DNA from: Butyricimonas sp. Marseille-P3923
Lineage (GTDB): Bacteria; Bacteroidota; Bacteroidia; Bacteroidales; Marinifilaceae
NCBI RefSeq assembly: GCF_900184685.1
Contig: NZ_FXXL01000005.1
Span: forward strand, 496,001 to 560,000
Length of the DNA: 64,000 bases
Direction of reading: 5' to 3'
A program made the translations under genes and the position numbers. Under the pieces are notes generated by a model. That model was not told the DNA's origin and did not search any database. It saw only the letters and a list, made by a program, of their open reading frames with translations. Positions 1 to 64,000 of this stretch are shown in pieces (position 1 is the stretch's first letter; every line of letters begins with the position of its first letter).

Positions 1-109
1 GGATTCTTTTTTTTTACGAAAAAAGTGTACGCAATTCGATATATCAAAAATACAACAGCATATTCACCTGAATACAAGCATATTAAATCTCAAAGAAACG
101 AAGAAAAAA

Positions 110-622
110 TTACGTTTTATTCACCCGAAAAACCAAATGCAACATATCAACACCCCGAAAATGTTTAACAAAAGCCGCCACTTTTTTCATCCCGTTCCGC
201 GATGCCACGTTTTGAGAAGCGACATTCGTATCCCGTATTATCGAGTACACTTCATCAAAACCCAACTTTTCAAAAGCATACTCCTTGCAAGCAATAGCCG
301 CTTCCGTGGCATACCCTTTACGCCAAAACTCTTTTCTCAACAGATAACCGACTTCCGGAATCCGCTTCCCGTCACAATCTTGCCACGTGACACCACATTG
401 TCCTATTAACTCCCCACTCTCTTTCTCCACAACTCCCCACAACCCGAAACCATCATTCGCGTATCTCCGGAATTGTCGGTCCAACCATTCCTGCACCTCC
501 TGATCATTATAAGCCCCCTCGTAAGCATACATCACCACGGGATCTTGTAATAACTTACACACTTCATCAAAATCTTCTTGAACAAGTTCTCTTAAAATCA
601 ATCTTTCCGTTTCCAGTATCAT
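110..622 (-). CDS. GNAT N-acetyltransferase (RimJ/RimL type)
   Basis: Cytoplasmic acetyl-CoA-dependent N-acetyltransferase of the GNAT fold, about 170 residues. The protein opens with the family's ETERLILREL strand, and the acetyl-CoA loop appears as RKGYATEA about two thirds along, followed by the usual late segment with NVASQNVASRNGM. I place the start at 622 because the ATG there has AAAGGTG just upstream on the minus strand and a -7 element about 25 bases further up; the longer reading frame to 703 would run through that promoter. Substrate unknown: the RimJ/RimL-type subfamily acetylates ribosomal protein N termini, but many relatives modify small molecules. The gene stands alone, convergent with nothing in the window. 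Confidence 0.85.
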   Translation of the reverse strand: MILETERLILRELVQEDFDEVCKLLQDPVVMYAYEGAYNDQEVQEWLDRQFRRYANDGFGLWGVVEKESGELIGQCGVTWQDCDGKRIPEVGYLLRKEFWRKGYATEAAIACKEYAFEKLGFDEVYSIIRDTNVASQNVASRNGMKKVAAFVKHFRGVDMLHLVFRVNKT

Positions 623-646
623 ATTTTCACCTTTTTTATTCTGCAA

Positions 647-654
647 CAAATTTA
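647..654 (-). promoter_or_regulatory. Predicted -7 element for the GNAT gene
   Basis: The minus strand reads TAAATTTG, an exact match to the Bacteroidetes -7 consensus TAnnTTTG, about 25 bases before the ATG at 622. No convincing -33 TTTG partner is visible. The rest of the 623-970 gap is AT-rich and shows no further gene on either strand. Confidence 0.45.
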
Positions 655-883
655 ACGCTTTCGAAAAACAATTCAATCCAACATGAATATTTAAAACAAA
701 CACAAATACACCAATTATATTGCTACATAGTCATAATTTCAACACAACCTACATATACATTTATTTCAATAAAATTGTATTTCATTTGTATTACGCAAAT
801 AACGAAAAAGCACAATTACATCCACAAAAATGACGCAATTCGAAAAAATATAAAATATAAATGTATTATAAATGAAAATAACG

Positions 884-891
884 TATATTTG
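884..891 (+). promoter_or_regulatory. Predicted -7 element for the OmpA-family gene
   Basis: TATATTTG matches the Bacteroidetes -7 consensus TAnnTTTG and lies 80 bases upstream of the OmpA-family ATG at 971, leaving a leader of roughly 70 nucleotides. The upstream -33 box is not clear. Confidence 0.5.
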
Positions 892-970
892 CGCCATGAA
901 AAACAATCGTTTTTGAATTAGAAGGGATGTGATTTTGTTCATTATCCTATAACAAATTAACTAATATTGT

Positions 971-2149
971 ATGAAAAGAGTATTTATTTTGTTATGCATC
1001 GCTGCATTGCCTCTTTTGGCTAGTGCCCAAAACGAGAGCAACAACCTTGAAACTGAAAAAGGCAAAGCTTGGAGTGGCTTCGTCACTAACGGTTTCTGGG
1101 ATAACTGGTTTACATCTTTCAATTTCGGGGGACAAATCTACTTCGGAGAATGTGATAGCAAAGCCAGCTTCGGGAAACGCTTAACTCCGGCCTTTGACCT
1201 ATCCGTTGGGAAATGGGTATTACCGACAATCGGAGCCCGGGTTCAAGCAGGCGGTTTCACGTTAAGAGGTGCCACGGCTGACGCCGGAAACATCTACGCT
1301 AAAGGCGCTCTTAAAAACGGATACTACAAACAAAAATGGCAACAATTCAATGTACACGTGGACGGATTGCTCAACTTATCAAATTGGATTGGGGGATACC
1401 GTACCGATCGTTTTTACGAGGCTGTACCGTTTGCCGGTTTCGGAATGATCCATGGTTGTTCTTCCGTGGATAACACCAAATTCATGTTTGCAGCGGGATT
1501 GATCAACAAAATGCGTTTAACTGACGCCCTCGATGTGAACGTGGAAATCAAAGGTAGTTTAGTACCGCAAGCATTTGACGGAGAAGTAGGCGGATGCAAG
1601 GGAGAAGGCATACTGGGAGTTTCCGTGGGTGTTACCTACAAATTCAAACAACGCAATTTCAGAAGAGAGAAAAAAGCTGAAACAATATATACCGGTGTTT
1701 CCCCGGAAATGTTGAGCGCCGCAGAAGCAAAATTGGCAGAACAAATCCGTCGTGCTGACCGTCTGCAAGACGAGTTGGATCAAACTCGTAAAGCTTTGGA
1801 TGCAGAAAAAAACAAAGCAAAGACTATCAAGAACGCTCCATTGGCTATTTTCTTCAAAATAAACAAAGCCAACCTCACCAGAAAAGAACTGATCAACTTG
1901 GAATACTACGCTAACCTCATCAAGAGCAACCCGGGACAAGTTTACAAGGTAATCGGTTACGCGGACAAAGCTACCGGTAGCGCCGAATTCAACCAGAAAT
2001 TGAGTGAAAAACGCGCACAAAACGTGGCTGACGCTTTAATCAAGAAATACGGCGTAGATGCCAAACAATTGGAAGTAATCGGTAAAGGCGGAGTTGAAAA
2101 TCTTTACAAAGGAGATGTAGAATTAAACCGCGTTGTAATCATAGAATAA
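971..2149 (+). CDS. OmpA-family outer membrane protein
   Basis: Outer-membrane protein linking the envelope to peptidoglycan. It has a clear signal peptide (residues 1-19, cleaved after LLASA), an N-terminal region of about 200 residues rich in aromatic strands consistent with a small beta-barrel, a helical linker around 245-285 with alternating charged residues, and a C-terminal OmpA-like domain from about 290 to 392 with IGYADKATGSAEFNQKLSE and the following SEKRAQNVADAL helix, the segment that contacts diaminopimelate. The end is compact, without the long tail of some family members. It is monocistronic: a promoter-like element lies upstream and a strong bidirectional hairpin follows the stop. 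Confidence 0.9.
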   Translation: MKRVFILLCIAALPLLASAQNESNNLETEKGKAWSGFVTNGFWDNWFTSFNFGGQIYFGECDSKASFGKRLTPAFDLSVGKWVLPTIGARVQAGGFTLRGATADAGNIYAKGALKNGYYKQKWQQFNVHVDGLLNLSNWIGGYRTDRFYEAVPFAGFGMIHGCSSVDNTKFMFAAGLINKMRLTDALDVNVEIKGSLVPQAFDGEVGGCKGEGILGVSVGVTYKFKQRNFRREKKAETIYTGVSPEMLSAAEAKLAEQIRRADRLQDELDQTRKALDAEKNKAKTIKNAPLAIFFKINKANLTRKELINLEYYANLIKSNPGQVYKVIGYADKATGSAEFNQKLSEKRAQNVADALIKKYGVDAKQLEVIGKGGVENLYKGDVELNRVVIIE

Positions 2150-2169
2150 ACGCGTATCCGTCTTTAGGC

Positions 2170-2200
2170 AAAAAAGGGACTGTCGAACAGTCCCTTTTTT
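2170..2200. terminator. Bidirectional intrinsic terminator between convergent genes
   Basis: A perfect 14-bp stem (arms 2170-2183 and 2187-2200) closes a three-base CGA loop; each arm carries six A or six T at its outer end, so it gives a GC stem plus U-run on both strands. It lies between the stop of the OmpA-family gene (2149) and the stop of the ECF sigma gene (2203), and can terminate both. Confidence 0.9.
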
Positions 2201-2202
2201 GA

Positions 2203-2754
2203 TTACCCCATAAAAAAGAAGAAGAAAAACGGCATAAGATCTTTCAAACTCTCTTTCAATATCTTTTTCCCGCGGGCCTTTTGGGCCTTAATCGTGTTAA
2301 CGCTCAATCCTAACTCATTCGCCGCACTTTCATTATCCAATCCTTGGAAATAACAGAGTTCAAATACTTTGCGGCACTCTTCCGGCAACTTGTTCACGGC
2401 ATCGGCCAATTCCCGGTAGATTTCCGTCAAGATAATATTCTCCTCGAATGACTCCGCCCGCTCATCATAAGCCAATGAGGCGATATATCTATCGCGGGAA
2501 CGCAAATTGCGCATATGATTCAAACAACCGTTACGAACGGAAAGGTATAAAAAATTCTTCAAATGAATCACGGACTGGAATTGTGTCTTTTTTTCCAACA
2601 GAGTAATAAAGATATCCTGCACGACATCTTCGATCACTTCCTCGTCTTGTAAATACTTGGAAGCAAAATAACAAAGCGAACCATAATATTCCTTAAATAC
2701 CGACTCGATATCATTCACATCACCATCAAGCCCTTGCATTTTACTTCTTACCAT
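2203..2754 (-). CDS. ECF RNA polymerase sigma factor, orphan (no FecR neighbour)
   Basis: Sigma-70 family ECF factor of the Bacteroidetes type, 183 residues from the ATG at 2754 (a GTG at 2778 would add eight residues, but GGAAAAGAG sits at RBS distance from 2754). Region 2 spans roughly residues 13-85, with DVVQDIFITLLEK and LSVRNGCLNHMR recognisable; region 4 spans about 115-170, with LPEECRKVFELCYF and the helix-turn-helix SAANELGLSVNTIKAQ. The protein ends in six consecutive phenylalanines followed by MG. Unlike the sigma factor at 25809, no anti-sigma/FecR or SusC follows; it shares its terminator with the convergent OmpA-family gene. Target regulon unknown. Confidence 0.88.
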   Translation of the reverse strand: MVRSKMQGLDGDVNDIESVFKEYYGSLCYFASKYLQDEEVIEDVVQDIFITLLEKKTQFQSVIHLKNFLYLSVRNGCLNHMRNLRSRDRYIASLAYDERAESFEENIILTEIYRELADAVNKLPEECRKVFELCYFQGLDNESAANELGLSVNTIKAQKARGKKILKESLKDLMPFFFFFFMG

Positions 2755-2861
2755 CTTACTTACTCTTTTCCATGCCACTAAAAATAAATAAAGAAATCAA
2801 ATTCAGCTAAAAAAGTCCCATCAATTAATCGTAACAAAACAGAAAAAACATTAATCACAAC

Positions 2862-2963
2862 TTAACACCCCGCCGATTCAAGCGTAATCTTCGAGATACC
2901 CGTGTTATCCAACCGCCTGTCAATACTCATTCCTAACTCGGCTACAGGCAATAATTTCTTCAT
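2862..2963 (-). CDS. Possible 33-residue peptide upstream of the orphan sigma gene
   Basis: A 34-codon frame begins with ATG AAG AAA, ends TAA, and lies just downstream of a good -7 element. The predicted peptide starts MKKLLPVAELG and ends with Cys. I do not recognise it. No strong ribosome-binding site is visible, so it may be an untranslated leader or the remnant of an older gene. It is the only coding candidate in the 2755-3195 gap. Confidence 0.25.
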   Translation of the reverse strand: MKKLLPVAELGMSIDRRLDNTGISKITLESAGC

Positions 2964-2983
2964 ACACGCATTGTTTAACTTAC

Positions 2984-2991
2984 CAAAATTA
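2984..2991 (-). promoter_or_regulatory. Predicted -7 element upstream of the 33-residue frame and sigma gene
   Basis: The minus strand reads TAATTTTG, matching TAnnTTTG. It could drive the short frame at 2963 and, through a leader of about 220 nucleotides, the sigma gene at 2754. Confidence 0.4.
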
Positions 2992-3130
2992 GGTATAAAC
3001 AAGCAAAATGCCAAATTTACCCCGAACTTTTCGTCACGAACAACAAATAATTATATATCAACATATTGAAACGCAAACGTATGCACAATTATATGTTTTA
3101 TAAGATGTTTTTTATCCGGAACAAATGTGT

Positions 3131-3138
3131 TAATTTTG
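3131..3138 (+). promoter_or_regulatory. Predicted -7 element for the NifU-like gene
   Basis: TAATTTTG matches the Bacteroidetes -7 consensus and lies 58 bases upstream of the ATG at 3196. It also overlaps the alternative GTG start at 3127, which argues for the ATG as the true start. Confidence 0.5.
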
Positions 3139-3195
3139 TCCGCGTTTAGGATTACGACAAGGTATTTAACAATATATCAATCAAAAACAAAGACA

Positions 3196-3888
3196 ATGAT
3201 TTACTCGCATGAAGTACAACACATGTGTGTTGTGAAAAAAGGACCTAATCACGGTCCGGCACCCATCCCGGAAGAGGGAAAATGGGTTCGTTCCAAAGAA
3301 ATCAAGGACATTTCGGGTCTGACCCACGGTATCGGCTGGTGTGCACCGCAACAAGGGGCATGCAAACTGACCTTGAACATCAAGGACGGCATCATCGAGG
3401 AAGCCCTCGTGGAAACCATCGGTTGCTCCGGGATGACCCACTCCGCCGCCATGGCGTCTGAAATCCTTCCCGGCAAAACCCTGTTGGAAGCGTTGAACAC
3501 GGACTTGGTTTGCGACGCCATCAACACCGCCATGCGCGAACTGTTCCTGCAAATCGTGTACGGGCGCAGCCAAAGCGCCTTCTCCGAGGGTGGTCTTCCC
3601 ATCGGTGCCAGCCTTGAAGACTTGGGCAAAGGAATGCGCAGCCAAGTGGGCACCATGTTCGGGACACGCGCCAAAGGAACCCGCTATCTCGAAATGGCAG
3701 AGGGATACGTTACCCGCATGGGATTGGACGAGGACGGTGAAGTCATCGGCTACGAGTTCATCCACCTCGGCAAATTCACCGACATGCTGAAAAAAGGTAT
3801 CGACCCGAAAGAAGCGGTTGACAAGGCCAAAGGCAGCTACGGTCGCTTCGCGGAAGCCGTTAAATACATCGACCCGCGGCAAGAATAA
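3196..3888 (+). CDS. NifU-like iron-sulfur cluster scaffold-related protein
   Basis: A cytoplasmic 230-residue protein related to the N-terminal scaffold domain of NifU/IscU. Cysteines in HMC, GWC, GAC and TIGCSGMTH are candidate metal or cluster ligands, the last resembling the NifU-type GCGAA/GC segment. Start chosen at the ATG (MIYSHEV) rather than the upstream GTG because a promoter element overlaps the latter. The codon choice is GC-rich and uniform, which suggests high expression. It is followed after 111 bases by the GGGtGRT gene on the same strand, a pairing I know to recur in Bacteroidetes and some Firmicutes. The role in cluster assembly is inferred, not shown. Confidence 0.75.
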   Translation: MIYSHEVQHMCVVKKGPNHGPAPIPEEGKWVRSKEIKDISGLTHGIGWCAPQQGACKLTLNIKDGIIEEALVETIGCSGMTHSAAMASEILPGKTLLEALNTDLVCDAINTAMRELFLQIVYGRSQSAFSEGGLPIGASLEDLGKGMRSQVGTMFGTRAKGTRYLEMAEGYVTRMGLDEDGEVIGYEFIHLGKFTDMLKKGIDPKEAVDKAKGSYGRFAEAVKYIDPRQE

Positions 3889-3899
3889 ACTAATTTGGT

Positions 3900-3957
3900 G
3901 ATTTACGATTTATGATTAAGTGATTATTATCACGCTATTCAGAATCAAGAAATCACA
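3900..3957 (+). repeat. Copy of the GATTTATGATT interspersed repeat between the NifU-like and GGGtGRT genes
   Basis: GATTTACGATTTATGATT on the left faces a degenerate inverted partner AATCAAGAAATCAC on the right, the same arrangement seen between V-ATPase genes near 31.8 and 33.6 kb. No gene lies inside this copy. Confidence 0.55.
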
Positions 3958-3975
3958 AAAGTCGCTTGCGACTTT
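3958..3975. repeat. 18-bp palindrome just upstream of the GGGtGRT gene
   Basis: AAAGTCGCTTGCGACTTT is a palindrome except for its central TT, ending 24 bases before the ATG at 4000. It could be an operator or a small mRNA hairpin between the two genes; no T-run follows, so it is not a standard terminator. Confidence 0.45.
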
Positions 3976-3999
3976 GTAATCATTAAATCTAAAATTATT

Positions 4000-4998
4000 A
4001 TGGCTTTATTTGAAAGTTACGACCGCCGGATAAATCAAATCAACGCGGTATTAAATACACACGGGATCAAGGACATCGACGAGGCAAAGGCTATCTGTGA
4101 CGCGAAAGGAATCGACCCGTACAAGATGTGTAAAGAAATTCAGCCCATCGCCTTCGAAAACGCGGCATGGGCTTACGTTGTAGGTGCGGCTATCGCCATT
4201 AAAAAAGGATGCAAGAAAGCAGCCGAGGCAGCCGAGGCTATCGGCGAGGGCTTGCAGTCCTTCTGCATACCGGGTTCCGTTGCCGCCGACCGCAAGGTAG
4301 GATTGGGACACGGCAATCTTGCCGCCATGTTGCTTCGCGAGGAAACGAAATGCTTCGCGTTCCTTGCCGGGCACGAGTCTTTCGCCGCGGCAGAAGGCGC
4401 TATCGGTATCGCCAAATCCGCCAACAAGGTACGCCAGCAACCCTTGCAGGTAATCCTCAACGGGTTGGGTAAAGACGCCGCCATGATTATTTCCCGTATC
4501 AACGGTTTCACTTACGTGCAGACCGAATTTGATTACTACACGGGAGAATTGAAAATCGTGCGGGAGAAAGCCTATTCCAAGGGAGAACGCGCGCAAGTGA
4601 GATGCTACGGTGCCGACGACGTTCGGGAAGGTGTTGCCATCATGCGCCACGAGGGCGTGGATGTATCCATCACCGGGAACTCCACGAACCCGACCCGTTT
4701 CCAACATCCCGTTGCCGGCACTTACAAGAAAGAGTGCATGGAAACCGGGAAGAAATACTTCTCCGTGGCTTCCGGTGGTGGTACCGGACGTACCCTGCAC
4801 CCGGACAACATGGCAGCGGGTCCCGCCAGCTACGGCTTCACCGACACGCTGGGACGCATGCACGGTGACGCGCAATTCGCCGGCTCCTCGTCCGTCCCCG
4901 CTCACGTGGAGATGATGGGATTCCTCGGCATGGGGAATAACCCGATGGTGGGTGCCACTGTTGCTGTTGCCGTTTCCATCGAGGAAGCAATGAAATAA
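4000..4998 (+). CDS. GGGtGRT-family protein
   Basis: 332-residue soluble protein named after its conserved glycine motif, seen here as GGGTGRT at residues 259-265 in ASGGGTGRTLHPDN. The family's length is normal and no signal peptide or membrane segment is present. Function is not established; I know the family as a frequent neighbour of the NifU-like protein found upstream here, which suggests iron-sulfur or related cofactor metabolism. Codon usage is strongly biased and GC-rich like its partner, unlike the AT-rich surroundings, consistent with high expression. It ends before a UUCG-loop terminator. Confidence 0.85.
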   Translation: MALFESYDRRINQINAVLNTHGIKDIDEAKAICDAKGIDPYKMCKEIQPIAFENAAWAYVVGAAIAIKKGCKKAAEAAEAIGEGLQSFCIPGSVAADRKVGLGHGNLAAMLLREETKCFAFLAGHESFAAAEGAIGIAKSANKVRQQPLQVILNGLGKDAAMIISRINGFTYVQTEFDYYTGELKIVREKAYSKGERAQVRCYGADDVREGVAIMRHEGVDVSITGNSTNPTRFQHPVAGTYKKECMETGKKYFSVASGGGTGRTLHPDNMAAGPASYGFTDTLGRMHGDAQFAGSSSVPAHVEMMGFLGMGNNPMVGATVAVAVSIEEAMK

Positions 4999-5030
4999 AA
5001 ACCTCGTTTTCAATAAATTTTTCATTCGGG

Positions 5031-5062
5031 AAGGGTGTGTTTCGACATACCCTTCTCTCTTA
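5031..5062 (+). terminator. Intrinsic terminator after the GGGtGRT gene
   Basis: AAGGGTGTGT pairs with ACATACCCTT (one G-T wobble) around a TTCG tetraloop, followed by a pyrimidine-rich stretch. It lies 33 bases after the stop at 4998. Confidence 0.65.
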
Positions 5063-5131
5063 TCCCGCAAAATCCGGATTTCATCCTCACCCGCTAACAC
5101 CCGAAATCAACCCATTCCCGTGTCCTATCTT

Positions 5132-5212
5132 ACCCCCGGGGGTGGATTTTACCAAACTTTCAGGCGGTTGACTAAAGGCTTCGCCTGTTATTCGCCTGAT
5201 GTTCGCCCACAC
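5132..5212. repeat. Palindrome and threefold 11-bp repeat upstream of the first DUF6266 gene
   Basis: In this otherwise gene-free 347-bp gap there is a 12-bp palindrome ACCCCCGGGGGT (5132-5143), then an inverted CAGGCG/CGCCTG pair (5161-5187), then three tandem units starting TTCGCC at 5180, 5191 and 5202, exactly 11 bases apart. The spacing is close to one helical turn, as in multi-site operators. What binds it, if anything, is unknown. Confidence 0.5.
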
Positions 5213-5249
5213 CTAGCCCACGTTTTAATGAAAAATATATAAATTTAAC

Positions 5250-5280
5250 TTGACAAACCATCCTTCCGGTAGTATCTTTA
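5250..5280 (+). promoter_or_regulatory. Predicted promoter of the first DUF6266 gene
   Basis: TTGACA at 5250-5255 and TATCTTTA at 5273-5280 are separated by 17 bases; the second resembles the Bacteroidetes -7 TAnnTTTG with one mismatch. The ATG is 66 bases further on. Confidence 0.4.
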
Positions 5281-5345
5281 AAGTGCCTATGAAAAGGCAA
5301 AGTAGATGGAACGAGGGGTATTAGGTAATAATTAAAAGTAACATT

Positions 5346-5999
5346 ATGGTAGAAATTAAATCAGGAGCACTAAAAGACGCCAAGGGGAAATACAAGGGAA
5401 TGGTTATTTTCCAAAAAGGCAAGAAAACATTCGGCAGGGCATTGCCCTCGTATGACGGTAACGCAGGATCACCCACCCGGGCAGCACAAAACGCACGTCT
5501 GGCAGCGGTAGTCACGTTGTATCAATCAATAAAGGAGACATACCTGTGCCACGCATGGCGCATGGAAGCTACCCGAAAAGAAATCTCGTCGGGATACAAC
5601 TTATTCATTAGCACCAATCTCCAAGCATACAGCACGGACTGCACGGTAGGAGATTTCCAACTACTACACCTCACACGGGGCGTATTACAGACACCGTTCC
5701 AATTGCGCCGACAGGAAGCACCCGCGGGTACGCTTTCACTGACTTGGGAACCCGCCCCGTGGAGTAACTACCGCCGCAACAGGGACGAGTTGGCGCTGGC
5801 AGTGATCTATGACCACGAGCCGTTCCGGGTGGAGATTATCGACCACACGGGAATTACCCGAGAGGATGGCATGGCGGCAATCACGCTGGAGCAACCCCTC
5901 GCGAGGGAAGCGCACGTGTACGCGTTTTTCGTGAACACAACACGGGATGGATTCTCGAACAGCACTTATTTCAACGTGCCACTAAGAGGTGTGTATTGA
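5346..5999 (+). CDS. DUF6266-like protein, copy 1
   Basis: 217-residue protein without signal peptide. The basic, glycine-containing N terminus (GALKDAKGKYKGMVIFQKGKK, quoted in part as KGKYKGMVIFQKGKK) followed by a stretch rich in Ala and Gln (RAAQNARLAAV) and a C-terminal half of alternating strands ending in HVYAFFVNTTRDGFSNSTYF is the layout I associate with DUF6266, a family of unknown function that occurs in multiple copies in Bacteroidetes. The second copy follows after 179 bases; a broken third copy lies at 37525. The C-terminal half looks immunoglobulin-like (paired strands, conserved Trp), which is inference only. Confidence 0.65.
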   Translation: MVEIKSGALKDAKGKYKGMVIFQKGKKTFGRALPSYDGNAGSPTRAAQNARLAAVVTLYQSIKETYLCHAWRMEATRKEISSGYNLFISTNLQAYSTDCTVGDFQLLHLTRGVLQTPFQLRRQEAPAGTLSLTWEPAPWSNYRRNRDELALAVIYDHEPFRVEIIDHTGITREDGMAAITLEQPLAREAHVYAFFVNTTRDGFSNSTYFNVPLRGVY

Positions 6000-6003
6000 C
6001 ACA

Positions 6004-6178
6004 CCTCCGGTCTATAAAGTTCATAAAGTTGGGCCTCCGGCTCCTAAAGTTTATAAAGTTCATGATTTATACAAGTCATGATTACAGGTCACGTGACCCG
6101 GTGAACCTTACAAACTTTACGAACCGCCATCACTTTATGAACCTTACAAACTTTATAAACCTTATAAACCTATTTATC
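6004..6178. repeat. AT-rich repeat cluster of TTCATAAAGTT / AAACTTTATAAAC type
   Basis: The whole spacer between the two DUF6266 genes is made of repeated words: CTATAAAGTTCATAAAGTT and AAAGTTTATAAAGTTCAT in the first half, the complementary ACCTTACAAACTTTA and AACTTTATAAACC in the second, around a central palindrome GGTCACGTGACC at about 6087-6098. The two halves can pair into a long imperfect hairpin. The same words form the core of the 226-bp inverted repeat at 37022. Confidence 0.75.
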
Positions 6179-6817
6179 ATGGCAATATTTCAATCCAATC
6201 TATTCGATAAAGCATCGGGCTCCGTGGGCAACGTAACCATGTGCCAGTACAAGGGAAAAAACGTGGCCAAGGGCAAGATTTTCAGCAAAAAAAAGAAACA
6301 ATCTCCCGCACAACGGGTGCAACAGGTACGATTCGCCACGCTATCCAAGCTATCCTTCCGCTTTTGCAACACGTTGCAAGCGAGCTTCCGGGGACAATCG
6401 TGGTCAACGGCTCGCGCCGCCTTCATCGGGACAAACCAGAACGCCGTGGAGGTAGACGAGGAAACGCTCGCCGTGACGATTCACCCGGAGCGTATCACCT
6501 GCTCGACGGGCAACCTGCTCCCGCCCACGGTGGCGGTCACCTGCAACGACGGGGAAAGACGCATCCACGCCGAATGGTTCCGACAACCGCTTTCTCCCGT
6601 GGCAAAAGACAAGGATGACTTATTTCTTGCTATTTTCGACCAAAAAGCGAAAAAAGATATCGTCTATCCGCTGGGCAAACGAGGAGAACCCGGCAAAGCG
6701 GATTTCCCGCTCCACAAGAAGTTTCAGCCGGAAAGCATCATCGCTTACGTCTTCGCGGTATCGCCTCTCAACACACGGGCTTCCCGGTCGGCATACACGG
6801 AGGTTAAACACGAGTAA
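6179..6817 (+). CDS. DUF6266-like protein, copy 2
   Basis: 212 residues from the ATG at 6179; the open frame extends upstream only because the repeat spacer happens to lack stops. The N terminus (SGSVGNVTMCQYKGKNVAKG) closely follows the DUF6266 pattern of a glycine turn, a strand and a basic KGK segment, then SPAQRVQQVRFATLSKLS. The C-terminal half ends IIAYVFAVSPLNTRASRSAY, parallel to copy 1. Cytoplasmic by sequence, function unknown. The start follows directly on the repeat cluster with no clear Shine-Dalgarno sequence. Confidence 0.7.
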   Translation: MAIFQSNLFDKASGSVGNVTMCQYKGKNVAKGKIFSKKKKQSPAQRVQQVRFATLSKLSFRFCNTLQASFRGQSWSTARAAFIGTNQNAVEVDEETLAVTIHPERITCSTGNLLPPTVAVTCNDGERRIHAEWFRQPLSPVAKDKDDLFLAIFDQKAKKDIVYPLGKRGEPGKADFPLHKKFQPESIIAYVFAVSPLNTRASRSAYTEVKHE

Positions 6818-6837
6818 AAGAGAAGCGGGGGCGCATC

Positions 6838-9297
6838 CTATTTTGCGGATGCGTCCTCCCGCTTCACGTCGTCGTTCACGATTCCCCGTTTTACCTTTTT
6901 CACGGTTGCCCGCAGGTTGCCGATGCGGTAGGACAGGCTGAAATTAAAACTCCGGTATTGCAGCACGTTCTCGTGATGCTGGATATATCCCGGGGCGGAC
7001 ACCACTCCTTTCAAACGGCGCAGGCCGTCGGCGAAGTTATTGCCACTGCAAGAGAAAGTGAGCCTGTCTTTCAGAAAACTCTTGTTCAACGTGAGCGCGT
7101 AGTAGTAGTAACCGTCGGAATCGTATTGAAGGCGGACACGGGAACCGAAATATCCCCCGTAAGCGCTGCACCGGATGCCCCACCACAAGGTTTGCTGCAC
7201 GACTGCGGTCGCCGAGTATTGCCAGCCACGCGCGACGGAACGGATTTCGCGACTGTCGAGGTCGATGTAACCGACATTCCCGTTTACCCGCAAACTCGTC
7301 TTGCCGCCCAAGTTAGCGTTCACGAAAAGATTGAGCGTCACGCTGTTCTCTTGCCCGATATTCCCGAAGGTATTCACTTTCCGACCGTTCTCCATGAAGG
7401 TGTAGGCACGGATGGAATTACCCGAGTAACGATACTCGACGCTGGTATTTATCATCCACGCGGGAGTAAAGGTACTGAATCCCAAACTCACGATATGAAA
7501 ACGTTCCGATTTCAAACGGCTGTTCCCGTATGATACCACGCTGGCGTTGGTTTCCGAGCGATAAGGATTGAGGTGCTGTATCCCCGGACGCATGACACGC
7601 GTGTTGTAGCCGACTTTCCAGACACGTGTCGGGGTTACCTGCAACGAGAACGTCACGGAAGGAATCACGTCCGTGAAACCGGCGTCAAAATCCGGCTCCG
7701 TTCGCGAGTGTAAAGCGACATCAAACGCGGCACGTTCGAGGCGTACCCCGGCTTTCAGCCCGAATTTACGATATTTCAAGGCATACGTCAGGTAAGCGGC
7801 GTAAATATTCTGCACGTGAAGAAATCTCTCTTCCCTTGCCGGAAGCGACTCCCAAGCTTCTCCCGGGTCTTCCCGACGTTTATAGATTCCCTTGCTGGAA
7901 GCGGTGCGACGGATGTATTTCAACCCGCATTCCAAGGTCTGTAAGGTATCGAACGGGTGAACGTAATCCGCCTGAACGGTATGCTCGTCCGACCGTGCCT
8001 TGTTCTCATCCCGGATATCGTAAGGCGAGAAGGTGACTTGCGCGTTATCTTTCCAAAAGTCGAACATATACCGGTGATTGTACCCTCCCGATGGAATATA
8101 GTTGTACATGTAAGAAAGCGTGAAGAGTTGTTCCGGTTTCCGGAAAGTCCGCTGGTAATTGAAGGTCGCTTCCGTTCCCCCGTTATTTGTTTTCGACTTT
8201 TCGGTCGCGCGGTAACGGTACACGGGGGAGGTATCTTCCCGCTGCATCTCGTCCCGCTTCGCGGCTTCACGGATAATCTCGTACCGACGGGATGACAAGG
8301 AGAAAGTCAAGAGATTCAGAGAGTCCGCCTCGTAGCTTATCTCCGCGTTGATGTACGATGCCGGTTGACGTACCTTACCGCGCACTCTCGAATAGAGGTT
8401 GTGCGATTCCGTGTCATTCAGATTTGTCAACACGGAATTATATCTCGCGTCGCGAAGATAATTGGGATAATGGGAGAAAAAGCCGGACGCCGATAACTTG
8501 TCGTACTTGAGCATCCCGCTCAAAGCAACACCCCATTTCCCGATATCGTCCACGTTACCCTGCACGAAAACAGAATACCCCTCCAACCCGCCTCGCGCCA
8601 TCTCGATATTGATAATTCCACCCGTCCCCGAGGCGTCGTACTTCGCCCCGGGACTCGTGATGACCTCGATTTTTCTGATTGCTGTTGCCGGGATTCCTTT
8701 CAACGCCTTCCCCGGTTTCTGTTTCATCAAGCCGGAAGGACGCCCGTTGATATATATGGTACACCCGCTCCCGTTCAGTTCGATATTATCGTCCCCGTCA
8801 ACCGTCACGAGGGGAACTTTGCGCAACATATCGAGCGTGCTCGTCACGCGGGCATCGGGATCGGACTCGACATCATACGTTATCTTGTCTATCTCGAATT
8901 TTATCGGGAGCCTCTGAGCCGTGACGTTCACGTCCCCGAGCCTCTCCGCTGTTTCCCGCATGTACAGGATACCCAGCTCTGTCCCGTCCTGTCTCGTGCC
9001 GAGCGAAAACCCACGGGACACCGCCCGAAATCCCACGTGCGAGAGAGTCACCGTGTATTTCCCCGGCTGAAGTGCCGCCACCCGAAAATACCCGTTCGTG
9101 TCGGTCACGGTCAGTTTCACGGGAGCGGACGGGCGTTCCGCTCTCGCGACTTGTACCGTGGCATAAGCGACGGGCAACAAGGTAACACTATCTTTCAGCC
9201 AACCGGACACGAAGCCCCCTTTCTCCTTCGGTTGCGCGTGAACCGCCAAAGTCACGCAAAGTAATAGAATCAAGCTCAAATATTTTCTCCGATCCAT
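6838..9297 (-). CDS. TonB-dependent outer membrane receptor (no SusD partner)
   Basis: 819 residues from the ATG at 9297 (MDRRKYLS; an upstream GTG at 9324 is less likely because a promoter element lies between them). Signal peptide to about residue 22, a carboxypeptidase-regulatory-like beta-sandwich at roughly 30-110, a plug domain around 130-240 with the segment TSPGAKYDASGTGGIINIEM, then a long aromatic-rich barrel. There is no STN domain and no neighbouring SusD. It belongs to the outer-membrane beta-barrel subgroup related to siderophore, metal or peptide receptors. Divergent from a response regulator and kinase, which probably control it. Substrate unknown. Confidence 0.85.
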   Translation of the reverse strand: MDRRKYLSLILLLCVTLAVHAQPKEKGGFVSGWLKDSVTLLPVAYATVQVARAERPSAPVKLTVTDTNGYFRVAALQPGKYTVTLSHVGFRAVSRGFSLGTRQDGTELGILYMRETAERLGDVNVTAQRLPIKFEIDKITYDVESDPDARVTSTLDMLRKVPLVTVDGDDNIELNGSGCTIYINGRPSGLMKQKPGKALKGIPATAIRKIEVITSPGAKYDASGTGGIINIEMARGGLEGYSVFVQGNVDDIGKWGVALSGMLKYDKLSASGFFSHYPNYLRDARYNSVLTNLNDTESHNLYSRVRGKVRQPASYINAEISYEADSLNLLTFSLSSRRYEIIREAAKRDEMQREDTSPVYRYRATEKSKTNNGGTEATFNYQRTFRKPEQLFTLSYMYNYIPSGGYNHRYMFDFWKDNAQVTFSPYDIRDENKARSDEHTVQADYVHPFDTLQTLECGLKYIRRTASSKGIYKRREDPGEAWESLPAREERFLHVQNIYAAYLTYALKYRKFGLKAGVRLERAAFDVALHSRTEPDFDAGFTDVIPSVTFSLQVTPTRVWKVGYNTRVMRPGIQHLNPYRSETNASVVSYGNSRLKSERFHIVSLGFSTFTPAWMINTSVEYRYSGNSIRAYTFMENGRKVNTFGNIGQENSVTLNLFVNANLGGKTSLRVNGNVGYIDLDSREIRSVARGWQYSATAVVQQTLWWGIRCSAYGGYFGSRVRLQYDSDGYYYYALTLNKSFLKDRLTFSCSGNNFADGLRRLKGVVSAPGYIQHHENVLQYRSFNFSLSYRIGNLRATVKKVKRGIVNDDVKREDASAK

Positions 9298-9313
9298 CCG
9301 TTTCGTTTTTGGA

Positions 9314-9321
9314 CAAAAATA
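9314..9321 (-). promoter_or_regulatory. Predicted -7 element of the TonB-dependent receptor
   Basis: The minus strand reads TATTTTTG, matching TAnnTTTG, 17 bases before the ATG at 9297, giving a very short leader. It sits beside the 11-bp direct repeats at 9353-9375, which would lie about 35-60 bases upstream of its start site. Confidence 0.45.
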
Positions 9322-9352
9322 CACGGGTTTCCTTGCAGGGAGTTTACGCCAT

Positions 9353-9375
9353 CCTTACATTTACCTTACATTTTA
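9353..9375 (+). promoter_or_regulatory. Putative OmpR-type operator: tandem 11-bp direct repeat
   Basis: CCTTACATTTA at 9353-9363 is followed at once by CCTTACATTTTA at 9364-9375, an exact 11-bp direct repeat between the divergent receptor and response-regulator genes. OmpR/PhoB-class regulators bind as dimers to direct repeats spaced about 11 bp, so this is a natural site for the adjacent regulator to control both itself and the receptor. Confidence 0.55.
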
Positions 9376-9407
9376 CCGCCGGCGCACGATATCCCGTTTA
9401 TTTTCCT

Positions 9408-9415
9408 TAGATTTG
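9408..9415 (+). promoter_or_regulatory. Predicted -7 element of the response regulator gene
   Basis: TAGATTTG matches TAnnTTTG and lies 26 bases upstream of the ATG at 9442 and 32 bases downstream of the 11-bp direct repeat. Confidence 0.5.
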
Positions 9416-9441
9416 TAGAAACATCAGGATACAGCGTGGTT

Positions 9442-10143
9442 ATGGACAAAGAATTCAATTTCATCAAAAGAAAGAATATTCTGGTTGTCGACGACGAACG
9501 GCAATTACTGGAACTCATCGAGAGTATTCTCCGCGGGGACGGTTTCACCTCCATCACGACCGCAGGCACGGCAAGCGAGGCACTGAAGTCCTGCAAACAT
9601 TCCTTCCCGGATATTGCCGTGCTTGACGTGAACCTGCCCGACGGTGACGGTTTCTCGCTGATGAAGGAAATCCGGCAAATGAAGGACATCCCCATTCTTT
9701 TCCTCACGGCACGGGATAAACCGGAAGATATGTTCATGGGACTGGACGCCGGGGGTGACGATTACATGACCAAGCCTTTTCTTCCTAAAGAGCTTCTCTC
9801 GCGGTTGACGGCAATCCTGCGCCGCTCGTACAAAAATGAAAAGACCGTGGTGGAACTGGCAGATTGTACCGTTGATTTCGACAAGGCAGAGGTGAACAGG
9901 CAAGGCAGGATATTCCCACTGACGGCACGGGAACACGCTATACTGGGCGTACTGTACAAATCGGCGAACCGGGTGGTGACGATCGACACGCTCTGCGAAG
10001 AGGCATGGGGCGACAACCTGTACGGGTACGAGAACTCGCTTATGGCACACATCAGGCGTATCCGAGAGAAAATAGAAGACAACCCGTCCGCCCCGGTTTC
10101 CCTCATCACGATCAAAGGGCTAGGTTATAAACTCTTAATATAG
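9442..10143 (+). CDS. OmpR/PhoB-family response regulator
   Basis: 233 residues. Receiver domain 10-125 with acidic pocket VVDDE, phospho-acceptor Asp62 in AVLDVNLPDGDG, switch Thr89 and Lys111 in MTKPF; C-terminal winged-helix DNA-binding domain about 135-233 with LTAREHAILGVL and the recognition region NSLMAHIRRIREKI. Start taken at the ATG rather than a GTG six bases upstream. Seven bases separate it from the kinase gene, so the two are co-transcribed. Inferred targets are its own promoter and the divergent receptor through the 11-bp repeat. Confidence 0.93.
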   Translation: MDKEFNFIKRKNILVVDDERQLLELIESILRGDGFTSITTAGTASEALKSCKHSFPDIAVLDVNLPDGDGFSLMKEIRQMKDIPILFLTARDKPEDMFMGLDAGGDDYMTKPFLPKELLSRLTAILRRSYKNEKTVVELADCTVDFDKAEVNRQGRIFPLTAREHAILGVLYKSANRVVTIDTLCEEAWGDNLYGYENSLMAHIRRIREKIEDNPSAPVSLITIKGLGYKLLI

Positions 10144-10149
10144 TGCGCC

Positions 10150-11517
10150 ATGAACGACCTGCAACATTCCATTAAACGAATCGGGAAACGGGTGCTAATC
10201 GGTGCCTTCCTGCTAATCACGATAAACGTGATCGTGTATTCACTCGTCGTTCACTATTACCTCAAGGCAGGCGGCTCGCAACCACCCGCGCAATTCATAC
10301 GGAAGATTGCGGACAGGTTGCAAATAAACGACAACAATTTCCAACTCGATTCCTTACTTCTGGTGCAGATAAGAGAGCAACAGATGTGGGTGATGCTGCT
10401 GGACAACAAGAAGGGGAATATCCGCTGGGCAGTTGACCTCCCGAAAGAGATTCCCGACACGTACACCCTAAGCGATATTTCCTCTATGGCAAAATTCTAC
10501 TTGAAGGACTATCCCGTGGTGACATGGAAAAAGGACGACGGGCTTCTCGTGGCGGGTTACCCGAAAGACAGTTACGCACGGTATAATAGTATGCAGCGGA
10601 TAGCGGAAGTGAAATTTTTTCCCGTCCTCTATATCATGCTTATTTTCGGGAATATATTCGTGTTGATACTTGTCTACGTGTTTATCGACCACCGGATGTC
10701 GCGTTCGCTGAAAGGGGTACTCAGGGGCATACAAAAGTTGTCTAACGGGGAATCCGTTCAAGTAAAGGAGAAAGGGATGTTTGCCGACGTGGCATCCTGC
10801 CTGAACCGCACTTCGGGTATATTGCACAAGCGTTCCGTGTACCGGGAGAACTGGATAGCGGGTGTGTCGCATGACGTGCGTACTCCCTTGTCCGTGATTC
10901 TCGCACGGGCGGGCCAACTGGAAGAGGGGAATTACTCCCCGGAAGAAACCCGGGAACAGGCACTTTATATCCGGAATCAAGCTCTTCAGCTACGGGAACT
11001 GATTGATGATCTGAATTTATTTTCCCAACTGGAAAACGGAACCCGGACACCGCGGAAAGAAACGTTCCACCCGGTAACTTTTTTCAGGCAGACCATCGCC
11101 GCTTTTCTCAACAATGAACCTCGGACGCAACGTTACCAAGTGGAGACAATCATCGCTCCCGGTATGGAATCCGCCGTCCTGCACGGGGATGCACGTTTAC
11201 TCGCGCGGGCAATCAATAACCTGCTTTACAATAGCATCCGACATACCCCGGAAGGGACGACATTGACATTGAGCTTGAAACATAAAAAGGGACGGTTCTG
11301 TTTTACCGTGGCAGATAACGGGGACGGGGTTTCTCCCGAATACTTGCGGGAACTACAAACTTTGGCGCAAGGCAGTCTGCCGGATGTACTTCCGGGACAG
11401 GAACACGGATTGGGGTTAAGTATAGTGTGCCAGATCGTGAAGATGCACAAGGGAGAAATATTCTTTTGCGATTTACAACCTCACGGGTTCTCGACAGAGA
11501 TCAGGTTACCGGACTAA
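10150..11517 (+). CDS. Sensor histidine kinase, partner of the upstream regulator
   Basis: 455-residue inner-membrane kinase. TM1 about 15-37, a periplasmic sensor region of about 120 residues, TM2 about 158-180, HAMP-like linker, HisKA with phospho-acceptor His241 in AGVSHDVRTPLSVI, and HATPase with N-box INNLLYNSIRHTPEG, G1 VADNGDGV and G2 EHGLGLSIV. All catalytic motifs are intact. The stop overlaps the convergent acyltransferase gene by four bases. The sensed signal is unknown; proximity to a TonB-dependent receptor suggests a nutrient or envelope cue. Confidence 0.93.
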   Translation: MNDLQHSIKRIGKRVLIGAFLLITINVIVYSLVVHYYLKAGGSQPPAQFIRKIADRLQINDNNFQLDSLLLVQIREQQMWVMLLDNKKGNIRWAVDLPKEIPDTYTLSDISSMAKFYLKDYPVVTWKKDDGLLVAGYPKDSYARYNSMQRIAEVKFFPVLYIMLIFGNIFVLILVYVFIDHRMSRSLKGVLRGIQKLSNGESVQVKEKGMFADVASCLNRTSGILHKRSVYRENWIAGVSHDVRTPLSVILARAGQLEEGNYSPEETREQALYIRNQALQLRELIDDLNLFSQLENGTRTPRKETFHPVTFFRQTIAAFLNNEPRTQRYQVETIIAPGMESAVLHGDARLLARAINNLLYNSIRHTPEGTTLTLSLKHKKGRFCFTVADNGDGVSPEYLRELQTLAQGSLPDVLPGQEHGLGLSIVCQIVKMHKGEIFFCDLQPHGFSTEIRLPD

Positions 11518-12410
11518 CGTTGTTCCGCGGGGCGTTTGTGTTTCCAGCGCCGATGCGACCAAAGCCAGTATTCGGGATTTTCACGGATAAACTTTTCCAG
11601 CATGCGGGTATGCATACGGGTAAGTTCTCCCGGTTCCAAGTTTTGCGGATCGGAACACAGGTCATAAAACTCGGCGTGATAATAACCGCGTTTCACTTTT
11701 CTCATGTTGAGATACACTACCGGTTGGTTCAATTTGCGGGCAATTTTCTCCGTTCCCTCCATCACGGGCGTATCTTGATTCAAGAAAGTAGTCCAGAAAT
11801 TCAACGAATGTTTATTCGGGGTTTGATCGCCGATAAACCCGGTCATGCATATTTTCCCCTCTTTCTGGTTACGCAACATCACCCGTAACGTGTCGGCTTT
11901 CGCGAGAGGCGTTGCCCCGAAGCGACTTCTGATCAAATAGGTCATCCGGTCGAATACCTTGTTGTGTATGGGTTTATAGATCGGGATTAACTCGATGCCT
12001 TTTTCCCACAGTTTATAAGAATACATCATCTCCCAATTGCCGTAATGACCGGCAAAGACTATCACGCTACGTCCTTGCTCGAAATAATGATGGGGTACGT
12101 CCAAGTTCATCATCACGCAGCGCCGCTTGATTTCAGCCTCCGATATGTGCCACAATTTGTAGAACTCGGCAAACATGTCACACAAGTGCCGGTAATAACG
12201 CCGGGCAATACACTTTCGTTCTTCCTCACTCTTCTCCGGGAAAGCGTTCCGCAGGTTCATGTCGACCACCCCGCGACGATACCTGATGCCATAATATAAA
12301 ACAAGAAACAATATGTCCGTCACCCAATACATCATGGGCAACGGGAAGAAGCTTGCAATCCACAAGAATCCATATCCCGCGTAAGAGCATAAACAGATTA
12401 ATAATTTCAT
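11514..12410 (-). CDS. LpxL/HtrB-like lipid A acyltransferase
   Basis: 298-residue inner-membrane-associated acyltransferase that would add a secondary acyl chain to lipid A. The N terminus has a hydrophobic anchor (residues 3-40) and the catalytic HX4E motif is present as HYGNWE (His122, Glu127) in VIVFAGHYGNWEMM. Length is typical. The basic C terminus is also normal. It is transcribed alone, with a -7 element upstream, and overlaps the kinase stop by four bases. Which position it acylates cannot be told from sequence. Confidence 0.88.
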   Translation of the reverse strand: MKLLICLCSYAGYGFLWIASFFPLPMMYWVTDILFLVLYYGIRYRRGVVDMNLRNAFPEKSEEERKCIARRYYRHLCDMFAEFYKLWHISEAEIKRRCVMMNLDVPHHYFEQGRSVIVFAGHYGNWEMMYSYKLWEKGIELIPIYKPIHNKVFDRMTYLIRSRFGATPLAKADTLRVMLRNQKEGKICMTGFIGDQTPNKHSLNFWTTFLNQDTPVMEGTEKIARKLNQPVVYLNMRKVKRGYYHAEFYDLCSDPQNLEPGELTRMHTRMLEKFIRENPEYWLWSHRRWKHKRPAEQR

Positions 12411-12465
12411 TCGAACGCTATAAGTTTCACACGCATTTTGACTTGTTTTCCTACCACAAGTTTCT

Positions 12466-12473
12466 CAAAGGTA
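12466..12473 (-). promoter_or_regulatory. Predicted -7 element of the LpxL-like gene
   Basis: The minus strand reads TACCTTTG, an exact TAnnTTTG match, 56 bases upstream of the ATG at 12410. The remaining 12474-12600 holds nothing recognisable apart from a small CAGGC/GCCTG inverted pair at 12559-12573. Confidence 0.5.
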
Positions 12474-12605
12474 GCAAAATTGTCGGCATTCCGAAATATA
12501 TCAATTTCTATTTACGCTTTTTCCATGTAATTTATTGTTTATATATACAAGGCAGAAACAGGCTATTCGCCTGAAGGCAGTGAGTAATCAAATAGATGTG
12601 GCAAA

Positions 12606-12641
12606 TCCGGTTCCCAACCGGTAAAACCGAAGGGAACCGGA
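12606..12641. terminator. Hairpin after the metalloprotease operon
   Basis: TCCGGTTCCC (12606-12615) and GGGAACCGGA (12632-12641) form a perfect 10-bp stem around a 16-base loop, seven bases beyond the stop at 12648. No T-run follows on the minus strand, so it may protect the 3' end or need help to terminate. Confidence 0.4.
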
Positions 12642-12647
12642 ATCCGC

Positions 12648-15062
12648 TTACTTCGTTATCGAAGCAATCAATTTCATATCCTGTTCAATACGGTACATCA
12701 TGGCACGGTAATGATCACGCATACGGCTGTCGGCATGTTGTTCGGACAATGCCTTTGCCTGATCGTGAATGTCATTCACCCAAGCGATCAGATTCGTCCC
12801 GTAGGTCGACAATTTGTTGCTATTGGTAAGGACGGCATTTTTCACCAACAAGTCCATGAAGCACATGATAAATATATTTTCCGTGTGACACTCGAAGCCG
12901 GACAGTACCGTGTTCTTGTCAAAATCCTTGAATAACAAACGACGTATATCCCGCCAGTATTCAATCAGGTTGTACGCTTTATCGCCCTCGACACGAGAAG
13001 CCAACTCGATATTCCCGATCACCTTGGGGTTTAACAAGTACGAGAACACGATCTCCTGCAAACCGAAACGCACGGCTTCCGGACCTACCCCAAATTCTTT
13101 GGCAAGTACCTCATCATACATCCAAGATTGAGGTGCGGCAAATACATACTCGGCAAGGAACGCCAACGTATTTTGCTGCAATTCTTTAGAAGAAAAGGCT
13201 TCCCCTTTTTCCAGAGTCATGCGGCAGCCGATGTTTTCCATCACTTTGTATACCAGATTCTGGTACAACGAACCTAAAGCTGTCGCTCCTCCCTGCGCGT
13301 ACACCATCCAATCGTCGTTCTTCTTGTCGGCAGAAGCGGAAAGCTTGTTCAGATTCTTGATAAAGCGCTCCATGTTACGGACTCCCAAGCGTGCGGCCTC
13401 TATTTTATCCGAAGACAAATCCGAAGGCAAAGCCCGAAAATCGTAACTCGTGTTCTTCATGTAAAGAAGTGCCTTATCTTTCAAACGACGATCCGTGAGG
13501 TCTTTCAATAATTTCCTGTCAGTATTGATATCCTTGCTGTTCGGGAACAACCGGTAGCCCCACTCGATAGCCCAACGGTCATAAGCACCGACTTTACAGC
13601 CGACTAATTCATCCGTGGTCATCCTGTCCTCGGGCTGTGCCGCGAAGTTGTAGGAACAATCATCCAACACGGAAGCCGAGAATCCGTTCTTTTTCACGAA
13701 ATTACGGTCACGAATCTGCGCAGGTGTGTAAGCGTAACTACCCGCGTAGTTGGGAAGTAATCCCAAAGCGAGTCCCACTTGTTTTGCCACGAACATACGA
13801 ACGATAGCACCCGCCACCCGCGGATCAAAGTAATTCTTTTCCAAACGGGGGTCTACCCCGGCACAGCGGGCGAAATAGGTTTCCAAGTAGCCCCCCAGAG
13901 TAACGTGATTCAAATTCACGTTGCAAGCCAGTATCTCCCCGGTACGAATATCCCGATCGAAAGAAGTGGAGTTGCTACCCGCGTTGATACTATACGAGAT
14001 CACGGCACGGGCGGAAGTCATCTCGTCCTCGTCCTTCGCCACTCGCACTTGAATGGCGTTTTTAAATCCCGCTTTCTCGAAAGCGGATTGCCATTGCAAA
14101 ACCCCTTCTTTGGCATATTTGATCAATTCTTTCGGAAAATACGCGTCCAGATAGAACACGATCGGTTCTTTCGGCTCGGTCAGAATACCCTTGGCGTAAG
14201 CGTTCATGTCCTTGGGTTCGAGGTTCCATTTGGTAACGATGGTTCTTTTCTTCACCCCGTAAGGATTCGTGCCGAAATCGTAGTAATTCAAGGTTTCGTA
14301 CCCCACACGCTCGTCGGCATAGCGCACCCGCATACGCCTTTCGGGTAACAGATCCACGTGACACTCGATGCCCGCCACGTTCTGATCAACAATCCACGTC
14401 AACTTGAATTTCACCCCGTTCCGTTTCTTCAACACCTCGTTCACGAAAATCATCTCGCCTCCCCCGGATTGCTTGTTACCCTTGAGGGCGGCACTCGTAC
14501 CCTCGTCCGAGAGTTTATACCAATCGGCAACACCCTTAATCTGGTTCGTGATCTCGATAATCACCCCGGCGGAGTCCTTCCCCCAAGCCACGATCGGGTA
14601 AACCGCTTCCACGGGTAAAAGAGTTTCCTCTGCCAGTATGCGCTCCAACTCGGGTTGCTTCTCCGAAGCCACCATGCCATTATACTCGCTGTACATGTAC
14701 AGTTTATCTTTCGGTCCTTTCTTGAAACACACCACCCCGGCAGATTCCTGCCCCGAAGCTCTCACCCCGATACCTTTCAACATCTGACCGGAGATAAAAA
14801 TATCTCTCCCAAGGTATTCGTCAGCGATCTCCATGTAATACTTATCGTCCGCCTCGTACACGGGGAAAATAGCGTCCACCCGTTTCATTCCTTCCTTGAA
14901 GAATTTGTCAAACGACATGGGGCCTTTCTTTGTTTCCGCGGCAGGCTTCTTCTCTTCCGGGGCTTTCTTCTCCTGCCCGATACCCGATAAGGACACCAGC
15001 AGGCACAATGCAATGAACAATATATAACTTCTCATCATAACCTCACTTTTAATATATAGCAT
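12648..15062 (-). CDS. DUF5117/DUF5118 metalloprotease homologue with destroyed zinc site
   Basis: 804 residues, secreted (signal peptide about 8-29). It aligns over its whole length with the protease encoded just upstream: same MSFDKFFKEG opening domain, same VYEADDKYYMEI strand, same FYLDAYFPKELIKYAKEGV segment. But where the partner has HEVGHTLGLRHNF, this protein has KQVGLALGLLPNY starting at Lys427, so both zinc histidines, the catalytic glutamate and the third histidine are all replaced. The rest of the fold is preserved and the frame is open, so it is probably a folded pseudoenzyme (binding or regulatory partner) rather than a decaying gene. Its start overlaps the partner's stop by 14 bases. 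Confidence 0.8.
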   Translation of the reverse strand: MLYIKSEVMMRSYILFIALCLLVSLSGIGQEKKAPEEKKPAAETKKGPMSFDKFFKEGMKRVDAIFPVYEADDKYYMEIADEYLGRDIFISGQMLKGIGVRASGQESAGVVCFKKGPKDKLYMYSEYNGMVASEKQPELERILAEETLLPVEAVYPIVAWGKDSAGVIIEITNQIKGVADWYKLSDEGTSAALKGNKQSGGGEMIFVNEVLKKRNGVKFKLTWIVDQNVAGIECHVDLLPERRMRVRYADERVGYETLNYYDFGTNPYGVKKRTIVTKWNLEPKDMNAYAKGILTEPKEPIVFYLDAYFPKELIKYAKEGVLQWQSAFEKAGFKNAIQVRVAKDEDEMTSARAVISYSINAGSNSTSFDRDIRTGEILACNVNLNHVTLGGYLETYFARCAGVDPRLEKNYFDPRVAGAIVRMFVAKQVGLALGLLPNYAGSYAYTPAQIRDRNFVKKNGFSASVLDDCSYNFAAQPEDRMTTDELVGCKVGAYDRWAIEWGYRLFPNSKDINTDRKLLKDLTDRRLKDKALLYMKNTSYDFRALPSDLSSDKIEAARLGVRNMERFIKNLNKLSASADKKNDDWMVYAQGGATALGSLYQNLVYKVMENIGCRMTLEKGEAFSSKELQQNTLAFLAEYVFAAPQSWMYDEVLAKEFGVGPEAVRFGLQEIVFSYLLNPKVIGNIELASRVEGDKAYNLIEYWRDIRRLLFKDFDKNTVLSGFECHTENIFIMCFMDLLVKNAVLTNSNKLSTYGTNLIAWVNDIHDQAKALSEQHADSRMRDHYRAMMYRIEQDMKLIASITK

Positions 15063-17532
15063 TCTTCTCTCCCTTCAACCACCCCCTTATCGTTTTCACG
15101 ATCGCATCAGCGTGCATCCGGGCGGACTCGTCTTGCGTCTTAACGGCATAAGCCTCTGCCGCCTTTGCCACGCTTTCCATTTGCAGGGTGAATAACGTCA
15201 ACAGGTTGGTCGTTTTTCTCACCTCAGAGTAATTCGTGATCACCATTACCTGACGGATGTATTCCATTTGAAGGTCCCGACGAGAGGAAGGTATTTCACC
15301 CCCGTTTTTCAACTCGGAGAATATACCGTCTTCCATATCCCGGAAGAACTCCTCGGGAGTGTAATTCCCTTCACGCCCGTACAACTCCACGCAAGTGGTA
15401 AGGAATGCAGATTTCGGCAACAAGTTTTGGATCACGAAACGCTGGATACTGCTCCATGTTTTTAACCCGTCGACTTCAGCCAATCCCGTGATACGTTTGT
15501 CAAATAACCAGTCGGGTCTGTTGAACACGTGTTTCGCGAGGAAGTCCATAGCCTCCTTTTGCCGTTCGAGTTCCACCATGCTGGAACCCGTCCCGGGCTC
15601 CGACCGCAAGGGAGTTTCACTGTAACGACCTGCCACGTTTTTCAGCACGTGCGTAACGAAATACATGTATTGGTTCAATACCCCGTTGTATATCATTTTC
15701 AGGTAGGTAGCCTCATCGTCATCACCTTTCGTCCACGCTTCCAGATTATTCATGATCAATTTCAAGTTCTTGATACCGTACTCGCTTGCCTTCATGCTAT
15801 TGTCACCCAAGTCCTCGGACTGCCAGCGGGGATCGGACATATCCAATTCCGTTCCGAACCAGTATTTCGGGTTTTCCTTGTATTTCTCCCCCACCCATTT
15901 TCTTAAATAAGCGGTTTCCTCGTTCAGCTTCATCCCGGGGAAATAACGATATCCCCACTCTATGGCAAATTCATCATAGATTCCGATACCGGGAATCAAA
16001 TCTTTCGTGTCAATCTTGTCTTCCGGCTGGGCAATATAGTTCATACGCGCATAGTCCATGATAGAAGCGGTATGCCCGTGTTTCTTCACAAATTCCCTAT
16101 CTCTCAACTTCTCCACGGGATAAGTACTGCTTGCCCCGAAATTGTGGCGCAGTCCTAAAGTATGCCCTACCTCGTGAGCCACAACAAAACGCATCACGTC
16201 GCCGATTACCTCTTCCGGCATCGGGTATTGACGCACCCGGGGATCGGAAGCGGCAGCTTGGCAGAAATACCATTGTTGTACCATAGCCATCACGTTGTGG
16301 AAGATTCCGATATGAGAACAAAGTATCTCACCGGAACGGGGGTCTGCCATATGCGGACCGTAAGCGTTCGCTACCAATGACGCCTTGTAAGAGATCACTG
16401 AATAACGAATGTCCTCGATAGAAAAATCCGGGTCTTCTTCCGGCGTGGGAGCCATCTTGCCGATAATGGCGTTCTTGAAACCGATCTTCTCGAAAACAGG
16501 CTGCCACAAGTTCACCGCCTCAACAAAGTAAGGTTGCAGGAATTTCGGGGTGTTGCGATCGATATAAAACACGATCGGTTTTACCGGCTCCACCAATTCC
16601 CCGCGTTTGTATTTCTCCATATCTTCCGGTTTCGGTTCCAAACGCCAGCGGCTAACCATGCTGATACGTTCCGATTTGTAAGGATTCGCCCCGAAATCAA
16701 CTTTCCCGTACGCGAAATATCCTACCCGACTATCCTCGAAACGCGGACGCATCGGTACTTCCGGCAACAAGGCAATGGATACCCCGATTTCCCAACGCGT
16801 GGGAGGAGTCGGCTCACTTCCGCCTTTCGGGTACGCCGGACTGGGCGGCAAGGCTCTCGAACCCGCGGAATAACTCTTCACGGAACGAAAGATGATGTTA
16901 TTCTTAAAAGTGCTGATCTTGGTCATGTAAGAACGATCCGCTTGAAAAGAACCCAATCCCATCTTTTTAGCAGACGCTTTCAACGAGAACAAGTCATTAT
17001 CCCCCGTCACGGCAGTCGTCACATCCAGCAACAAGGAGTTTTCGCCCTTCGCCTTCACGTCGAACACGTACAACACGGGAATCAGACTCGCATTCTTTAC
17101 CGTGTTGTATATTCCCATCGTTGTGTCCGTCACGGCATAGCCGTAAGTGGGCTTTTTCACGAACACCTTGTCCTTGGGTCCCCGCTCGAAACTAATAATC
17201 GTGTGGGTCAAGGCATCTCCCGGGTAACCGTACATTTGAGTAGGGGTCGGCTTCGGATTCTCCGACCCCTTGATGATTGAAATCATGGATACAAATTCCC
17301 TCTCCATCATATCATCGGGAATTTCCATGTAATACTTGTCATCCTGCACGTATACATTGAACATCCCTTCATGTACCTCCGCTTCAGATTTTATAAACTC
17401 CGAAATAGCAGGCAATCCCTTCCGTTTCGTCGAATCCGCCTCTACTTTTTCTTTCTCTTGGGCAGAAAGTACAGGCACACACATCCCTAAATAGCATATA
17501 GTGAATGCTATTAATCTACATACAATTTTCAT
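15049..17532 (-). CDS. Zinc-dependent metalloprotease, DUF5117/DUF5118 family
   Basis: 827-residue exported protease. Signal peptide to about residue 24 (ending VLSAQ), DUF5118-like opening segment, DUF5117 region to about 400, then a zincin catalytic site HEVGHTLGLRHNF starting at His453, with the extended HExxHxxGxxH-like spacing typical of metzincin relatives. The C-terminal 300 residues are mainly helical. Directly downstream of the SusC/SusD/lipoprotein genes and upstream of its inactive paralogue, all on one strand with short gaps, so probably a co-expressed protein- or peptide-utilisation operon. Substrate unknown. Confidence 0.87.
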   Translation of the reverse strand: MKIVCRLIAFTICYLGMCVPVLSAQEKEKVEADSTKRKGLPAISEFIKSEAEVHEGMFNVYVQDDKYYMEIPDDMMEREFVSMISIIKGSENPKPTPTQMYGYPGDALTHTIISFERGPKDKVFVKKPTYGYAVTDTTMGIYNTVKNASLIPVLYVFDVKAKGENSLLLDVTTAVTGDNDLFSLKASAKKMGLGSFQADRSYMTKISTFKNNIIFRSVKSYSAGSRALPPSPAYPKGGSEPTPPTRWEIGVSIALLPEVPMRPRFEDSRVGYFAYGKVDFGANPYKSERISMVSRWRLEPKPEDMEKYKRGELVEPVKPIVFYIDRNTPKFLQPYFVEAVNLWQPVFEKIGFKNAIIGKMAPTPEEDPDFSIEDIRYSVISYKASLVANAYGPHMADPRSGEILCSHIGIFHNVMAMVQQWYFCQAAASDPRVRQYPMPEEVIGDVMRFVVAHEVGHTLGLRHNFGASSTYPVEKLRDREFVKKHGHTASIMDYARMNYIAQPEDKIDTKDLIPGIGIYDEFAIEWGYRYFPGMKLNEETAYLRKWVGEKYKENPKYWFGTELDMSDPRWQSEDLGDNSMKASEYGIKNLKLIMNNLEAWTKGDDDEATYLKMIYNGVLNQYMYFVTHVLKNVAGRYSETPLRSEPGTGSSMVELERQKEAMDFLAKHVFNRPDWLFDKRITGLAEVDGLKTWSSIQRFVIQNLLPKSAFLTTCVELYGREGNYTPEEFFRDMEDGIFSELKNGGEIPSSRRDLQMEYIRQVMVITNYSEVRKTTNLLTLFTLQMESVAKAAEAYAVKTQDESARMHADAIVKTIRGWLKGEKNAIY

Positions 17533-17565
17533 ACTGTGATATTTATTAATTATTTCCTATTATCT

Positions 17566-18501
17566 CTATTTCAACCTTTCTATAATTTCTTTTATAAGAC
17601 CATATTTTTTTAGGACGTGTGGTTTATCCCCATAGATTTCTTGCACTTGCGCCTCCGTGAAACCTAAATACAAAGCCACATAATCTTTCACATCTTGATC
17701 CCGTGAAGGGAAATAATATAAATTTCCTTCTATAATTTCCTTGTCTTGAGCCGGTTTTAAGAAACCATACTCTTCACACGGCACATAAAAAGGGTTATAT
17801 GGGCTCGTATTATTAATATCCACCTTTTGTCCATAACCATAAAATTGATTTACATCCTGCGTCAAAACTTTAAAAAATTTAGCATCAAGATCGGCTTTAT
17901 AATCGGAATAAATATCTGAAGCAATAGGTGCAGCCAAAACTTCACCTCCGAAAAGTCGTTTTTCTGAAGTGGTCATTTTCTTGATATCACTCAACTTTCC
18001 AATAGCAACGGCTGTCATTCCCGCGTATGCAGCAGAGGAATAACGAATTTGTCCGGTTGCAAGCCCTTGCCACAAAGTATCAACTAACAAATAACTTCTC
18101 GGGGCAGGAACATAATCCGGCAGTTTTGGTAATACATAATCTCGTAGAAATTCAACACCATCCATGATATCTTCCCGATTTTCTGACAATGAATACTCCA
18201 CGACTTTAGCATCACTCATTCCACCCAAAATCGTATAATTCAATTTAATTGTTTCGTAATAAATGACAGGATTTCCAAAAGCATCTTTCTTTTCCCGTGT
18301 CCCCACCGTATCTGTATAGAAAATAGGTACTTTATATTGTTCGTATACCCCAAAGATGAAGTGATCCAACGGATCATCCGGATTATCGACATTTACCCAC
18401 CAGTTGTTATCCTGTGAACTTGGAGTCAAGTCATCTTCTCCACTACAAGCCACCACGCACATCGATACAACAAATCCTAATACGTATATTATCTTTTTCA
18501 T
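17566..18501 (-). CDS. SusD-linked lipoprotein resembling zinc metallohydrolase lipoproteins, HExxH absent
   Basis: 311-residue lipoprotein: lipobox VVACS after a short signal peptide. The order of segments (LDHFIFGVYEQYKVPIFY near 45, a Pro-rich PKLPDYVPAPRSYLLVD near 135, then GGEVLAAPIASDIYSDYK, GYGQKVDIN, EEYGFLKP and a YGLIKEIIERLK end) follows what I know of the substrate-import-associated zinc metallohydrolase lipoproteins encoded beside SusC/SusD. The expected HExxH in the middle is missing; ASDIYSDYKAD stands where it would be. It lies four bases after susD and 33 bases before the protease gene. Family assignment is by eye and only moderate. Confidence 0.55.
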   Translation of the reverse strand: MKKIIYVLGFVVSMCVVACSGEDDLTPSSQDNNWWVNVDNPDDPLDHFIFGVYEQYKVPIFYTDTVGTREKKDAFGNPVIYYETIKLNYTILGGMSDAKVVEYSLSENREDIMDGVEFLRDYVLPKLPDYVPAPRSYLLVDTLWQGLATGQIRYSSAAYAGMTAVAIGKLSDIKKMTTSEKRLFGGEVLAAPIASDIYSDYKADLDAKFFKVLTQDVNQFYGYGQKVDINNTSPYNPFYVPCEEYGFLKPAQDKEIIEGNLYYFPSRDQDVKDYVALYLGFTEAQVQEIYGDKPHVLKKYGLIKEIIERLK

Positions 18502-18505
18502 AGTC

Positions 18506-20071
18506 TTAGTTATTTATTTTACGATCTTCTCTCTCATTTTGTACTAACGCACCATTATTATATGTCATGGCATACTCGGGGATCGGCAACACGTAAGCCG
18601 TTTCCTCGTTATATTTTTTCAACCTATAATTCCCGGTAAATTGATATTCATTTCTTTCATCCCCCATACCGGTACCAGAGCCAGCCCAACGGTCATAATG
18701 CGGGTGAATAATCTCTTTTGTAAAAGGATGTGTTGCAGACACGGCATAACGTCGCAAATCAAACCAACGATGCCCTTCGAAACATAATTCTCTACGACGT
18801 TCATCCCGTACAAAAGTGATATAATCATCTCCTGTTTCAATCACAGATTGCAAATCAGCAACCTTGAATCGATTGCCTCTCAACTCTTGAAGACATGCTT
18901 TAGAGTCATTCTCCCGTCCTAACATGGCAAGTGCCTCAGCCTTATTCAATATCACTTCCGGGTAACGTAACAGGAACATATCGGACACATATCCATCCGT
19001 ATTCTTATTTTTCAACTTGATACAACGGAAAGTACCGTCTGTAGTACCATCCACACCCGGCATCCTTGTCGGAGTGAGATAAACACTTTTACGCAAATCC
19101 TTCGCATCATATATTTTCAACAAATCATCCGACACCACCCAACCATAATGGTAGTATGGACTATAACTTGTTTCGGACATGATAAAATCCATACTGTAAG
19201 TTCCTTGCGAAAATATTGTTTCGGGAGAACCAGCATACGTACTACTTTTTGATGCATCAACCATATTAAAATCCAAACAAGAGTATTTATCCATAAGCAT
19301 GATTGAATCACATTGAGCTACAGCATTTTCCCAACGCTCCATGTAAAGATACACTCGACTCAACAATAGACGGGCTGCAGCCTCGTTTGCCTGATAAACA
19401 GTAGTTTGTTCCACTCCTTTCAAAAGAGGGATAGCTTGTTTCAAATCATTCTCTATAGACTCGAAAACTTCTTTTACCGTATTACGAGAATAATACTTAT
19501 CTTCAATATATTCAGTCAACTTTAAAGGTACTGACAAATCCGTGGCAGCCGAAGCCTCCCGGTAAGGAAGTCCGTAAAAATTCGTTAACAAGAAATAAAA
19601 TCCCGCACGTAAAAAAAGAGCTTCTCCTTTTATCCGGTTACGTTCCTCTTCCGGATCATCTAACATATCGTCAACTTTAGGAATAACCACGTTAGCTATA
19701 GCAATGCGTGCATACCAATCTTTCCACGCAGGATCATCAAATGTTTTTCCCTCGTATTGGAACGGATTCTTTGCCCAATGATGAAACTCTTCAAGTTGAT
19801 ATACAGCCCCAGTGTATTGTTGTTTGCGATCCGGTTCGATAGCATCGTCATCCATAACATGAAGCCATGGACAAGAAAAACCATTATCTCCAGTCATCGT
19901 GAAAGCTGTTGACACATTTTGCTTAATGTATCCATTCCCGATAAGTAATTCTTCCAAGTCGGCACAAGAAGAGGCATATGTCAAATCCTGAGAATAATCT
20001 TCCAAGAAATCACCACACGAAATGGTAAACAATCCTAAGCACACGACCCAATATAATATTTTCTTTTTCAT
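18506..20071 (-). CDS. SusD/RagB family nutrient-binding outer membrane lipoprotein
   Basis: 521-residue surface lipoprotein that would cap the SusC channel and bind substrate. Lipobox TISCG at about residues 16-20, SusD-like N-terminal region with FLRAGFYFLLTNFYGLPY (the TPR-type helix), NEAAARLLLSRVYLYMERWENA, and C-terminal RDERRRELCFEGHRWFDLRRY, which is diagnostic. Ten bases separate it from susC. The ligand cannot be read from sequence; the downstream proteases favour a peptide or protein substrate over a glycan, since no glycoside hydrolase is nearby. Confidence 0.93.
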   Translation of the reverse strand: MKKKILYWVVCLGLFTISCGDFLEDYSQDLTYASSCADLEELLIGNGYIKQNVSTAFTMTGDNGFSCPWLHVMDDDAIEPDRKQQYTGAVYQLEEFHHWAKNPFQYEGKTFDDPAWKDWYARIAIANVVIPKVDDMLDDPEEERNRIKGEALFLRAGFYFLLTNFYGLPYREASAATDLSVPLKLTEYIEDKYYSRNTVKEVFESIENDLKQAIPLLKGVEQTTVYQANEAAARLLLSRVYLYMERWENAVAQCDSIMLMDKYSCLDFNMVDASKSSTYAGSPETIFSQGTYSMDFIMSETSYSPYYHYGWVVSDDLLKIYDAKDLRKSVYLTPTRMPGVDGTTDGTFRCIKLKNKNTDGYVSDMFLLRYPEVILNKAEALAMLGRENDSKACLQELRGNRFKVADLQSVIETGDDYITFVRDERRRELCFEGHRWFDLRRYAVSATHPFTKEIIHPHYDRWAGSGTGMGDERNEYQFTGNYRLKKYNEETAYVLPIPEYAMTYNNGALVQNEREDRKINN

Positions 20072-20081
20072 AACTCTAAAC

Positions 20082-23000
20082 TTAAAAAGTGATGTTAATA
20101 CGACAAGAATAAGTAGGACGAAGACTCATGTTAATTGTATTTGCCGACCCGGATTGAGTTGCAGGATCTTGTCCTTTCAATTCTTTAGCACTAATTGTAA
20201 ATAAGTTTGTTCCCGTCAATTCAAAATAAGCCGCTTTTAAACGCAATGCTTTCAATACTCTTTCCGAGAAAAGATAACGAAAACTCACGGAAGATAATTT
20301 CAAATAATTACCACTCACAACGCGTATATCCGAGTTATCATACATCGACCAAATATTATCCGCAAAAGAATAAGAATACCCAGACCACCAGTTGGAAGCA
20401 ACAGACGAATGGAATGCCTCTCCAGATAAAATACCCGGAATATTCGTGTAGGCCTCATCTCCCGGATTTTGCCAACGTTTTAAAAATTCCCGACGAGCAT
20501 TCTCGTGTGGCTGCGGAGCAATCGTACCGTAAGCCCCATTCACATTCGGGTATAATTTTAACAAACGTATCTTAGAACCAAAACTATAAGCCAAGTTAAA
20601 GGCTAATACGCAACGTTTATATGACAATTTATTGGAAATACTTCCTTGTAACGTCGGCACCCTACATCCGGAATAATCCATCACGTATTTATACACGTCT
20701 TCTTTATCCATGTCTGCGAATTTTTCCTTATTCTCCATTTCCACATTATAAAACATGGGACGACCATCAATTGGATCCAATCCTTTGAATTTATACGAGT
20801 AAAAAGAATCCAACGGACGCCCCGGAATTTCCACGTTACCAGACAAATAATCAGCATATTTCACTTCATCGCGAATTACCTTTTCTTGATTATTAATCGC
20901 TTTGGCAATCAATTTATTCAATACCTGACCAATTTGCGGGTCTATACTCCAACGGAAACTATCAGTCCCCCCCTGCGGGTTAAAGGGTACGAAATTCAAA
21001 GCAAACTCCCATCCCTGATTTTCCAAGGTGCCTTTATTCACCATATAATTGGTAACACCATTAATCTCAGAAATTGTTTTACTCAAAAATGCGTCTTTTG
21101 TCTTTTTGTAATAGTAAGCAACAGTTCCTTTGATTGCATCATTCAAGAACGAGAAATCCAATCCGACATTAAAAGAAGCCGTTTTTTCCCATTTCAAATA
21201 TGGATTAGGGAATGAACTTACCGTCGATTCGTATTTCCCAAATTGCGTGTTCATAGTTCCCTTCTTTATAATCAACTCGGGCGTTTGCGAATCCAACATA
21301 TTTCCCTGATAACCAAAAGAAAGACGCATCGCTAATAAATTTACCCAACCACGATTGGCAAATAAATCATCCTTCATATTCCAACGTCCCGCAATAGCCC
21401 AAATAGGTAAGAATTTATCGTTACTCTTGCTACCAAATTTATTGGAAGCATCTCCACGCATGTTAAAAGTCAACACATAACGATCCCTATAACTATACGA
21501 TGCCGTGAAATAGCCAGATATCATGTTCGTTAACGAATTTGTACGTTTCCCTAACGCAGCTTCATCATTAGCCAACCATTCAACGTACGTGGGATAAGCA
21601 GTCACGTCCACGGGGGCGTAAGACTCTCCTCGTTCCGGCATATAACAACGACGTGTTTGCGAAAAGCCGCGATAACGTGAAGAAGAAAGTTCTCCTCCCA
21701 CAGAAGCCGTAATCATATGAATACGGTTTTCATCCAAGAATTTATTAAAGTCCAATTGCAAACGAGCCGTATAAGAGTTATTTCGAGAATCTAACAATTG
21801 TAATTCTCCTCCATAAGGCATATAATTTGCCTTTTTACCTTGTTCCGTGAATCCTGCATCTCGCAAGCAAGCAGCATAAAAACTCTTCTCCCCGAAATAA
21901 GTTTCCTCGTTCGTATTACTAACCTGATAAGACAAAGTTGCTGAAGCCTTTAAATAGTCTGTAAATTTATAATCAACAGAAGTATTTACAGATACCGAAT
22001 TCGAACGAATCTCGTCTGAAGTATTTTCTATTTCATTCAAAATACTGAAAGGATGTGTAGAAGTAGAACCTCCTTCCAATGTGGACGTTCTATCGTAATA
22101 AAATAAAGTTCCATCTTCATTATACGCCGGAATTGTTCGAGAGGTATTGAAAGCATAACTAAACATACCTACATCTGATGGCGTATATTTTTTCTCGCCG
22201 ACATTCGCTTGAAACGCAAAACGAGCAGAGAAACGATTGTAATTAGCAGTCAAATTCAATGCCGCTGAATACGCTTTATTTTGTTCTCCCTTATTAACCC
22301 CCTTCTCGTCATTAAATCCCAAAGACCCATAATAACGAATATTTTCAGTTCCCCCAGAAAGACTCAACGTATGTTTATGAGAAAAAGCATCCCGAGTCAA
22401 CAAATCAAACCAATCCGTATTAACTGTTTCGTAGCGATCCACCGTCTTTTGGAATTCATCATAATTCATTCTTCCATTCCAGAAATCATAAATTGCAGCC
22501 TCGTAACCAACCCAAGAGTTTAATGCAGTAAATTTGATTCCTTTCTCCACCAATTCACGGGAAAAAGCTATACGCTCTTTAGAATTCATCACGTTCACTT
22601 CCCGATCCGTGTACCTCGGACGGCGGGATAAACTTCCTGTAAACGAGTAAGAAATAGACAGAGGTCCCACCTTACCCTTCTTCGTGGTAATCACAATCAC
22701 ACCATTAGCAGCACGCGTACCATACAATGCAGTAGCAGAAGCGTCCTTCAACACGTCGATTTGCTCGATATCATCCGGGTTCAAACCTGAAATAGCATTA
22801 CCCAACAAATTCACGAAATCCAAATCATTAATCTGCGAGGGGTCAACATTCACCGGATCATGCAAAATGATACCATCCAATACCCAAAGCGGTTCACGAG
22901 ATCCCAACACGGTGGAAGAACCCCGGATACGTAATTTCGGAGCTGCACCCACCTGACCGGAATTTTGCATGAAAATCATTCCCGGCACACGCCCTTCCAG

Positions 23001-23741
23001 CATCTTATCAATAGTCGAAATTCCGGCGACATTAATATCATCGGCTTTTAACGTGGTTACAGCACTCGTCAAATGACGTTTATCTATCTTCTGGTAACCA
23101 GTAATTACCACTTCCTCCATTTCTGACACGTCCTCATCCATCACGATATCCAACTTCTTGCCCGGGGTATATTTCACCTCCTGCCTTTTCATTCCCACGA
23201 AAGAGAATATAAAAGTCACCGTATCCTGTGGCAACGTGATCTTAAAATTCCCGTTCACATCGGTAACCACCCCCACGGAGGTACCTTTAATTAACACGGT
23301 CACCCCCGGCAGAGGATTCTTTTGCCTATCCTTCACGGTACCGGAAATCGATTTACCTTCTTTCTTTTCTGGCTCATCTTTTTGCTTGTTCACGATATAA
23401 ATAATATCGTTCTCAAAGAAATAGCGCAACGAAGTATTTTTAAACACCTCATCCAATACCTCTTGTACTTTCCTGTTATCCGCTTTCACGTCGAAAGCTT
23501 TCAAGTTCTTTACATGCTCTTCATTGTAAATGAACCGTAATCCTGTTTGTTTCCATATTTCCTGACACAGCGTGTTCACGTCACATTTATGCAAGTCAAG
23601 GGAAACAACCTGTCCCTGCGAGTAACTGTTTGCCATTACCCCGGAAATAAAAAAGAAACAAAAAATCATCAACAGTCGCATAATTTTCAAAGTCTTTGAT
23701 TTTTTAACGCTAAAAACAGCGTATTTCCAATTAGATTTCAT
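20082..23741 (-). CDS. SusC/RagA family TonB-linked outer membrane protein with STN domain
   Basis: 1219 residues. Signal sequence within the first 40 residues, an STN (secretin/TonB N-terminal) signalling domain about 45-115, a carboxypeptidase-regulatory-like domain about 130-215 (GTVKDRQKNPLPGVTVLIKG), the plug with DVLKDASATALYGTRAANGV, then a 22-strand-type barrel ending in an aromatic residue. The STN domain is the part that contacts FecR-type anti-sigma factors, and a FecR gene and ECF sigma gene lie upstream, so transport is probably coupled to induction of this operon. Pairs with the SusD gene directly downstream. Confidence 0.95.
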   Translation of the reverse strand: MKSNWKYAVFSVKKSKTLKIMRLLMIFCFFFISGVMANSYSQGQVVSLDLHKCDVNTLCQEIWKQTGLRFIYNEEHVKNLKAFDVKADNRKVQEVLDEVFKNTSLRYFFENDIIYIVNKQKDEPEKKEGKSISGTVKDRQKNPLPGVTVLIKGTSVGVVTDVNGNFKITLPQDTVTFIFSFVGMKRQEVKYTPGKKLDIVMDEDVSEMEEVVITGYQKIDKRHLTSAVTTLKADDINVAGISTIDKMLEGRVPGMIFMQNSGQVGAAPKLRIRGSSTVLGSREPLWVLDGIILHDPVNVDPSQINDLDFVNLLGNAISGLNPDDIEQIDVLKDASATALYGTRAANGVIVITTKKGKVGPLSISYSFTGSLSRRPRYTDREVNVMNSKERIAFSRELVEKGIKFTALNSWVGYEAAIYDFWNGRMNYDEFQKTVDRYETVNTDWFDLLTRDAFSHKHTLSLSGGTENIRYYGSLGFNDEKGVNKGEQNKAYSAALNLTANYNRFSARFAFQANVGEKKYTPSDVGMFSYAFNTSRTIPAYNEDGTLFYYDRTSTLEGGSTSTHPFSILNEIENTSDEIRSNSVSVNTSVDYKFTDYLKASATLSYQVSNTNEETYFGEKSFYAACLRDAGFTEQGKKANYMPYGGELQLLDSRNNSYTARLQLDFNKFLDENRIHMITASVGGELSSSRYRGFSQTRRCYMPERGESYAPVDVTAYPTYVEWLANDEAALGKRTNSLTNMISGYFTASYSYRDRYVLTFNMRGDASNKFGSKSNDKFLPIWAIAGRWNMKDDLFANRGWVNLLAMRLSFGYQGNMLDSQTPELIIKKGTMNTQFGKYESTVSSFPNPYLKWEKTASFNVGLDFSFLNDAIKGTVAYYYKKTKDAFLSKTISEINGVTNYMVNKGTLENQGWEFALNFVPFNPQGGTDSFRWSIDPQIGQVLNKLIAKAINNQEKVIRDEVKYADYLSGNVEIPGRPLDSFYSYKFKGLDPIDGRPMFYNVEMENKEKFADMDKEDVYKYVMDYSGCRVPTLQGSISNKLSYKRCVLAFNLAYSFGSKIRLLKLYPNVNGAYGTIAPQPHENARREFLKRWQNPGDEAYTNIPGILSGEAFHSSVASNWWSGYSYSFADNIWSMYDNSDIRVVSGNYLKLSSVSFRYLFSERVLKALRLKAAYFELTGTNLFTISAKELKGQDPATQSGSANTINMSLRPTYSCRINITF

Positions 23742-23769
23742 AGATTTGTTGTTAAAGATTACACATGGT

Positions 23770-23850
23770 GAATAGGGATCCGCTTGCCAATGGACCTATT
23801 CATTTAACTTTTGAAAGGTGAAGATGGGGAAACATCTTCATCTTTTTTTA
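23770..23850 (-). promoter_or_regulatory. Structured leader between fecR and susC
   Basis: Two hairpins fill the 109-bp spacer. TGAAGATG/CATCTTCA (23819-23840) has a six-base loop and is next to a run of seven T on the plus strand. GAATAGG...CCTATTC (23770-23801) has a 7-bp stem that extends by three pairs after a two-base bulge. On the minus strand the first follows fecR and the second precedes susC, so they may lower read-through or set susC translation. No TAnnTTTG box was found here. Confidence 0.35.
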
Positions 23851-25023
23851 TTACAACTTACTTATAAATACTGTATTTCCTTTCACTTTAAAACGAGCGT
23901 CCGATATCTTCTCGAAAGAACGGAACAACTCCTGTACATCCTTATATCGTTTCAAATTACCGGATAAATGCACATCACGCAAACCTCCGTTTTGATAGAA
24001 CACATCCAAACCGTACCATCTACTCAACTTATCCATAATCGAACCCAAAGATTCGTTCCGGAAGATAAAATCTCCGTCTTTCCATGCCACGTACGGCAGT
24101 ACATCGACATCTTCGACCTTTATCCCATCTTTTGACTTATCAAATATACCTTTTTGATTTGGTTTTAACAACACCTCTTTTCCACCTTGATTCATACTCA
24201 CGGAACCTGTCACAAGAACAGTCTCCACCCCATCATAGGTATTCACGTTAAATTCCGTACCATAGACTCTGACTGCCACATCATCTTCCATCTGTACGAT
24301 AAAGGGCATCTCTTTATTCTTTGCCACATCGAAATATGCCTCTCCTTTCAAATAAACCACCCGCTGCATTCCATTAAACCGTACCGGGTAAAGCAATTCC
24401 GTTTCGGCATTCAACCACACCCGCGTTCCGTCTGACAATGTCAAATTAAACTCTCCCCCCCGTGGAATCAACAAACGATTCATCACTTTCTCCGCATCTT
24501 TTTCCAAAGTTTCATCCTCTCGAACAGCTTGATAAGAAATACTACCCGTTTCATTCACTCGCACTGAAGTTCCATCCCGTTCCTCCAATTGTCGGGTTTC
24601 CATTCCCATCTCGACCTTTTCACCCGAGGATAATACCAGTATTGCCTGAGGCTTTCCCGGTTGAATCGATATTTCCCGTGCCATTTGTACCGGAACTTCC
24701 GTCGTGCGCCAGAAAAGAACACCTCCCACACTCAACGCTAAAACCAATACAGCCGCCACGCTATACCAAACACGTATATTCAAATTCTTTTTCAATTTCC
24801 GACGGAAAGTATTGAAATCCGGTTGTACCTCACGAGCATATACGCTCCACTCCAAAGCCAAGTGCACTCGCTGGAACTCCCTAAAATACTCCCGGTTACG
24901 CTCACTCTCGGCTAACCATATCTCCACGTCTTCACGAACGATTTCATCCGCTTCGTCCAAGAGATACAAGAGTAATTTTTCATCTATTTCGTTTTGCTCC
25001 ATCATAGTCGTGATATTTTTCAA
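23851..25023 (-). CDS. FecR-family anti-sigma factor
   Basis: 390-residue inner-membrane regulator. Cytoplasmic N-terminal sigma-binding region of about 85 residues, one membrane helix at about 87-107 (VWYSVAAVLVLALSVGGVLF), a periplasmic FecR domain with NLTLSDGTRVWLNAETELLYP at about 195, and the Bacteroidetes C-terminal domain near 315-390 (SLGSIMDKLSRWYGLDVFY). It would hold the ECF sigma factor inactive until the STN domain of SusC signals. Unusually, 785 bases separate it from the sigma gene instead of the usual few. Confidence 0.93.
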   Translation of the reverse strand: MKNITTMMEQNEIDEKLLLYLLDEADEIVREDVEIWLAESERNREYFREFQRVHLALEWSVYAREVQPDFNTFRRKLKKNLNIRVWYSVAAVLVLALSVGGVLFWRTTEVPVQMAREISIQPGKPQAILVLSSGEKVEMGMETRQLEERDGTSVRVNETGSISYQAVREDETLEKDAEKVMNRLLIPRGGEFNLTLSDGTRVWLNAETELLYPVRFNGMQRVVYLKGEAYFDVAKNKEMPFIVQMEDDVAVRVYGTEFNVNTYDGVETVLVTGSVSMNQGGKEVLLKPNQKGIFDKSKDGIKVEDVDVLPYVAWKDGDFIFRNESLGSIMDKLSRWYGLDVFYQNGGLRDVHLSGNLKRYKDVQELFRSFEKISDARFKVKGNTVFISKL

Positions 25024-25246
25024 CTATAATACAGTTCAAGAACAAAAATCATTGACTCGAAAATAAACTTTTTTCAAAGAAAAATAATTCACACAAAAAT
25101 ACACACTCGAAATCAACACATTACAAAAATCATTTTTCTCAAATATTTTCTTCTATTTCCTCCTCGACCGACAGAAATCGCCTTCCACAAATAAAGAGAT
25201 AAGCAAGTAATTATCTATTTATCCCTTTTTACATTCTTAATATTTT

Positions 25247-25302
25247 CCTTTCAAAGACCTTCGGGAAGGTCTTTGAAAGGAGTTTGAAAGGAGTTTAAAA
25301 GG
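25247..25302. repeat. 15-bp perfect hairpin plus tandem 11-bp repeats in the sigma-fecR gap
   Basis: CCTTTCAAAGACCTT (25247-25261) and AAGGTCTTTGAAAGG (25266-25280) form a perfect stem with a CGGG loop. The right arm runs into units ending in AAAGG at 25270-25280, 25281-25291 and 25292-25302, an 11-bp period. No T-run follows on the minus strand. A 91-codon open frame across this area has no recognisable protein features. Confidence 0.6.
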
Positions 25303-25667
25303 ACTTTGTTCCCTATCTTCACCGGCACAACTCCCTGTTCTCTCCGGAAATTCATCATGCCCACCAAACTTTTGCATCGTATTTCTATTCTCATCATTTT
25401 CTATTTTTAAATTAACGATACAAAAATATCCTCCCTTCCTCTTGTCATCAACCAAATGACACAGACAGCCAAATAACTTTATGAACACCCCAAAATTTGA
25501 CACTAACCTCATCTTATTCGTAACGAATACTTACTACCAAACATTGCGATGTATTCTATCCTCGACCTTGATTTCCTTTTGCTTGCAGATAGAAGATTTA
25601 TTTATAAACACTATCCGTTGTAATCCCATGCATATCCCGTGGAGAATAGGGATTATTCTCGCTTAAA

Positions 25668-25718
25668 AGCCGGTACAAAGCCGATGTAAAGCCGCTCGGG
25701 AGCATCTTTATACCGGCT
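25668..25718. repeat. Inverted repeat AGCCGGTA...TACCGGCT downstream of the sigma gene
   Basis: The arms 25668-25680 and 25706-25718 pair over 13 positions with one mismatch; the interior repeats the word AAAGCCG. It lies 90 bases after the sigma stop on the minus strand and is a candidate transcription terminator or attenuator that separates sigma from fecR expression. Between it and the hairpin at 25247 nothing else is recognisable. Confidence 0.5.
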
Positions 25719-25808
25719 AAACACCTTGTATAATAAGACATTAACACGGAAATTCAATAAGATATCCACGTATCTTCCATGCTATTACCTACTATTAAGA
25801 TATGGGAC

Positions 25809-26393
25809 TCACGTGATTTCCAATAATCTTTTTTCAAGAAAAAATAAATACACCGCAATATCACCCTCTTTTTCAGTTGTTTGCCTGAGCTTTTTTAACG
25901 CTTTTACCAGAAGAGAATTTACTGTCGAAACCGAAATACCCAATTCATCCGCCACCTCTTTATATTTCATTCCCTTCAAATACACGCTTCGAATAATCTC
26001 TTGTGTTCTGGGCGGCAACTTCCCGATTTCCGTTTCCACCCGCCGGAAAACCTCGTCCTCGAAACTATCATATTCTTCCCAAGGACTCTCGTAACGTGCC
26101 ACGTCACAAGCCCGCCTTAACGGATCTATTCTATCGAGCTGGTTCAAAGCCAAGTTACGCACGGAAGTAAACAAATATGATTTCAGTGTATCAGGCTGTA
26201 ACTTATCCGCAAACGACTTCTCCCACAATTTAACGAAAAAATCCTGTACCACATCCTCCGAACGCTGAGTATCGTGCAAAAAAGTAGCTGCCCAAACCAC
26301 TAGCGGCTTGTAGTATTCTTTAAAGAGAAGCTCCATTCCACCTATCTTCCGCTCTTTCAGCAACTCGCAAATCTCTTGGTCACTCACTCGCAT
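25809..26393 (-). CDS. ECF sigma-70 factor of the SusCD locus
   Basis: 194 residues. Region 2 with KEYYKPLVVWAATFL, RSEDVVQDFFVKLWEKS and TSVRNLALNQLDR; region 4 with LPPRTQEIIRSVYLKGM and helix-turn-helix VADELGISVSTVNSLLVKAL. It should direct transcription of the fecR-susC-susD-lipoprotein-protease genes that follow on the same strand. A good -7 element precedes it. The C terminus is hydrophobic (DIAVYLFFLEK), milder than the poly-Phe tail of the orphan sigma at 2203. Confidence 0.93.
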   Translation of the reverse strand: MRVSDQEICELLKERKIGGMELLFKEYYKPLVVWAATFLHDTQRSEDVVQDFFVKLWEKSFADKLQPDTLKSYLFTSVRNLALNQLDRIDPLRRACDVARYESPWEEYDSFEDEVFRRVETEIGKLPPRTQEIIRSVYLKGMKYKEVADELGISVSTVNSLLVKALKKLRQTTEKEGDIAVYLFFLEKRLLEIT

Positions 26394-26417
26394 ATCCCAT
26401 TTTTTGCACTTGAGTTA

Positions 26418-26425
26418 CAAATATA
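26418..26425 (-). promoter_or_regulatory. Predicted -7 element of the ECF sigma gene
   Basis: The minus strand reads TATATTTG, an exact TAnnTTTG match, 25 bases upstream of the ATG at 26393 and downstream of the rhomboid stop at 26451, so sigma has its own promoter and is not only read through from the rhomboid gene. Confidence 0.55.
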
Positions 26426-26450
26426 GAGATTTTTATTCTCTAAAAACCGA

Positions 26451-27059
26451 TTAGTGCCTTAAAAGTTGCTGTATAAATATCTGCAACAACCCGGGTTCCA
26501 GTAATATCGGGAAAATAAAACCATACACCGCCCCGTAGAAATGGGCATTGTGATTGATATTATCCCCGCCCCGCTTCGCCATGTACTGGCAATACCATAA
26601 ATAAACGAAACCGAACACGATACCGGGAATAGGAATCGCGGCGAATAAATAAATCTTATCCCAAGGATTCAAGAATATGGCGGTAAACAACACTGCCGAT
26701 ACCGCCCCCGAAGCCCCGATAGAAGTATAATATCGATTATCCCGGTATTTCCATAAATCATATAGAGAAGCCGCTATCATTCCACCGAAGTACAGAAGTA
26801 AAAAACTACCCCCGCTAAAGCCCAAATACCCGAAAGCACTCTCCACGTACTGACCGAAAGAAAGAAACGTGAACATATTCACGAACAAATGCACCCAATC
26901 CGCGTGTACAAACCCGTGAGAAATAATACGGTACCACTCCTTAGAGTGTATCATACGGTAAGGCGAATATGACAGCTTGTTAAATAACGAATCATTGCTA
27001 AAACAAGCTATTGATACCACCACCGTGACAATAAGTATAGCGTAAGTTATCATATCCAA
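26451..27059 (-). CDS. Rhomboid family intramembrane serine protease
   Basis: 202 residues with about six membrane helices. The catalytic dyad is present: Ser117 in SIGASGAVSAV (GxSG) and His173 in NHNAHFYGAVYG; the L1-loop region EWYRIISHGFVHADWVHLFVN (quoted here in part as HADWVHLFVNM) gives the oxyanion-side His/Asn. It cleaves transmembrane substrates within the inner membrane; no substrate can be named. Three bases separate it from the L,D-transpeptidase gene upstream, so they are likely co-transcribed. Confidence 0.93.
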   Translation of the reverse strand: MDMITYAILIVTVVVSIACFSNDSLFNKLSYSPYRMIHSKEWYRIISHGFVHADWVHLFVNMFTFLSFGQYVESAFGYLGFSGGSFLLLYFGGMIAASLYDLWKYRDNRYYTSIGASGAVSAVLFTAIFLNPWDKIYLFAAIPIPGIVFGFVYLWYCQYMAKRGGDNINHNAHFYGAVYGFIFPILLEPGLLQIFIQQLLRH

Positions 27060-27062
27060 TAT

Positions 27063-27755
27063 TTAAAAAATTTTCCTATCCGTATCCCCGGCAAAAGCGG
27101 TTCGCTCGGCATAAGTCTTGTCATCCCCGTGAATATATAAAAGAGTTCCACCCTTTATCGTGTCAATAATCTTTTTACACACCGTCAGCGGTAAAGCCGG
27201 ACATCCCAAGCTGCGTCCCAATCGACCGCACGACCGAATAGTGGACGGATCAGCATAGGCAGCCCCATGCATCACTATAGCCCGTTCTTTCGCGTTATCA
27301 TTTATTCCTTTTTCCAATCCGTCAAGAATCAAGGAATACCCGTTCTTCCCGTAATAAGTATTTTCCGTCCGATAGAAACCCAACGAACTCTTGTAAGAAC
27401 CCTCTTTATTGGAAAATGAAGTAGCGTACTTTTCCCCGCTGTTTCTCCCGTGCGACACGTATGACACGTAGAGTAACTTCTTCAATCTCAAATTAACCAC
27501 GTACAAACGCTTCTCGGTAGAAGGTTTCGAGAAATCAATCAAGGTGAGAATATCCTTCGCCAATGAATCGGTTTGATTATACCCGGCAATCGCTCGTTCA
27601 AAAAGAGCATAATCCACGATACCCTCCAAACCAATCTCGTGATAAAGCGTTTTGCTATTCACGGGCAAATGCCTTTCTGCCGCAACACACGGTTGCGCCA
27701 TCCAACAAATAATCCCGACAAAAAAAAGCGTCAAAAATACACGCATAACTATCAT
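27063..27755 (-). CDS. Murein L,D-transpeptidase catalytic domain protein (YkuD-like), copy 1
   Basis: 230 residues with a signal peptide of about 26 residues. The catalytic region reads IVMHGAAYADPSTIRSCGRLGRSLGCPALP, quoted in parts: MHGAAYA supplies the His and SLGCPALP the nucleophilic Cys. This is the subfamily in which the motif is SxGCPAL rather than SHGCxR. It would form or edit peptidoglycan crosslinks or attach proteins in the periplasm. ATG at 27746 is an equally possible start. Five bases follow the stop of the second transpeptidase gene, forming a tandem pair. Confidence 0.85.
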   Translation of the reverse strand: MIVMRVFLTLFFVGIICWMAQPCVAAERHLPVNSKTLYHEIGLEGIVDYALFERAIAGYNQTDSLAKDILTLIDFSKPSTEKRLYVVNLRLKKLLYVSYVSHGRNSGEKYATSFSNKEGSYKSSLGFYRTENTYYGKNGYSLILDGLEKGINDNAKERAIVMHGAAYADPSTIRSCGRLGRSLGCPALPLTVCKKIIDTIKGGTLLYIHGDDKTYAERTAFAGDTDRKIF

Positions 27756-27760
27756 TTACA

Positions 27761-28681
27761 TTAATCAAACACGATCACCAATGTCTTCTCCACCTCCGCC
27801 CAATCATACATGAACTTGGCATGTGACGTGGCATTTCTCACGCACATGTGCGACCTTGGCGTTGTCCCGAGCGACCAACTGAACTCTATCAACTCGTTGT
27901 GAGGGTAATTCACCGGTACCCCGTGTAAATAAGCTCCCCCTGTAAACCGGATAGCGTATGGTGCAAACCCTCCTTCTTCCGCCGACCCGTCCTTCAAGAA
28001 CAACATCTCCGACAATTTCTTTTGAATGAAATAAATTCCCGGGGGTGTCGGCTGTTGATAAGGCGGTCTGTTAGCTCCCGTTGTAATCGGATTCATACTC
28101 CGCACCAACCACGTGGCTCCATCCTGTTCCAAAGTTGCTATGTTCTGGTTCGTTCGGTCAACAAATATAACTTTTTTAATTGAAAGAGGACCTATCAGCT
28201 TCATGTATTTTTTAGGCACGTGCCACACGCCACCGAAAGTAGCCGGGATAATCTGGAAATAATCAGCACTATCGCTGATCACGGAAACGTAAGCCCCGTC
28301 CCGACCGTAACGGAATGGAACTTTCACGTTACCTAAGCTGTACAAAGGAATTCCTTGATAACGATTTACCCCGAACGTATCCCTAATCTGCTTGTATTTA
28401 TTAGTCATATATTTTTCTGTCAAAGGGGCTTCACCATTCTGATTTTTATAATTCCTTAACACGCCATACCCGTCATTCCGCTCTTGAAACGTCACGAGTG
28501 AATCCAAAAATGCCGAAATCTTATCCCACTGGAAACGTCGCTCCTGCTTCCCGTATTTATACGTGTCCGACAAAGTATGCCGGTCATACAACAACTTCTT
28601 CTTTATCTCGACGGCATGCGTTTCCACTCCCAACCACATGAAAAGTAGAATCAAGCCGTAACGTTTTATCCGAATCATCAT
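27761..28681 (-). CDS. L,D-transpeptidase (YkuD domain), copy 2
   Basis: 306 residues with an N-terminal signal/anchor (about 8-24). The YkuD domain occupies roughly 170-300: PPGIYFIQKKLSEM, YLHGVP with the first catalytic His, then SHMCVRN with His278 and nucleophile Cys280. The usual glycine of SHGC is replaced by Met279. About 150 residues precede the domain, longer than average. First gene of the transpeptidase-transpeptidase-rhomboid group, downstream of the V-ATPase terminator. Peptidoglycan 3-3 crosslinking or carboxypeptidation is inferred from the family. Confidence 0.83.
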   Translation of the reverse strand: MMIRIKRYGLILLFMWLGVETHAVEIKKKLLYDRHTLSDTYKYGKQERRFQWDKISAFLDSLVTFQERNDGYGVLRNYKNQNGEAPLTEKYMTNKYKQIRDTFGVNRYQGIPLYSLGNVKVPFRYGRDGAYVSVISDSADYFQIIPATFGGVWHVPKKYMKLIGPLSIKKVIFVDRTNQNIATLEQDGATWLVRSMNPITTGANRPPYQQPTPPGIYFIQKKLSEMLFLKDGSAEEGGFAPYAIRFTGGAYLHGVPVNYPHNELIEFSWSLGTTPRSHMCVRNATSHAKFMYDWAEVEKTLVIVFD

Positions 28682-28748
28682 TATTCAACATTTATATTTC
28701 AATAATGATGATACGTTAAAAAATCACATTTTGTTATCATGAAATAAT

Positions 28749-28782
28749 AAAACGGGGACTTACACACGAAGTCCCCGTTTTT
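28749..28782 (-). terminator. Terminator of the V-ATPase operon
   Basis: AAAACGGGGACTT pairs perfectly with AAGTCCCCGTTTT (13 bp, arms 28749-28761 and 28769-28781) around a seven-base loop; the stem ends in A and T runs, so it works on either strand. It lies about 30 bases after the subunit K stop. Confidence 0.9.
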
Positions 28783-28812
28783 CAGATATAATTAAAATCT
28801 ATACTTTGATAC

Positions 28813-29277
<465 letters not shown>

Positions 29278-29310
29278 CTATTTAATTTGTTATTTTTATA
29301 ATCTTTGTTT

Positions 29311-31158
29311 TTAATCATTTACTTTTTTTCTGAACGGCTCGTATTGCTTACCACCACCTTCAAATCCGGCATTCTTGTAGAACTCCACGAAAGTCAAACG
29401 CATCGGGTGCACGAACGAACTGATCATACACAAACCGAAATTTATCGAGTGACCAATAATCAAGATCAGAAATACCGCAATAAATTTTACAACGGCAGGT
29501 AGACCGTCCGTGAGTTGGAATGCCAACGTGTTGAACACTCCTCCCAAAATACTACCCGTCAACCCGATAGCGAAAAGACGGATATAGGAAAGCGTGTCCC
29601 CCAGCAATCCGGTAGCCATGTTGTACGTTCCCCACAACCCGGAGCCGAAATTCGTGAAAACTCCCTTTCCCGGAGAGTTGTAGAAGTAGATCGTGAGCGC
29701 ACAGAGTCCCAAAAGCACGTACAACACGTACTTCAAAACCTCCGGAATCACCACCTTCAACATCGGCAACCCGATCAACACTCCCAACAAGAGAATTGCA
29801 CCGACCCAACCTAACGTGGAAACCGCATACTTAAACCCGAATTGTTTCGTCAACCGAGCGGCATTCAAACACATTCCGTAAAGAATCTGAATAATACCCA
29901 CGGCAACAGCGATAATCATCATCGGATTATAACCTCCCAAATATTTACCATAGTTCGCTTCTGTCAGGAACAACGATTTCACACCGGCAAGCCAAGGCCA
30001 TTCCACGCTATCCAGAGCGATACCGAAGAACGAACCCGTTAATAACCCGACAACAACCGTCATGAGTCCCAGATACTGCCCCAACACGAGGTATCCTTTT
30101 ATCGCGGGAGAAGCCTTTCGCCCGATGATAAAGCACACCAACCAGATAATCAACCCGTATCCGCCATCCCCCATACACATTCCGAAGAACAGCATAAAGA
30201 ACGGAGCAAGGAAGGGGGTCAAATCCAATTCCTTGTATTGCGGCAAAGCAAACATCTTCGTTACCGGCTCAAATAATCTTGAATAAGCGCTATTCTTCAA
30301 CTGCACGGGAACATCATCCTCGGGTGTAGGTCTGGTAAACTCGAAATACACATCCTTCGTTTCGAGGAAACTTCTCATCTCTGCTTCCTTCTCGACGGGA
30401 ATCCATCCTTCCAATGCAATCACCTTTTCGTCCACGAACGTCTGCACGGCATCCTCCACTTTCAATTTATCCGCCATCTCCGTGATCTGTAAACGATACT
30501 TCTTCAAACGTGCAATCGCGTCTTGGGAAATCGCATCCAACTCTTCGCCGATCTTTACCGATTCCTCCCGTAGCCCTTTGATCTGTTTTTTTAACTCATC
30601 TTGGGTTGCTTGAGGGAATATATAGGGATCCGCTTCCAATTCCACCTTCATTCCGGCGGGAGTAACCGTGACAAAATACTTTTGCCCCATCATCTCGCTA
30701 ATGACAACAGCATCATACGTCGCTTCCCATTCCGGTTGAAACTTCTGTTCCGCCACGGAAAAGAAATGAAATTCCCACCCAGCGGCTTCCAACTTCTGAA
30801 TCTTCTCCCGGGAGAACTGTCCCCACGGGCGATAAGCGGCATAGTCTTTCTCCAACCCGACCAATTGCTGGTCGATTTGTTCCTGTCTGCTATACAAACC
30901 TTCCAGATATTCCAGCAAATGCTCGTCGTCAGCCTTTACCTTCTCGATCTGCTCCACATCGTTCCGACTCTGCATATGCGTGATCATCTCTCCGGCACGT
31001 TTAATCAACATCAACTTAGCCTGAAGATCCGTATCTTCTGCCGATCGTTCCGTATTCTCGTGAATATGAACCATTCCCTTTTCCCGGAGTTCCCCGAGAA
31101 ACGTCTGATATTCCTTGTAAAATATCAACAGGGATAATTTCATCATAGGTACTATCAT
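29311..31158 (-). CDS. ntpI: V-type ATPase subunit I (membrane stator)
   Basis: 615 residues: a cytoplasmic N-terminal half with coiled-coil stretches (about 60-240) and a membrane half with about seven helices from 320 on, including the region LLGDTLSYIRLFAIGLTGS that carries the conserved Arg facing the rotor ring. It is the a-type subunit that forms the ion half-channels and the peripheral stalk anchor. The start at 31158 is preceded by GGAGG about eight bases away, in the end of the subunit D gene; only three bases separate the two genes. Confidence 0.95.
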   Translation of the reverse strand: MIVPMMKLSLLIFYKEYQTFLGELREKGMVHIHENTERSAEDTDLQAKLMLIKRAGEMITHMQSRNDVEQIEKVKADDEHLLEYLEGLYSRQEQIDQQLVGLEKDYAAYRPWGQFSREKIQKLEAAGWEFHFFSVAEQKFQPEWEATYDAVVISEMMGQKYFVTVTPAGMKVELEADPYIFPQATQDELKKQIKGLREESVKIGEELDAISQDAIARLKKYRLQITEMADKLKVEDAVQTFVDEKVIALEGWIPVEKEAEMRSFLETKDVYFEFTRPTPEDDVPVQLKNSAYSRLFEPVTKMFALPQYKELDLTPFLAPFFMLFFGMCMGDGGYGLIIWLVCFIIGRKASPAIKGYLVLGQYLGLMTVVVGLLTGSFFGIALDSVEWPWLAGVKSLFLTEANYGKYLGGYNPMMIIAVAVGIIQILYGMCLNAARLTKQFGFKYAVSTLGWVGAILLLGVLIGLPMLKVVIPEVLKYVLYVLLGLCALTIYFYNSPGKGVFTNFGSGLWGTYNMATGLLGDTLSYIRLFAIGLTGSILGGVFNTLAFQLTDGLPAVVKFIAVFLILIIGHSINFGLCMISSFVHPMRLTFVEFYKNAGFEGGGKQYEPFRKKVND

Positions 31159-31161
31159 AGA

Positions 31162-31752
31162 CTATTCCTCCATCAATTTACGGGTTTTCACGATCTTCTG
31201 CGACGACTTGGACAGATTTTCCTCGTCCTCAAGGAAACGCTTAATCTTACGAATAGCTTCCTGATAACCCGGTATCTGCACCTTCTCGTACAAGTTCACC
31301 TTTTGAGTGGTCTTCTTTCTCGCCTTATCGAGCAACTCCATTTTTCTCGCGAAAAACTCTCTCTCCAAAGCGATACTCACCACTTTCTTGATGTATTCAA
31401 CTCCGTCAAGGAGCCATCCCGGTTGGTTGAACAAGCTGAAATCCTTCACCTCGTAGTCCACCCCGTCCAGAACGGGCGTCTTCACCCCGGCAATCTTCTT
31501 CACCGACATCCTTACATCCTTCACGACGAGAATATCTTCCTTGTACTCGTCATAAAGCTGCAGCATATCGTTGAGCGAATTCAGCGTCTCCTCCAACTTC
31601 ACACTAAACTCATCCGCCACCTGTTTCGCTTTCTTCACCTCCGACCGCAAAGCCGACTCCTTGTTTTTGATGGTAGGCAATGCCCGTACTCTCATCTTCA
31701 ACTGCTTATCCAGCCCCTGAAGCGAAGTTTTATTATATTGAAACTTTATCAC
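31162..31752 (-). CDS. ntpD: V-type ATPase subunit D (central stalk)
   Basis: 196 residues, long N- and C-terminal helices typical of the central rotor shaft that turns inside the A/B hexamer. The N terminus FQYNKTSLQGLDKQLKMR and the C-terminal IKRFLEDEENLSKSSQKIVK match the D subunit pattern. In most operons it directly follows the B gene; here a four-helix-bundle gene and its flanking repeats intervene. Confidence 0.9.
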   Translation of the reverse strand: MIKFQYNKTSLQGLDKQLKMRVRALPTIKNKESALRSEVKKAKQVADEFSVKLEETLNSLNDMLQLYDEYKEDILVVKDVRMSVKKIAGVKTPVLDGVDYEVKDFSLFNQPGWLLDGVEYIKKVVSIALEREFFARKMELLDKARKKTTQKVNLYEKVQIPGYQEAIRKIKRFLEDEENLSKSSQKIVKTRKLMEE

Positions 31753-31773
31753 CTTACCAGTTTTTAAATTTTA

Positions 31774-31798
31774 GATTTATGATTTACGATTTATGATT
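31774..31798 (-). repeat. Left arm of the repeat flanking the four-helix-bundle gene
   Basis: Two direct copies of GATTTATGATT (31774-31784 and 31788-31798) spaced 14 bases apart. The stop codon of the inserted gene falls inside this arm. It faces inverted copies at 32186-32211. Confidence 0.8.
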
Positions 31799-32191
31799 CA
31801 AAGACTCTTTAGATTTACGATTAACTTCGGATTCCAGATTATAACTTTTCGTTTTAATCGAAGCGACAATCATTGCAACAAGTTCATTAGCTTCTTTTTT
31901 CAAAGGAGCTATATCACTTTCCGACAACAAATGCGCTTCTTCCATAATCTCTAACCAATATACTGTTTCATCGCACTCTTCCTCCACGATTTTCATCTTA
32001 CTAATAAAATCCTTGTCGGATTTTGCACGACAAACAGCTCTATAATTAGCACCGACAGACAAAGACGAACGCAATATTTGGTCACAAACAACTTTAGCCA
32101 ATTGCGTTCTGGGAAGTTTCTCAACTAACCGAATCACTGCTAGCCCCAATTGTTTTGTCCTATATTTAAACGTCACTTTATCCATAATCAT
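31784..32191 (-). CDS. Four-helix-bundle protein (23S rRNA IVS / S23-like) inside the V-ATPase operon
   Basis: 135 residues, helical, with the family's FKYRTKQLGLAVIRLVEKLP start and the conserved core SSLSVGANYRAVCRAKSDKDF (quoted in part as SVGANYRAVCRAKS) and EECDETVYWLEIMEEAHLL. Proteins of this fold are encoded in intervening sequences of 23S rRNA genes in some bacteria and act as Avd partners in diversity-generating retroelements; isolated copies are common in Bacteroidetes and have no settled function. No reverse transcriptase or rRNA gene is nearby. The gene sits between subunits B and D and is bounded on both sides by paired inverted repeats, which suggests it arrived as a small element. 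Confidence 0.85.
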   Translation of the reverse strand: MIMDKVTFKYRTKQLGLAVIRLVEKLPRTQLAKVVCDQILRSSLSVGANYRAVCRAKSDKDFISKMKIVEEECDETVYWLEIMEEAHLLSESDIAPLKKEANELVAMIVASIKTKSYNLESEVNRKSKESLNHKS

Positions 32192-32211
32192 AAATCAAGA
32201 AATCATAAATC
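32186..32211 (-). repeat. Right arm of the repeat flanking the four-helix-bundle gene
   Basis: Two copies of AATCATAAATC (32186-32196 and 32201-32211), the exact complement-inverse of the left-arm 11-mer, spaced 15 bases apart and ending one base before the subunit B stop. Confidence 0.8.
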
Positions 32212-32212
32212 G

Positions 32213-33535
32213 TCAATCTTTATAGCCACCGAATTGTTCGATAATCTCCGCCTTAATTCCCAACTCCGCCTTGTTAAAGTATTTCCGGAACAGCTCCCAC
32301 GCTGTATCCAGCATCTGCTCGACACTGATGTTTACGTCAATGGCAAGTAGGTTGTTCGAATACTCTTTCGCGAAATCAAGGGTACGGCGGTCGTAGTCCG
32401 TCAGGTCAAAACCGTTCTCCATCTTCGTGCGGGCATTGGCTGCATCGGCATACAGACGGATGGCGGCATTCATCACTTGCGGGTGATCCTTACGGGTTTT
32501 CTTACCGATCACGAGCTGTTTCAAACGTGACAAACTTCGGAACGGGTCAACGATAACCTTACCGATCTCCGAATCCTTACGCAAGAATAACTGTCCCTCG
32601 GTAATGTACCCCGTGTTATCCGGAATAGCGTGTGTAATATCACCACCGGACAACGTGGTCACGGCAATAATCGTGATAGAACCTCCGGCAGGGAACTGCA
32701 CTGCTTTCTCGTAAATCTTCGCCAAGTCCGAGTACAGAGAACCCGGCATGGAATCCTTCGACGGGATTTGATCCATACGGTTAGACACGATACTCAAAGC
32801 ATCGGCGTACAACGTCATATCCGTCAACAACACCAATACCTTCTCGTTCTTCTCCACGGCGAAATACTCGGCAGCCGTCAATGCCATATCCGGAACCAAC
32901 AAACGCTCCACCGGGGGAGCCTCCGTCGTATTCACGAAACTGACAATACGGTCAAGCACTCCGGCATTATCGAACAGATTCTTGAAATACAGATAGTCGT
33001 CATTCGTCAATCCCATACCTCCCAAGATAATACGATCCGTCTGGGCTCTCAATGCCACGTTCGCCATTACTTGGTTATACGGTTGATCCGGATCGGCAAA
33101 GAACGGAATTTTCTGTCCGGACACCAACGTGTTGTTCAAATCAATACCCGCGATACCCGTTGCAATCAATTCCGACGGTTGTTTACGTCGAACCGGGTTC
33201 ACGGAAGGACCTCCAATCTCTCGTTCCTCCCCGTCAACTGCCGGTCCCCCGTCAATCGGGTCGCCGAAAGCATTGAAGAAACGTCCGCACAAATCATCTC
33301 CAACCCTTAAAGTCGGAGCCTTCCCCAAGAATGTCACTTCTGCATTCGTCGGGATACCCTCCGTTCCGGAGAACACCTGAAGGGTTATATCATTACCCCA
33401 AATCTTCACGACCTGTGCCAACCGCCCGTCTACAATAGCCAATTCGTCATTTCCGACGCCTTGAGCATTCAACGTACACGTTGCCTTCGTGATCTGAGTA
33501 ATCTTTGTATAAACTTTTTGAAAAGCAGTCGTCAT
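32213..33535 (-). CDS. ntpB: V-type ATPase subunit B (regulatory nucleotide-binding)
   Basis: 440 residues, soluble V1 subunit. It contains the B-type core (ELIATGIAGIDLNNTLVSGQ, PFFADPDQPYNQVMANVALR quoted at their limit) but no Walker A lysine motif, as expected for the non-catalytic subunit; the arginine-finger region SRLKQL is present near 340. It forms the hexamer with subunit A. Confidence 0.95.
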   Translation of the reverse strand: MTTAFQKVYTKITQITKATCTLNAQGVGNDELAIVDGRLAQVVKIWGNDITLQVFSGTEGIPTNAEVTFLGKAPTLRVGDDLCGRFFNAFGDPIDGGPAVDGEEREIGGPSVNPVRRKQPSELIATGIAGIDLNNTLVSGQKIPFFADPDQPYNQVMANVALRAQTDRIILGGMGLTNDDYLYFKNLFDNAGVLDRIVSFVNTTEAPPVERLLVPDMALTAAEYFAVEKNEKVLVLLTDMTLYADALSIVSNRMDQIPSKDSMPGSLYSDLAKIYEKAVQFPAGGSITIIAVTTLSGGDITHAIPDNTGYITEGQLFLRKDSEIGKVIVDPFRSLSRLKQLVIGKKTRKDHPQVMNAAIRLYADAANARTKMENGFDLTDYDRRTLDFAKEYSNNLLAIDVNISVEQMLDTAWELFRKYFNKAELGIKAEIIEQFGGYKD

Positions 33536-33545
33536 ACCTATTTTA

Positions 33546-33617
33546 GATTTTTGATTTCAGATTTTTGATTTAATGTTCTTGCCAAAGCAACGAATCATAA
33601 ATCGTAAATCATAAATC
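33546..33617 (-). repeat. Empty copy of the paired 11-mer repeat between subunits A and B
   Basis: Two copies of GATTTTTGATT (33546-33556, 33560-33570) face two inverted copies of AATCATAAATC (33593-33603, 33607-33617) across a 22-base spacer, the same architecture as the element at 31774-32211 but without a gene inside. It fills the whole gap between the two ATPase genes. Confidence 0.75.
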
Positions 33618-33623
33618 ATAAAT

Positions 33624-35384
33624 TTATTTCTTTTTTCTCTCGTCAATAATCCCCTTCACCTCAGCCTCATACTTCTTGAAGGCATCGGATTGGAATTCGG
33701 AATAGTTCATCTGCTTGAATCCATTAATGATCCGTTTAAAGTAAGGATTAACCTCCTCGAACGTATCAAAATTAAACTCGGAGCGAACCACACCCAACAC
33801 CATTTCCAACATATACTTCTGGCGCTCCATTGAAGTAGAGCCGTCAATGTTGTCAAAAGCATCCTGCTGCAAGATCACGAAGTCAATCAACTCGGATTTC
33901 CAGTATACCACGTGATATTCCAATGGCACACCGTCATCTCCCAAAATGTCGATCTGTTCGGCTGTCTCCCGTCCCCGTACCAAAATATTACGGGCCTCAT
34001 TCACTCCGTCGATCCACGTGTCGGAAATATTCTTCTTGGCAAACTCCACGAACTCCGGGTATTCCAGATACTTGGAATAAGACTCCAACGTATCGATAGC
34101 CGGGTAACGTTTAGCATCGGCACGAGCCTGCGACAGAGCATAGAAACAACGAGCCACCTTCTTCGTGGACTCCGTCACCGGCTCTTTCAAGTTACCACCG
34201 GCGGGCGACACCGTACCGATAAAGGTCACGGAACCCGTCTTACCGTTATTCAAGTACACCATCCCGGCACGAGCGTAGAAGTTAGAAATAATTGCTGACA
34301 AGTCCATCGGGAAAGCATCCTGTCCCGGCAACTCCTCCATACGGTTGGACATCTCACGCAAAGCCTGAGCCCAACGGGAAGTAGAGTCGGCAAGCAACAA
34401 CACCTTCATACCCATGGAACGGTAATACTCCCCGATCGTCATTGCCGTGTAAACAGAAGCCTCACGGGCAGCAACGGGCATATTCGAGGTATTAGCGATA
34501 ATTGTCGTTCTCTCGTACAACTTACGACCGGAACGGGGGTCTTCCAGTTCGGGGAACTCCGTGAAGATTTCCACCACCTCGTTCGCACGCTCGCCACAGG
34601 CAGCCATGATAATAATATCGGCATCGGCAAAACGCGAAAGAGCATGTTGTAACACGGTCTTTCCCGTACCGAACGGACCGGGAATAAATCCGGTACCACC
34701 CTCCAGAATCGGGTTCATCGTGTCGATAACACGTACTCCCGTCTCCATCTGACGTGACGGACGCGGCTTATCCACGTAATTACGGATAGCCACCTTCACC
34801 GGCCATTTTTGTATCATACTCACGGGCACCTCTTTGCCAGCCTCGTCTTTCAACACAGCTATCGTGTCCATGATCGTGTACTCCCCGGCACCCACGATAG
34901 ATGCCACGGTAAACTCGCCCTTCAGTTTGAAAGGCACCATTATCTTGTGATCCAACCAGTTCTCTTTCACGTTACCCAACCAGTCGGCAGCCTTCACCTT
35001 ATCACCGACTTTTGCCAATGGGGTAAAACTCCATTTCTTATCTGCCTCCAACGGGTTCGTGTACTCACCACGTTTCAAGAATACCCCGGTCATCTTGTCC
35101 AAATCGTTCTGAAGACCGTCAAAATTCTTGGATAGCAAGCCCGGTCCCAATGTTACCTCCAACATGTGGTCCTCAAACTCCACTAAAGAACCGGGCTTCA
35201 ATCCCCGGGTACTTTCAAAAACCTGCACATAAGCAATATCCCCAACCACCTTGATGACCTCCGCCATTAACCGCTCGTCCCCGAGCCGGATAAAACAGAT
35301 CTCGTTCTGGGATACCGGTCCCTCGGTGCGCACAAGTACAAGATTGGAAATAATACTATGAACTTTTCCTTGTGTTTTATTCAT
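33624..35384 (-). CDS. ntpA: V-type ATPase subunit A (catalytic)
   Basis: 586 residues. Walker A GPFGTGKTVLQHAL with Lys242, the V/A-type non-homologous insertion between about 110 and 190, Walker B region KVLLLADSTSRWAQALREMS, and the C-terminal helical domain. It hydrolyses ATP, or makes it, in the V1 head. Follows the DUF2764 gene after 21 bases. Confidence 0.96.
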   Translation of the reverse strand: MNKTQGKVHSIISNLVLVRTEGPVSQNEICFIRLGDERLMAEVIKVVGDIAYVQVFESTRGLKPGSLVEFEDHMLEVTLGPGLLSKNFDGLQNDLDKMTGVFLKRGEYTNPLEADKKWSFTPLAKVGDKVKAADWLGNVKENWLDHKIMVPFKLKGEFTVASIVGAGEYTIMDTIAVLKDEAGKEVPVSMIQKWPVKVAIRNYVDKPRPSRQMETGVRVIDTMNPILEGGTGFIPGPFGTGKTVLQHALSRFADADIIIMAACGERANEVVEIFTEFPELEDPRSGRKLYERTTIIANTSNMPVAAREASVYTAMTIGEYYRSMGMKVLLLADSTSRWAQALREMSNRMEELPGQDAFPMDLSAIISNFYARAGMVYLNNGKTGSVTFIGTVSPAGGNLKEPVTESTKKVARCFYALSQARADAKRYPAIDTLESYSKYLEYPEFVEFAKKNISDTWIDGVNEARNILVRGRETAEQIDILGDDGVPLEYHVVYWKSELIDFVILQQDAFDNIDGSTSMERQKYMLEMVLGVVRSEFNFDTFEEVNPYFKRIINGFKQMNYSEFQSDAFKKYEAEVKGIIDERKKK

Positions 35385-35405
35385 CTCTTAATTTTAAATT
35401 TTAAA

Positions 35406-36242
35406 TCACTTAAATTCTTCCGCGAACTCAAAACTCCGTCTAAACTTATCGACTACCTCCATGAATACCTTTCGCCCCGACTCGGAGCTCATCTTGCTCC
35501 ACCTCTCGACGATCATCAGCTCAAGCATAAAACTCAAAACCTTTTCCATGGAAAAATACTCGTACACGACAGCCCCCTCAATGTAATCCCAATGAAGCAA
35601 ATCCAATCCCCGTTCCCGTTCCACGAGATTAGGGTTATTCATCAGCGACATCACCTTCTCCGCGTAAGGATATTCCATACTCAAACCGAAATCTTTCGAG
35701 TTCGAAGTCCTCAGCGCCTTGGAAACCGCATTATTACCAATAATCTCCGGGGCAACTTCCTTACCGTATTTCCGACAAGTAAAAGCGACTACCAAATTCT
35801 TAATATTCATCGAGAATTCCGCGTACTTTCTGACAAACTTGTTTCCACAATTCATCATATAATCGTAATACATCCAACTCAACACGTTCTCGGGCGAAGT
35901 CTCGTATTTAAGATGTTCCCCTTTGAAATCGGCAATAAATTGATTCAGGTAAGCAGGTAAAGAATTTTTGGGTTCGGCTATTTCGTCTTCCAACTGTTGC
36001 AACGGGTATACTGTTTCAAGGGCGGTATCGGGTTCCATCTTATTCAGCAAACGAAGGACTTGCTTGTTATCGGCAGGAAGGAAGAAAAGATTCATCAACT
36101 TCACGTCCTCCTTCTTCAAAGCCCCTTGCGCCAACTCCCGAAACCCGTTCACGGACAACGACAATTTCCGATCGTCCAGAAAGACCTCCGGTAAACCCGC
36201 GATTAAACAGTAGTAATTATTCTTTAATATCATCCTTTTCAA
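35406..36242 (-). CDS. DUF2764 protein, probable V-ATPase stalk component
   Basis: 278 residues, mostly helical, with no membrane segment. It has the DUF2764 opening (NNYYCLIAGLPEVFLDDRK) and MYYDYMMNCGNKFVRKYAEF in the centre. The family occurs almost only inside Bacteroidetes and spirochaete-type V-ATPase operons between the E and A genes, the position of subunit C in other operons. No separate C or F gene is visible in this operon, so DUF2764 probably does the job of C, linking rotor to ring. That equivalence is inferred from position and size. Confidence 0.85.
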   Translation of the reverse strand: MKRMILKNNYYCLIAGLPEVFLDDRKLSLSVNGFRELAQGALKKEDVKLMNLFFLPADNKQVLRLLNKMEPDTALETVYPLQQLEDEIAEPKNSLPAYLNQFIADFKGEHLKYETSPENVLSWMYYDYMMNCGNKFVRKYAEFSMNIKNLVVAFTCRKYGKEVAPEIIGNNAVSKALRTSNSKDFGLSMEYPYAEKVMSLMNNPNLVERERGLDLLHWDYIEGAVVYEYFSMEKVLSFMLELMIVERWSKMSSESGRKVFMEVVDKFRRSFEFAEEFK

Positions 36243-36267
36243 ATTTTAGATACTAAAAATCCAATAT

Positions 36268-36882
36268 CTATTTATTTTCTTCAAAAAGGAGCTTCTTCGT
36301 AAAGCCTTTGATATATTGGTTAAAGAAAGCCTCGAACAATTTCTCCGAGAACGCTATCTGGAACCCTCCGTCTTTCGGTTGAATCACGAATCCTTCGTCC
36401 AAGTTACCCACGTTCACCGTGAGTCCTTTATCCAGCAAATCCTTATATTTTGCCGTTACAAATGACTCGAATTTATCTTTCTCGTCAGCAGAAAGAAGTA
36501 CTTCCATATCCAAATTTCCCCCGGCAACATCCCACTTCTTCACGATTGTCATAACCAACTCTTGAATAAAAGCCTTTTCCTCGAATCCGACCTTGGCAAC
36601 CTCTCCCGCTACTTCTCCGGCAACAAGATTAGTAATTGCCTGTTTCAATGCAGTGATCGCTTGACGGGCACTCAACGTCATTTCAGACTCCGCCTTCTTC
36701 TTCAAGTTTGCCACATCGGTTTCAGCATCGGCATTCATCTGCTCCGCCTTTGCCTTTGCCTCGGCAACAATCTTTTCGGCCTCTTGCTTCGCTTGGTTGA
36801 TGATATTCTCCGCCTCCCGGCGAGCTTTATCAACCCCCTCATCATAAAGCTTCTTGGTCAAAATATCTAATTTATTCTCCAT
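36268..36882 (-). CDS. ntpE: V-type ATPase subunit E (peripheral stalk)
   Basis: 204 residues. Long charged N-terminal helix (about 1-80, Ala/Lys/Glu rich, ARREAENIINQAKQEAEKIV) followed by a globular C-terminal domain, as in the E subunit of the peripheral stalk. First gene of the operon. The upstream 140 bases contain no exact TAnnTTTG box; a 226-bp inverted repeat begins beyond that. Confidence 0.85.
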   Translation of the reverse strand: MENKLDILTKKLYDEGVDKARREAENIINQAKQEAEKIVAEAKAKAEQMNADAETDVANLKKKAESEMTLSARQAITALKQAITNLVAGEVAGEVAKVGFEEKAFIQELVMTIVKKWDVAGGNLDMEVLLSADEKDKFESFVTAKYKDLLDKGLTVNVGNLDEGFVIQPKDGGFQIAFSEKLFEAFFNQYIKGFTKKLLFEENK

Positions 36883-37021
36883 AGTAAAAAACGTATTATA
36901 TATATTAATTTATTCTTCTTTCATCCAAACAAATAGAACTCAATAAACATGCCAGTGTTCCAGAAAAACGGCGTCAAGATATTAAAAAACCTTCACAAAA
37001 ACAAATATTTTCTCATATTCC

Positions 37022-37247
37022 CAGGGCGAACGCATCAAAAGGCTTTTCGCCCGGTTCATAAAGTTGAGCTTTCAGCTCATAAAGTTTATAAAGTTCATAA
37101 AGTAACGGGCGTCCTTCGGACAAGGTTTACCGGCAGCTATGCTGCCGTGGACAAAGCGCCCGCTAGGGTCCATAAACCTTATGAACTTTATAGACTTTAT
37201 AAACTTTTAACTAAAAGGGCGAAAAGCGTTTTGACGCATTCGCCCTG
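37022..37247. repeat. 226-bp nested inverted repeat upstream of the V-ATPase operon
   Basis: The 31-base ends (37022-37052 and 37217-37247) are inverted copies matching at 28 of 31 positions, each beginning or ending with CAGGGCGAA / TTCGCCCTG. Each end can also fold on itself (GGGCGAA...TTCGCCC). Inside, the words TTTATAAAGTTCATAAAGT and ACTTTATAGACTTTATAAAC are inverted again, and the centre holds the hairpin GGCAGC-TAT-GCTGCC. No coding sequence. It resembles a small non-autonomous element or a large structured leader; the inner words match the repeat cluster at 6004. The remainder of the 36883-37344 gap shows nothing else. Confidence 0.85.
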
Positions 37248-37344
37248 CTCGTATTCCAACAGCCTGCCAAAAGTACACGAGAAAAACTTATAAAACGAAA
37301 AGCCGCACCATTTAGATGCGACTCTTCACTTGTTTAACTTTTCG

Positions 37345-37518
37345 CTATTTCTCTCGTCGATGCTTACTCCACCGATATTTGCACCAAGCCACCACGACTG
37401 AACTGATCACTCCTCCCACGATACTCAATATCCCCGCCACTAAATCATTCGCCAACTGTGAGAAAAAGGCATTCAAACTCAACGTGAAGAATATTCCGGT
37501 AAAAAAATAAATACTCAT
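37345..37518 (-). CDS. Small hydrophobic membrane protein, 57 residues
   Basis: ATG at 37518 to TAG at 37347-37345. The peptide has two hydrophobic stretches (IYFFTGIFFTLSLNAFF and VAGILSIVGGVISSVVVAW) separated by a short polar turn, then a basic tail KYRWSKHRREK that should face the cytoplasm. It lies six bases after the DUF6266 pseudogene on the same strand. The open frame on the opposite strand here has no protein-like features. I do not recognise a family. Confidence 0.55.
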   Translation of the reverse strand: MSIYFFTGIFFTLSLNAFFSQLANDLVAGILSIVGGVISSVVVAWCKYRWSKHRREK

Positions 37519-37524
37519 CACGGA

Positions 37525-37783
37525 TCACTCGATAATCAAATATTCACTATCCGATACTTGACTACCATTCTTTGACGTGGCAAAACAATAGGCCACAACC
37601 TTCGAGTTATCCCAACCTTTCGGAAGCGCGAAACTGGAACTGCCACTCTCGCCTCTATTCCTCAACGTGACAATCTTCAGGCGTTTCAATGCAGTCTCGA
37701 ACAATACGGCATATACTCTATCATCCACTAACGAGTCAGCGTACTCGTCCTCTGATTCCCAAACAATTTTTTACTTCTGCCAT
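37525..37783 (-). pseudogene. DUF6266-like pseudogene
   Basis: A 5' remnant begins at the ATG at 37783 with MAEVKN, the usual start of DUF6266 proteins, but is out of frame with the remainder. A second frame encodes only the C-terminal half: VWESEDEYADSL, then DDRVYAVLFETALKRL and a typical end VVAYCFATSKNGSQVSDSEY. About the first two thirds of the domain is missing and a stop separates the two frames, so an internal deletion is the simplest explanation. Intact relatives are at 5346 and 6179. Confidence 0.7.
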
Positions 37784-37837
37784 AAGCTCTCGTTTTAATA
37801 AATACCAACGTTTACATCTCTCTCGTTTTTCTGAATG

Positions 37838-37845
37838 CAAAAGTA
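37838..37845 (-). promoter_or_regulatory. Predicted -7 element of the DUF6266 pseudogene
   Basis: The minus strand reads TACTTTTG, matching TAnnTTTG, 55 bases upstream of the remnant start at 37783. Its survival beside a broken gene could keep the 57-residue membrane protein expressed. Confidence 0.45.
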
Positions 37846-37863
37846 CATCCCCTGCCAAACTCC

Positions 37864-37894
37864 ATCACTACACGCGTGCCCCGCGTGTAGTGAT
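37864..37894 (+). terminator. Hairpin ATCACTACACGCG / CGCGTGTAGTGAT
   Basis: A perfect 13-bp stem (37864-37876 and 37882-37894) with a TGCCC loop followed by TTTATTTTC on the plus strand. On the minus strand it lies just after the stop of the RteC-like gene (37969) and just before the pseudogene promoter, so it probably isolates the two. Confidence 0.6.
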
Positions 37895-37968
37895 TTTATT
37901 TTCAATGCATTGATTATCAATAGCGATTTTTTTTGAAAAATCCACAAACTAACTCTACCCCACATCAT

Positions 37969-38590
37969 TTAATGCCTCCGGGCATCCTTCTCATCTTTGG
38001 CCTGCTCTATCAAAAACACCAACTGTTTCGAAAACACCGCTACATCCTTCAGTCTTCCAAAAATATCCCGCTTCAGATCCCGGTAATTCGGAAGTTTCAT
38101 CCCGAAAACCCGCTCCACCAGCTTGATAATCTCGTCATAACCCATCAACTTTCCCCTCGGCGACCACAACACCTTCGCTAGACAAATCCCCAATGCCAAT
38201 TCCGCCATTTCCATTTTCGGATTTTCCGACTTCCAAATTGCCAGCGGTCCGTCATCCAGATGCCCGGCAAACCATTCCGGTTTTTCCAATCGCTCCCGTA
38301 CCAACCGGATCTCGTGCTCCACCCGCATCAATACGGCATGAAGACACAAACTCACCGTGATCTTTTTTTCCAGTCCCGTCACAAATTTGATACACCTCGT
38401 CCCAAACCTGCAACCGGATACGGATACCTTCCAAACCGCGAGCCACCTCACTATAATCCCGCACCTCCTCACTCCATTTCACCAAATCGTTCACGAACTC
38501 CAGAACAATCACCTCTATTTGTTCACCCGACATCTCTTGAGCACCTTCTTTTAACCAAGAGAACAACCTCCCTTTCAATAAATGTTCCAT
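37969..38590 (-). pseudogene. RteC-like gene with a +1 frameshift in a run of seven A
   Basis: Two overlapping frames together make one protein of about 206 residues: residues 1-74 from the ATG at 38590 (MEHLLKGRLFSWLKEGAQEM onward), then the second frame from KKITVSLCLHAVL to the stop at 37969. The break falls at 38363-38369, where the coding strand has GGAAAAAAAGAT; removing one A joins the frames. The C-terminal part (MAELALGICLAKVLWSPRG, VFGMKLPNYRDLKRDIFGR) follows the pattern of RteC-domain proteins, which were first known as regulators of conjugative-transposon excision but occur widely as uncharacterised proteins. No mobile element is visible nearby. Real mutation, slippage site or sequencing error cannot be told apart here. 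Confidence 0.65.
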
Positions 38591-38610
38591 AATCACATTT
38601 TTTAATTTAT

Positions 38611-38642
38611 AAAAAAAGCCCCGGGAACTCTTCTCCCGAGGC
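38611..38642 (-). terminator. Terminator downstream of the polysaccharide operon
   Basis: On the minus strand GCCTCGGGA pairs with TCCCGGGGC (one mismatch) around a seven-base loop and is followed by seven T. It lies about 100 bases after the stop of the last export gene (38747) and just upstream of the RteC-like start. Confidence 0.8.
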
Positions 38643-38746
38643 ATATCTTCAATCACCGCATCGTCTAACCGGCAATCCCTTTACCCATAAATCCTTTCAT
38701 CAATCGTAAATCATGGAACGAACAAGAAATTCCTTCAATCTAAAAT

Positions 38747-39457
38747 TTAAAATCGTAAATTAGTCAGGTTTTTCGCCTCTCCCGATCTCAAAAACTTCTC
38801 CAAAAGCTCCACTTGCTTGATCGAATGAATATCTCCCGAAACATGATCGATCAAACCTGCCGCTGCCAGAGCCTTCGCCCCGTGTTGAGCCTCTTTTCCG
38901 TAAAATCCGACAAACGATAACAGATTCACCTGCATCCGACATCCCCTGTGCTTCAAATCCTCAGCACGTTCTTCCAAATGCCCCGCGTAAAACGGGTAAC
39001 GTTCCGGGTGTGCCAATACCGGCGTGTAGCCCTTGTCCTGCAATCGAAAAACCACCTCCTCGAAAGAAGGCGATGCCGCCACGAAACTATGCTCCACCAG
39101 CACTTTTCCCCCGTCAAACGAGGCAATATCTCCCTGCTTGATCAAATCTATCATGTACTCCCCGACTTTGTACTCCGCTCCCGCGTCAGCGTCTATATCA
39201 ATCCCCTCCTTTGCCAAACACGTTCTCAATGCCTCCAACTTCTCTAAAATCCCACCTCGCGTGTTCAAAGGCGACGGGAAAGATATATGAGGGGTAAAAG
39301 AAAACCTCTTCACCCCCAGTGCCAACATTTTCTTCACGATCACCACCGAATCCTCCATCTTCCTCACCCCGTCATCCAATCCCGGCAAGATATGAGAATG
39401 CACGTCATGCTCGTAAAAGAAGTATTGTTTATTCTCCCTTCGAAACCAACTCATCAC
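38747..39457 (-). CDS. CpsB/CapC-family tyrosine phosphatase (PHP fold)
   Basis: 236 residues, cytoplasmic. PHP metal-binding motifs are visible: DVHSHILPGLDDG near the start, TPHI around 55, an internal VEHSFVAA, LAHPERYPFY near 148 and GDIHS near 210. Enzymes of this family remove phosphate from the C-terminal tyrosines of the polysaccharide co-polymerase kinase, here encoded four bases upstream with an overlapping stop. Last gene of the polysaccharide operon. Confidence 0.9.
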   Translation of the reverse strand: MMSWFRRENKQYFFYEHDVHSHILPGLDDGVRKMEDSVVIVKKMLALGVKRFSFTPHISFPSPLNTRGGILEKLEALRTCLAKEGIDIDADAGAEYKVGEYMIDLIKQGDIASFDGGKVLVEHSFVAASPSFEEVVFRLQDKGYTPVLAHPERYPFYAGHLEERAEDLKHRGCRMQVNLLSFVGFYGKEAQHGAKALAAAGLIDHVSGDIHSIKQVELLEKFLRSGEAKNLTNLRF

Positions 39458-41820
39458 TTTGTCGATTTACGTTTTTTCCCCTTTTTCTCACCGGCATCCT
39501 GCCCGTAGCCATAACCATAACCGTAGCCATAACCATAGCCATAACCGTACCCGTAACCACCGGAACGACTCATCTTTATACCGTTCACCACGATTCCTAA
39601 ATTCTCCATACGTTTCCCTTTCTCCAGATCGGTAATCACCCGCAATCCCTTCTTGTCAAGCACGTTTGCCCGAACCACGTAAACACAGGCATCCGCATAC
39701 CCGCTCAAGGAGAATCCATCCGCCAGTATCCCCAACGGCGGTGTATCAAGAATAATAACAGAAAAATCTTTTTTCAAGCATTCCAACAATTCGCCCATCC
39801 GGGGACTCGCTATCAACTGTGTCGGGTTCGGCGGTACAGTACCCCCGAATATCACGTGAAGGTTATCATCCACCTTCTCGATAATCGAACCCGGGTCATC
39901 CACCATCCCTGCCAAGTACGCAGACAGCCCTTTCTTGTTCTCTCTCTTGAAATACTCGTTCAATTTCGGGTTTCGCAAGTCACAACCGATCACGATCACT
40001 TTCTTACCCGCCTTGGCATAAGCGTTAGCCAGATGTGCGGCAACTAGCGATTTTCCCTCTCTTGGTATAGTGGAAGAAACCATGATCACCGGCACTCCCT
40101 TTTGCTTGATCAAGTAATTCAAATTTTCCCGAATCAAATGCATCGATTCCGACATCAGGAAATCTTCTTGGGAAACAGACGTTTTATCCTCGGGTAATTG
40201 CGGCAAAGTTCCCAGCAAAGGTGAACTCACAACCTTTTCTACCTCGGAAGCATCTCTCACCTTCGTATCCCACATATCTGCCACAAACATAATCCCCACG
40301 GGCAAAACGGCACCGATAAACAACCCGAATAATAAAATAAGCATTTTTCTCGGGGCTACCGGATGCTCCCCCGGGTCCGGGTTCTCGATAATTTTGGCCA
40401 TCGGCACGTACATCAGCTTGGCGATCTCCGCCTCCTCCCGTTTCTGCATCAGGAACAAGAAAAGATTCTCCTTTAATTCCTGTTCGCGGGCAATGGAACG
40501 GTATTGTTTTTCTTGCGTGGGAACGGATATCAATTTCTCTTCCACCAGTTGACTCTCACGCTCCAGACTCTTAATCTTAATATCCAACCCCTTCTCCACA
40601 TTCGCAATTGCCGAGCGGATACTACTTTTCAATTCCCGGAGCTGCATTTCCAACCCCGTGATAATCGGGTTACTCTCGCGGGCAGACTGTAATAACTTTC
40701 CCCTTCGCAACACCATCTCGTTATACTTACTGATCCCGCTGTTTAATGTCTCGTCCGTAAGCCCGAGCCGTTCCGGCAAAATCCTGAACTCCTCACCTTG
40801 CCTATCCTCAAGGTAAGAGCGCACGCTCTTTACCACGTCCATTTCCGTCGCCAACTTCAACAACTCCGCATCGGTCACCTTCTTCTGCTCCATCACCAAA
40901 GCCGCATCCGAAGTCAAGTTCGTCAACTGGTTCCTTTTCTTGAACGATTCTGCATCATTCTCTATATCACCCAACTCTTGGTTGATCACCCGCAAACGCT
41001 CATTGATAAACTCCACTGTCTTTTCCGACACGAGTTGTTTATCATCAATCCCGTTTTCATTGTAACGCCGGATCATCGTGTAAAGAAAATCCATGCCTTT
41101 TATCGGGTTCGTTTCTTTCAACGAAACCCCCACCGCACTCGTGTTCTTCTCCAGTAAATTTATCTCCAGCCGCTTGTGGAAATCCGTGGCGGCTTTCCCG
41201 TAAGATAACAGATCCACGCGTATTTCATCTCCAGCCCGTAACGACGAATCACTTCTCTCCACCGTCATCCGATAATCACCCATCGGGATCGCCCGGGAAA
41301 ACTCCCCCTCGAACATGATATTCCTGTCCGCATCAAGTACCTCAATCCGGTTCATCTCTCTTGCTATCACGTAAAGCGTCGTATCTTTAATATTCTCCGG
41401 CAAATCAACCAAAACCCGCACGGGAGAGTCCTTATACAACTTCTCGTCCCTCAATACTTTCTCCCGCGTATAATCCACGTTCAATTCCAGTTCCTTTACC
41501 ACATCCAGAATCAAATTCTTGGATTTCAATTCCACGATCTCGTTCTCCACCATCATGTTCCCCTGAAACAAACCCAACTCTTTCAACATCGGGTTCACCC
41601 CGACTTCCCCCTTCTTCGAGTCACTAATCATCACCTTCGCCCCCACTTTATACACCGGCGTCGAACTAAAACAAACGTACAAAGCTATGCCTGCACACAA
41701 CGGAATACTGATGGCAAACCACCACCAACGAGCCAAAATTTTAAAGAAAAAAGCTCTCAGGTCAAAATACTCTTCTTCTTCTGCCTGAATCAAATTACTA
41801 TCTTGGTTGGTCATCTTCAT
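39454..41820 (-). CDS. Polysaccharide co-polymerase / BY-kinase (Wzc-like)
   Basis: 788-residue inner-membrane protein. Wzz domain with TM1 about 33-52 and a long periplasmic coiled-coil region, TM2 about 490-512, then a cytoplasmic tyrosine kinase with Walker A SSTIPREGKS (Lys590), Walker A' VIGCDLRNPKL and Walker B VIILDTPPLG. The C terminus carries about ten Tyr-Gly pairs in a row (near 755-776), the autophosphorylated tyrosine cluster in an unusually regular form, then a Lys-rich end. It sets chain length and drives export with the Wza-like protein. Confidence 0.93.
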   Translation of the reverse strand: MKMTNQDSNLIQAEEEEYFDLRAFFFKILARWWWFAISIPLCAGIALYVCFSSTPVYKVGAKVMISDSKKGEVGVNPMLKELGLFQGNMMVENEIVELKSKNLILDVVKELELNVDYTREKVLRDEKLYKDSPVRVLVDLPENIKDTTLYVIAREMNRIEVLDADRNIMFEGEFSRAIPMGDYRMTVERSDSSLRAGDEIRVDLLSYGKAATDFHKRLEINLLEKNTSAVGVSLKETNPIKGMDFLYTMIRRYNENGIDDKQLVSEKTVEFINERLRVINQELGDIENDAESFKKRNQLTNLTSDAALVMEQKKVTDAELLKLATEMDVVKSVRSYLEDRQGEEFRILPERLGLTDETLNSGISKYNEMVLRRGKLLQSARESNPIITGLEMQLRELKSSIRSAIANVEKGLDIKIKSLERESQLVEEKLISVPTQEKQYRSIAREQELKENLFLFLMQKREEAEIAKLMYVPMAKIIENPDPGEHPVAPRKMLILLFGLFIGAVLPVGIMFVADMWDTKVRDASEVEKVVSSPLLGTLPQLPEDKTSVSQEDFLMSESMHLIRENLNYLIKQKGVPVIMVSSTIPREGKSLVAAHLANAYAKAGKKVIVIGCDLRNPKLNEYFKRENKKGLSAYLAGMVDDPGSIIEKVDDNLHVIFGGTVPPNPTQLIASPRMGELLECLKKDFSVIILDTPPLGILADGFSLSGYADACVYVVRANVLDKKGLRVITDLEKGKRMENLGIVVNGIKMSRSGGYGYGYGYGYGYGYGYGYGQDAGEKKGKKRKSTK
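39502..39561 (-). repeat. Tandem Tyr-Gly codon repeat in the kinase tail
   Basis: The stretch is built of 6- and 12-bp units of TATGG/TACGG type encoding alternating Tyr and Gly. Such repeats can gain or lose units by slippage, which would change the number of phosphorylatable tyrosines. Confidence 0.7.
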
Positions 41821-41838
41821 AAATTAATTCTTCCGAAA

Positions 41839-42609
41839 CTATTTAGTCAAGGTTATAAGTGCCACGATCGTCGATAAACTCGACAATATATAAGGCAAGA
41901 AAGTACTCACGCTTCCCCCGGCTATACGCCCCTTGTTTGGCTCCACGTAAACCACATCATTCTGTTGCAGGTAGAAAAAGGGGGAATCTATAAAATCACT
42001 CGATGTTAAATCTATCCGTGCGAAGATTTTCTCGCCGCCCTGTTCTCGCATCACCAGCACGTTCTTCCGTTTCCCGTTAATCTGCAAATCTCCCGCCATA
42101 CCCAAGGCATCCAACAAAGACACTCGCTCGCTGACCACTTTATAACTACCGGGACTTTTCACCTCTCCCAATATCGTCACCTTGAAATTCTGGAATTGTA
42201 TCGTCACGATCGGATTCTTCAAGTAAACAGATAATTTTTCTTTCAACATCTCTGCCAAGTCATTTCGCGAGATTCCCTCCACTTTCAATTTCCCGAGTAC
42301 CGGGAAATCTATTTCTCCGTTCTTGTCCACGAGGTATCCCCTTGGAATCTGTTGTGTCGAAGTCGTGCTTACCTCCCGCCCCAACCCAATCATCGGCGTG
42401 TTAAAGGGTAACGCAGATTCCAGATCATCACACGACACGATGATGGATAACAGATCATCCGTGTGGATCACAGTCTTGTACTCACTCTCCGCTTTTATCC
42501 GTTTATTAACATCCACATCCTGCAAATACACCACTTTCTTGCTCGAGGCACAGGAGGCCAACAATCCCCCGGTCAACAACAACACGATCACGTTTTTTAT
42601 CAAACACAT
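41839..42609 (-). CDS. Polysaccharide export lipoprotein (Wza-like)
   Basis: 256 residues with lipobox LLASC at about residue 20. Poly_export domain about 45-130 (DDLLSIIVSCDDLESA, GYLVDKNGEIDFPVLGKLKV) and one SLBB-type domain about 145-220 (VTILGEVKSPGSYKV). One C-terminal hydrophobic helix (FLPYILSSLSTIVALITL) instead of the amphipathic helix of E. coli Wza. Forms the outer-membrane export channel. Lies 18 bases before the Wzc-like gene. Confidence 0.92.
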   Translation of the reverse strand: MCLIKNVIVLLLTGGLLASCASSKKVVYLQDVDVNKRIKAESEYKTVIHTDDLLSIIVSCDDLESALPFNTPMIGLGREVSTTSTQQIPRGYLVDKNGEIDFPVLGKLKVEGISRNDLAEMLKEKLSVYLKNPIVTIQFQNFKVTILGEVKSPGSYKVVSERVSLLDALGMAGDLQINGKRKNVLVMREQGGEKIFARIDLTSSDFIDSPFFYLQQNDVVYVEPNKGRIAGGSVSTFLPYILSSLSTIVALITLTK

Positions 42610-42618
42610 AGATTTAGA

Positions 42619-43809
42619 TTATTTCTTGATACAATTTTTTATCTCTCTCGTGATATACGCCACATCCTCATCCGTCACGCGAGGACCGGCAGGGATACAC
42701 AAACCCCTCTCGAATAACTTTTCCGAAGTACCATCCACGTAACAAGGATTCCCCGCGAAAACCGGCTGCAGGTGCATAGGCTTCCACAACGGTCGGGTTT
42801 CAATTCCTTTAGCGTCCAAAGCCACACGCACCTCCTCGTGATCTACCCCTGTCACCGCTTTGTCGATCAAAATCGTACACAACCAGTAATTCGCATTAAA
42901 CCGGTTATCGGGATTCGACATCAACTCTATTCCATCCACATCGGCGAATGCCCGCTCGTATAATTCATGCACGTGGCGGTGATGAGCCACATGCTCGTCC
43001 AATACTGTCATCTGTCCCAAACCGATCCCGGCACAGATATTACTCATCCGGTAATTGTAACCGATCTTCTCGTGCTGGTAATAAGGATACGGTTCCCGTG
43101 CCTGCGTGGCGTAGAACATCACCTTCTTCTTTGACTCCTCGTCCGGACAAACCAATGCTCCTCCTCCCGAGGTTGTTATCATCTTGTTCCCGTTAAAACT
43201 CAACGCCCCGTACAACCCGAAAGTCCCGCACTTTTGTCCCTTATATTCCGAACCCAATGCCTCGGCAGCATCTTCCAGTACCGGAATGTCATATTTCCCG
43301 GCCACCGCACAAATCTCGTCCATCTTCGCCGGCATCCCGTACAGGTGCACCGGAATAATTGCTTTCGGCTTCCGTCCCGTTTTAGCGATCCGGTCTTGTA
43401 TAGCTCTCTCCAACAACACGGGACTCATGTTCCACGTCTCTTCCTCCGAGTCTACGAAAACAGCCGTCGCCCCTTGATATGTCACCGGGTTGGCAGAAGC
43501 GCAAAAAGTGAAACTCTGGCATATCACCTCGTCACCCGCCTGTACCCCCAACAATATCAACCCCAAGTGCAAGGCCGCCGTCCCCGCACTCAATGCCACC
43601 ACCTGCTTCCCTTCATTTTCAACTCTCAACTTTCCATTTTCAATTGCTTGTTCTCCACTTCCAATCAAAAAATCCCGCAGTGATTTTTCAAAAGCGTTCA
43701 CGTTTGGTCCCAAGGGCACTACCCAATTCGTGTCAAACGCTTCTTTAATAAAATCCTGTTCCTTGCCGCTCATGTGCGCCAAACAAAGATAAATTCGTTC
43801 CCTTTTCAT
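42619..43809 (-). CDS. DegT/DnrJ/EryC1/StrS sugar aminotransferase, PglE-like, with a repeat-derived insertion
   Basis: 396 residues from the ATG at 43809. The start IYLCLAHMSGKEQDFIKEAF followed by DTNWVVPLGPNVNAFE is characteristic of the PglE/bacillosamine-type enzymes, which add a 4-amino group to UDP-4-keto-6-deoxy-GlcNAc with glutamate and PLP. PLP lysine is Lys209 in SFNGNKMITTSGGG. Between SLRDFLIG and VVALSAGTAALHLG there is an extra segment of about 19 residues (51-69) not expected in the family, encoded by sequence resembling a Bacteroidetes intergenic repeat. The frame remains open. Confidence 0.88.
   Translation of the reverse strand: MKRERIYLCLAHMSGKEQDFIKEAFDTNWVVPLGPNVNAFEKSLRDFLIGSGEQAIENGKLRVENEGKQVVALSAGTAALHLGLILLGVQAGDEVICQSFTFCASANPVTYQGATAVFVDSEEETWNMSPVLLERAIQDRIAKTGRKPKAIIPVHLYGMPAKMDEICAVAGKYDIPVLEDAAEALGSEYKGQKCGTFGLYGALSFNGNKMITTSGGGALVCPDEESKKKVMFYATQAREPYPYYQHEKIGYNYRMSNICAGIGLGQMTVLDEHVAHHRHVHELYERAFADVDGIELMSNPDNRFNANYWLCTILIDKAVTGVDHEEVRVALDAKGIETRPLWKPMHLQPVFAGNPCYVDGTSEKLFERGLCIPAGPRVTDEDVAYITREIKNCIKK
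43603..43659 (-). repeat. Repeat-like insertion inside the aminotransferase gene
   Basis: The coding strand here includes AATTGAAAATGGAAAGTTGA followed by GAGTTGAAAATGAA, translated IENGKLRVENE. These words are ones I know from intergenic repeats in Bacteroidetes genomes, and they fall exactly where this family normally has a short loop. Confidence 0.6.
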
Positions 43810-43916
43810 GCAAAAATCTCTTGAACACACCCTTCCGGTCAAGACATAACAACCACGTCTTCACTCCCGCGAGTGCCCTATTGATAAATAAAACTTATGA
43901 TTATACTACGAAATAT

Positions 43917-44507
43917 TCAATTCCCCAACAAGACCTCTCCATGACCGGGATATAAATCCCGCCCCTCCGCGACTTTCAAAATCGCCTCCACGGATCGGGC
44001 TGCATCTTGTTTGTTGCTACGTGGGAAAGTAGTTATTACCTTCACTTCCGGTATAAAAGAATCGCCCGTGAATATCTCTCCCCTCGTGTAATAAGTCAAG
44101 CAACTCTTGTCATGCCCGGGCGTCTCCAACACTGTCAAAAATTCCCCGGGAAATAGCTCCACCTCATCTCCATCATGCACAACTCTCACATGATCCCCCT
44201 TAAACACGATCGGATCATCATGATACTTCGAAAAATTCAACTTATCCGAATAAATTCCTTCCATTCCCGCTTCCGACGTGTACACCACGGATCGCAGGAA
44301 CAAATCGACCATCCGGTTAATCCCGTACAAATGATCATAATGCGTGTGGGTTAGAAAAATACCTCGAATCGTCACCCCTTCCCCGATAGCCTCCAACACC
44401 GGAGCGACATCTCCCGCGTCCACCAACCAACACCAATCTGCCCCTTCCTCCCGCAACACGTATGTATTGGAACTAAAAACCGTATTTACGATCTGCACAA
44501 TCTCCAC
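43917..44507 (-). CDS. MBL-fold metallo-hydrolase (glyoxalase II-like)
   Basis: 196 residues, cytoplasmic. The metal-binding motif THTHYDHLYGINR gives His54, His56, Asp58 and His59; a further His sits in LETPGHDKSCL and a last in DLYPGHGEVLLG. This is the small hydroxyacylglutathione hydrolase-like subgroup of thioester or ester hydrolases. Its position beside polysaccharide genes may be incidental. Substrate unknown. Confidence 0.9.
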   Translation of the reverse strand: MEIVQIVNTVFSSNTYVLREEGADWCWLVDAGDVAPVLEAIGEGVTIRGIFLTHTHYDHLYGINRMVDLFLRSVVYTSEAGMEGIYSDKLNFSKYHDDPIVFKGDHVRVVHDGDEVELFPGEFLTVLETPGHDKSCLTYYTRGEIFTGDSFIPEVKVITTFPRSNKQDAARSVEAILKVAEGRDLYPGHGEVLLGN

Positions 44508-44525
44508 AACTATTTTTTGATGATC

Positions 44526-45413
44526 CTACAAATGACGAACAATAGCTCCTATATGAATTTTTGTCGAATTCTTACTTGTCGGCATACTGAAATATATTCT
44601 ACAATATTGATTAATATTTCGTTTTTGAGCTTTAGATGCATCAGGAGAATTAAATTTCAGATGTGGTTCACAAACAAGCGTCGTGTTTTCATCAGCAAAA
44701 AAAACATTAAATTTTTCATCTTTTTCACCTTCAAACGACCCTCCCTCAATATTGTATTTACAAGCAAAAATTCTAGGAAAATCAATATTTGAACATTGAG
44801 CAACACGGAACTCATTCATAAAATAAGTGTCCATCACCAATAAACAAGCCGTAATTTTCTCACTGTGCGAAACAAGCACTTCTTTTGTTTGAGATTTATA
44901 TCGCTCACCAAATACAAGATTCGGATAATATTTAGAACATTCTTGATAGAAAAAATCCACATCCCCGGGATACAAACCTAAAAAATAACTACGAAACATT
45001 CGCCAATCTTCATACGTTCCCAATACTTGTTTCGAGCGTTCCATGCATTCCGTTTTCGTTAGTACAACTTTTGCACTACATGAATCTTCCGAATGCCATT
45101 CGATTAATTCATCAATTTCTTCTCCCGTAAAATTAGTTGCATGATACACCCCGCTGGTTAATAATATGAAAAATAATTGGGAAATTTCCTTAGGATAAGC
45201 ATGTTGTCCTAATATAAAATCTCCACATGTTGTTCCATCAGGCAATAGTTCAGTGGCCATGAACTCATCCGTATTAAAAAGGAAAACATTATCTTTATCT
45301 GCCACTTTTTGTGTCAAGTCTCTAAAATTTTTCAACTTCGTCAAAATTGCAACTTCGTCATCGGAATGATTGTACGCGAAAGAATCAGAATATACATATA
45401 AATCCGCTCTCAT
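44526..45413 (-). CDS. Unrecognised 295-residue protein, third gene of the Cas2-fold/AAA cassette
   Basis: No family recognised and no signal peptide or membrane helix. Visible features: an N-terminal third with many Asp and aromatic residues, a central YYPNLVFGERYKS, and a C-terminal block CEPHLKFNSPD, RNINQYCRIYFSMP and IHIGAIVRHL. That end (Cys-x-x-His, RIYF, then an Ile-Gly strand closing on HL) looks like a compact conserved module. The start codon directly follows the stop of the AAA ATPase gene with no spacer, which implies translational coupling and a shared complex. AT-rich like its two partners. An effector role is conjecture. Confidence 0.6.
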   Translation of the reverse strand: MRADLYVYSDSFAYNHSDDEVAILTKLKNFRDLTQKVADKDNVFLFNTDEFMATELLPDGTTCGDFILGQHAYPKEISQLFFILLTSGVYHATNFTGEEIDELIEWHSEDSCSAKVVLTKTECMERSKQVLGTYEDWRMFRSYFLGLYPGDVDFFYQECSKYYPNLVFGERYKSQTKEVLVSHSEKITACLLVMDTYFMNEFRVAQCSNIDFPRIFACKYNIEGGSFEGEKDEKFNVFFADENTTLVCEPHLKFNSPDASKAQKRNINQYCRIYFSMPTSKNSTKIHIGAIVRHL

Positions 45414-46580
45414 TTACTTTTTCATTAATCCTAATTGCAAAATTTCCAACAATTGTTGTTCTTGTAAGTCAAAAAAGCCTTTAGGCCAATTCGCTATTTG
45501 CCCGTTAGAATCTATATTTAGTGGATAAACTCGGAACTCCTCATCAAAAAAATAGATAGAAACATGATCTTGTGTTACGCTTTTCTCTTCTTGCAAACAA
45601 TACAACCGGACTGAATTCAATATATGTTCACTATGAGTCTCTATATTGACCTGCACCCCGTTCATCGCTAATAACGACAACAATTCCATCAACCGAGCCT
45701 GTGCAGATGGATGTAAATGTGCTTCAGGATTTTCTACAAACACGACACTCCCTCTTTCTGCTATCAAAGCAACAATTATAATAGATAAAATATAGCTATA
45801 CCCAAAACCCATGTTAATGGATTTTGCCCATCCCATAGAATGTCTATTCTTCATTCGGAGTTGCAACGTGTTATCGGTTTTAACTAAATCCAGTTCAGAT
45901 CCTCCCATTATATAATCACACCACTTGTTTACTTCTTCAATAAGTGACGCTGATTTACCATCCTTTAATCGAATGCCATTCAAGGAAGAGTGGGCAACTA
46001 AAACAGCTAAACGTCGTTCACCCAATATTCCCAAAGGATTAAATTCTTCCTCTTCACATTTTTCTTCATATAAAGTCGGTCCTAATCTTGAAGCAGAGAT
46101 AAAATAGAATGGACTGAAAACCTTATCCATTCGCGGATAAGTTGATTGCAGAAAACGTTCTGTATTTAATTGTTCTTCCTCTGTACCAATAGAGCCTGTT
46201 GAAGTAAAATAATCCTTATCCGATATTTTTAGTTCGCAAATTTTACCACACCATTCATTTTTTGCTTCATAGCCCAAACAAATATTACGATAGTCTTCTT
46301 GATCCGTATCAATTTCAAACCTAACAATTCCTTGTCCTTTATTTTTTAAATCAGAACTTATCAGATCTTGGAAATGAGACAATCTCACAAAATCACCATT
46401 GACACATAATGTTTCTATATTTCCCGTCTTTTGTAAACTTTGAGCAAGCAACAATAAAGCTTGAAAAATAGTAGATTTCCCCCGTCCGTTCATCCCAGCT
46501 AAAATATTCATATTAGATAAACGGAAAGTTTGTTTGCTAGAGAAACATTTGAAATTTTCAATAGAAAGTTGTGTTATCAT
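45414..46580 (-). CDS. AAA ATPase with DUF3696 C terminus (OLD/Rad50-like P-loop)
   Basis: 388 residues. ITQLSIENFKCF opening, Walker A AGMNGRGKSTIFQAL with Lys35, a Ser/Gly-rich signature region GWAKSINMGFGYSYIL, Walker B VVFVENPEAHLHPSAQARL and an H-loop IETHSEHILNSVRL, then the DUF3696 end NGQIANWPKGFFD. The ATPase core is of the ABC/SMC-like class found in OLD, Septu and related defence systems. There is no fused TOPRIM or nuclease domain, so any effector must be a partner. Tightly packed between the Cas2-fold gene (three bases) and the 295-residue gene (zero bases). Confidence 0.9.
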   Translation of the reverse strand: MITQLSIENFKCFSSKQTFRLSNMNILAGMNGRGKSTIFQALLLLAQSLQKTGNIETLCVNGDFVRLSHFQDLISSDLKNKGQGIVRFEIDTDQEDYRNICLGYEAKNEWCGKICELKISDKDYFTSTGSIGTEEEQLNTERFLQSTYPRMDKVFSPFYFISASRLGPTLYEEKCEEEEFNPLGILGERRLAVLVAHSSLNGIRLKDGKSASLIEEVNKWCDYIMGGSELDLVKTDNTLQLRMKNRHSMGWAKSINMGFGYSYILSIIIVALIAERGSVVFVENPEAHLHPSAQARLMELLSLLAMNGVQVNIETHSEHILNSVRLYCLQEEKSVTQDHVSIYFFDEEFRVYPLNIDSNGQIANWPKGFFDLQEQQLLEILQLGLMKK

Positions 46581-46583
46581 AGA

Positions 46584-46862
46584 TTATATATCATTAGAAT
46601 GCTCCTGTAACCAATTGACAGAATCACTCGGCAACCAACCGGATAATTGAGATAGTGAAACCTGACTTATCAACAATAAATCTGATGACTCCAATAATGC
46701 TTTTAATTGTTCATATAAAACTTGCTTACTTGAACTTGTAATAACAAACCATGAATTCTTCATACATTGATTTGTATTCGGGCTCAATGTTTTCAACGTT
46801 TGAAAAAAAGAGGAGTAATCTTTCTCATTATTTTTCAATTCATATGTTATATTATAAAGCAT
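46584..46862 (-). CDS. SinR-family / Cas2-fold small protein
   Basis: 92 residues with the beta-alpha-beta-beta-alpha-beta order of the ferredoxin-like Cas2 fold: strand LYNITYELK, helix FFQTLKTLS, strands SWFVITSSS, helix QVLYEQLKALLESSDL, strand LLISQVS, then LSGWLPSDSVNWLQEH. This matches what I know as SinR-family proteins, Cas2/VapD relatives of unknown role often found in defence or toxin operons. The first-strand Asp typical of Cas2 nucleases is replaced (YELKNN), so catalysis is doubtful. First gene of the three-gene cassette. Confidence 0.65.
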   Translation of the reverse strand: MLYNITYELKNNEKDYSSFFQTLKTLSPNTNQCMKNSWFVITSSSKQVLYEQLKALLESSDLLLISQVSLSQLSGWLPSDSVNWLQEHSNDI

Positions 46863-46905
46863 TCTTCATATTTTAATTGAAGTGCGAAGTTATATATTTT
46901 TTTCA

Positions 46906-46973
46906 TTAAAGCAAACTACGTTTTTTGCCTCTCCATCCAATCAACGAAACGTGATCCACGTACCACGTACTAT
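46906..46973 (-). pseudogene. C-terminal fragment of a sugar-transferase gene
   Basis: Directly after the HEPN stop, one frame reads DINSTWYVDHVSLIGWRGK and stops soon after. WYVDHVS is the conserved end region of priming sugar transferases and is identical here to that of the intact gene at 47713. The DNA shares an exact 18-bp match, ACGTGATCCACGTACCAC at 46949-46966, with 47828-47845. It looks like a leftover from insertion or recombination. Confidence 0.55.
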
Positions 46974-47381
46974 TTATATCTCGAACAAATCATCGTGCTT
47001 ACCGGCCTTTATATCCGTCAAAATTAATTCCACACAAACAATCAATTCCGGAAGATATTTCTTTATAATCTTAAAAATATTCATGGGATCAACATTCCCA
47101 TACTCGTGAGATATTATATTTCTTAAGGCAAACACTCCTTTCCAATATACCTGAGGATAATTGGGAAAAAGCCTTGAAGAAGTCCATTTATCAATTTTCC
47201 GTGCGATCTCTCCTATTACTTGAATTAACATACATGCAGCATCGAATTTCTCCATGCTACTCGGGGAAATTAAAAAATCATGATACTTTGCAATTGGAGC
47301 ATTCCGCTCGACTACTAAATTTGATTTTTCAATCATCAAACTTAAATATTCTTTCACTAAATCCTTAGACGAAGATTGCAT
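46974..47381 (-). CDS. HepT-like HEPN-domain toxin
   Basis: 135-residue helical HEPN protein. It has the RX4HXY signature of HepT: Arg87, His92 and Tyr94 in RNIISHEYG. HepT proteins are RNases of MntA/HepT toxin-antitoxin systems, and the tyrosine is the site at which the partner nucleotidyltransferase attaches AMP to neutralise them. Overlaps the nucleotidyltransferase gene by 17 bases, the usual arrangement. Confidence 0.9.
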   Translation of the reverse strand: MQSSSKDLVKEYLSLMIEKSNLVVERNAPIAKYHDFLISPSSMEKFDAACMLIQVIGEIARKIDKWTSSRLFPNYPQVYWKGVFALRNIISHEYGNVDPMNIFKIIKKYLPELIVCVELILTDIKAGKHDDLFEI

Positions 47382-47655
47382 CTTTCATGATATTAACCTT
47401 AAACGAATCTCTCAACGAATCTCGAAAATTAACGACATCAACCTTGTATCGGGTCAATTTTTCCAATTCTTCTTGTATCTGAACCAACGTAAAAAAATCC
47501 GATTCCTGTAATACGACAACGACATCCAGATCACTTGTTGCTTTTTGTTGTTTCCTTGCAAAAGAACCAAATATTCCCAACATCTTAATCCCATATTTCT
47601 CCGCAAAATTGGTCTTAAAATCCCGTAATATATCTATTATCTCTGCTGTATTCAT
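47365..47655 (-). CDS. MntA-like minimal nucleotidyltransferase antitoxin
   Basis: 96 residues from the ATG at 47655. The catalytic motif GSX10DXD is intact (Gly30, Ser31, Asp42, Asp44 in GSFARKQQKATSDLDVVV), followed by the third acidic position in KVDVVNF. It should transfer AMP to the partner HEPN toxin. Upstream extension to 47679 is possible but lacks support. Confidence 0.9.
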   Translation of the reverse strand: MNTAEIIDILRDFKTNFAEKYGIKMLGIFGSFARKQQKATSDLDVVVVLQESDFFTLVQIQEELEKLTRYKVDVVNFRDSLRDSFKVNIMKDAIFV

Positions 47656-47712
47656 AACTACACTAAGTATATATTGCAAAGATAAACTTATTTCACGAAA
47701 AAAACAACATAC

Positions 47713-48330
47713 TCAATTCGTCCCGTCAAAAGGAACTGTTGTAGCTTCTCCCTCCTTCGAAACTCCATCACGACAAATTATTGTTTTAATTGCAAGAAAA
47801 AATATTTTTAAATCAAGCATGAATGACACGTGATCCACGTACCACACATCCATCTCAAATTTTTTCAACCACGTGTTATTATTTCTCCCGTTGACACCAG
47901 CCCAACCAACAATTCCAGGTCTCACTTCGTGTCGTCTTGCTTGTTCCGATGTATAAAATGCCAAATATTTAGCCGGAAGAGGACGGGGACCTATTAACGC
48001 CATATCTCCTTTCAACACATTTACCAACTGGGGTAACTCATCTATTGATAATTCTCTCACAATCCGTCCCACGGGTGTTAACCTATCTGCATCAGGAAGT
48101 AATACTCCGCTTTCATCCGTTCTATCACTCATTGTTTTGAATTTCAAAATCTTAAACAACTTCCCCCTATATCCCGAACGTGTCTGCACAAAAAATATCC
48201 CATGCAAATTCTGGTGTGCTATTAGTAATAAAATAGCAATAATACATAAAAATGGGATTAAAACGCATAAGGCTATCAAGGCTATCACAAAATCCATCCC
48301 CCTTTTAACGAAAGACACGTACACGCTCAT
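47713..48330 (-). CDS. Priming sugar-1-phosphate transferase (PglC/WcaJ C-terminal type)
   Basis: 205 residues, the short form with one N-terminal re-entrant/membrane helix (FVIALIALCVLIPFLCIIAI) and the catalytic domain: LFKILKFKTMSD, SIDELPQLVNVLKGDMALIG and PRPLP. It transfers a sugar phosphate from a UDP-sugar to undecaprenyl phosphate and so starts repeat-unit assembly. The PglC-sized form, with a PglE-like aminotransferase and a NeuD/PglD-like enzyme in the locus, suggests a di-amino-sugar as first residue. It overlaps the PIG-L gene by four bases; its 3' end carries one copy of the 18-bp direct repeat. Confidence 0.92.
   Translation of the reverse strand: MSVYVSFVKRGMDFVIALIALCVLIPFLCIIAILLLIAHQNLHGIFFVQTRSGYRGKLFKILKFKTMSDRTDESGVLLPDADRLTPVGRIVRELSIDELPQLVNVLKGDMALIGPRPLPAKYLAFYTSEQARRHEVRPGIVGWAGVNGRNNNTWLKKFEMDVWYVDHVSFMLDLKIFFLAIKTIICRDGVSKEGEATTVPFDGTN
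47828..47845. repeat. 18-bp direct repeat, copy in the sugar-transferase gene
   Basis: ACGTGATCCACGTACCAC is identical to 46949-46966. The two copies bracket the HepT/MntA module and the last 115 bases of the sugar-transferase gene. Confidence 0.8.
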
Positions 48331-49004
48331 CTTATATCACGTATTAACATGAATGCTTCAGCTCTAGGATAAGAAACCGTTGCACCTCTATATTTTGCCA
48401 ACGCTTCCATCGCCTCAATTGAACGAGAGGACGGAAATTCTCGTATTTGGGATTTGAAAAACCTCATCGCAACACATTTTGCATTGAACTCTTCCTCTGT
48501 CAACTCCACAAATACATTAGGTATAAATGCCTCTGATTGATACGGAACTCCCCACTCGGTTTCCGACAAAGTTTCATAAGCGTAAACTCTTTTCACAGAA
48601 CAGTTATTCACGGGACGACAAGCAACAAGTGTCGCATCAAAAACCGCCTTATGATCTTTATGTATATCACCACGATGTGGAACAAAAACAGTATCAAATT
48701 GATACTTCTGAATAAGTTCTGACAATGCAGTCGCTATTTTGTAAGAAGGAAACGTATCTAACCTTGGCGCAGGAAAATCCATAAAAAAAGTATCTTCCAC
48801 ACCCAAGGCTCGATGTGCTGCTAATGCTTCATTCCTCACGTTTTGTATCCCTTCCAGAAGATATCTTTCCGGATCTCCCACGTGAGCGTTAGTCACAATC
48901 AAAACATATGTTTCGCTCCCATTATTTACCATCTTTTTCATTACTCCACCACAGCCCAAGACTTCATCATCCGGATGCGGAGCTACTACTAACACTTTTT
49001 TCAT
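48327..49004 (-). CDS. PIG-L family deacetylase
   Basis: 225 residues from the ATG at 49004. The zinc site is seen in VVAPHPDDEVLGCGG and HRGDIHKDHKAVF. This LmbE-like family removes N-acetyl groups from GlcNAc-type sugars or related compounds. In a locus rich in acyltransferases it would free an amino group for a different acyl chain, which is inference. Two bases separate it from the upstream acetyltransferase-like gene and it overlaps the sugar transferase by four. Confidence 0.9.
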   Translation of the reverse strand: MKKVLVVAPHPDDEVLGCGGVMKKMVNNGSETYVLIVTNAHVGDPERYLLEGIQNVRNEALAAHRALGVEDTFFMDFPAPRLDTFPSYKIATALSELIQKYQFDTVFVPHRGDIHKDHKAVFDATLVACRPVNNCSVKRVYAYETLSETEWGVPYQSEAFIPNVFVELTEEEFNAKCVAMRFFKSQIREFPSSRSIEAMEALAKYRGATVSYPRAEAFMLIRDIR

Positions 49005-49006
49005 AC

Positions 49007-49957
49007 TTAATATATATCTGAATCCCCGTAAGAATAATACCAATTTTTAAATTCAGTCAACACGTCACTTAAAGACTCATCAAACACTCTCACTCCTAAG
49101 AAGGTTTGTTTACCACCCAATACAAAACCATTTTTCTCGTAATAAATATGTCGCCGATCAAAAAGAGAAAGCCACGTGTGTACACTTGATATTTTTAAAT
49201 CAAAAGAAGCAATAATGTGTGAAAGAAACTCGGGTAGCAAAGAGATGTTCTCCATAGCGATTCCATTTTCAACAATAAACGCCCCATATGAGCCATCCGC
49301 CATCGGGTACAATTTAACGACTAAAAAACCTGACAAGACAGAATCTCGATGTTCAAAAATATAATATTTATTAAAAGGGTTTTCTTTATACCTCCAATTC
49401 AAATAATCCACTGATTGATTCAAGGAAACACGGAAAGCAGAAGTTATTTGTTTTAATAAATCCGAATGAGATTGATCAAAAGTTTCCATCCTCGTTATCA
49501 TGGGTGATAAGCAAGGTTTTATACTAGATGTCTCCAACACCAAATGATGAATAACGGCCAAATCTCTCCAACTCAAATTCTTGATAAAACCATAGTGAGA
49601 ATTCTTATTGGGAAATCCCATAACGCATTTCGTATCGTATTTTTGGGCGATAAACGAGTACAACTCTTCCGCCAAAGTCTTGAATATCCCTTTCCCGCTG
49701 TAGTCAGGATGAGTCATTGTTGTCATAGAAAGAGATGCTTGCGTTATCTCATTATCTACCACAAATTGAAAAGGACTCACGGCATAATGTCCAATCAACA
49801 ACTCTTTTTCCCACATTAATTTTATATAGTACTTCCCCACTGGATTCCGTTCGAAGCGCCACCGCCAATATTGTTCCCGCATTGGTTTCCCGAAAGTCAA
49901 TTCAAACAAATGCAATATAGCCTTTTCATCCCCAGTTTGGTAATCTCTTATTTCCAT
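49007..49957 (-). CDS. GNAT-fold N-acyltransferase
   Basis: 316 residues. The N-terminal half is a GNAT domain (RDYQTGDEKAILHLFELTFG, then MTHPDYSGKGIFKTLAEELY as the CoA-binding loop); the second half repeats a related fold (SLNQSVDYLNWRYKENPFNK). Such double-GNAT proteins occur in polysaccharide and lipid modification loci. A natural job is moving an acyl group, perhaps from one of the nearby acyl carrier proteins, to a sugar amine; this is inferred from context. Confidence 0.75.
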   Translation of the reverse strand: MEIRDYQTGDEKAILHLFELTFGKPMREQYWRWRFERNPVGKYYIKLMWEKELLIGHYAVSPFQFVVDNEITQASLSMTTMTHPDYSGKGIFKTLAEELYSFIAQKYDTKCVMGFPNKNSHYGFIKNLSWRDLAVIHHLVLETSSIKPCLSPMITRMETFDQSHSDLLKQITSAFRVSLNQSVDYLNWRYKENPFNKYYIFEHRDSVLSGFLVVKLYPMADGSYGAFIVENGIAMENISLLPEFLSHIIASFDLKISSVHTWLSLFDRRHIYYEKNGFVLGGKQTFLGVRVFDESLSDVLTEFKNWYYSYGDSDIY

Positions 49958-50002
49958 TGATACTTCAATTATTTTATGTCAACATAATTTCACAATCATG
50001 TT

Positions 50003-50455
50003 TTACTTTACTAATTTACCCTTATTAATAATTTGAGTTTTATCACTTATTTCTATACCCGTACGAACTACTCTAGCCGGATTCCCCGCTATCAAACAAT
50101 GACTAGGAAAACTTTTAGTAACAACACTTCCTGCCCCCACAAACACATGATCTCCAAGAGAAACTCCAGGAAGAATTATTGCCCTTCCCCCTATTACGCA
50201 ATGTTTACCAATATACGTATCACACCACATTTTTTCCTTTCCTCTAGAATAATCATGAGCTATAATCATCACTCCCAAAGCTACTCGAGTTCCGTCACCA
50301 ATGTGTACACCCTTAGGATGTGCGCGATCAATAAGAGCTCTCCAAGATATTTGACAATTTTTTCCAATATCAACACCTCTTATTTTCCGCAAATACACTC
50401 CATATGAATGATTTATCACTCGACTAATTTTTTGTCTAAAAGATAACTTAGCCAT
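50003..50455 (-). CDS. Left-handed beta-helix O-acyltransferase (WbbJ/maa type)
   Basis: 150 residues. Hexapeptide repeats run through the centre (IGKNCQISWRALID, VHIGDGTRVALG, GKHCVIGGRAIILPG, GDHVFVGAGSVVTKSFP), with catalytic His in IAHDYSRG. It would transfer an acetyl or short acyl group to a sugar hydroxyl. One base separates it from the KAS III gene. Confidence 0.85.
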   Translation of the reverse strand: MAKLSFRQKISRVINHSYGVYLRKIRGVDIGKNCQISWRALIDRAHPKGVHIGDGTRVALGVMIIAHDYSRGKEKMWCDTYIGKHCVIGGRAIILPGVSLGDHVFVGAGSVVTKSFPSHCLIAGNPARVVRTGIEISDKTQIINKGKLVK

Positions 50456-50456
50456 A

Positions 50457-51518
50457 TTATTTTACTTTTATCAAATCCGAAACAACCATCGGTTGTGTTT
50501 TCATCCACATCGTTCCCCAAGTCAACCCTAATCCAAAAGATGACATCAACAAACTCTTCTCTGCAGTCATCAATTGCTCCCGCAAACGTGTTACCATCAA
50601 AGAAGGAATAGAAGCTCCACCCAAGTTTCCAAATTCTTCCAAATTATATGGTACTTTTTCCAAGGGCAATTTCAATTTCTTCACGATTCTGTCTACGATC
50701 ATCTTGTTCGCCTGATGAATCAAAAAATAATCCACATCATTATCCCTGTTTATCTTGTAATCCGCCATAAAAGCCTCTATCGACTTGGGAGGTTTGGAAA
50801 TTGCAAACGAGAACACGTTCATACCGTTTATCAACGTGTGTATGGGAGCTCGAACAATCCCGTTCCCAAAATCCTCGTACTCGAAAGACTCCCTCGTGAT
50901 CGGCTGACGGAATCCCCCGTGTGGGGTCATCAGAGCCTCGTACCCTTTCCCATACGTGTGAAAGTCGACCACGATATCATTCGCTGTCGGATCATATTCC
51001 AAAGCCATCGCCGTTCCACAATCCCCGAATAACGGAACTCTACTCTTATCCTTCATGGAGCCCATCCGCAAAGCCGTATCCCCGACAAGTAACAACGCCC
51101 GCTTCACGTTACCGGAAGACAACAAATTTCCACCTGTTGTGATTGCATACATGCAACCACAACATCCCATCGGGATATCCATCGAAAAACAATTCTCCGA
51201 AAATCCCAACCGATCTTGCAACAAGCATGAAGTTGGAGGAGTTTTATAATCACCCGTTACTGATTCGAATATCAAAACATCAACGCTCTCCCGCTCCCAT
51301 TTAAGGTCTGCCAATAGTTGTTCCGCCGCGGCAAAACACAAATCAGACGCACAAACATCATCGGGGGCAATATGCCTCTGTTTGATACCGACAGTATTAT
51401 TAAACACCTCAGCATCTTCCGGGGTAAAAAACTCGAAATCCGTCGTGTGAACCACGTTCCGGGGAACAGCAGCAGCCACTCCCGCCACCTTCACGTTTTT
51501 AATTTCCCACCTTGCCAT
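50457..51518 (-). CDS. Ketoacyl-ACP synthase III, copy 1
   Basis: 353 residues, thiolase fold. Nucleophile Cys119 in DIPMGCCGCMYAI, His in FLIHQANKMIVD and Asn in NLGGASIPSLM complete the Cys-His-Asn triad. KAS III enzymes condense a starter acyl-CoA with malonyl-ACP. Unlike housekeeping FabH it lies with its own ACP, AMP ligase and reductases inside a polysaccharide locus. The second copy at 56117 differs strongly around the active site (ISYGCSGYMYGL), so the two probably take different substrates. Confidence 0.92.
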   Translation of the reverse strand: MARWEIKNVKVAGVAAAVPRNVVHTTDFEFFTPEDAEVFNNTVGIKQRHIAPDDVCASDLCFAAAEQLLADLKWERESVDVLIFESVTGDYKTPPTSCLLQDRLGFSENCFSMDIPMGCCGCMYAITTGGNLLSSGNVKRALLLVGDTALRMGSMKDKSRVPLFGDCGTAMALEYDPTANDIVVDFHTYGKGYEALMTPHGGFRQPITRESFEYEDFGNGIVRAPIHTLINGMNVFSFAISKPPKSIEAFMADYKINRDNDVDYFLIHQANKMIVDRIVKKLKLPLEKVPYNLEEFGNLGGASIPSLMVTRLREQLMTAEKSLLMSSFGLGLTWGTMWMKTQPMVVSDLIKVK

Positions 51519-51532
51519 AAGTTCTAACGTGT

Positions 51533-51766
51533 TTAAATTTCAACCCCGTATTTGCACAATATCTCTTTACCCGCCTTGTAAGACGTGAATCCCATGATAT
51601 CTTCCAGCTCGAACATGACATCAAACGATTCTTCCAATAAAGCGACTATATTTAACTGATGAACCGAATCCCATTCTTTCACATTGTCTTTTGAAAAATC
51701 ATCATTTAAAACACTTTCTGTCACGCCAAATACTTCCACAAACACCTTGTTATATTTTTGCTCCAT
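51533..51766 (-). CDS. Acyl carrier protein, copy 1
   Basis: 77-residue acidic helical protein. The phosphopantetheine serine lies in EWDSVHQLNIVALLEE (DSV instead of DSL). It should carry growing acyl chains for the adjacent KAS III and AMP ligase. Fourteen bases separate it from the KAS III gene and eight from the ligase. Confidence 0.88.
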   Translation of the reverse strand: MEQKYNKVFVEVFGVTESVLNDDFSKDNVKEWDSVHQLNIVALLEESFDVMFELEDIMGFTSYKAGKEILCKYGVEI

Positions 51767-51774
51767 TTTTTTAC

Positions 51775-53175
51775 TTATTGGTTATTCAATTGACTATATA
51801 AAACTTTCCCCACTCTATTTCGGGGTATCTCAGATATAATTCGCACTTCAAAAGCTGATGCCACAATACCAGTTTTTTCAACCAACTCCCCTTTCACCAA
51901 CCCAGCTAACTGCGCATTTGTGATATAAACTATCATCTTTGCATCCGTTCCCACGCATGCACATTCAACCGGGAATGCAGCTCTTACGATTTGCTCACAT
52001 TCATCAAGCCCAACCCGCATCCCATAAAGTTTTAAGAATCGTCCCGTACGCCCCACGATATAATAAAACCCATCATCATCCCGATAAGCCAAATCTCCCG
52101 TCTTCAAACATCCCTTTCGTTCATCTCTCAACGCCAAATCCTCCTTACACAAAGCATACCCCAAAGTTACATTCCTCCCCCGATAACACAACTCCCCTTC
52201 TTTGTGACTTTCCTTAACTAATTGTCCTTCCGAATCTATCAAAAATAGCTCCCCGTTAGGTACCGCTTTCCCGATACTCCCACATTTCGACAAGGCATAT
52301 TCCGGCGGCAAATAAGCCATCCTAGCCGTCCCTTCCGTCTGCCCATAGGTGGCGATCCAACGTTTTCCGGTCTTTTGGACATACTCCACGAACTGAAGAT
52401 TCAATTCCTTCGACAACTTACCTCCCCCTTGCGTCAACAACTCCAAATCAGGTAAATCCATTTTGAAAAAACGCATCAAACGTAAAATCTCGTAACTATA
52501 TGGTACCCCTGTGAAACTCGTCGCTTTCCGCTCTTTCAAAAAAGTCCAAAACTCTCTTTGTGTCATGCTCAAATCCGTGATCAAAATTGTAGCTCCCACG
52601 TACAAATGACTAAAAACGACTGATAACCCCATCGTATAATACAAGGGCAACACAAGCAAAGGACGATCACTTTTCTTCAACTGGAAAAAAGTAGATATAT
52701 TCAATGCAGACGCTTCCACATTTTCATAACTATGTCGCACCAACTTGGGACTGCCAGTGGAACCTGATGTGGGTAGCAAATGTGACAACTGTTCGTAAAC
52801 AGGACTGCCGGTTTCTCCCGTCTTTAACAAAAAATACCCCCAACGCTCAAGTTTACACTCCAAATCAAATCGACCGCAATCTTTATTCGAAACACAAATA
52901 TACTCCGGTTTGTATAAAACACGCAACTGCTCCAATAGTTCTCTGTCAATCTTGGGATTTAAAAACAAGGGTACAATTTCTGCCGCTATGCATCCCATGC
53001 CCCAAGCAACTCCCCCTATCTCATTGCCAACTAGCACGAACACCAGAGAACGGGCAGGTAACACACTTCCCAACTCGTGTGTAAAAGCCACCAGATTCCC
53101 GTACGTCAACTTTTCCCCGGCAGAATCTACTACCGCCAAAGAATTCGTATCCTGCCTGTCTATATTTAAAATCAT
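51775..53175 (-). CDS. AMP-dependent acyl ligase (ANL superfamily)
   Basis: 466 residues. A3 phosphate loop LPTSGSTGSPKLVRH, A5-type region ATYGQTEGTARMAYLPPEYA (first part ATYGQTEG), A7 LKTGDLAYRDDDGF, A8 GRTGRFLKLYGMRV and a C-terminal Lys in PRNRVGKVLYSQL. It activates a carboxylate as an adenylate and loads it on CoA or an ACP. Shorter than acetyl-CoA synthetases, like ACP-loading ligases of polyketide clusters. It may supply or recycle the acyl starter. Confidence 0.9.
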   Translation of the reverse strand: MILNIDRQDTNSLAVVDSAGEKLTYGNLVAFTHELGSVLPARSLVFVLVGNEIGGVAWGMGCIAAEIVPLFLNPKIDRELLEQLRVLYKPEYICVSNKDCGRFDLECKLERWGYFLLKTGETGSPVYEQLSHLLPTSGSTGSPKLVRHSYENVEASALNISTFFQLKKSDRPLLVLPLYYTMGLSVVFSHLYVGATILITDLSMTQREFWTFLKERKATSFTGVPYSYEILRLMRFFKMDLPDLELLTQGGGKLSKELNLQFVEYVQKTGKRWIATYGQTEGTARMAYLPPEYALSKCGSIGKAVPNGELFLIDSEGQLVKESHKEGELCYRGRNVTLGYALCKEDLALRDERKGCLKTGDLAYRDDDGFYYIVGRTGRFLKLYGMRVGLDECEQIVRAAFPVECACVGTDAKMIVYITNAQLAGLVKGELVEKTGIVASAFEVRIISEIPRNRVGKVLYSQLNNQ

Positions 53176-53181
53176 AATATT

Positions 53182-53940
53182 TTATATTGAGGCACAACCG
53201 TCAACACCAAGCACTTGACCGGATACATAAGAAGCTCTATCCGAAGCCAAAAAAGCACAAGCGTTAGCCACATCATCCGGTTCTCCTAAACGCCCAAGTG
53301 CAATTCTCTTGATCCGCTCGTCAATTTTCTCTCCCGAGGATTCGTACAACTCCGCGAATCGCTCTGTTTTTACAATTCCCGGGGCAACTGCATTCACCCT
53401 TATTCCCGCAGGAGCCAACTCTTTAGCTGCTGATTTTGTCAGGGCTATAATAGCCCCTTTCGTGGCAGAATAGGCAACCTGTCCCGGAGAACCCAGCACA
53501 GCCGTAACGGACGCCATATTTATGATGGAACCGTTTTTATTACGTGCCATCAGACGAGATACCAATTGTATCATCTCGATCACGGCAATCACGTTAATCC
53601 TGAACATGAGTTCCGTTTCCGGTCTGGATATCATGCCTAATTTTTTATTAAACACGACTCCGGCATTATTCACCAATACGTCAATTCTCCCCGCCTCTTT
53701 ATTTATCGACATGAAACTATTCTTAACCCCAGCAGCATCCGTGACATCAAAATACACGGGAGTTACTTTCGTTCCATGTTTCGCGGCGCAATCATTTGAC
53801 CATTCGTCCATACTACCTGTTTGTACATCGCAAGCATACACGATAGCCCCGTCTGCGGCAAACTGTTCAGCGATAGCCTTACCTATTCCTTGTGCAGCAC
53901 CGGTAATAATACAAACTTTATTTTGTAATAATTTCTCCAT
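53182..53940 (-). CDS. SDR reductase (FabG-like), copy 1
   Basis: 252 residues from the ATG at 53940 (a start at 53997 would lie inside the upstream gene). Rossmann motif TGAAQGIGKAIAEQF, NNAGV at about 90, catalytic Ser and YSATKGA with Tyr/Lys; closes with the C-terminal SGQVLGVDGCAS typical of FabG relatives. Reduces 3-ketoacyl-ACP to 3-hydroxyacyl-ACP. Six bases follow the AMP ligase. Confidence 0.9.
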   Translation of the reverse strand: MEKLLQNKVCIITGAAQGIGKAIAEQFAADGAIVYACDVQTGSMDEWSNDCAAKHGTKVTPVYFDVTDAAGVKNSFMSINKEAGRIDVLVNNAGVVFNKKLGMISRPETELMFRINVIAVIEMIQLVSRLMARNKNGSIINMASVTAVLGSPGQVAYSATKGAIIALTKSAAKELAPAGIRVNAVAPGIVKTERFAELYESSGEKIDERIKRIALGRLGEPDDVANACAFLASDRASYVSGQVLGVDGCASI

Positions 53941-53945
53941 AAACA

Positions 53946-54704
53946 CTAGCTTAAAGTCATTCCCCCGTCTATCTTTAAAGCCGTTCCGGTTATCCACGAG
54001 GCAGCATCAGACAATAAATATACAATAGCATGGGCTATATCCTGCGGCGTTCCATACCTTCTTAACGGGTAATTCAACAATTCTTTTTGACGTTGTTCTT
54101 CTGTGAATTGACCATTGTTAATCAAATTAGTCTCCACCATACCGGGATTTACACTGTTACATCTTATCCCTTTAGGACCGAGCTCCAACGCCACGGTTCT
54201 CATAAAAGCGTCAATTCCACACTTGGTGGTTGCATAAATCCCATTCCCGATAGAAACACGATACACCCCACCGGCAGAAGCCGTGAATACAAAAGAAGTT
54301 CCTTTTCTTACTTTTTTCTTTTTCACGAGATATTTTGTCAATAACATCGGCGCTATCAGATTTATACGTTGAATCCTTTCGATCTCTTCGACCGTGATGA
54401 ATTGAGTCAAGGTAAGTTTCATAACTCCTGCATTACAAACACACCCGTCCAAATTCGGCACGAAATCTACCAAATCTTCAATTTCCCGTTCCTCTATGAG
54501 ATTAGCTTTATAGCAAGAATGTTTCTGCCCGTTATCAGTATCAAGAGAGGCTAAAGTTTCCTTTAAGCCCTCTTCATTGATATCTGTCAAGACCAAGCCG
54601 GCCCCCATTCGGGAGCACTCTATCGCAGTCGTGCGCCCGATTCCCCCGGCAGCTCCTGTTACCAAAATAATCTTCCCTTTAAGACTATATGGATTATAAC
54701 TCAT
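53946..54704 (-). CDS. SDR reductase (FabG-like), copy 2
   Basis: 252 residues. TGAAGGIGRTTAIE, CNAGVMKL and YATTKCGIDAF give the NAD(P) loop and Tyr-Lys pair; the end reads WITGTALKIDGGMTLS. Divergent from copy 1, so it may act on a different chain length or keto group. Five bases precede its start from the ACP gene. Confidence 0.9.
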   Translation of the reverse strand: MSYNPYSLKGKIILVTGAAGGIGRTTAIECSRMGAGLVLTDINEEGLKETLASLDTDNGQKHSCYKANLIEEREIEDLVDFVPNLDGCVCNAGVMKLTLTQFITVEEIERIQRINLIAPMLLTKYLVKKKKVRKGTSFVFTASAGGVYRVSIGNGIYATTKCGIDAFMRTVALELGPKGIRCNSVNPGMVETNLINNGQFTEEQRQKELLNYPLRRYGTPQDIAHAIVYLLSDAASWITGTALKIDGGMTLS

Positions 54705-54709
54705 GAATG

Positions 54710-54934
54710 CTATTTTTTTGCTAATACTTTATTATATAAATCTTCTATCGTGAGCGCTTCTCGAATATCCTCACCGTTAAGCACGACATCATATTCCTCG
54801 TCAATCATAGAAATTAACGCCAAAGCGATCAAAGAAGACCATTCATCCAATTCCCGAAATTTAGTGTTAGGTCTGAATACATCAGGAGCCGTTTCTTCAA
54901 ACAACTCTATAAATTTTTCAATAAAATTCTTCAT
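54710..54934 (-). CDS. Acyl carrier protein, copy 2
   Basis: 74 residues. The carrier serine is in DEWSSLIALALISMIDEEYD; the usual Asp of DSL is replaced by Ser. It is close in sequence to copy 3 (same ALxxISMIDEE pattern), indicating a tandem duplication. Confidence 0.85.
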   Translation of the reverse strand: MKNFIEKFIELFEETAPDVFRPNTKFRELDEWSSLIALALISMIDEEYDVVLNGEDIREALTIEDLYNKVLAKK

Positions 54935-54944
54935 CTCTCTCTTT

Positions 54945-55181
54945 TTATCGGGTTTGTATTAAATCGTACAATTCTCTAATCGTTGATACGGAACGTAAGT
55001 CTGCACCTGTAAGAAACTTATCAAATTCTTCATCAATCATGGATATGATCGAAAGTGCTACCAAAGACCCCCATTCGTCTAATTCTTTATAAACTGTCTC
55101 CTCAGTAAAGTTATCAGCGGGAGTTTCATCAAACTCAGAAGCAAATTTTTCAACAAATTCATTTAAAGAAATCATATTCAT
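54945..55181 (-). CDS. Acyl carrier protein, copy 3
   Basis: 78 residues. Carrier serine in DEWGSLVALSIISMIDEEFD, with Gly in place of the DSL aspartate. Paralogue of copy 2. Its start overlaps the malonyltransferase stop by four bases, suggesting coupling of malonyl loading to this carrier. Confidence 0.85.
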   Translation of the reverse strand: MNMISLNEFVEKFASEFDETPADNFTEETVYKELDEWGSLVALSIISMIDEEFDKFLTGADLRSVSTIRELYDLIQTR

Positions 55182-56107
55182 ATATTATTTAAAGGTTTAT
55201 ATTGTTTATAAGTAGGTATAGACCAGATCATGTCCACTTTTTTATTAGGGTACATGCGAGCGACTATTTTTTGTAATGTATCATCCGGTCCGACCTCATA
55301 AAAATCCGTTACGCCAGCATCTACCATATTATGAACCATTTGAGTCCATTGCACCGGGTGAGTTATATGCTCTATAAGATTACTCTTTATTTCTTCCGGA
55401 TCTGAATGCATTTTCCCATCAACACATTGACAAACAGGAACTATAGGCGTATTAAAAATAGTTTTATCGATTTGCTTTTTCAACTCAAAACGGGCTTCTT
55501 CCATGTATGGAGTATGAAAACTACCTCCAATCATTAAAGGTACGGCTTTTTTTGCCCCCTCTTTCACGAAAGCTTTACAAGCCAACCTAACGCCCTTTTT
55601 AGAACCTGAAATTACAACTTGACCAGGGCCATTATAGTTTGCGAAATAAATTGGTTCACCTGTTTCATTCCAAATCTCTTTAATTCTTCTAGCGACATAT
55701 TCATCAGTAAGCCCTATTACCGCACCCATCGCAGTATTTGTATTTTCACATGTTTTTTGAGCTATCAATGCCCTATGTAATACCAAATTCAATCCATCTT
55801 CAAAACTAATTGTACCATTTACGACTAAAGCAGCAAATTCACCAAGAGAATGTCCGGCAACAACATCCGGCATTACATCATCTTGAACTAAAGCTAAAGC
55901 TACTTCATACAAAAAAATTGCAGGTTGTGTATTTTGAGTTTCCATCAATTGCTGCTCTGTCCCATAAAACATAGTATCGGTTATTTTTCTTCCTAAAAAC
56001 TCATTACCATGTTCAAAAATCTCTTTGGCTTTAGGGAAATTATCATATAACTCTTTTCCCATCCCTTCTCTTTGGCAACCTTGACCTGGAAAAATAAAGG
56101 CATTCAT
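55178..56107 (-). CDS. ACP S-malonyltransferase (FabD-like)
   Basis: 309 residues. Nucleophile Ser87 in VAGHSLGEFAAL, entry motif FIFPGQGCQREGMGKEL, and catalytic His in IGGSFHTPYME. It charges an ACP with malonate from malonyl-CoA. A dedicated FabD inside the cluster makes the set independent of housekeeping fatty-acid synthesis. Confidence 0.92.
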   Translation of the reverse strand: MNAFIFPGQGCQREGMGKELYDNFPKAKEIFEHGNEFLGRKITDTMFYGTEQQLMETQNTQPAIFLYEVALALVQDDVMPDVVAGHSLGEFAALVVNGTISFEDGLNLVLHRALIAQKTCENTNTAMGAVIGLTDEYVARRIKEIWNETGEPIYFANYNGPGQVVISGSKKGVRLACKAFVKEGAKKAVPLMIGGSFHTPYMEEARFELKKQIDKTIFNTPIVPVCQCVDGKMHSDPEEIKSNLIEHITHPVQWTQMVHNMVDAGVTDFYEVGPDDTLQKIVARMYPNKKVDMIWSIPTYKQYKPLNNI

Positions 56108-56116
56108 AAATTACAA

Positions 56117-57154
56117 CTATTTTAAATCTTGGTTAATTGGCCTATAGATATTAGTTTCTGAAAGATCGCATGCAATACTTCCCCATGACAACCCGACCCC
56201 ATAAGCCGCTAGTACTATTTTTTTCCACGTTGTTGTGTCGATTCCAAGCCCCTTGTGAGCATAATCTGTTATAACCAAAGGTACCGTCGTAGGTCCAGTA
56301 TTTCCATAGTTTTTAATATTGAAAGGTGCCTTATTTTCACTAATCTTAAGTTTCTTCTTCATGAAATCCAAAGTGAATTTTGTTGCCTGATGTAAAGCAT
56401 AAAGATCGACCTCATCTTTATCCCACTTCATAAATTCCAAGATTGTTTTAATGCTCTTCGTTCCACATGATACAATAAAAGCGAAAACATCATCTCCTTT
56501 ATTTGCATTTTTGCTAAAATCCTGTTTTTGAGCGTTACTAGGCCAATGACGAAATCCTCCATTCACATTAATCACCGTGTCTGCCCCGGAACCATCCGAG
56601 CATAAATGAAAGCCCATGAAAGAATCACCAACAGAAACCAAAGTTGCAGACCCACAATCACCAAAGACCATTCTAGCACCAAGATTATTGGGATTCAATA
56701 TTTTAGTATTTGTATCACCAGCCATCAACAATACATGCTTGCAAGCTCCGGAATGAATCATTGAAGCAGCTTGAAATAAACCATACATGTAACCGGAACA
56801 ACCATAAGAAATATCAAAACAAATAGTTTCTTTCGACAATCCCAAACGATGTTGTAAAACCACAGATGTAGCTGGATATAAATAATCAAATGTTTGAGAA
56901 ACAAACACGACCCCATCTATTTCATTCCTATCAATACCTTCATTCTTAATTAAAAGTTCCGCAGCCTCGAAACACATATCAGATGTCGTCTGAGAATGAT
57001 CCGCAACGTGGACTCTTTCCACACCCGTTGTCTTTTTCACATTGTCGATCTCTTTTACCCCGTGTTTCTCCTTCAAACTATCCATTTCAAAACACCCTTG
57101 AGGAAGACAAGTAGCTATTGCCCTAACCCTTACATCATTTATTAAGCACTTCAT
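56117..57154 (-). CDS. Ketoacyl-ACP synthase III, copy 2
   Basis: 345 residues. Nucleophile Cys119 in DISYGCSGYMYGL, His in LHQATKFTLDF and Asn in NYGNTGPTTVPL. The substrate-pocket residues differ from copy 1. If copy 1 makes acetoacetyl-ACP and a reductase then makes 3-hydroxybutyryl-ACP, this enzyme could perform a second extension, or the reverse order. Nine bases after the malonyltransferase gene. Confidence 0.92.
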   Translation of the reverse strand: MKCLINDVRVRAIATCLPQGCFEMDSLKEKHGVKEIDNVKKTTGVERVHVADHSQTTSDMCFEAAELLIKNEGIDRNEIDGVVFVSQTFDYLYPATSVVLQHRLGLSKETICFDISYGCSGYMYGLFQAASMIHSGACKHVLLMAGDTNTKILNPNNLGARMVFGDCGSATLVSVGDSFMGFHLCSDGSGADTVINVNGGFRHWPSNAQKQDFSKNANKGDDVFAFIVSCGTKSIKTILEFMKWDKDEVDLYALHQATKFTLDFMKKKLKISENKAPFNIKNYGNTGPTTVPLVITDYAHKGLGIDTTTWKKIVLAAYGVGLSWGSIACDLSETNIYRPINQDLK

Positions 57155-57165
57155 TCCTTTATAAT

Positions 57166-57900
57166 TTAACTGATTGATTGTCCTCCGTCAATAATTAACT
57201 CAATTCCCGTGATCCACTTACCCGCATCAGATAAAAGATAGACACACCCGTAAGCAACATCGTCCGTTCTCCCAAACCCTAGAGGTATTGATGATTCAAC
57301 CTTGGACATCTCTTCTTCTGAAAAATTACTAACCGGTTTTGTCCTAATTATACCCGGTAGAATCGAATTTACCCTTATACCTTTATTCCCATACTCCAAA
57401 GCCATCACTCTAGCGAAAGAATTAATCGCTCCCTTCGTCGCAGAATAAAGGGAATTTCCCTTGTAAGGTTTTATGGAAGCTAGTGAAGAGATAAAAACTA
57501 TTGAGGCTCCCTTATTTATCTTACCTTCATTAAACAAATGCTTTATCAGTGTTATATTTGAAAAAACATTAATCATGAATATTTCCTCTGTTTTTGCAAA
57601 AGAATTATACTTTACCGGGAGCGTTTTCACCATCCCGGCGCATAACACAACGCCATCAAGCAAAGGAAGTTGTCTCACAAAATCTATAATTAATTCTTCC
57701 TTGGATAAATCGCATATTAATTGCATATTCTCATTACCAACTAAAGAATCGCATACTTCACTCAATCTGTCATTATCACGTCCCGTGATAATCATCCTTC
57801 CTCCAGCTTCTGCACATTTTATCGCAATCCCTTTTCCTATACCAGAAGATGCTCCCGTAACAAGTATCGTTTTTCCTTCCAATGGATAAACTAGATTCAT
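57166..57900 (-). CDS. SDR reductase (FabG-like), copy 3
   Basis: 244 residues from the ATG at 57900 (a GTG at 57915 is less likely). TGASSGIGKGIAIKC, LCAGMVKTLP (instead of NNAG) and YSATKGAINSFARV; ends WITGIELIIDGGQSIS. Third reductase of the cluster, eleven bases before the KAS III gene. Confidence 0.9.
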   Translation of the reverse strand: MNLVYPLEGKTILVTGASSGIGKGIAIKCAEAGGRMIITGRDNDRLSEVCDSLVGNENMQLICDLSKEELIIDFVRQLPLLDGVVLCAGMVKTLPVKYNSFAKTEEIFMINVFSNITLIKHLFNEGKINKGASIVFISSLASIKPYKGNSLYSATKGAINSFARVMALEYGNKGIRVNSILPGIIRTKPVSNFSEEEMSKVESSIPLGFGRTDDVAYGCVYLLSDAGKWITGIELIIDGGQSIS

Positions 57901-57920
57901 TATCTTTATTTTCACAATAA

Positions 57921-58553
57921 TTAAACATCTATTTTTTTCGCAGGGTTCCCATGCACAGTTGTTCCTGTTTTCACACGGCGTATAACAAAACTACAAGCCC
58001 CGACTTGAGCGTTATCTTCTACAATTACTCTATGATTTAAAACAACAGAGGTATGTATTATCGTTTCATTCCCTATTCTTATCCCTCCGATACAAACGAC
58101 ACGCGTATCTATCCTGTTCCAATCACCAATAACGACATCATGTCCTACTATCGTATAATTCTGTATCAAATTATAATCGCCAATAATCGAGTCTGCACCA
58201 AAAGCAACATATGGACCAATTACATTACCTATTCCTAATTTTACGTTTGTTCCGACTCGCACTGTTGAATGAATAATATTAATAAATATTCCCCTCTTAC
58301 GTAGTATTTTTTCACAACACATCTTCTTTGCATTTCCTCCCATTGAGCACGTAAAAACATCGTCAATTTGAGGCATATACTCATCAACGGAACCTAACAC
58401 GGGCGGATAACCTTCATAAACATCCAATGCATTTAGATTATCATCTATAAAACCTTTTATAACAAACTCGTCCCCATATCCTGTACTTTCTCTCACCCAG
58501 TCATAAAATGTCCGCCCCATTCCTCCTGCACCAATGATTATTAAATCTTTCAT
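57921..58553 (-). CDS. NeuD/PglD-like sugar O/N-acyltransferase
   Basis: 210 residues. N-terminal nucleotide-sugar binding half with IIGAGGMGRTFYDWV, then left-handed beta-helix repeats (VRVGTNVKLGIGNVIGPYVA in part, GDWNRIDTRVVCIGG, NETIIHTSVVLNH) and catalytic His region YTIVGHDVVIGDW. PglD relatives acetylate the C4 amine of UDP-4-amino sugars. Because it opens the acyl cassette, it could instead use an ACP-bound hydroxyacyl chain; that is inference. Confidence 0.88.
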   Translation of the reverse strand: MKDLIIIGAGGMGRTFYDWVRESTGYGDEFVIKGFIDDNLNALDVYEGYPPVLGSVDEYMPQIDDVFTCSMGGNAKKMCCEKILRKRGIFINIIHSTVRVGTNVKLGIGNVIGPYVAFGADSIIGDYNLIQNYTIVGHDVVIGDWNRIDTRVVCIGGIRIGNETIIHTSVVLNHRVIVEDNAQVGACSFVIRRVKTGTTVHGNPAKKIDV

Positions 58554-58586
58554 GTTATCACAATATAATTATCCCAGATATCAAAT

Positions 58587-59753
58587 TCATTTATTAGGTT
58601 CTAATCTATAATTTGTCAAAACTTCATCAAAAATAGTTGTCAATTTTGTAGTTATTTGTATTGGAGAAAAATGATTACGAGTGTCTTCAGCTATCTTGCC
58701 CCGATCATATGAAGAATAATTATCATACATGTATTTTAAAGCATCAACTAAAGCATTAACGTCTTCTACAGGAACTAAAAGACCATTAGAAGCATTTATA
58801 ATTTCCTCAGGACCACCACACATAGTACCGATTACCGGTAAGCCTAATGCCATTGCCTCTATAAAAACAACTCCAAATGTTTCCATCCTCGAAGACAAGA
58901 CAAATACATTACTATTTCCAAGTATATCAACTATTTCATTCTTAGTTTTACTTCCTAATAGATGAATATTATTTTCTAAACCCGCATTAATAATTTGCTT
59001 TTGTAGATTCTTTCTCTCAACACCATCACCTATAATATCTAACTTCCATTTGTCTAATGGGAAATCTACTTTTGTAAATGCTGAGATAAGTAAATCAAAA
59101 CCTTTGAGCGTGCAAAGTCTTCCAATAGTAACAAAATTTATTTTTTTATTATCAACAACTGTAACATCTTGAAAAAACTCCGTCCCGAACATATTAGGTA
59201 CCACAATGCTAGTTACATTAAAATGATTATATATCATTCGCTTTAACGATTCAGAAACAGTAATAACAGCATCAGCTTTTGAATACACTTCTCTTCCTCT
59301 TATTTTAACATGTTTAGATATATTTGTTTTGCATACTTCACTCCAATGCTCAATTACAACTAACGGCAAACTATATTTATATTTCAAATTGAGAACCCCA
59401 TAAGAATTAAACAAATAATGAGAATATATAAGATCTGGTTTTCCATGTTTTTCTACAACTCTTTTAAATACATACTCAAACTGCAAGCTTTTCAACTTCC
59501 AAAAAGCTTTAATCCCTACTAAAAAATATACAATTTTACCCGGTATGATGTAATAGTTATAATAATCAACATCATTTATAATATGATGAGAAATTCCTAA
59601 CTTTTTAAAAGATAAATGGGATTGACTGTCCACACTTATAACAACAACTTTATGGCCTGCCTTTTTTAAAATTTCAGCTTGATCTTTTTCAAAACATCCT
59701 CTATGTGGATCTCGTTTTGAGGGTATCCCCCTTGATACTAATAATATGAACAT
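58587..59753 (-). CDS. Glycosyltransferase family 4
   Basis: 388 residues, GT-B fold. The donor-binding motif SSRMETFGVVFIEAMALGLP (EX7E) and CGGPEEIINASNG are clear; the N-terminal acceptor domain has HIINDVDYYNYY. Adds one sugar of the repeat unit on the cytoplasmic face. AT-rich compared with the acyl cassette. Confidence 0.92.
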   Translation of the reverse strand: MFILLVSRGIPSKRDPHRGCFEKDQAEILKKAGHKVVVISVDSQSHLSFKKLGISHHIINDVDYYNYYIIPGKIVYFLVGIKAFWKLKSLQFEYVFKRVVEKHGKPDLIYSHYLFNSYGVLNLKYKYSLPLVVIEHWSEVCKTNISKHVKIRGREVYSKADAVITVSESLKRMIYNHFNVTSIVVPNMFGTEFFQDVTVVDNKKINFVTIGRLCTLKGFDLLISAFTKVDFPLDKWKLDIIGDGVERKNLQKQIINAGLENNIHLLGSKTKNEIVDILGNSNVFVLSSRMETFGVVFIEAMALGLPVIGTMCGGPEEIINASNGLLVPVEDVNALVDALKYMYDNYSSYDRGKIAEDTRNHFSPIQITTKLTTIFDEVLTNYRLEPNK

Positions 59754-59881
59754 ATATATAAATAAATCTTTCCCATCTTAGGGAATAAGTTAGAAGATAA
59801 ATGCTTTATTTCTATTGCTTTTTTATAGCGAAGAAGTTTATTTAAACCATAAAAGAAGTATTATAGCTTATCGCAATATTT

Positions 59882-61375
59882 TTAATGATATTTATTCAAA
59901 ATATTTCTTCCCAAACGAACAAACATTTTGGGCAAATATGGAATAATTTTAGGGAATAAATAAAATGTACGCAACTTAAATTCCTTAATTATCAACAAAT
60001 AATAACTCATTATCTCCCTCTTTCGAAAAATACAATAACGCTTTTCCAACAACTCATAATCAATAAAGACCTCTTGCAATAGTATATCTTGAGGTTGTTG
60101 CTTCGCCTGAACAATTTGTTTAAGGCCAACGTCAAAACGCTCTTGCGTCATCAAATATTTATTCAAACACGCACCTATATATTCACGATATATGCGATCA
60201 TTAATCAATTTCCCAGCTTCTCTATAGAAATCATCTAAATTATCGTAAGCTAAACGATACTCTCCAAATTCATCACCTAAATGCCTATCATCAATATTTA
60301 AATCATTCTCTAATTTTTCTGTAGAGGTATAAGCTAATACAGCTTTTTTATTACTAATTGCATAATCCCTCATTAGTCCCCCTCCAATAGGATAGGTTTG
60401 TAAGAATAAATCAACATGCCTAAATACTTCATTTATATCTCTTCTATATTCCAATAAAATCAACCTCTCTTGAAGTTTATTAGCGATTACAAACTTTTTT
60501 AATACACTATTATTATCTCTAGCAGCAAATAAAATAACTAATGCAGGATTCGCTATTAATAGCCTTTTCATTATATAAAAAAATGTATAATCTTTATCCA
60601 TAACTTTATACATTCTACAACCTGTAAACATCAAAACAGTATCTTTTTTTATATGACTAGGAAATCCTTCAAAATCATTCTCATCAATAATCGGATAATA
60701 AGGCAATTTAAAAATATTTGCTTTGTTAAAAAACCTTCTTTGAAAAGATAATGTATATCCCCAATTTCTAAATTCTATAATATAATTAGTGCAATCAATT
60801 CCAGGCCAATATTGATGATCCCCTAGATTAATCCTATATTTATCTATAATATTAATTTTATACAAAACTAAAACATCTGCTAAGGAAAACGATGAATGGA
60901 GGAAAATTTTTTCTGGTTTAAAATCTTTTATCCACTGATAAATCAACTTTGCATGTTCTGAAAATTTTCTATTCTTCGGTATTTCAGATATTTGGGAATT
61001 TGGGTAAAGTTGAAGTTCTTTATATATTTGAGTATGCCATGCTTTTTTAGAAGTATCTTGAGTCCTGATATATAAAATATTTGCTCCCATTGCCATCAAC
61101 GCCCTTATATATTGCTGTGTTATACCATGATTATCCCATGACAAAGAGTCGCAAAACACATAATTATTTTTTATTGGCTCATACTCCATTTCTTTGGGGA
61201 ATAGCATATTAGATATCTTTTTTAAAATAACGTCTATACTCTTATTCCCAAAATCAACGCTAAAACTTTTTAGAAAATATACAATTCTCAACTTACATAA
61301 TGCCTTATCAAAATTCTTATTTTTGATATCTTTTTCTACTTGAATAATTACTTTTTCCGCGATACAATCCGACAT
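59882..61375 (-). CDS. Glycosyltransferase-like protein (GT-B), low similarity
   Basis: 497 residues. A C-terminal Rossmann half is visible: VLMFTGCRMYKV, ILLEYRRDINEVFRHVDLFL and TYPIGGGLMRDYAISNKKAV resemble GT-B donor sites of SPINDLY/GT41-like enzymes, with an N-terminal GITQQYIRALMAMGANILYI segment. No membrane segment. Very AT-rich. It overlaps the polymerase gene by 28 bases. Function as a repeat-unit glycosyltransferase is inferred from fold and place. Confidence 0.7.
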   Translation of the reverse strand: MSDCIAEKVIIQVEKDIKNKNFDKALCKLRIVYFLKSFSVDFGNKSIDVILKKISNMLFPKEMEYEPIKNNYVFCDSLSWDNHGITQQYIRALMAMGANILYIRTQDTSKKAWHTQIYKELQLYPNSQISEIPKNRKFSEHAKLIYQWIKDFKPEKIFLHSSFSLADVLVLYKINIIDKYRINLGDHQYWPGIDCTNYIIEFRNWGYTLSFQRRFFNKANIFKLPYYPIIDENDFEGFPSHIKKDTVLMFTGCRMYKVMDKDYTFFYIMKRLLIANPALVILFAARDNNSVLKKFVIANKLQERLILLEYRRDINEVFRHVDLFLQTYPIGGGLMRDYAISNKKAVLAYTSTEKLENDLNIDDRHLGDEFGEYRLAYDNLDDFYREAGKLINDRIYREYIGACLNKYLMTQERFDVGLKQIVQAKQQPQDILLQEVFIDYELLEKRYCIFRKREIMSYYLLIIKEFKLRTFYLFPKIIPYLPKMFVRLGRNILNKYH

Positions 61376-62532
61376 AAATTATTTTCTTTTATTATACCTA
61401 TTGGAATATAAATCAACATTACATAAATAATCTGCTCTATAAATGGTCTTTGGTAAATTACACCATATAACAACATAATATAAATAATCCAATTCTTATT
61501 AAAACCGATACATCGCAATGAATACAATGAAAAACTTAACATGTACACGATAAAAAAGAACAATCCATAATTTACAATTATATCCTTATAAGAAGCTCCC
61601 CCAGCATTAAACCTCTGATTACTTCCTCTCCCTAATCCCCAAAAATACTCATCAGTATGCATAAATCGGTCGTACCATAAATCAAAATTTTGTGTCGTTC
61701 TATTTATCCCTACAAAATTTCCATCATCACCTAATTCAAAACGTCTGAATATTAAATTATAAAATACTTCATTTTTATACAAAACAAATAACACGATTAA
61801 AACAATACTCGTAATTAATAATTTATATCGAAAAGGAACTTTATACAATAAAATAATTAAAGATATTCCATAAAAAAACATAGAAAAAGAAAGTAAGCCT
61901 GCGATAAATATAATAATATTTGAATATTTTTTAAAATCATAATCTGAAAGGACTAAAAAAACTACAGCAAAAGTGCCAACAACTCCCGGTTCATCATAAA
62001 CAGCAGAAAACCGATTAAATAAATATACTTTCCCTGGTTCATCATACACTAATAGAAAAGGATACTGATAGTAATAACCATCCTTCAATTCATTTAATGG
62101 AGAAATAATATTATAAGAAAAAGATACTCCAAGGATAGCAACAAATATATAAACAAATACTGATACACAAACAACTAATAAAAAGATAAATATAAATTTT
62201 TCAAATACTTTAGTCAAAAACCTTATTTCTATAAAAAATAAGAATATCGGAGAAATTAAAGATAATACACCAAAAATATTCAGCGTCTCTTGGTTTCTGA
62301 GAAATATTATTAAATATAACAAAGATAAAACAAAAACAAAAACAATATCCTTACTTTTTGGAAAGGAATATCTATTTCCAATAGAACATAAGAATAGCAA
62401 CAACAATATAGTCCTCGGTATCCCCCAAACAAAATATGGCATTGACAATAGAAAAATACAAAATGCAACAAGCCATATGTGCAGATTATAAATATTCACT
62501 TTTGTACTACTTCGCATCATATAAATCCCCAA
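61348..62532 (-). CDS. O-antigen/capsule polymerase (Wzy-like)
   Basis: 394 residues, about ten membrane helices separated by short loops and one larger periplasmic loop around 265-300 (GINRTTQNFDLWYDRFM, FWGLGRGSNQRF), the usual layout of Wzy polymerases. Sequence similarity in this class is low and the call rests on topology and on the flippase next to it. Confidence 0.75.
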   Translation of the reverse strand: MGIYMMRSSTKVNIYNLHIWLVAFCIFLLSMPYFVWGIPRTILLLLFLCSIGNRYSFPKSKDIVFVFVLSLLYLIIFLRNQETLNIFGVLSLISPIFLFFIEIRFLTKVFEKFIFIFLLVVCVSVFVYIFVAILGVSFSYNIISPLNELKDGYYYQYPFLLVYDEPGKVYLFNRFSAVYDEPGVVGTFAVVFLVLSDYDFKKYSNIIIFIAGLLSFSMFFYGISLIILLYKVPFRYKLLITSIVLIVLFVLYKNEVFYNLIFRRFELGDDGNFVGINRTTQNFDLWYDRFMHTDEYFWGLGRGSNQRFNAGGASYKDIIVNYGLFFFIVYMLSFSLYSLRCIGFNKNWIIYIMLLYGVIYQRPFIEQIIYVMLIYIPIGIIKENNLCRIVSRKK

Positions 62533-62536
62533 ATAC

Positions 62537-64000
62537 TCATTTTCTCCATATGTTCAATCCCACCCTATTATGTATTTCATATAACGAATAACCAACAATC
62601 ACGAGGATGAATACAAACTTTATCAATAATGAATTTATCACATAACCATCAATGATATAATAGCATAAAATACACAACAAATAAAAAAGCAAAAAGAACC
62701 AGAAACTTTTTTTCAATTGTAGTAAATATTTCTTATATGACATGTATCCCACCAAAAAAAAATATATCAGATAGTTAAATGCATATGCATACCCTATTCC
62801 GATTAATCCCCAATAATAATACCCTAATAGATAGGCAGGAAGAGTAATAAATTTTATCCCTAACTCATTAAATAAAAATGCTCTACCGTCTCCCTTTGCT
62901 AAAAATGTAAAACCGAGAGACCAAGCTCCTCCTTTTATCAACGAACCAATTAATAACCATTTCACCATTGGAATAATACTATCAAATTCTTTCGTATATA
63001 ATATACTAACTATATATGAAAGAAATACAAACATAATCATAATCATCGGCCCCAAAATTAAAAGAGCAATTTCAGCTTGCTCATTTACCCGTTTACAAAA
63101 TTCATCTGGCACGCATGCAACTTGACTTAAACGAGGGTAATAATCTGTAGACATTGCAGTAAATACCATACCTAAATAGGATACATTAATTGCCCAACCT
63201 GCTTGATATAAACCTACATCATGAATCCCACTAAAAGACGTAATAAATGACTTTACACAAAATTCTACTAAAGTTACAGCAATTGCAGATATCGCCATCA
63301 TAATCCCTAACTTAACTGTAGGAAGTCCTCTTCGATAAGCTTCTTTCAATGGAACACCTATTTTCTTTATTTGAATTCTTTGTGTATAATACCGACTAAT
63401 CACAAAAGAAATCAAAGTCGTAACAATTAAAGCTAAAACGACACCATTCTCTCGTAAATAATAATATAATGGCAAAGTAAAAATAAGAGCACAAAAAGCA
63501 CCTTGTACACGAGCTTTTGCCATCGCTTTCAGATGGCGAACTCCTTGCAAAATTGCGTAATGCCAATTAAACAAACAAGTAAAAAAAACAGCTATAGATA
63601 AAAAAATGAAAGAAAATATGTGATCATTAGAATTAAAAAACAATCCGCTCAATACAGGAGAAAGAAATATAGTCAACACCCCACCTATACCAGCAGTATA
63701 TATTACCCATTTCCGTAAAGAAGCTATAATCACAGATAAATTGTAATTAGAGCCTTCAGGATTATTATTCAAAGATATTTCTCTAACAGCACTATTAGAT
63801 AAACCAAGATTAGAAATAGAATATATCATCTGAACAGCTGTTGAAAAAACGCTCAAAATTCCCAACCCAAGGGGGCCTAACCATACAGCAACAAACTTAG
63901 AACGTACAATACCAATTAATATTGTAATGACTTGTACACCTCCAAATAAGCTAGTTGCTTTAAAAGCACTTTTATACCCCTCTTTTGAATTATTATTCAC
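62537..64000 (-). CDS. Wzx-like repeat-unit flippase, possibly cut at the window edge
   Basis: At least 487 residues with about twelve to fourteen membrane helices, of the MATE/MVF-like oligosaccharide flippase class (FKATSLFGGVQVITILIGIV near the start, SIAVFFTCLFNWHYAILQGV). The first codon inside the window is GTG at 64000; similar proteins begin only a few residues earlier or here, so the start may be complete or the gene may extend outside. It moves lipid-linked repeat units across the inner membrane. Confidence 0.88.
   Translation of the reverse strand: MNNNSKEGYKSAFKATSLFGGVQVITILIGIVRSKFVAVWLGPLGLGILSVFSTAVQMIYSISNLGLSNSAVREISLNNNPEGSNYNLSVIIASLRKWVIYTAGIGGVLTIFLSPVLSGLFFNSNDHIFSFIFLSIAVFFTCLFNWHYAILQGVRHLKAMAKARVQGAFCALIFTLPLYYYLRENGVVLALIVTTLISFVISRYYTQRIQIKKIGVPLKEAYRRGLPTVKLGIMMAISAIAVTLVEFCVKSFITSFSGIHDVGLYQAGWAINVSYLGMVFTAMSTDYYPRLSQVACVPDEFCKRVNEQAEIALLILGPMIMIMFVFLSYIVSILYTKEFDSIIPMVKWLLIGSLIKGGAWSLGFTFLAKGDGRAFLFNELGIKFITLPAYLLGYYYWGLIGIGYAYAFNYLIYFFLVGYMSYKKYLLQLKKSFWFFLLFYLLCILCYYIIDGYVINSLLIKFVFILVIVGYSLYEIHNRVGLNIWRK

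Follow-up and report, generated by a model that had tools for sequence, protein, structure and literature searches.

A polyketide-like gene set with a putative acyl loader of its own, proposed to N-acylate a capsule sugar in Butyricimonas sp. Marseille-P3923

The attachment of short hydroxyacyl chains to amino sugars of surface glycans has been described in other bacteria. In the O-polysaccharide of Flavobacterium psychrophilum, the R-group genes wfpC–wfpG, found with wfpB, pglE, and pglF, are associated, in the portion of the paper available, with the product 3,5-dihydroxyhexanoyl-Qui2NAc4N (PMC6519341). According to the same portion, this system has two KAS III enzymes, a dedicated acyl carrier protein (ACP), a ketoreductase, a PglD homologue, PglC, and PglE, and is proposed to N-acylate UDP-Qui2NAc4N from an ACP-borne hydroxyacyl chain, all of which resembles the locus described here. 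That portion names a single ACP and a single reductase, however, whereas the present locus encodes three ACPs and three SDRs along with a ligase and a malonyltransferase, and the words “ligase” and “malonyl” are absent from the main text of that paper (PMC6519341). In Pseudomonas syringae, as far as the accessible sections go, vioA, vioB, vioS, vioR, and acp provide a KAS III, a ketoreductase, an ACP, and the VioB transferase for N-(3-hydroxybutyryl)viosamine, which is lost on the deletion of vioR, the mutants being checked by mass spectrometry (PMC3927599). That island, unlike the present locus, has seven genes and a single KAS III, acts on a dTDP sugar of a flagellin glycan, and has neither ligase nor malonyltransferase among the genes listed in those sections (PMC3927599). 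The enterobacterial flagellin glycosylation islands also combine a glycan locus with an ACP, an acyl ligase, and FabG (Acp, LuxE, LuxC, the CaiC ligase, and FabG), although the fatty-acid-synthesis genes listed in the available part of the source include no KAS III (PMC4875605), and LuxE and LuxC are not seen in the present cassette. Ligase-type genes are likewise paired with LuxE/LuxC in three of the loci compared here (L189, L192, and L098).

The window, that is, the whole stretch of 64,000 nucleotides of the genome of Butyricimonas sp. Marseille-P3923, a relative of the gut Bacteroides, that was analyzed, contains the following genes, all on the minus strand:

42619..43842, minus: PglE/LegC-type aminotransferase (PF01041, 306 bits)
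43917..44507, minus: MBL-fold hydrolase, possible thioesterase (Lactamase_B)
47713..48330, minus: PglC-like sugar-1-phosphate transferase, which would start the repeat unit (PF02397, 190.8 bits)
48327..49043, minus: PIG-L/BshB-like de-N-acetylase (PF02585, 95.4 bits)
49007..49957, minus: GNAT protein (Acetyltransf_9, 43.9 bits; no NCBIfam match)
50003..50455, minus: small hexapeptide-repeat acyltransferase, perhaps O-acetyl (Hexapep_2; top three NCBIfam matches are O-acetyltransferases, all below cut-off)
50457..51518, minus: KAS2, ligase-linked KAS III clade, proposed as the condensing enzyme for elongation (Pfam; Cys-His-Asn kept in the alignment)
51533..51766, minus: ACP3, ligase-bound carrier, proposed starter carrier (profile and model match ACPs)
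51775..53175, minus: LIG, AMP-forming ligase, proposed starter loader (AMP-binding, 146.5 bits; motifs kept in 38 orthologues)
53182..53997, minus: SDR3, FabG-type ketoreductase that accompanies the ligase (profile matches; N/S/Y/K present)
53946..54704, minus: SDR2, FabG-type ketoreductase (profile matches; N/S/Y/K present)
54710..54934, minus: ACP2, general carrier in these loci (PP-binding, 20.1 bits against a cut-off of 20.8; orthologue profile)
54945..55181, minus: ACP1, MAT-neighbour type with a WGSL motif (orthologue profile matches solved ACPs)
55178..56107, minus: MAT, dedicated FabD-type malonyl-ACP transacylase (TIGR00128, 276.2 bits against a cut-off of 260.9; S92, R117, and H201 kept)
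56117..57154, minus: KAS1, KAS III of a rare lineage (ACP_syn_III and _C; Cys-His-Asn kept in the alignment)
57166..57915, minus: SDR1, FabG-type ketoreductase (adh_short_C2; N/S/Y/K present)
57921..58553, minus: NeuD/PglD-type N-acyltransferase, proposed to move the acyl chain from ACP to the 4-amine of a nucleotide sugar (PglD_N and Hexapep)

The initial annotation had described two KAS III, three ACPs, a malonyltransferase, three SDRs, and an AMP ligase as intact and co-directional, and every gene that it named is indeed an open frame on the minus strand, with profile matches and catalytic residues that agree with this description. From NeuD (57921) through the PglC-like gene (47713), the intergenic gaps range from -52 to +45 bases, and the listed GTG start of SDR3 overlaps SDR2 by 52 bases. 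The acyl gene set sits in a Bacteroides-type UpxY capsule locus, headed by an UpxY antiterminator (NF033644, 157.9 bits against a cut-off of 100) with one inverted-repeat pair upstream; this type of locus and the presence of two copies per genome set it apart from the F. psychrophilum system, to which the likeness is one of description rather than sequence. The RmlA gene and two FdtA genes lie upstream beyond the window edge, a gene fusing ATP-grasp and GNAT domains lies just outside it, and these, like the second copy, were beyond the view of the initial annotation. This second copy is a set of ten genes in identical order in another capsule locus, on contig C5, at 66–90% identity, and both copies are under purifying selection. 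This ordered second copy, together with the ligase cassettes of 36 other loci, excludes a chance assembly of genes. The C5 copy has no NeuD, so a GNAT protein (L008:9704-10318) must act there if the model proposed below is right.

The three carriers are assigned mainly by comparison with their orthologues, given that neither ACP1 nor ACP3 has a Pfam match. Profiles built from these orthologues match solved ACPs, ACP1 is 59 and 61% identical to the MAT-neighbour ACPs of two other loci (L079 and L119), and the ACP serine motif is present in all 130 ACP-type genes annotated across the fetched loci. The predicted model of ACP3 has a mean pLDDT of 95.9 and a TM score of 0.83 to the Escherichia coli ACP. 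The solved structure closest to the ACP3 profile is 2LML, which is also the second-best match of the ACP1/2 profile; we take it to be GmACP3 of Geobacter metallireducens, for which a 2011 title by Ramelot reportedly gives a “putative role in lipopolysaccharide biosynthesis”.

In addition to the dedicated MAT, the genome has another FabD-type gene on contig C1. The claim that dehydratase and enoyl reductase are lacking holds for the locus proteins scanned, among which neither a type II fatty acid synthase dehydratase nor a dedicated enoyl reductase was recognized, nor their combination with a KAS I/II, and the SDRs carry the FabG tetrad. The Pfam family in which these SDRs fall has enoyl reductase in its name.

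The ligase is paired with a carrier of its own. In the alignments, LIG has a P-loop and a C-terminal lysine. Of 80 loci collected through a KAS2 search, by which the adjacency of KAS2 and LIG arises partly by construction, 38 contain the ligase, and LIG and ACP3 occur together in all 38 (L068 being read directly). SDR3 was found in 36 of these, the other two (L060 and L063) ending at a contig edge, and the order SDR3-LIG-ACP3-KAS, ignoring unannotated genes, is kept in 31 of the 38, or 32 counting L068. The KAS2 clade itself comprises 14 rows (SH-aLRT 99). A separate search based on LIG found seven other genomes among 393 of the order, with the full cassette in two (G1029 and G1062), an ACP3-type gene nearby in six, and a KAS III adjoining LIG in only two; no KAS III lies near LIG in G796, G1020, G759, and G780, over the 13–20 kb covered, and G919 has neither ACP3 nor KAS in the mere 4.4 kb seen.

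The likely destination of the chain is indicated by NeuD and the sugar genes. The NeuD protein passes PglD_N and has the left-handed beta-helix fold with a conserved His, although it scores 132.2 bits against TIGR03570, under the cut-off of 160.8. Its AlphaFold model (pLDDT 95.0) finds PglB, VioB, PerB, WeeI, and PglD as its best PDB matches, and Gly-His-Asp is invariant in all 17 aligned sequences. In five of five other genomes, among 393 of the order searched, this subfamily adjoins ACP, KAS, SDR, ligase, or malonyltransferase genes. Among the loci with at least 3.5 kb past the KAS genes, 32 with the ligase and 31 without, NeuD is present in 25 versus 18, PglC in 25 versus 7, PglE in 18 versus 5, and PglF in 5 versus 2, and in many relatives the cassette is flanked by PglC, PglE, NeuD, glycosyltransferase-like, and Wza/Wzc-like genes. 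The window locus has, as in F. psychrophilum, dedicated ACPs, KAS III, and ketoreductases in a surface-glycan setting, with PglD-type, PglC-like, and PglE-like enzymes, NeuD and PglE both falling under their NCBIfam cut-offs. The initial annotation called the aminotransferase at 42619 PglE-like, a reasonable name that falls short of proof, given that its best NCBIfam match, the LegC-family TIGR04181, scores 363 bits against a cut-off of 420. A scan for PF02719 found no PglF-type match on contig C3, which carries the window, and three long matches on contig C1. The idea of a hydroxyacyl group on a 4-amino-4,6-dideoxy sugar is well supported as a class by the fold and neighbours of NeuD, by PglC, PglE, and PglF in the relatives, and by the two published precedents.

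The gene content, catalytic residues, conservation, and linkage observed here are the basis on which substrates, order of steps, and product are proposed. The favoured reading, to which a probability of about 55% is assigned, is that the genes encode a type II polyketide-like pathway, primed with a loaded starter and extended with malonyl, whose short hydroxyacyl product, built on ACPs, is attached as an N-acyl group to a 4-amino-4,6-dideoxy nucleotide sugar (most likely UDP-Qui2NAc4N) destined for the capsule repeat unit. In this pathway, MAT would place malonyl on ACP1 or ACP2, while the ligase would adenylate and load onto ACP3 a short acid that may be acetoacetate or 3-hydroxybutyrate, with SDR3 setting its oxidation level. 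KAS2 would then condense acyl-ACP3 with malonyl-ACP, and SDR2 would reduce the 3-keto group, with a further or alternative round provided by KAS1 and SDR1. As no dehydratase was seen in the locus, the chain is expected to remain hydroxylated, at about C4 to C8. NeuD would transfer it from the ACP to the 4-amine produced by the PglF/PglE route, after which the PglC-like enzyme would load the sugar onto the lipid carrier, and Wzx, Wzy, Wza, and Wzc would complete and export the capsule.

The initial annotation had proposed a dedicated acyl route, and the KAS III, ACP, and reductase class on which it rested stands, whereas its specific product, 3-hydroxybutyryl or 3,5-dihydroxyhexanoyl, is not established; its two rounds of KAS III also gave no role to the ligase and ACP3, despite their pairing in all 38 ligase loci found through KAS2. 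In the full form of this route, which is considered rather unlikely, KAS1 would start from acetyl-CoA and malonyl-ACP to give acetoacetyl and then 3-hydroxybutyryl, KAS2 would extend this once to 3,5-dihydroxyhexanoyl, and LIG and the MBL hydrolase would act only on chains that the ACPs have lost, recycling or proofreading them. The enzyme classes and the proposed logic match wfpC-G and its 3,5-dihydroxyhexanoyl product, as given in the available part of that paper (PMC6519341), MAT is of the malonyl type, two KAS III occur in the window and in 14 of the 38 ligase loci, and the MBL hydrolase (above 200 bits) is found near the ligase in 7 of 32 loci, against 1 of the 31 others with full flanks. 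Even so, a single KAS III is found in 23 of the 38, within the stretch covered, some of which end at a contig edge. One relative (G796, L187) keeps NeuD-SDR3-LIG-ACP3 with no KAS III across 20 kb, the only KAS III match of this genome, 86% complete, being 28% identical and on a different contig, and in another (G014) FkbH replaces LIG; each of these cases is a single genome. KAS1, moreover, is placed by the tree outside the main flavobacterial alpha clade, in a clade with the C5, L100, and L161 copies (SH-aLRT 99), and at E<=1e-75 it was found in the present genome only, among 395 drawn from the phylum. The alpha KAS is itself absent from all 32 ligase loci and present in 18 of the 31 others (Fisher p 8e-8), which is non-independent evidence because the tree yields only two independent pairs, for which a sign test carries no information. 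In FabH, Trp32 and Arg151 form the CoA clamp. In the alignment, the N-terminal part of which is uncertain, Trp32, Arg36, and Arg151 are missing from both window KAS III, with Asn/Leu at the two clamp sites in KAS1 and Val/Lys in KAS2, which weakens the case for an acetyl-CoA start, although such a start may still occur.

It is also possible that the same chain goes to a different acceptor. This could be GlcN exposed by PIG-L, with either the GNAT or the small hexapeptide protein as the transferase, or else a dTDP-3-amino sugar, given that RmlA and the two FdtA genes upstream could provide a dTDP-linked amino sugar. The PIG-L, GNAT, and hexapeptide genes do continue the KAS2 gene run, and FdtA is found together with an ACP and KAS III in three loci (L111, L114, and L130). 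Such an acceptor is nonetheless improbable, given that NeuD is the conserved neighbour and its PglD/VioB/PerB-like model matches the 3-amino enzyme WlbB at a TM score of only 0.29, that PIG-L occurs in 2 and FdtA in none of the 32 ligase loci (in the counted stretches, the FdtA of the window lying just outside its own), and that no 3-aminotransferase was recognized in the window locus. In secondary metabolism, too, a ligase can accompany type II polyketide-like enzymes, and the set might make a free or lipid-linked small molecule while being only parked in capsule loci. This is very improbable, as both copies lie within capsule loci, sugar genes flank the set in many relatives, and no enzyme dedicated to release or export was recognized in it.

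While making a short hydroxyacyl group for a surface amino sugar is known in other bacteria, what seems new, judging from the gene sets, is a separate enzyme that would load the first building block, and the use of other loaders by relatives. The order in G014 (L194) is NeuD-ACP-SDR-KAS-FkbH-ACP3-like-MBL, in which the position of the ligase is occupied by an FkbH of the glycerate-loading type (289 bits against a cut-off of 146.65). A different ligase-ACP pair is found within the same overall plan in G691 (L188). Tentatively, then, a loader paired with an ACP of its own (LIG-ACP3, another ligase-ACP, or FkbH-ACP with glycerate) may act as a “starter cartridge” that feeds a shared core of KAS III, SDR, ACP2, and NeuD, and gut Bacteroidales may change the acyl group of a bacillosamine-type capsule sugar by swapping a module of two or three genes, in a manner similar to the starter-unit changes of the modular polyketide synthases.

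Among the surface antigens of gut Bacteroidales, the capsules are both prominent and variable, and it is difficult to infer from sequence which non-sugar substituents they carry. If the ligase and ACP3 do pick the first acyl unit, the type of loader in a genome could reveal the N-acyl chemistry of its capsule, and polyketide-like logic would be operating outside secondary metabolism, in the assembly of surface polysaccharides.

The window locus is a capsule locus of the UpxY type, carried by a genome of 5.3 Mb, and the intergenic gaps of its acyl cassette, from NeuD through the PglC-like gene, measure -52 to +45 bases. Its components are the following.

Past the window end: an ATP-grasp and GNAT fusion, two FdtA, RmlA, UpxZ (named by position alone, with no family match) and UpxY
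Upstream of the cassette: Wzx-type flippase
Upstream of the cassette: Wzy-like membrane protein (named by reading; no Pfam match)
59882-61375, between the GT4 and Wzy-like genes: 497-residue protein with no Pfam or NCBIfam match, perhaps an unrecognised glycosyltransferase
Upstream of the cassette: GT4 glycosyltransferase
Cassette, minus strand, in order of transcription: NeuD (PglD-type N-acyltransferase), SDR1 (FabG-type ketoreductase), KAS1 (KAS III), MAT (FabD-type malonyltransferase), the carriers ACP1 and ACP2, SDR2, SDR3, LIG (AMP-forming ligase), ACP3 (the carrier tied to LIG), KAS2 (KAS III), a small hexapeptide protein, GNAT, PIG-L deacetylase and a PglC-like transferase
Downstream of the cassette: an inserted block, MBL (metallo-beta-lactamase-fold) hydrolase, PglE-like aminotransferase, and Wza, Wzc and Wzb/CpsB-type phosphatase-like genes (the last three named from reading and from likeness to the second locus, on contig C5)

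The inserted block (44526-47679), which separates the MBL hydrolase from the PglC-like gene, is low in GC. It contains PADLOC matches to NsnC (44526) and NsnB (45414) and also carries a HepT/MNT toxin-antitoxin-like pair (46974, 47365); different genes occupy this position in the C5 locus. About 6.4-6.6 kb past the window end, just upstream of UpxY, two 29-base inverted repeats (L010:6443-6636), 83% complementary and with 136 bases between them, represent a possible invertible capsule promoter. Elsewhere in the window, a SusC/SusD-like pair is adjoined by two DUF4953 Met-zincin proteins (12648-23741), and a V/A-type ATP synthase subunit has a DUF2764 neighbour (33624-36242).

All the enzymes named in the initial annotation were found, including their catalytic residues. 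The three ACPs give weak matches or none in Pfam, yet their orthologue profiles match solved ACPs, and the ACP serine motif is present in 130/130 of the ACP-type genes annotated across the fetched loci. The predicted structure of ACP3 aligns with the E. coli ACP at a TM of 0.83, and in this model the serine opens the second long helix of the ACP fold. Of the locus proteins that were scanned, none is a dehydratase or a dedicated enoyl reductase. One Phocaeicola MAG locus, which has three KAS III, contains a MaoC-type dehydratase (L108:11032-11466) next to the MBL gene, so the chains of some relatives need not stay hydroxylated.

The initial annotation had proposed that one extension plus reduction gives 3-hydroxybutyryl, and that a second KAS III round gives 3,5-dihydroxyhexanoyl, which left LIG and ACP3 without a role. 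It was right about the kind of pathway and incomplete on the ligase, while the product stays a proposal. The idea that LIG is an amino-acid-type adenylation domain is unsupported; among solved structures LIG comes closest to oxalate- and succinylbenzoate-CoA ligases, although no substrate can be read for it.

A second copy of the cassette is found in the UpxY locus on C5, where the ten genes from SDR1 to KAS2 have an order identical to that of the window, with a single 414-residue gene, membrane-protein-like and perhaps encoding a polymerase, inserted at the MAT/ACP1 junction. The cassette genes of the two copies are 66 to 90% identical, with differences of 6-22% at codon positions 1+2 and 32-60% at the third. 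The dN/dS, computable for 4/10 cassette genes, is 0.04-0.09, with dS >1.3; in two other cassette genes dS was saturated. The copies diverged long ago and have kept their proteins. Chance or decayed genes are ruled out by the two ordered copies, the high silent divergence with conserved protein, and the catalytic residues. The C5 locus has no NeuD; it contains a GNAT (PF13302) and an aminotransferase whose top NCBIfam match, DesI, is far below the cut-off.

Relatives were sought by scanning named genomes with a KAS2 alignment and taking the best 80 of 557 loci by KAS2 similarity, so the shares among these loci are not frequencies, and the linkage between KAS2 and LIG is partly a product of construction. 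In 38 of these best 80, KAS2 has at least 59% identity; their titles name Bacteroidales families or a "Bacteroidales/Bacteroidia bacterium", and many come from gut or rumen samples. LIG is present in 35/38, and in the other three (L052, L058, L085) a contig end lies beside KAS2. The broad common order is NeuD-ACP-(KAS)-SDR2-SDR3-LIG-ACP3-KAS2-(hexapeptide)-PglC-(MBL)-PglE; here, as in all the gene orders, unannotated genes are skipped.

The counts were based on 89 loci, that is, the window, C5, the best 80 of 557, and seven hand-picked loci (L160-L166), with L187-L194 in none of them. LIG scores >500 bits in 38/89, the window, C5 and L163 having been added. Within this set, which includes the best 80 of 557, ACP3 is found in all 38 ligase loci (L068 read directly), SDR3 in 36/38 (a contig end truncates the remaining two), the order SDR3-LIG-ACP3-KAS in 31/38, and a single KAS III, within the sequenced stretch examined, in 23/38. 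The Flavobacterium locus L160 shows one KAS III only. Flanking genes were counted in the 63/89 loci whose sequence runs on for 3.5 kb or more past the KAS genes.

Flanking genes in the 63 full-flank loci, from a set that includes the best 80 of 557 by KAS2 similarity; one contig, listed both as L128 and as L164, counts twice among the 31 loci without ligase
PglC: 25/32 ligase loci, 7/31 loci without ligase
PglE: 18/32 ligase loci, 5/31 loci without ligase
Alpha KAS (main KAS III clade of Flavobacterium-type loci): 0/32 ligase loci, 18/31 loci without ligase
Rieske-type oxygenase: 0/32 ligase loci, 9/31 loci without ligase

MAT occurs in 5/32 of the same full-flank ligase loci (best 80 of 557 included), and also in L188. 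In the window, L079, L119 and L188, MAT directly adjoins an ACP of the ACP1 type; in C5 the two lie one gene apart, and in L073 MAT has no such neighbour. The Rieske-type ring-hydroxylating oxygenase is located inside Flavobacterium KAS III/NeuD loci, for example at L089:11053-12138 (Pfam-checked for L089 only), which suggests that the acyl chains of these loci may be oxidised.

In a tree of 63 rows, formed by the KAS rows of chosen loci (62/143 KAS rows) and E. coli FabH, the window KAS2 falls within a ligase-linked KAS III clade of 14 rows with at least 58% identity (SH-aLRT 99). KAS1 groups with C5, L100 and L161 (SH-aLRT 99), apart from the alpha KAS clade, and in each of these four loci either LIG or an AMP-binding enzyme (PF00501) is encoded close by. 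At E<=1e-75, the KAS1 type is found in this genome only among 395 drawn from the phylum, with L100 and L161 as weaker kin. In FabH, Trp32, Arg36 and Arg151 are involved in CoA binding; neither window KAS keeps them, and Thr replaces Phe87 in 40/40 of the ligase-linked clade. These replacements, which depend on the alignment, hint at starters of another kind.

When the search is made from the ligase, LIG is found at E<=1e-90 in 8/393 genomes drawn from the order, that is, the window genome and seven others. Two of these (G1029 and G1062; L191 and L193) have the full cassette around LIG. In the 86% complete genome G796 (L187), PglC and PglE accompany GT-NeuD-SDR3-LIG-ACP3, a KAS III is absent from 20 kb of this locus, and the sole KAS III match (28%) is on a different contig. 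In G1020, G759 and G780, where LIG is 45-47% identical, the ACP3-type genes are weaker (74-81 bits), 13-20 kb show no KAS, and a split transketolase and/or LuxE/LuxC lie around LIG, while G919 has neither ACP3 nor KAS in the 4.4 kb examined. An ACP3-type gene is thus near LIG in 6/7 genomes, against 2/7 with a KAS III beside it, which indicates that the LIG-ACP pair is a stable unit and the KAS is not. A LIG relative and an ACP3-like ACP lie beside LuxE/LuxC in L189 and L192, and beside a split transketolase and an SDR in L190 and L192; these three loci may encode a glycan-linked acyl or aldehyde pathway.

The loading step itself may be exchangeable. FkbH proteins load glycerate onto ACPs, and G014 (L194) has the order aminotransferase-NeuD-ACP-SDR-KAS-FkbH-ACP3-like-MBL, with FkbH at 289 bits (cut-off 146.65) and a 73-residue ACP that has no Pfam match and reaches only 50 bits with the ACP3 profile. 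In G691 (L188), the order is NeuD-MAT-ACP1-SDR-KAS-ACP'-ligase', with a ligase and ACP of another type, and L098, L100 and L161 have other ligase variants. Together, G796, G014 and G691 speak for LIG-ACP3 as a putative separate loading module. Against this reading, the FkbH and KAS-free exchanges are known from one genome each, and the exclusion between alpha KAS and LIG lacks independent replication; despite its striking count, it was set aside as proof because the tree contains only two independent pairs. The C5 copy would also need a transferase other than NeuD if the proposed pathway is right, and the FdtA and RmlA genes upstream of the window cassette could define another acceptor.

The kind of pathway is already known, as published reports illustrate. 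In the O-polysaccharide of F. psychrophilum, Qui2NAc4N bears 3,5-dihydroxyhexanoyl, and wfpC-G are proposed for its synthesis and transfer (PMC6519341). The vioS, vioR, acp and vioB genes of P. syringae form a proposed N-(3-hydroxybutyryl)viosamine pathway, and deletion of vioR leads to the loss of the modified sugar (PMC3927599), while enterobacterial flagellin islands contain Acp, the CaiC ligase, FabG, LuxE and LuxC (PMC4875605). In open-licence PMC papers, no match was found for the ligase-loaded, three-ACP, MAT-equipped and duplicated form, nor any fitting report that links a Bacteroides capsule to hydroxybutyryl or to ACP genes.

The acceptor can be approached through NeuD, whose best model has a pLDDT of 95.0 (69.7-95.0 over five models). 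Its best 21 structure matches bear the titles PglB, VioB, PerB, Pcryo_0637, WeeI and PglD and, in one case, that of a putative transferase from C. jejuni, with the 3-amino enzyme WlbB far below. At E<=1e-45, NeuD is found in five other genomes among 393 of the order, and ACP, SDR, KAS, LIG or MAT adjoin it in 5/5; a neighbour of this type lies within 400 bases of 34/34 such NeuD genes in the loci fetched mainly by KAS2, which are thus selected. FdtA is found in 0/32 ligase loci within the stretches counted (best 80 of 557 included), the window's own FdtA being just outside, in L010. This absence and the NeuD fold weaken the case for FdtA and a 3-amino sugar as the acceptor. A PglF-type gene shares the locus in L058, L059, L066, L072, L074, L160, L163, L166, L188 and L193 (Pfam-checked in L160 and L166); in the window genome, PglF-type matches are found on contig C1, and none on the window contig, C3. 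The fold and neighbours of NeuD, together with PglC, PglE and PglF, fit a UDP-Qui2NAc4N derivative as the first sugar of the repeat unit.
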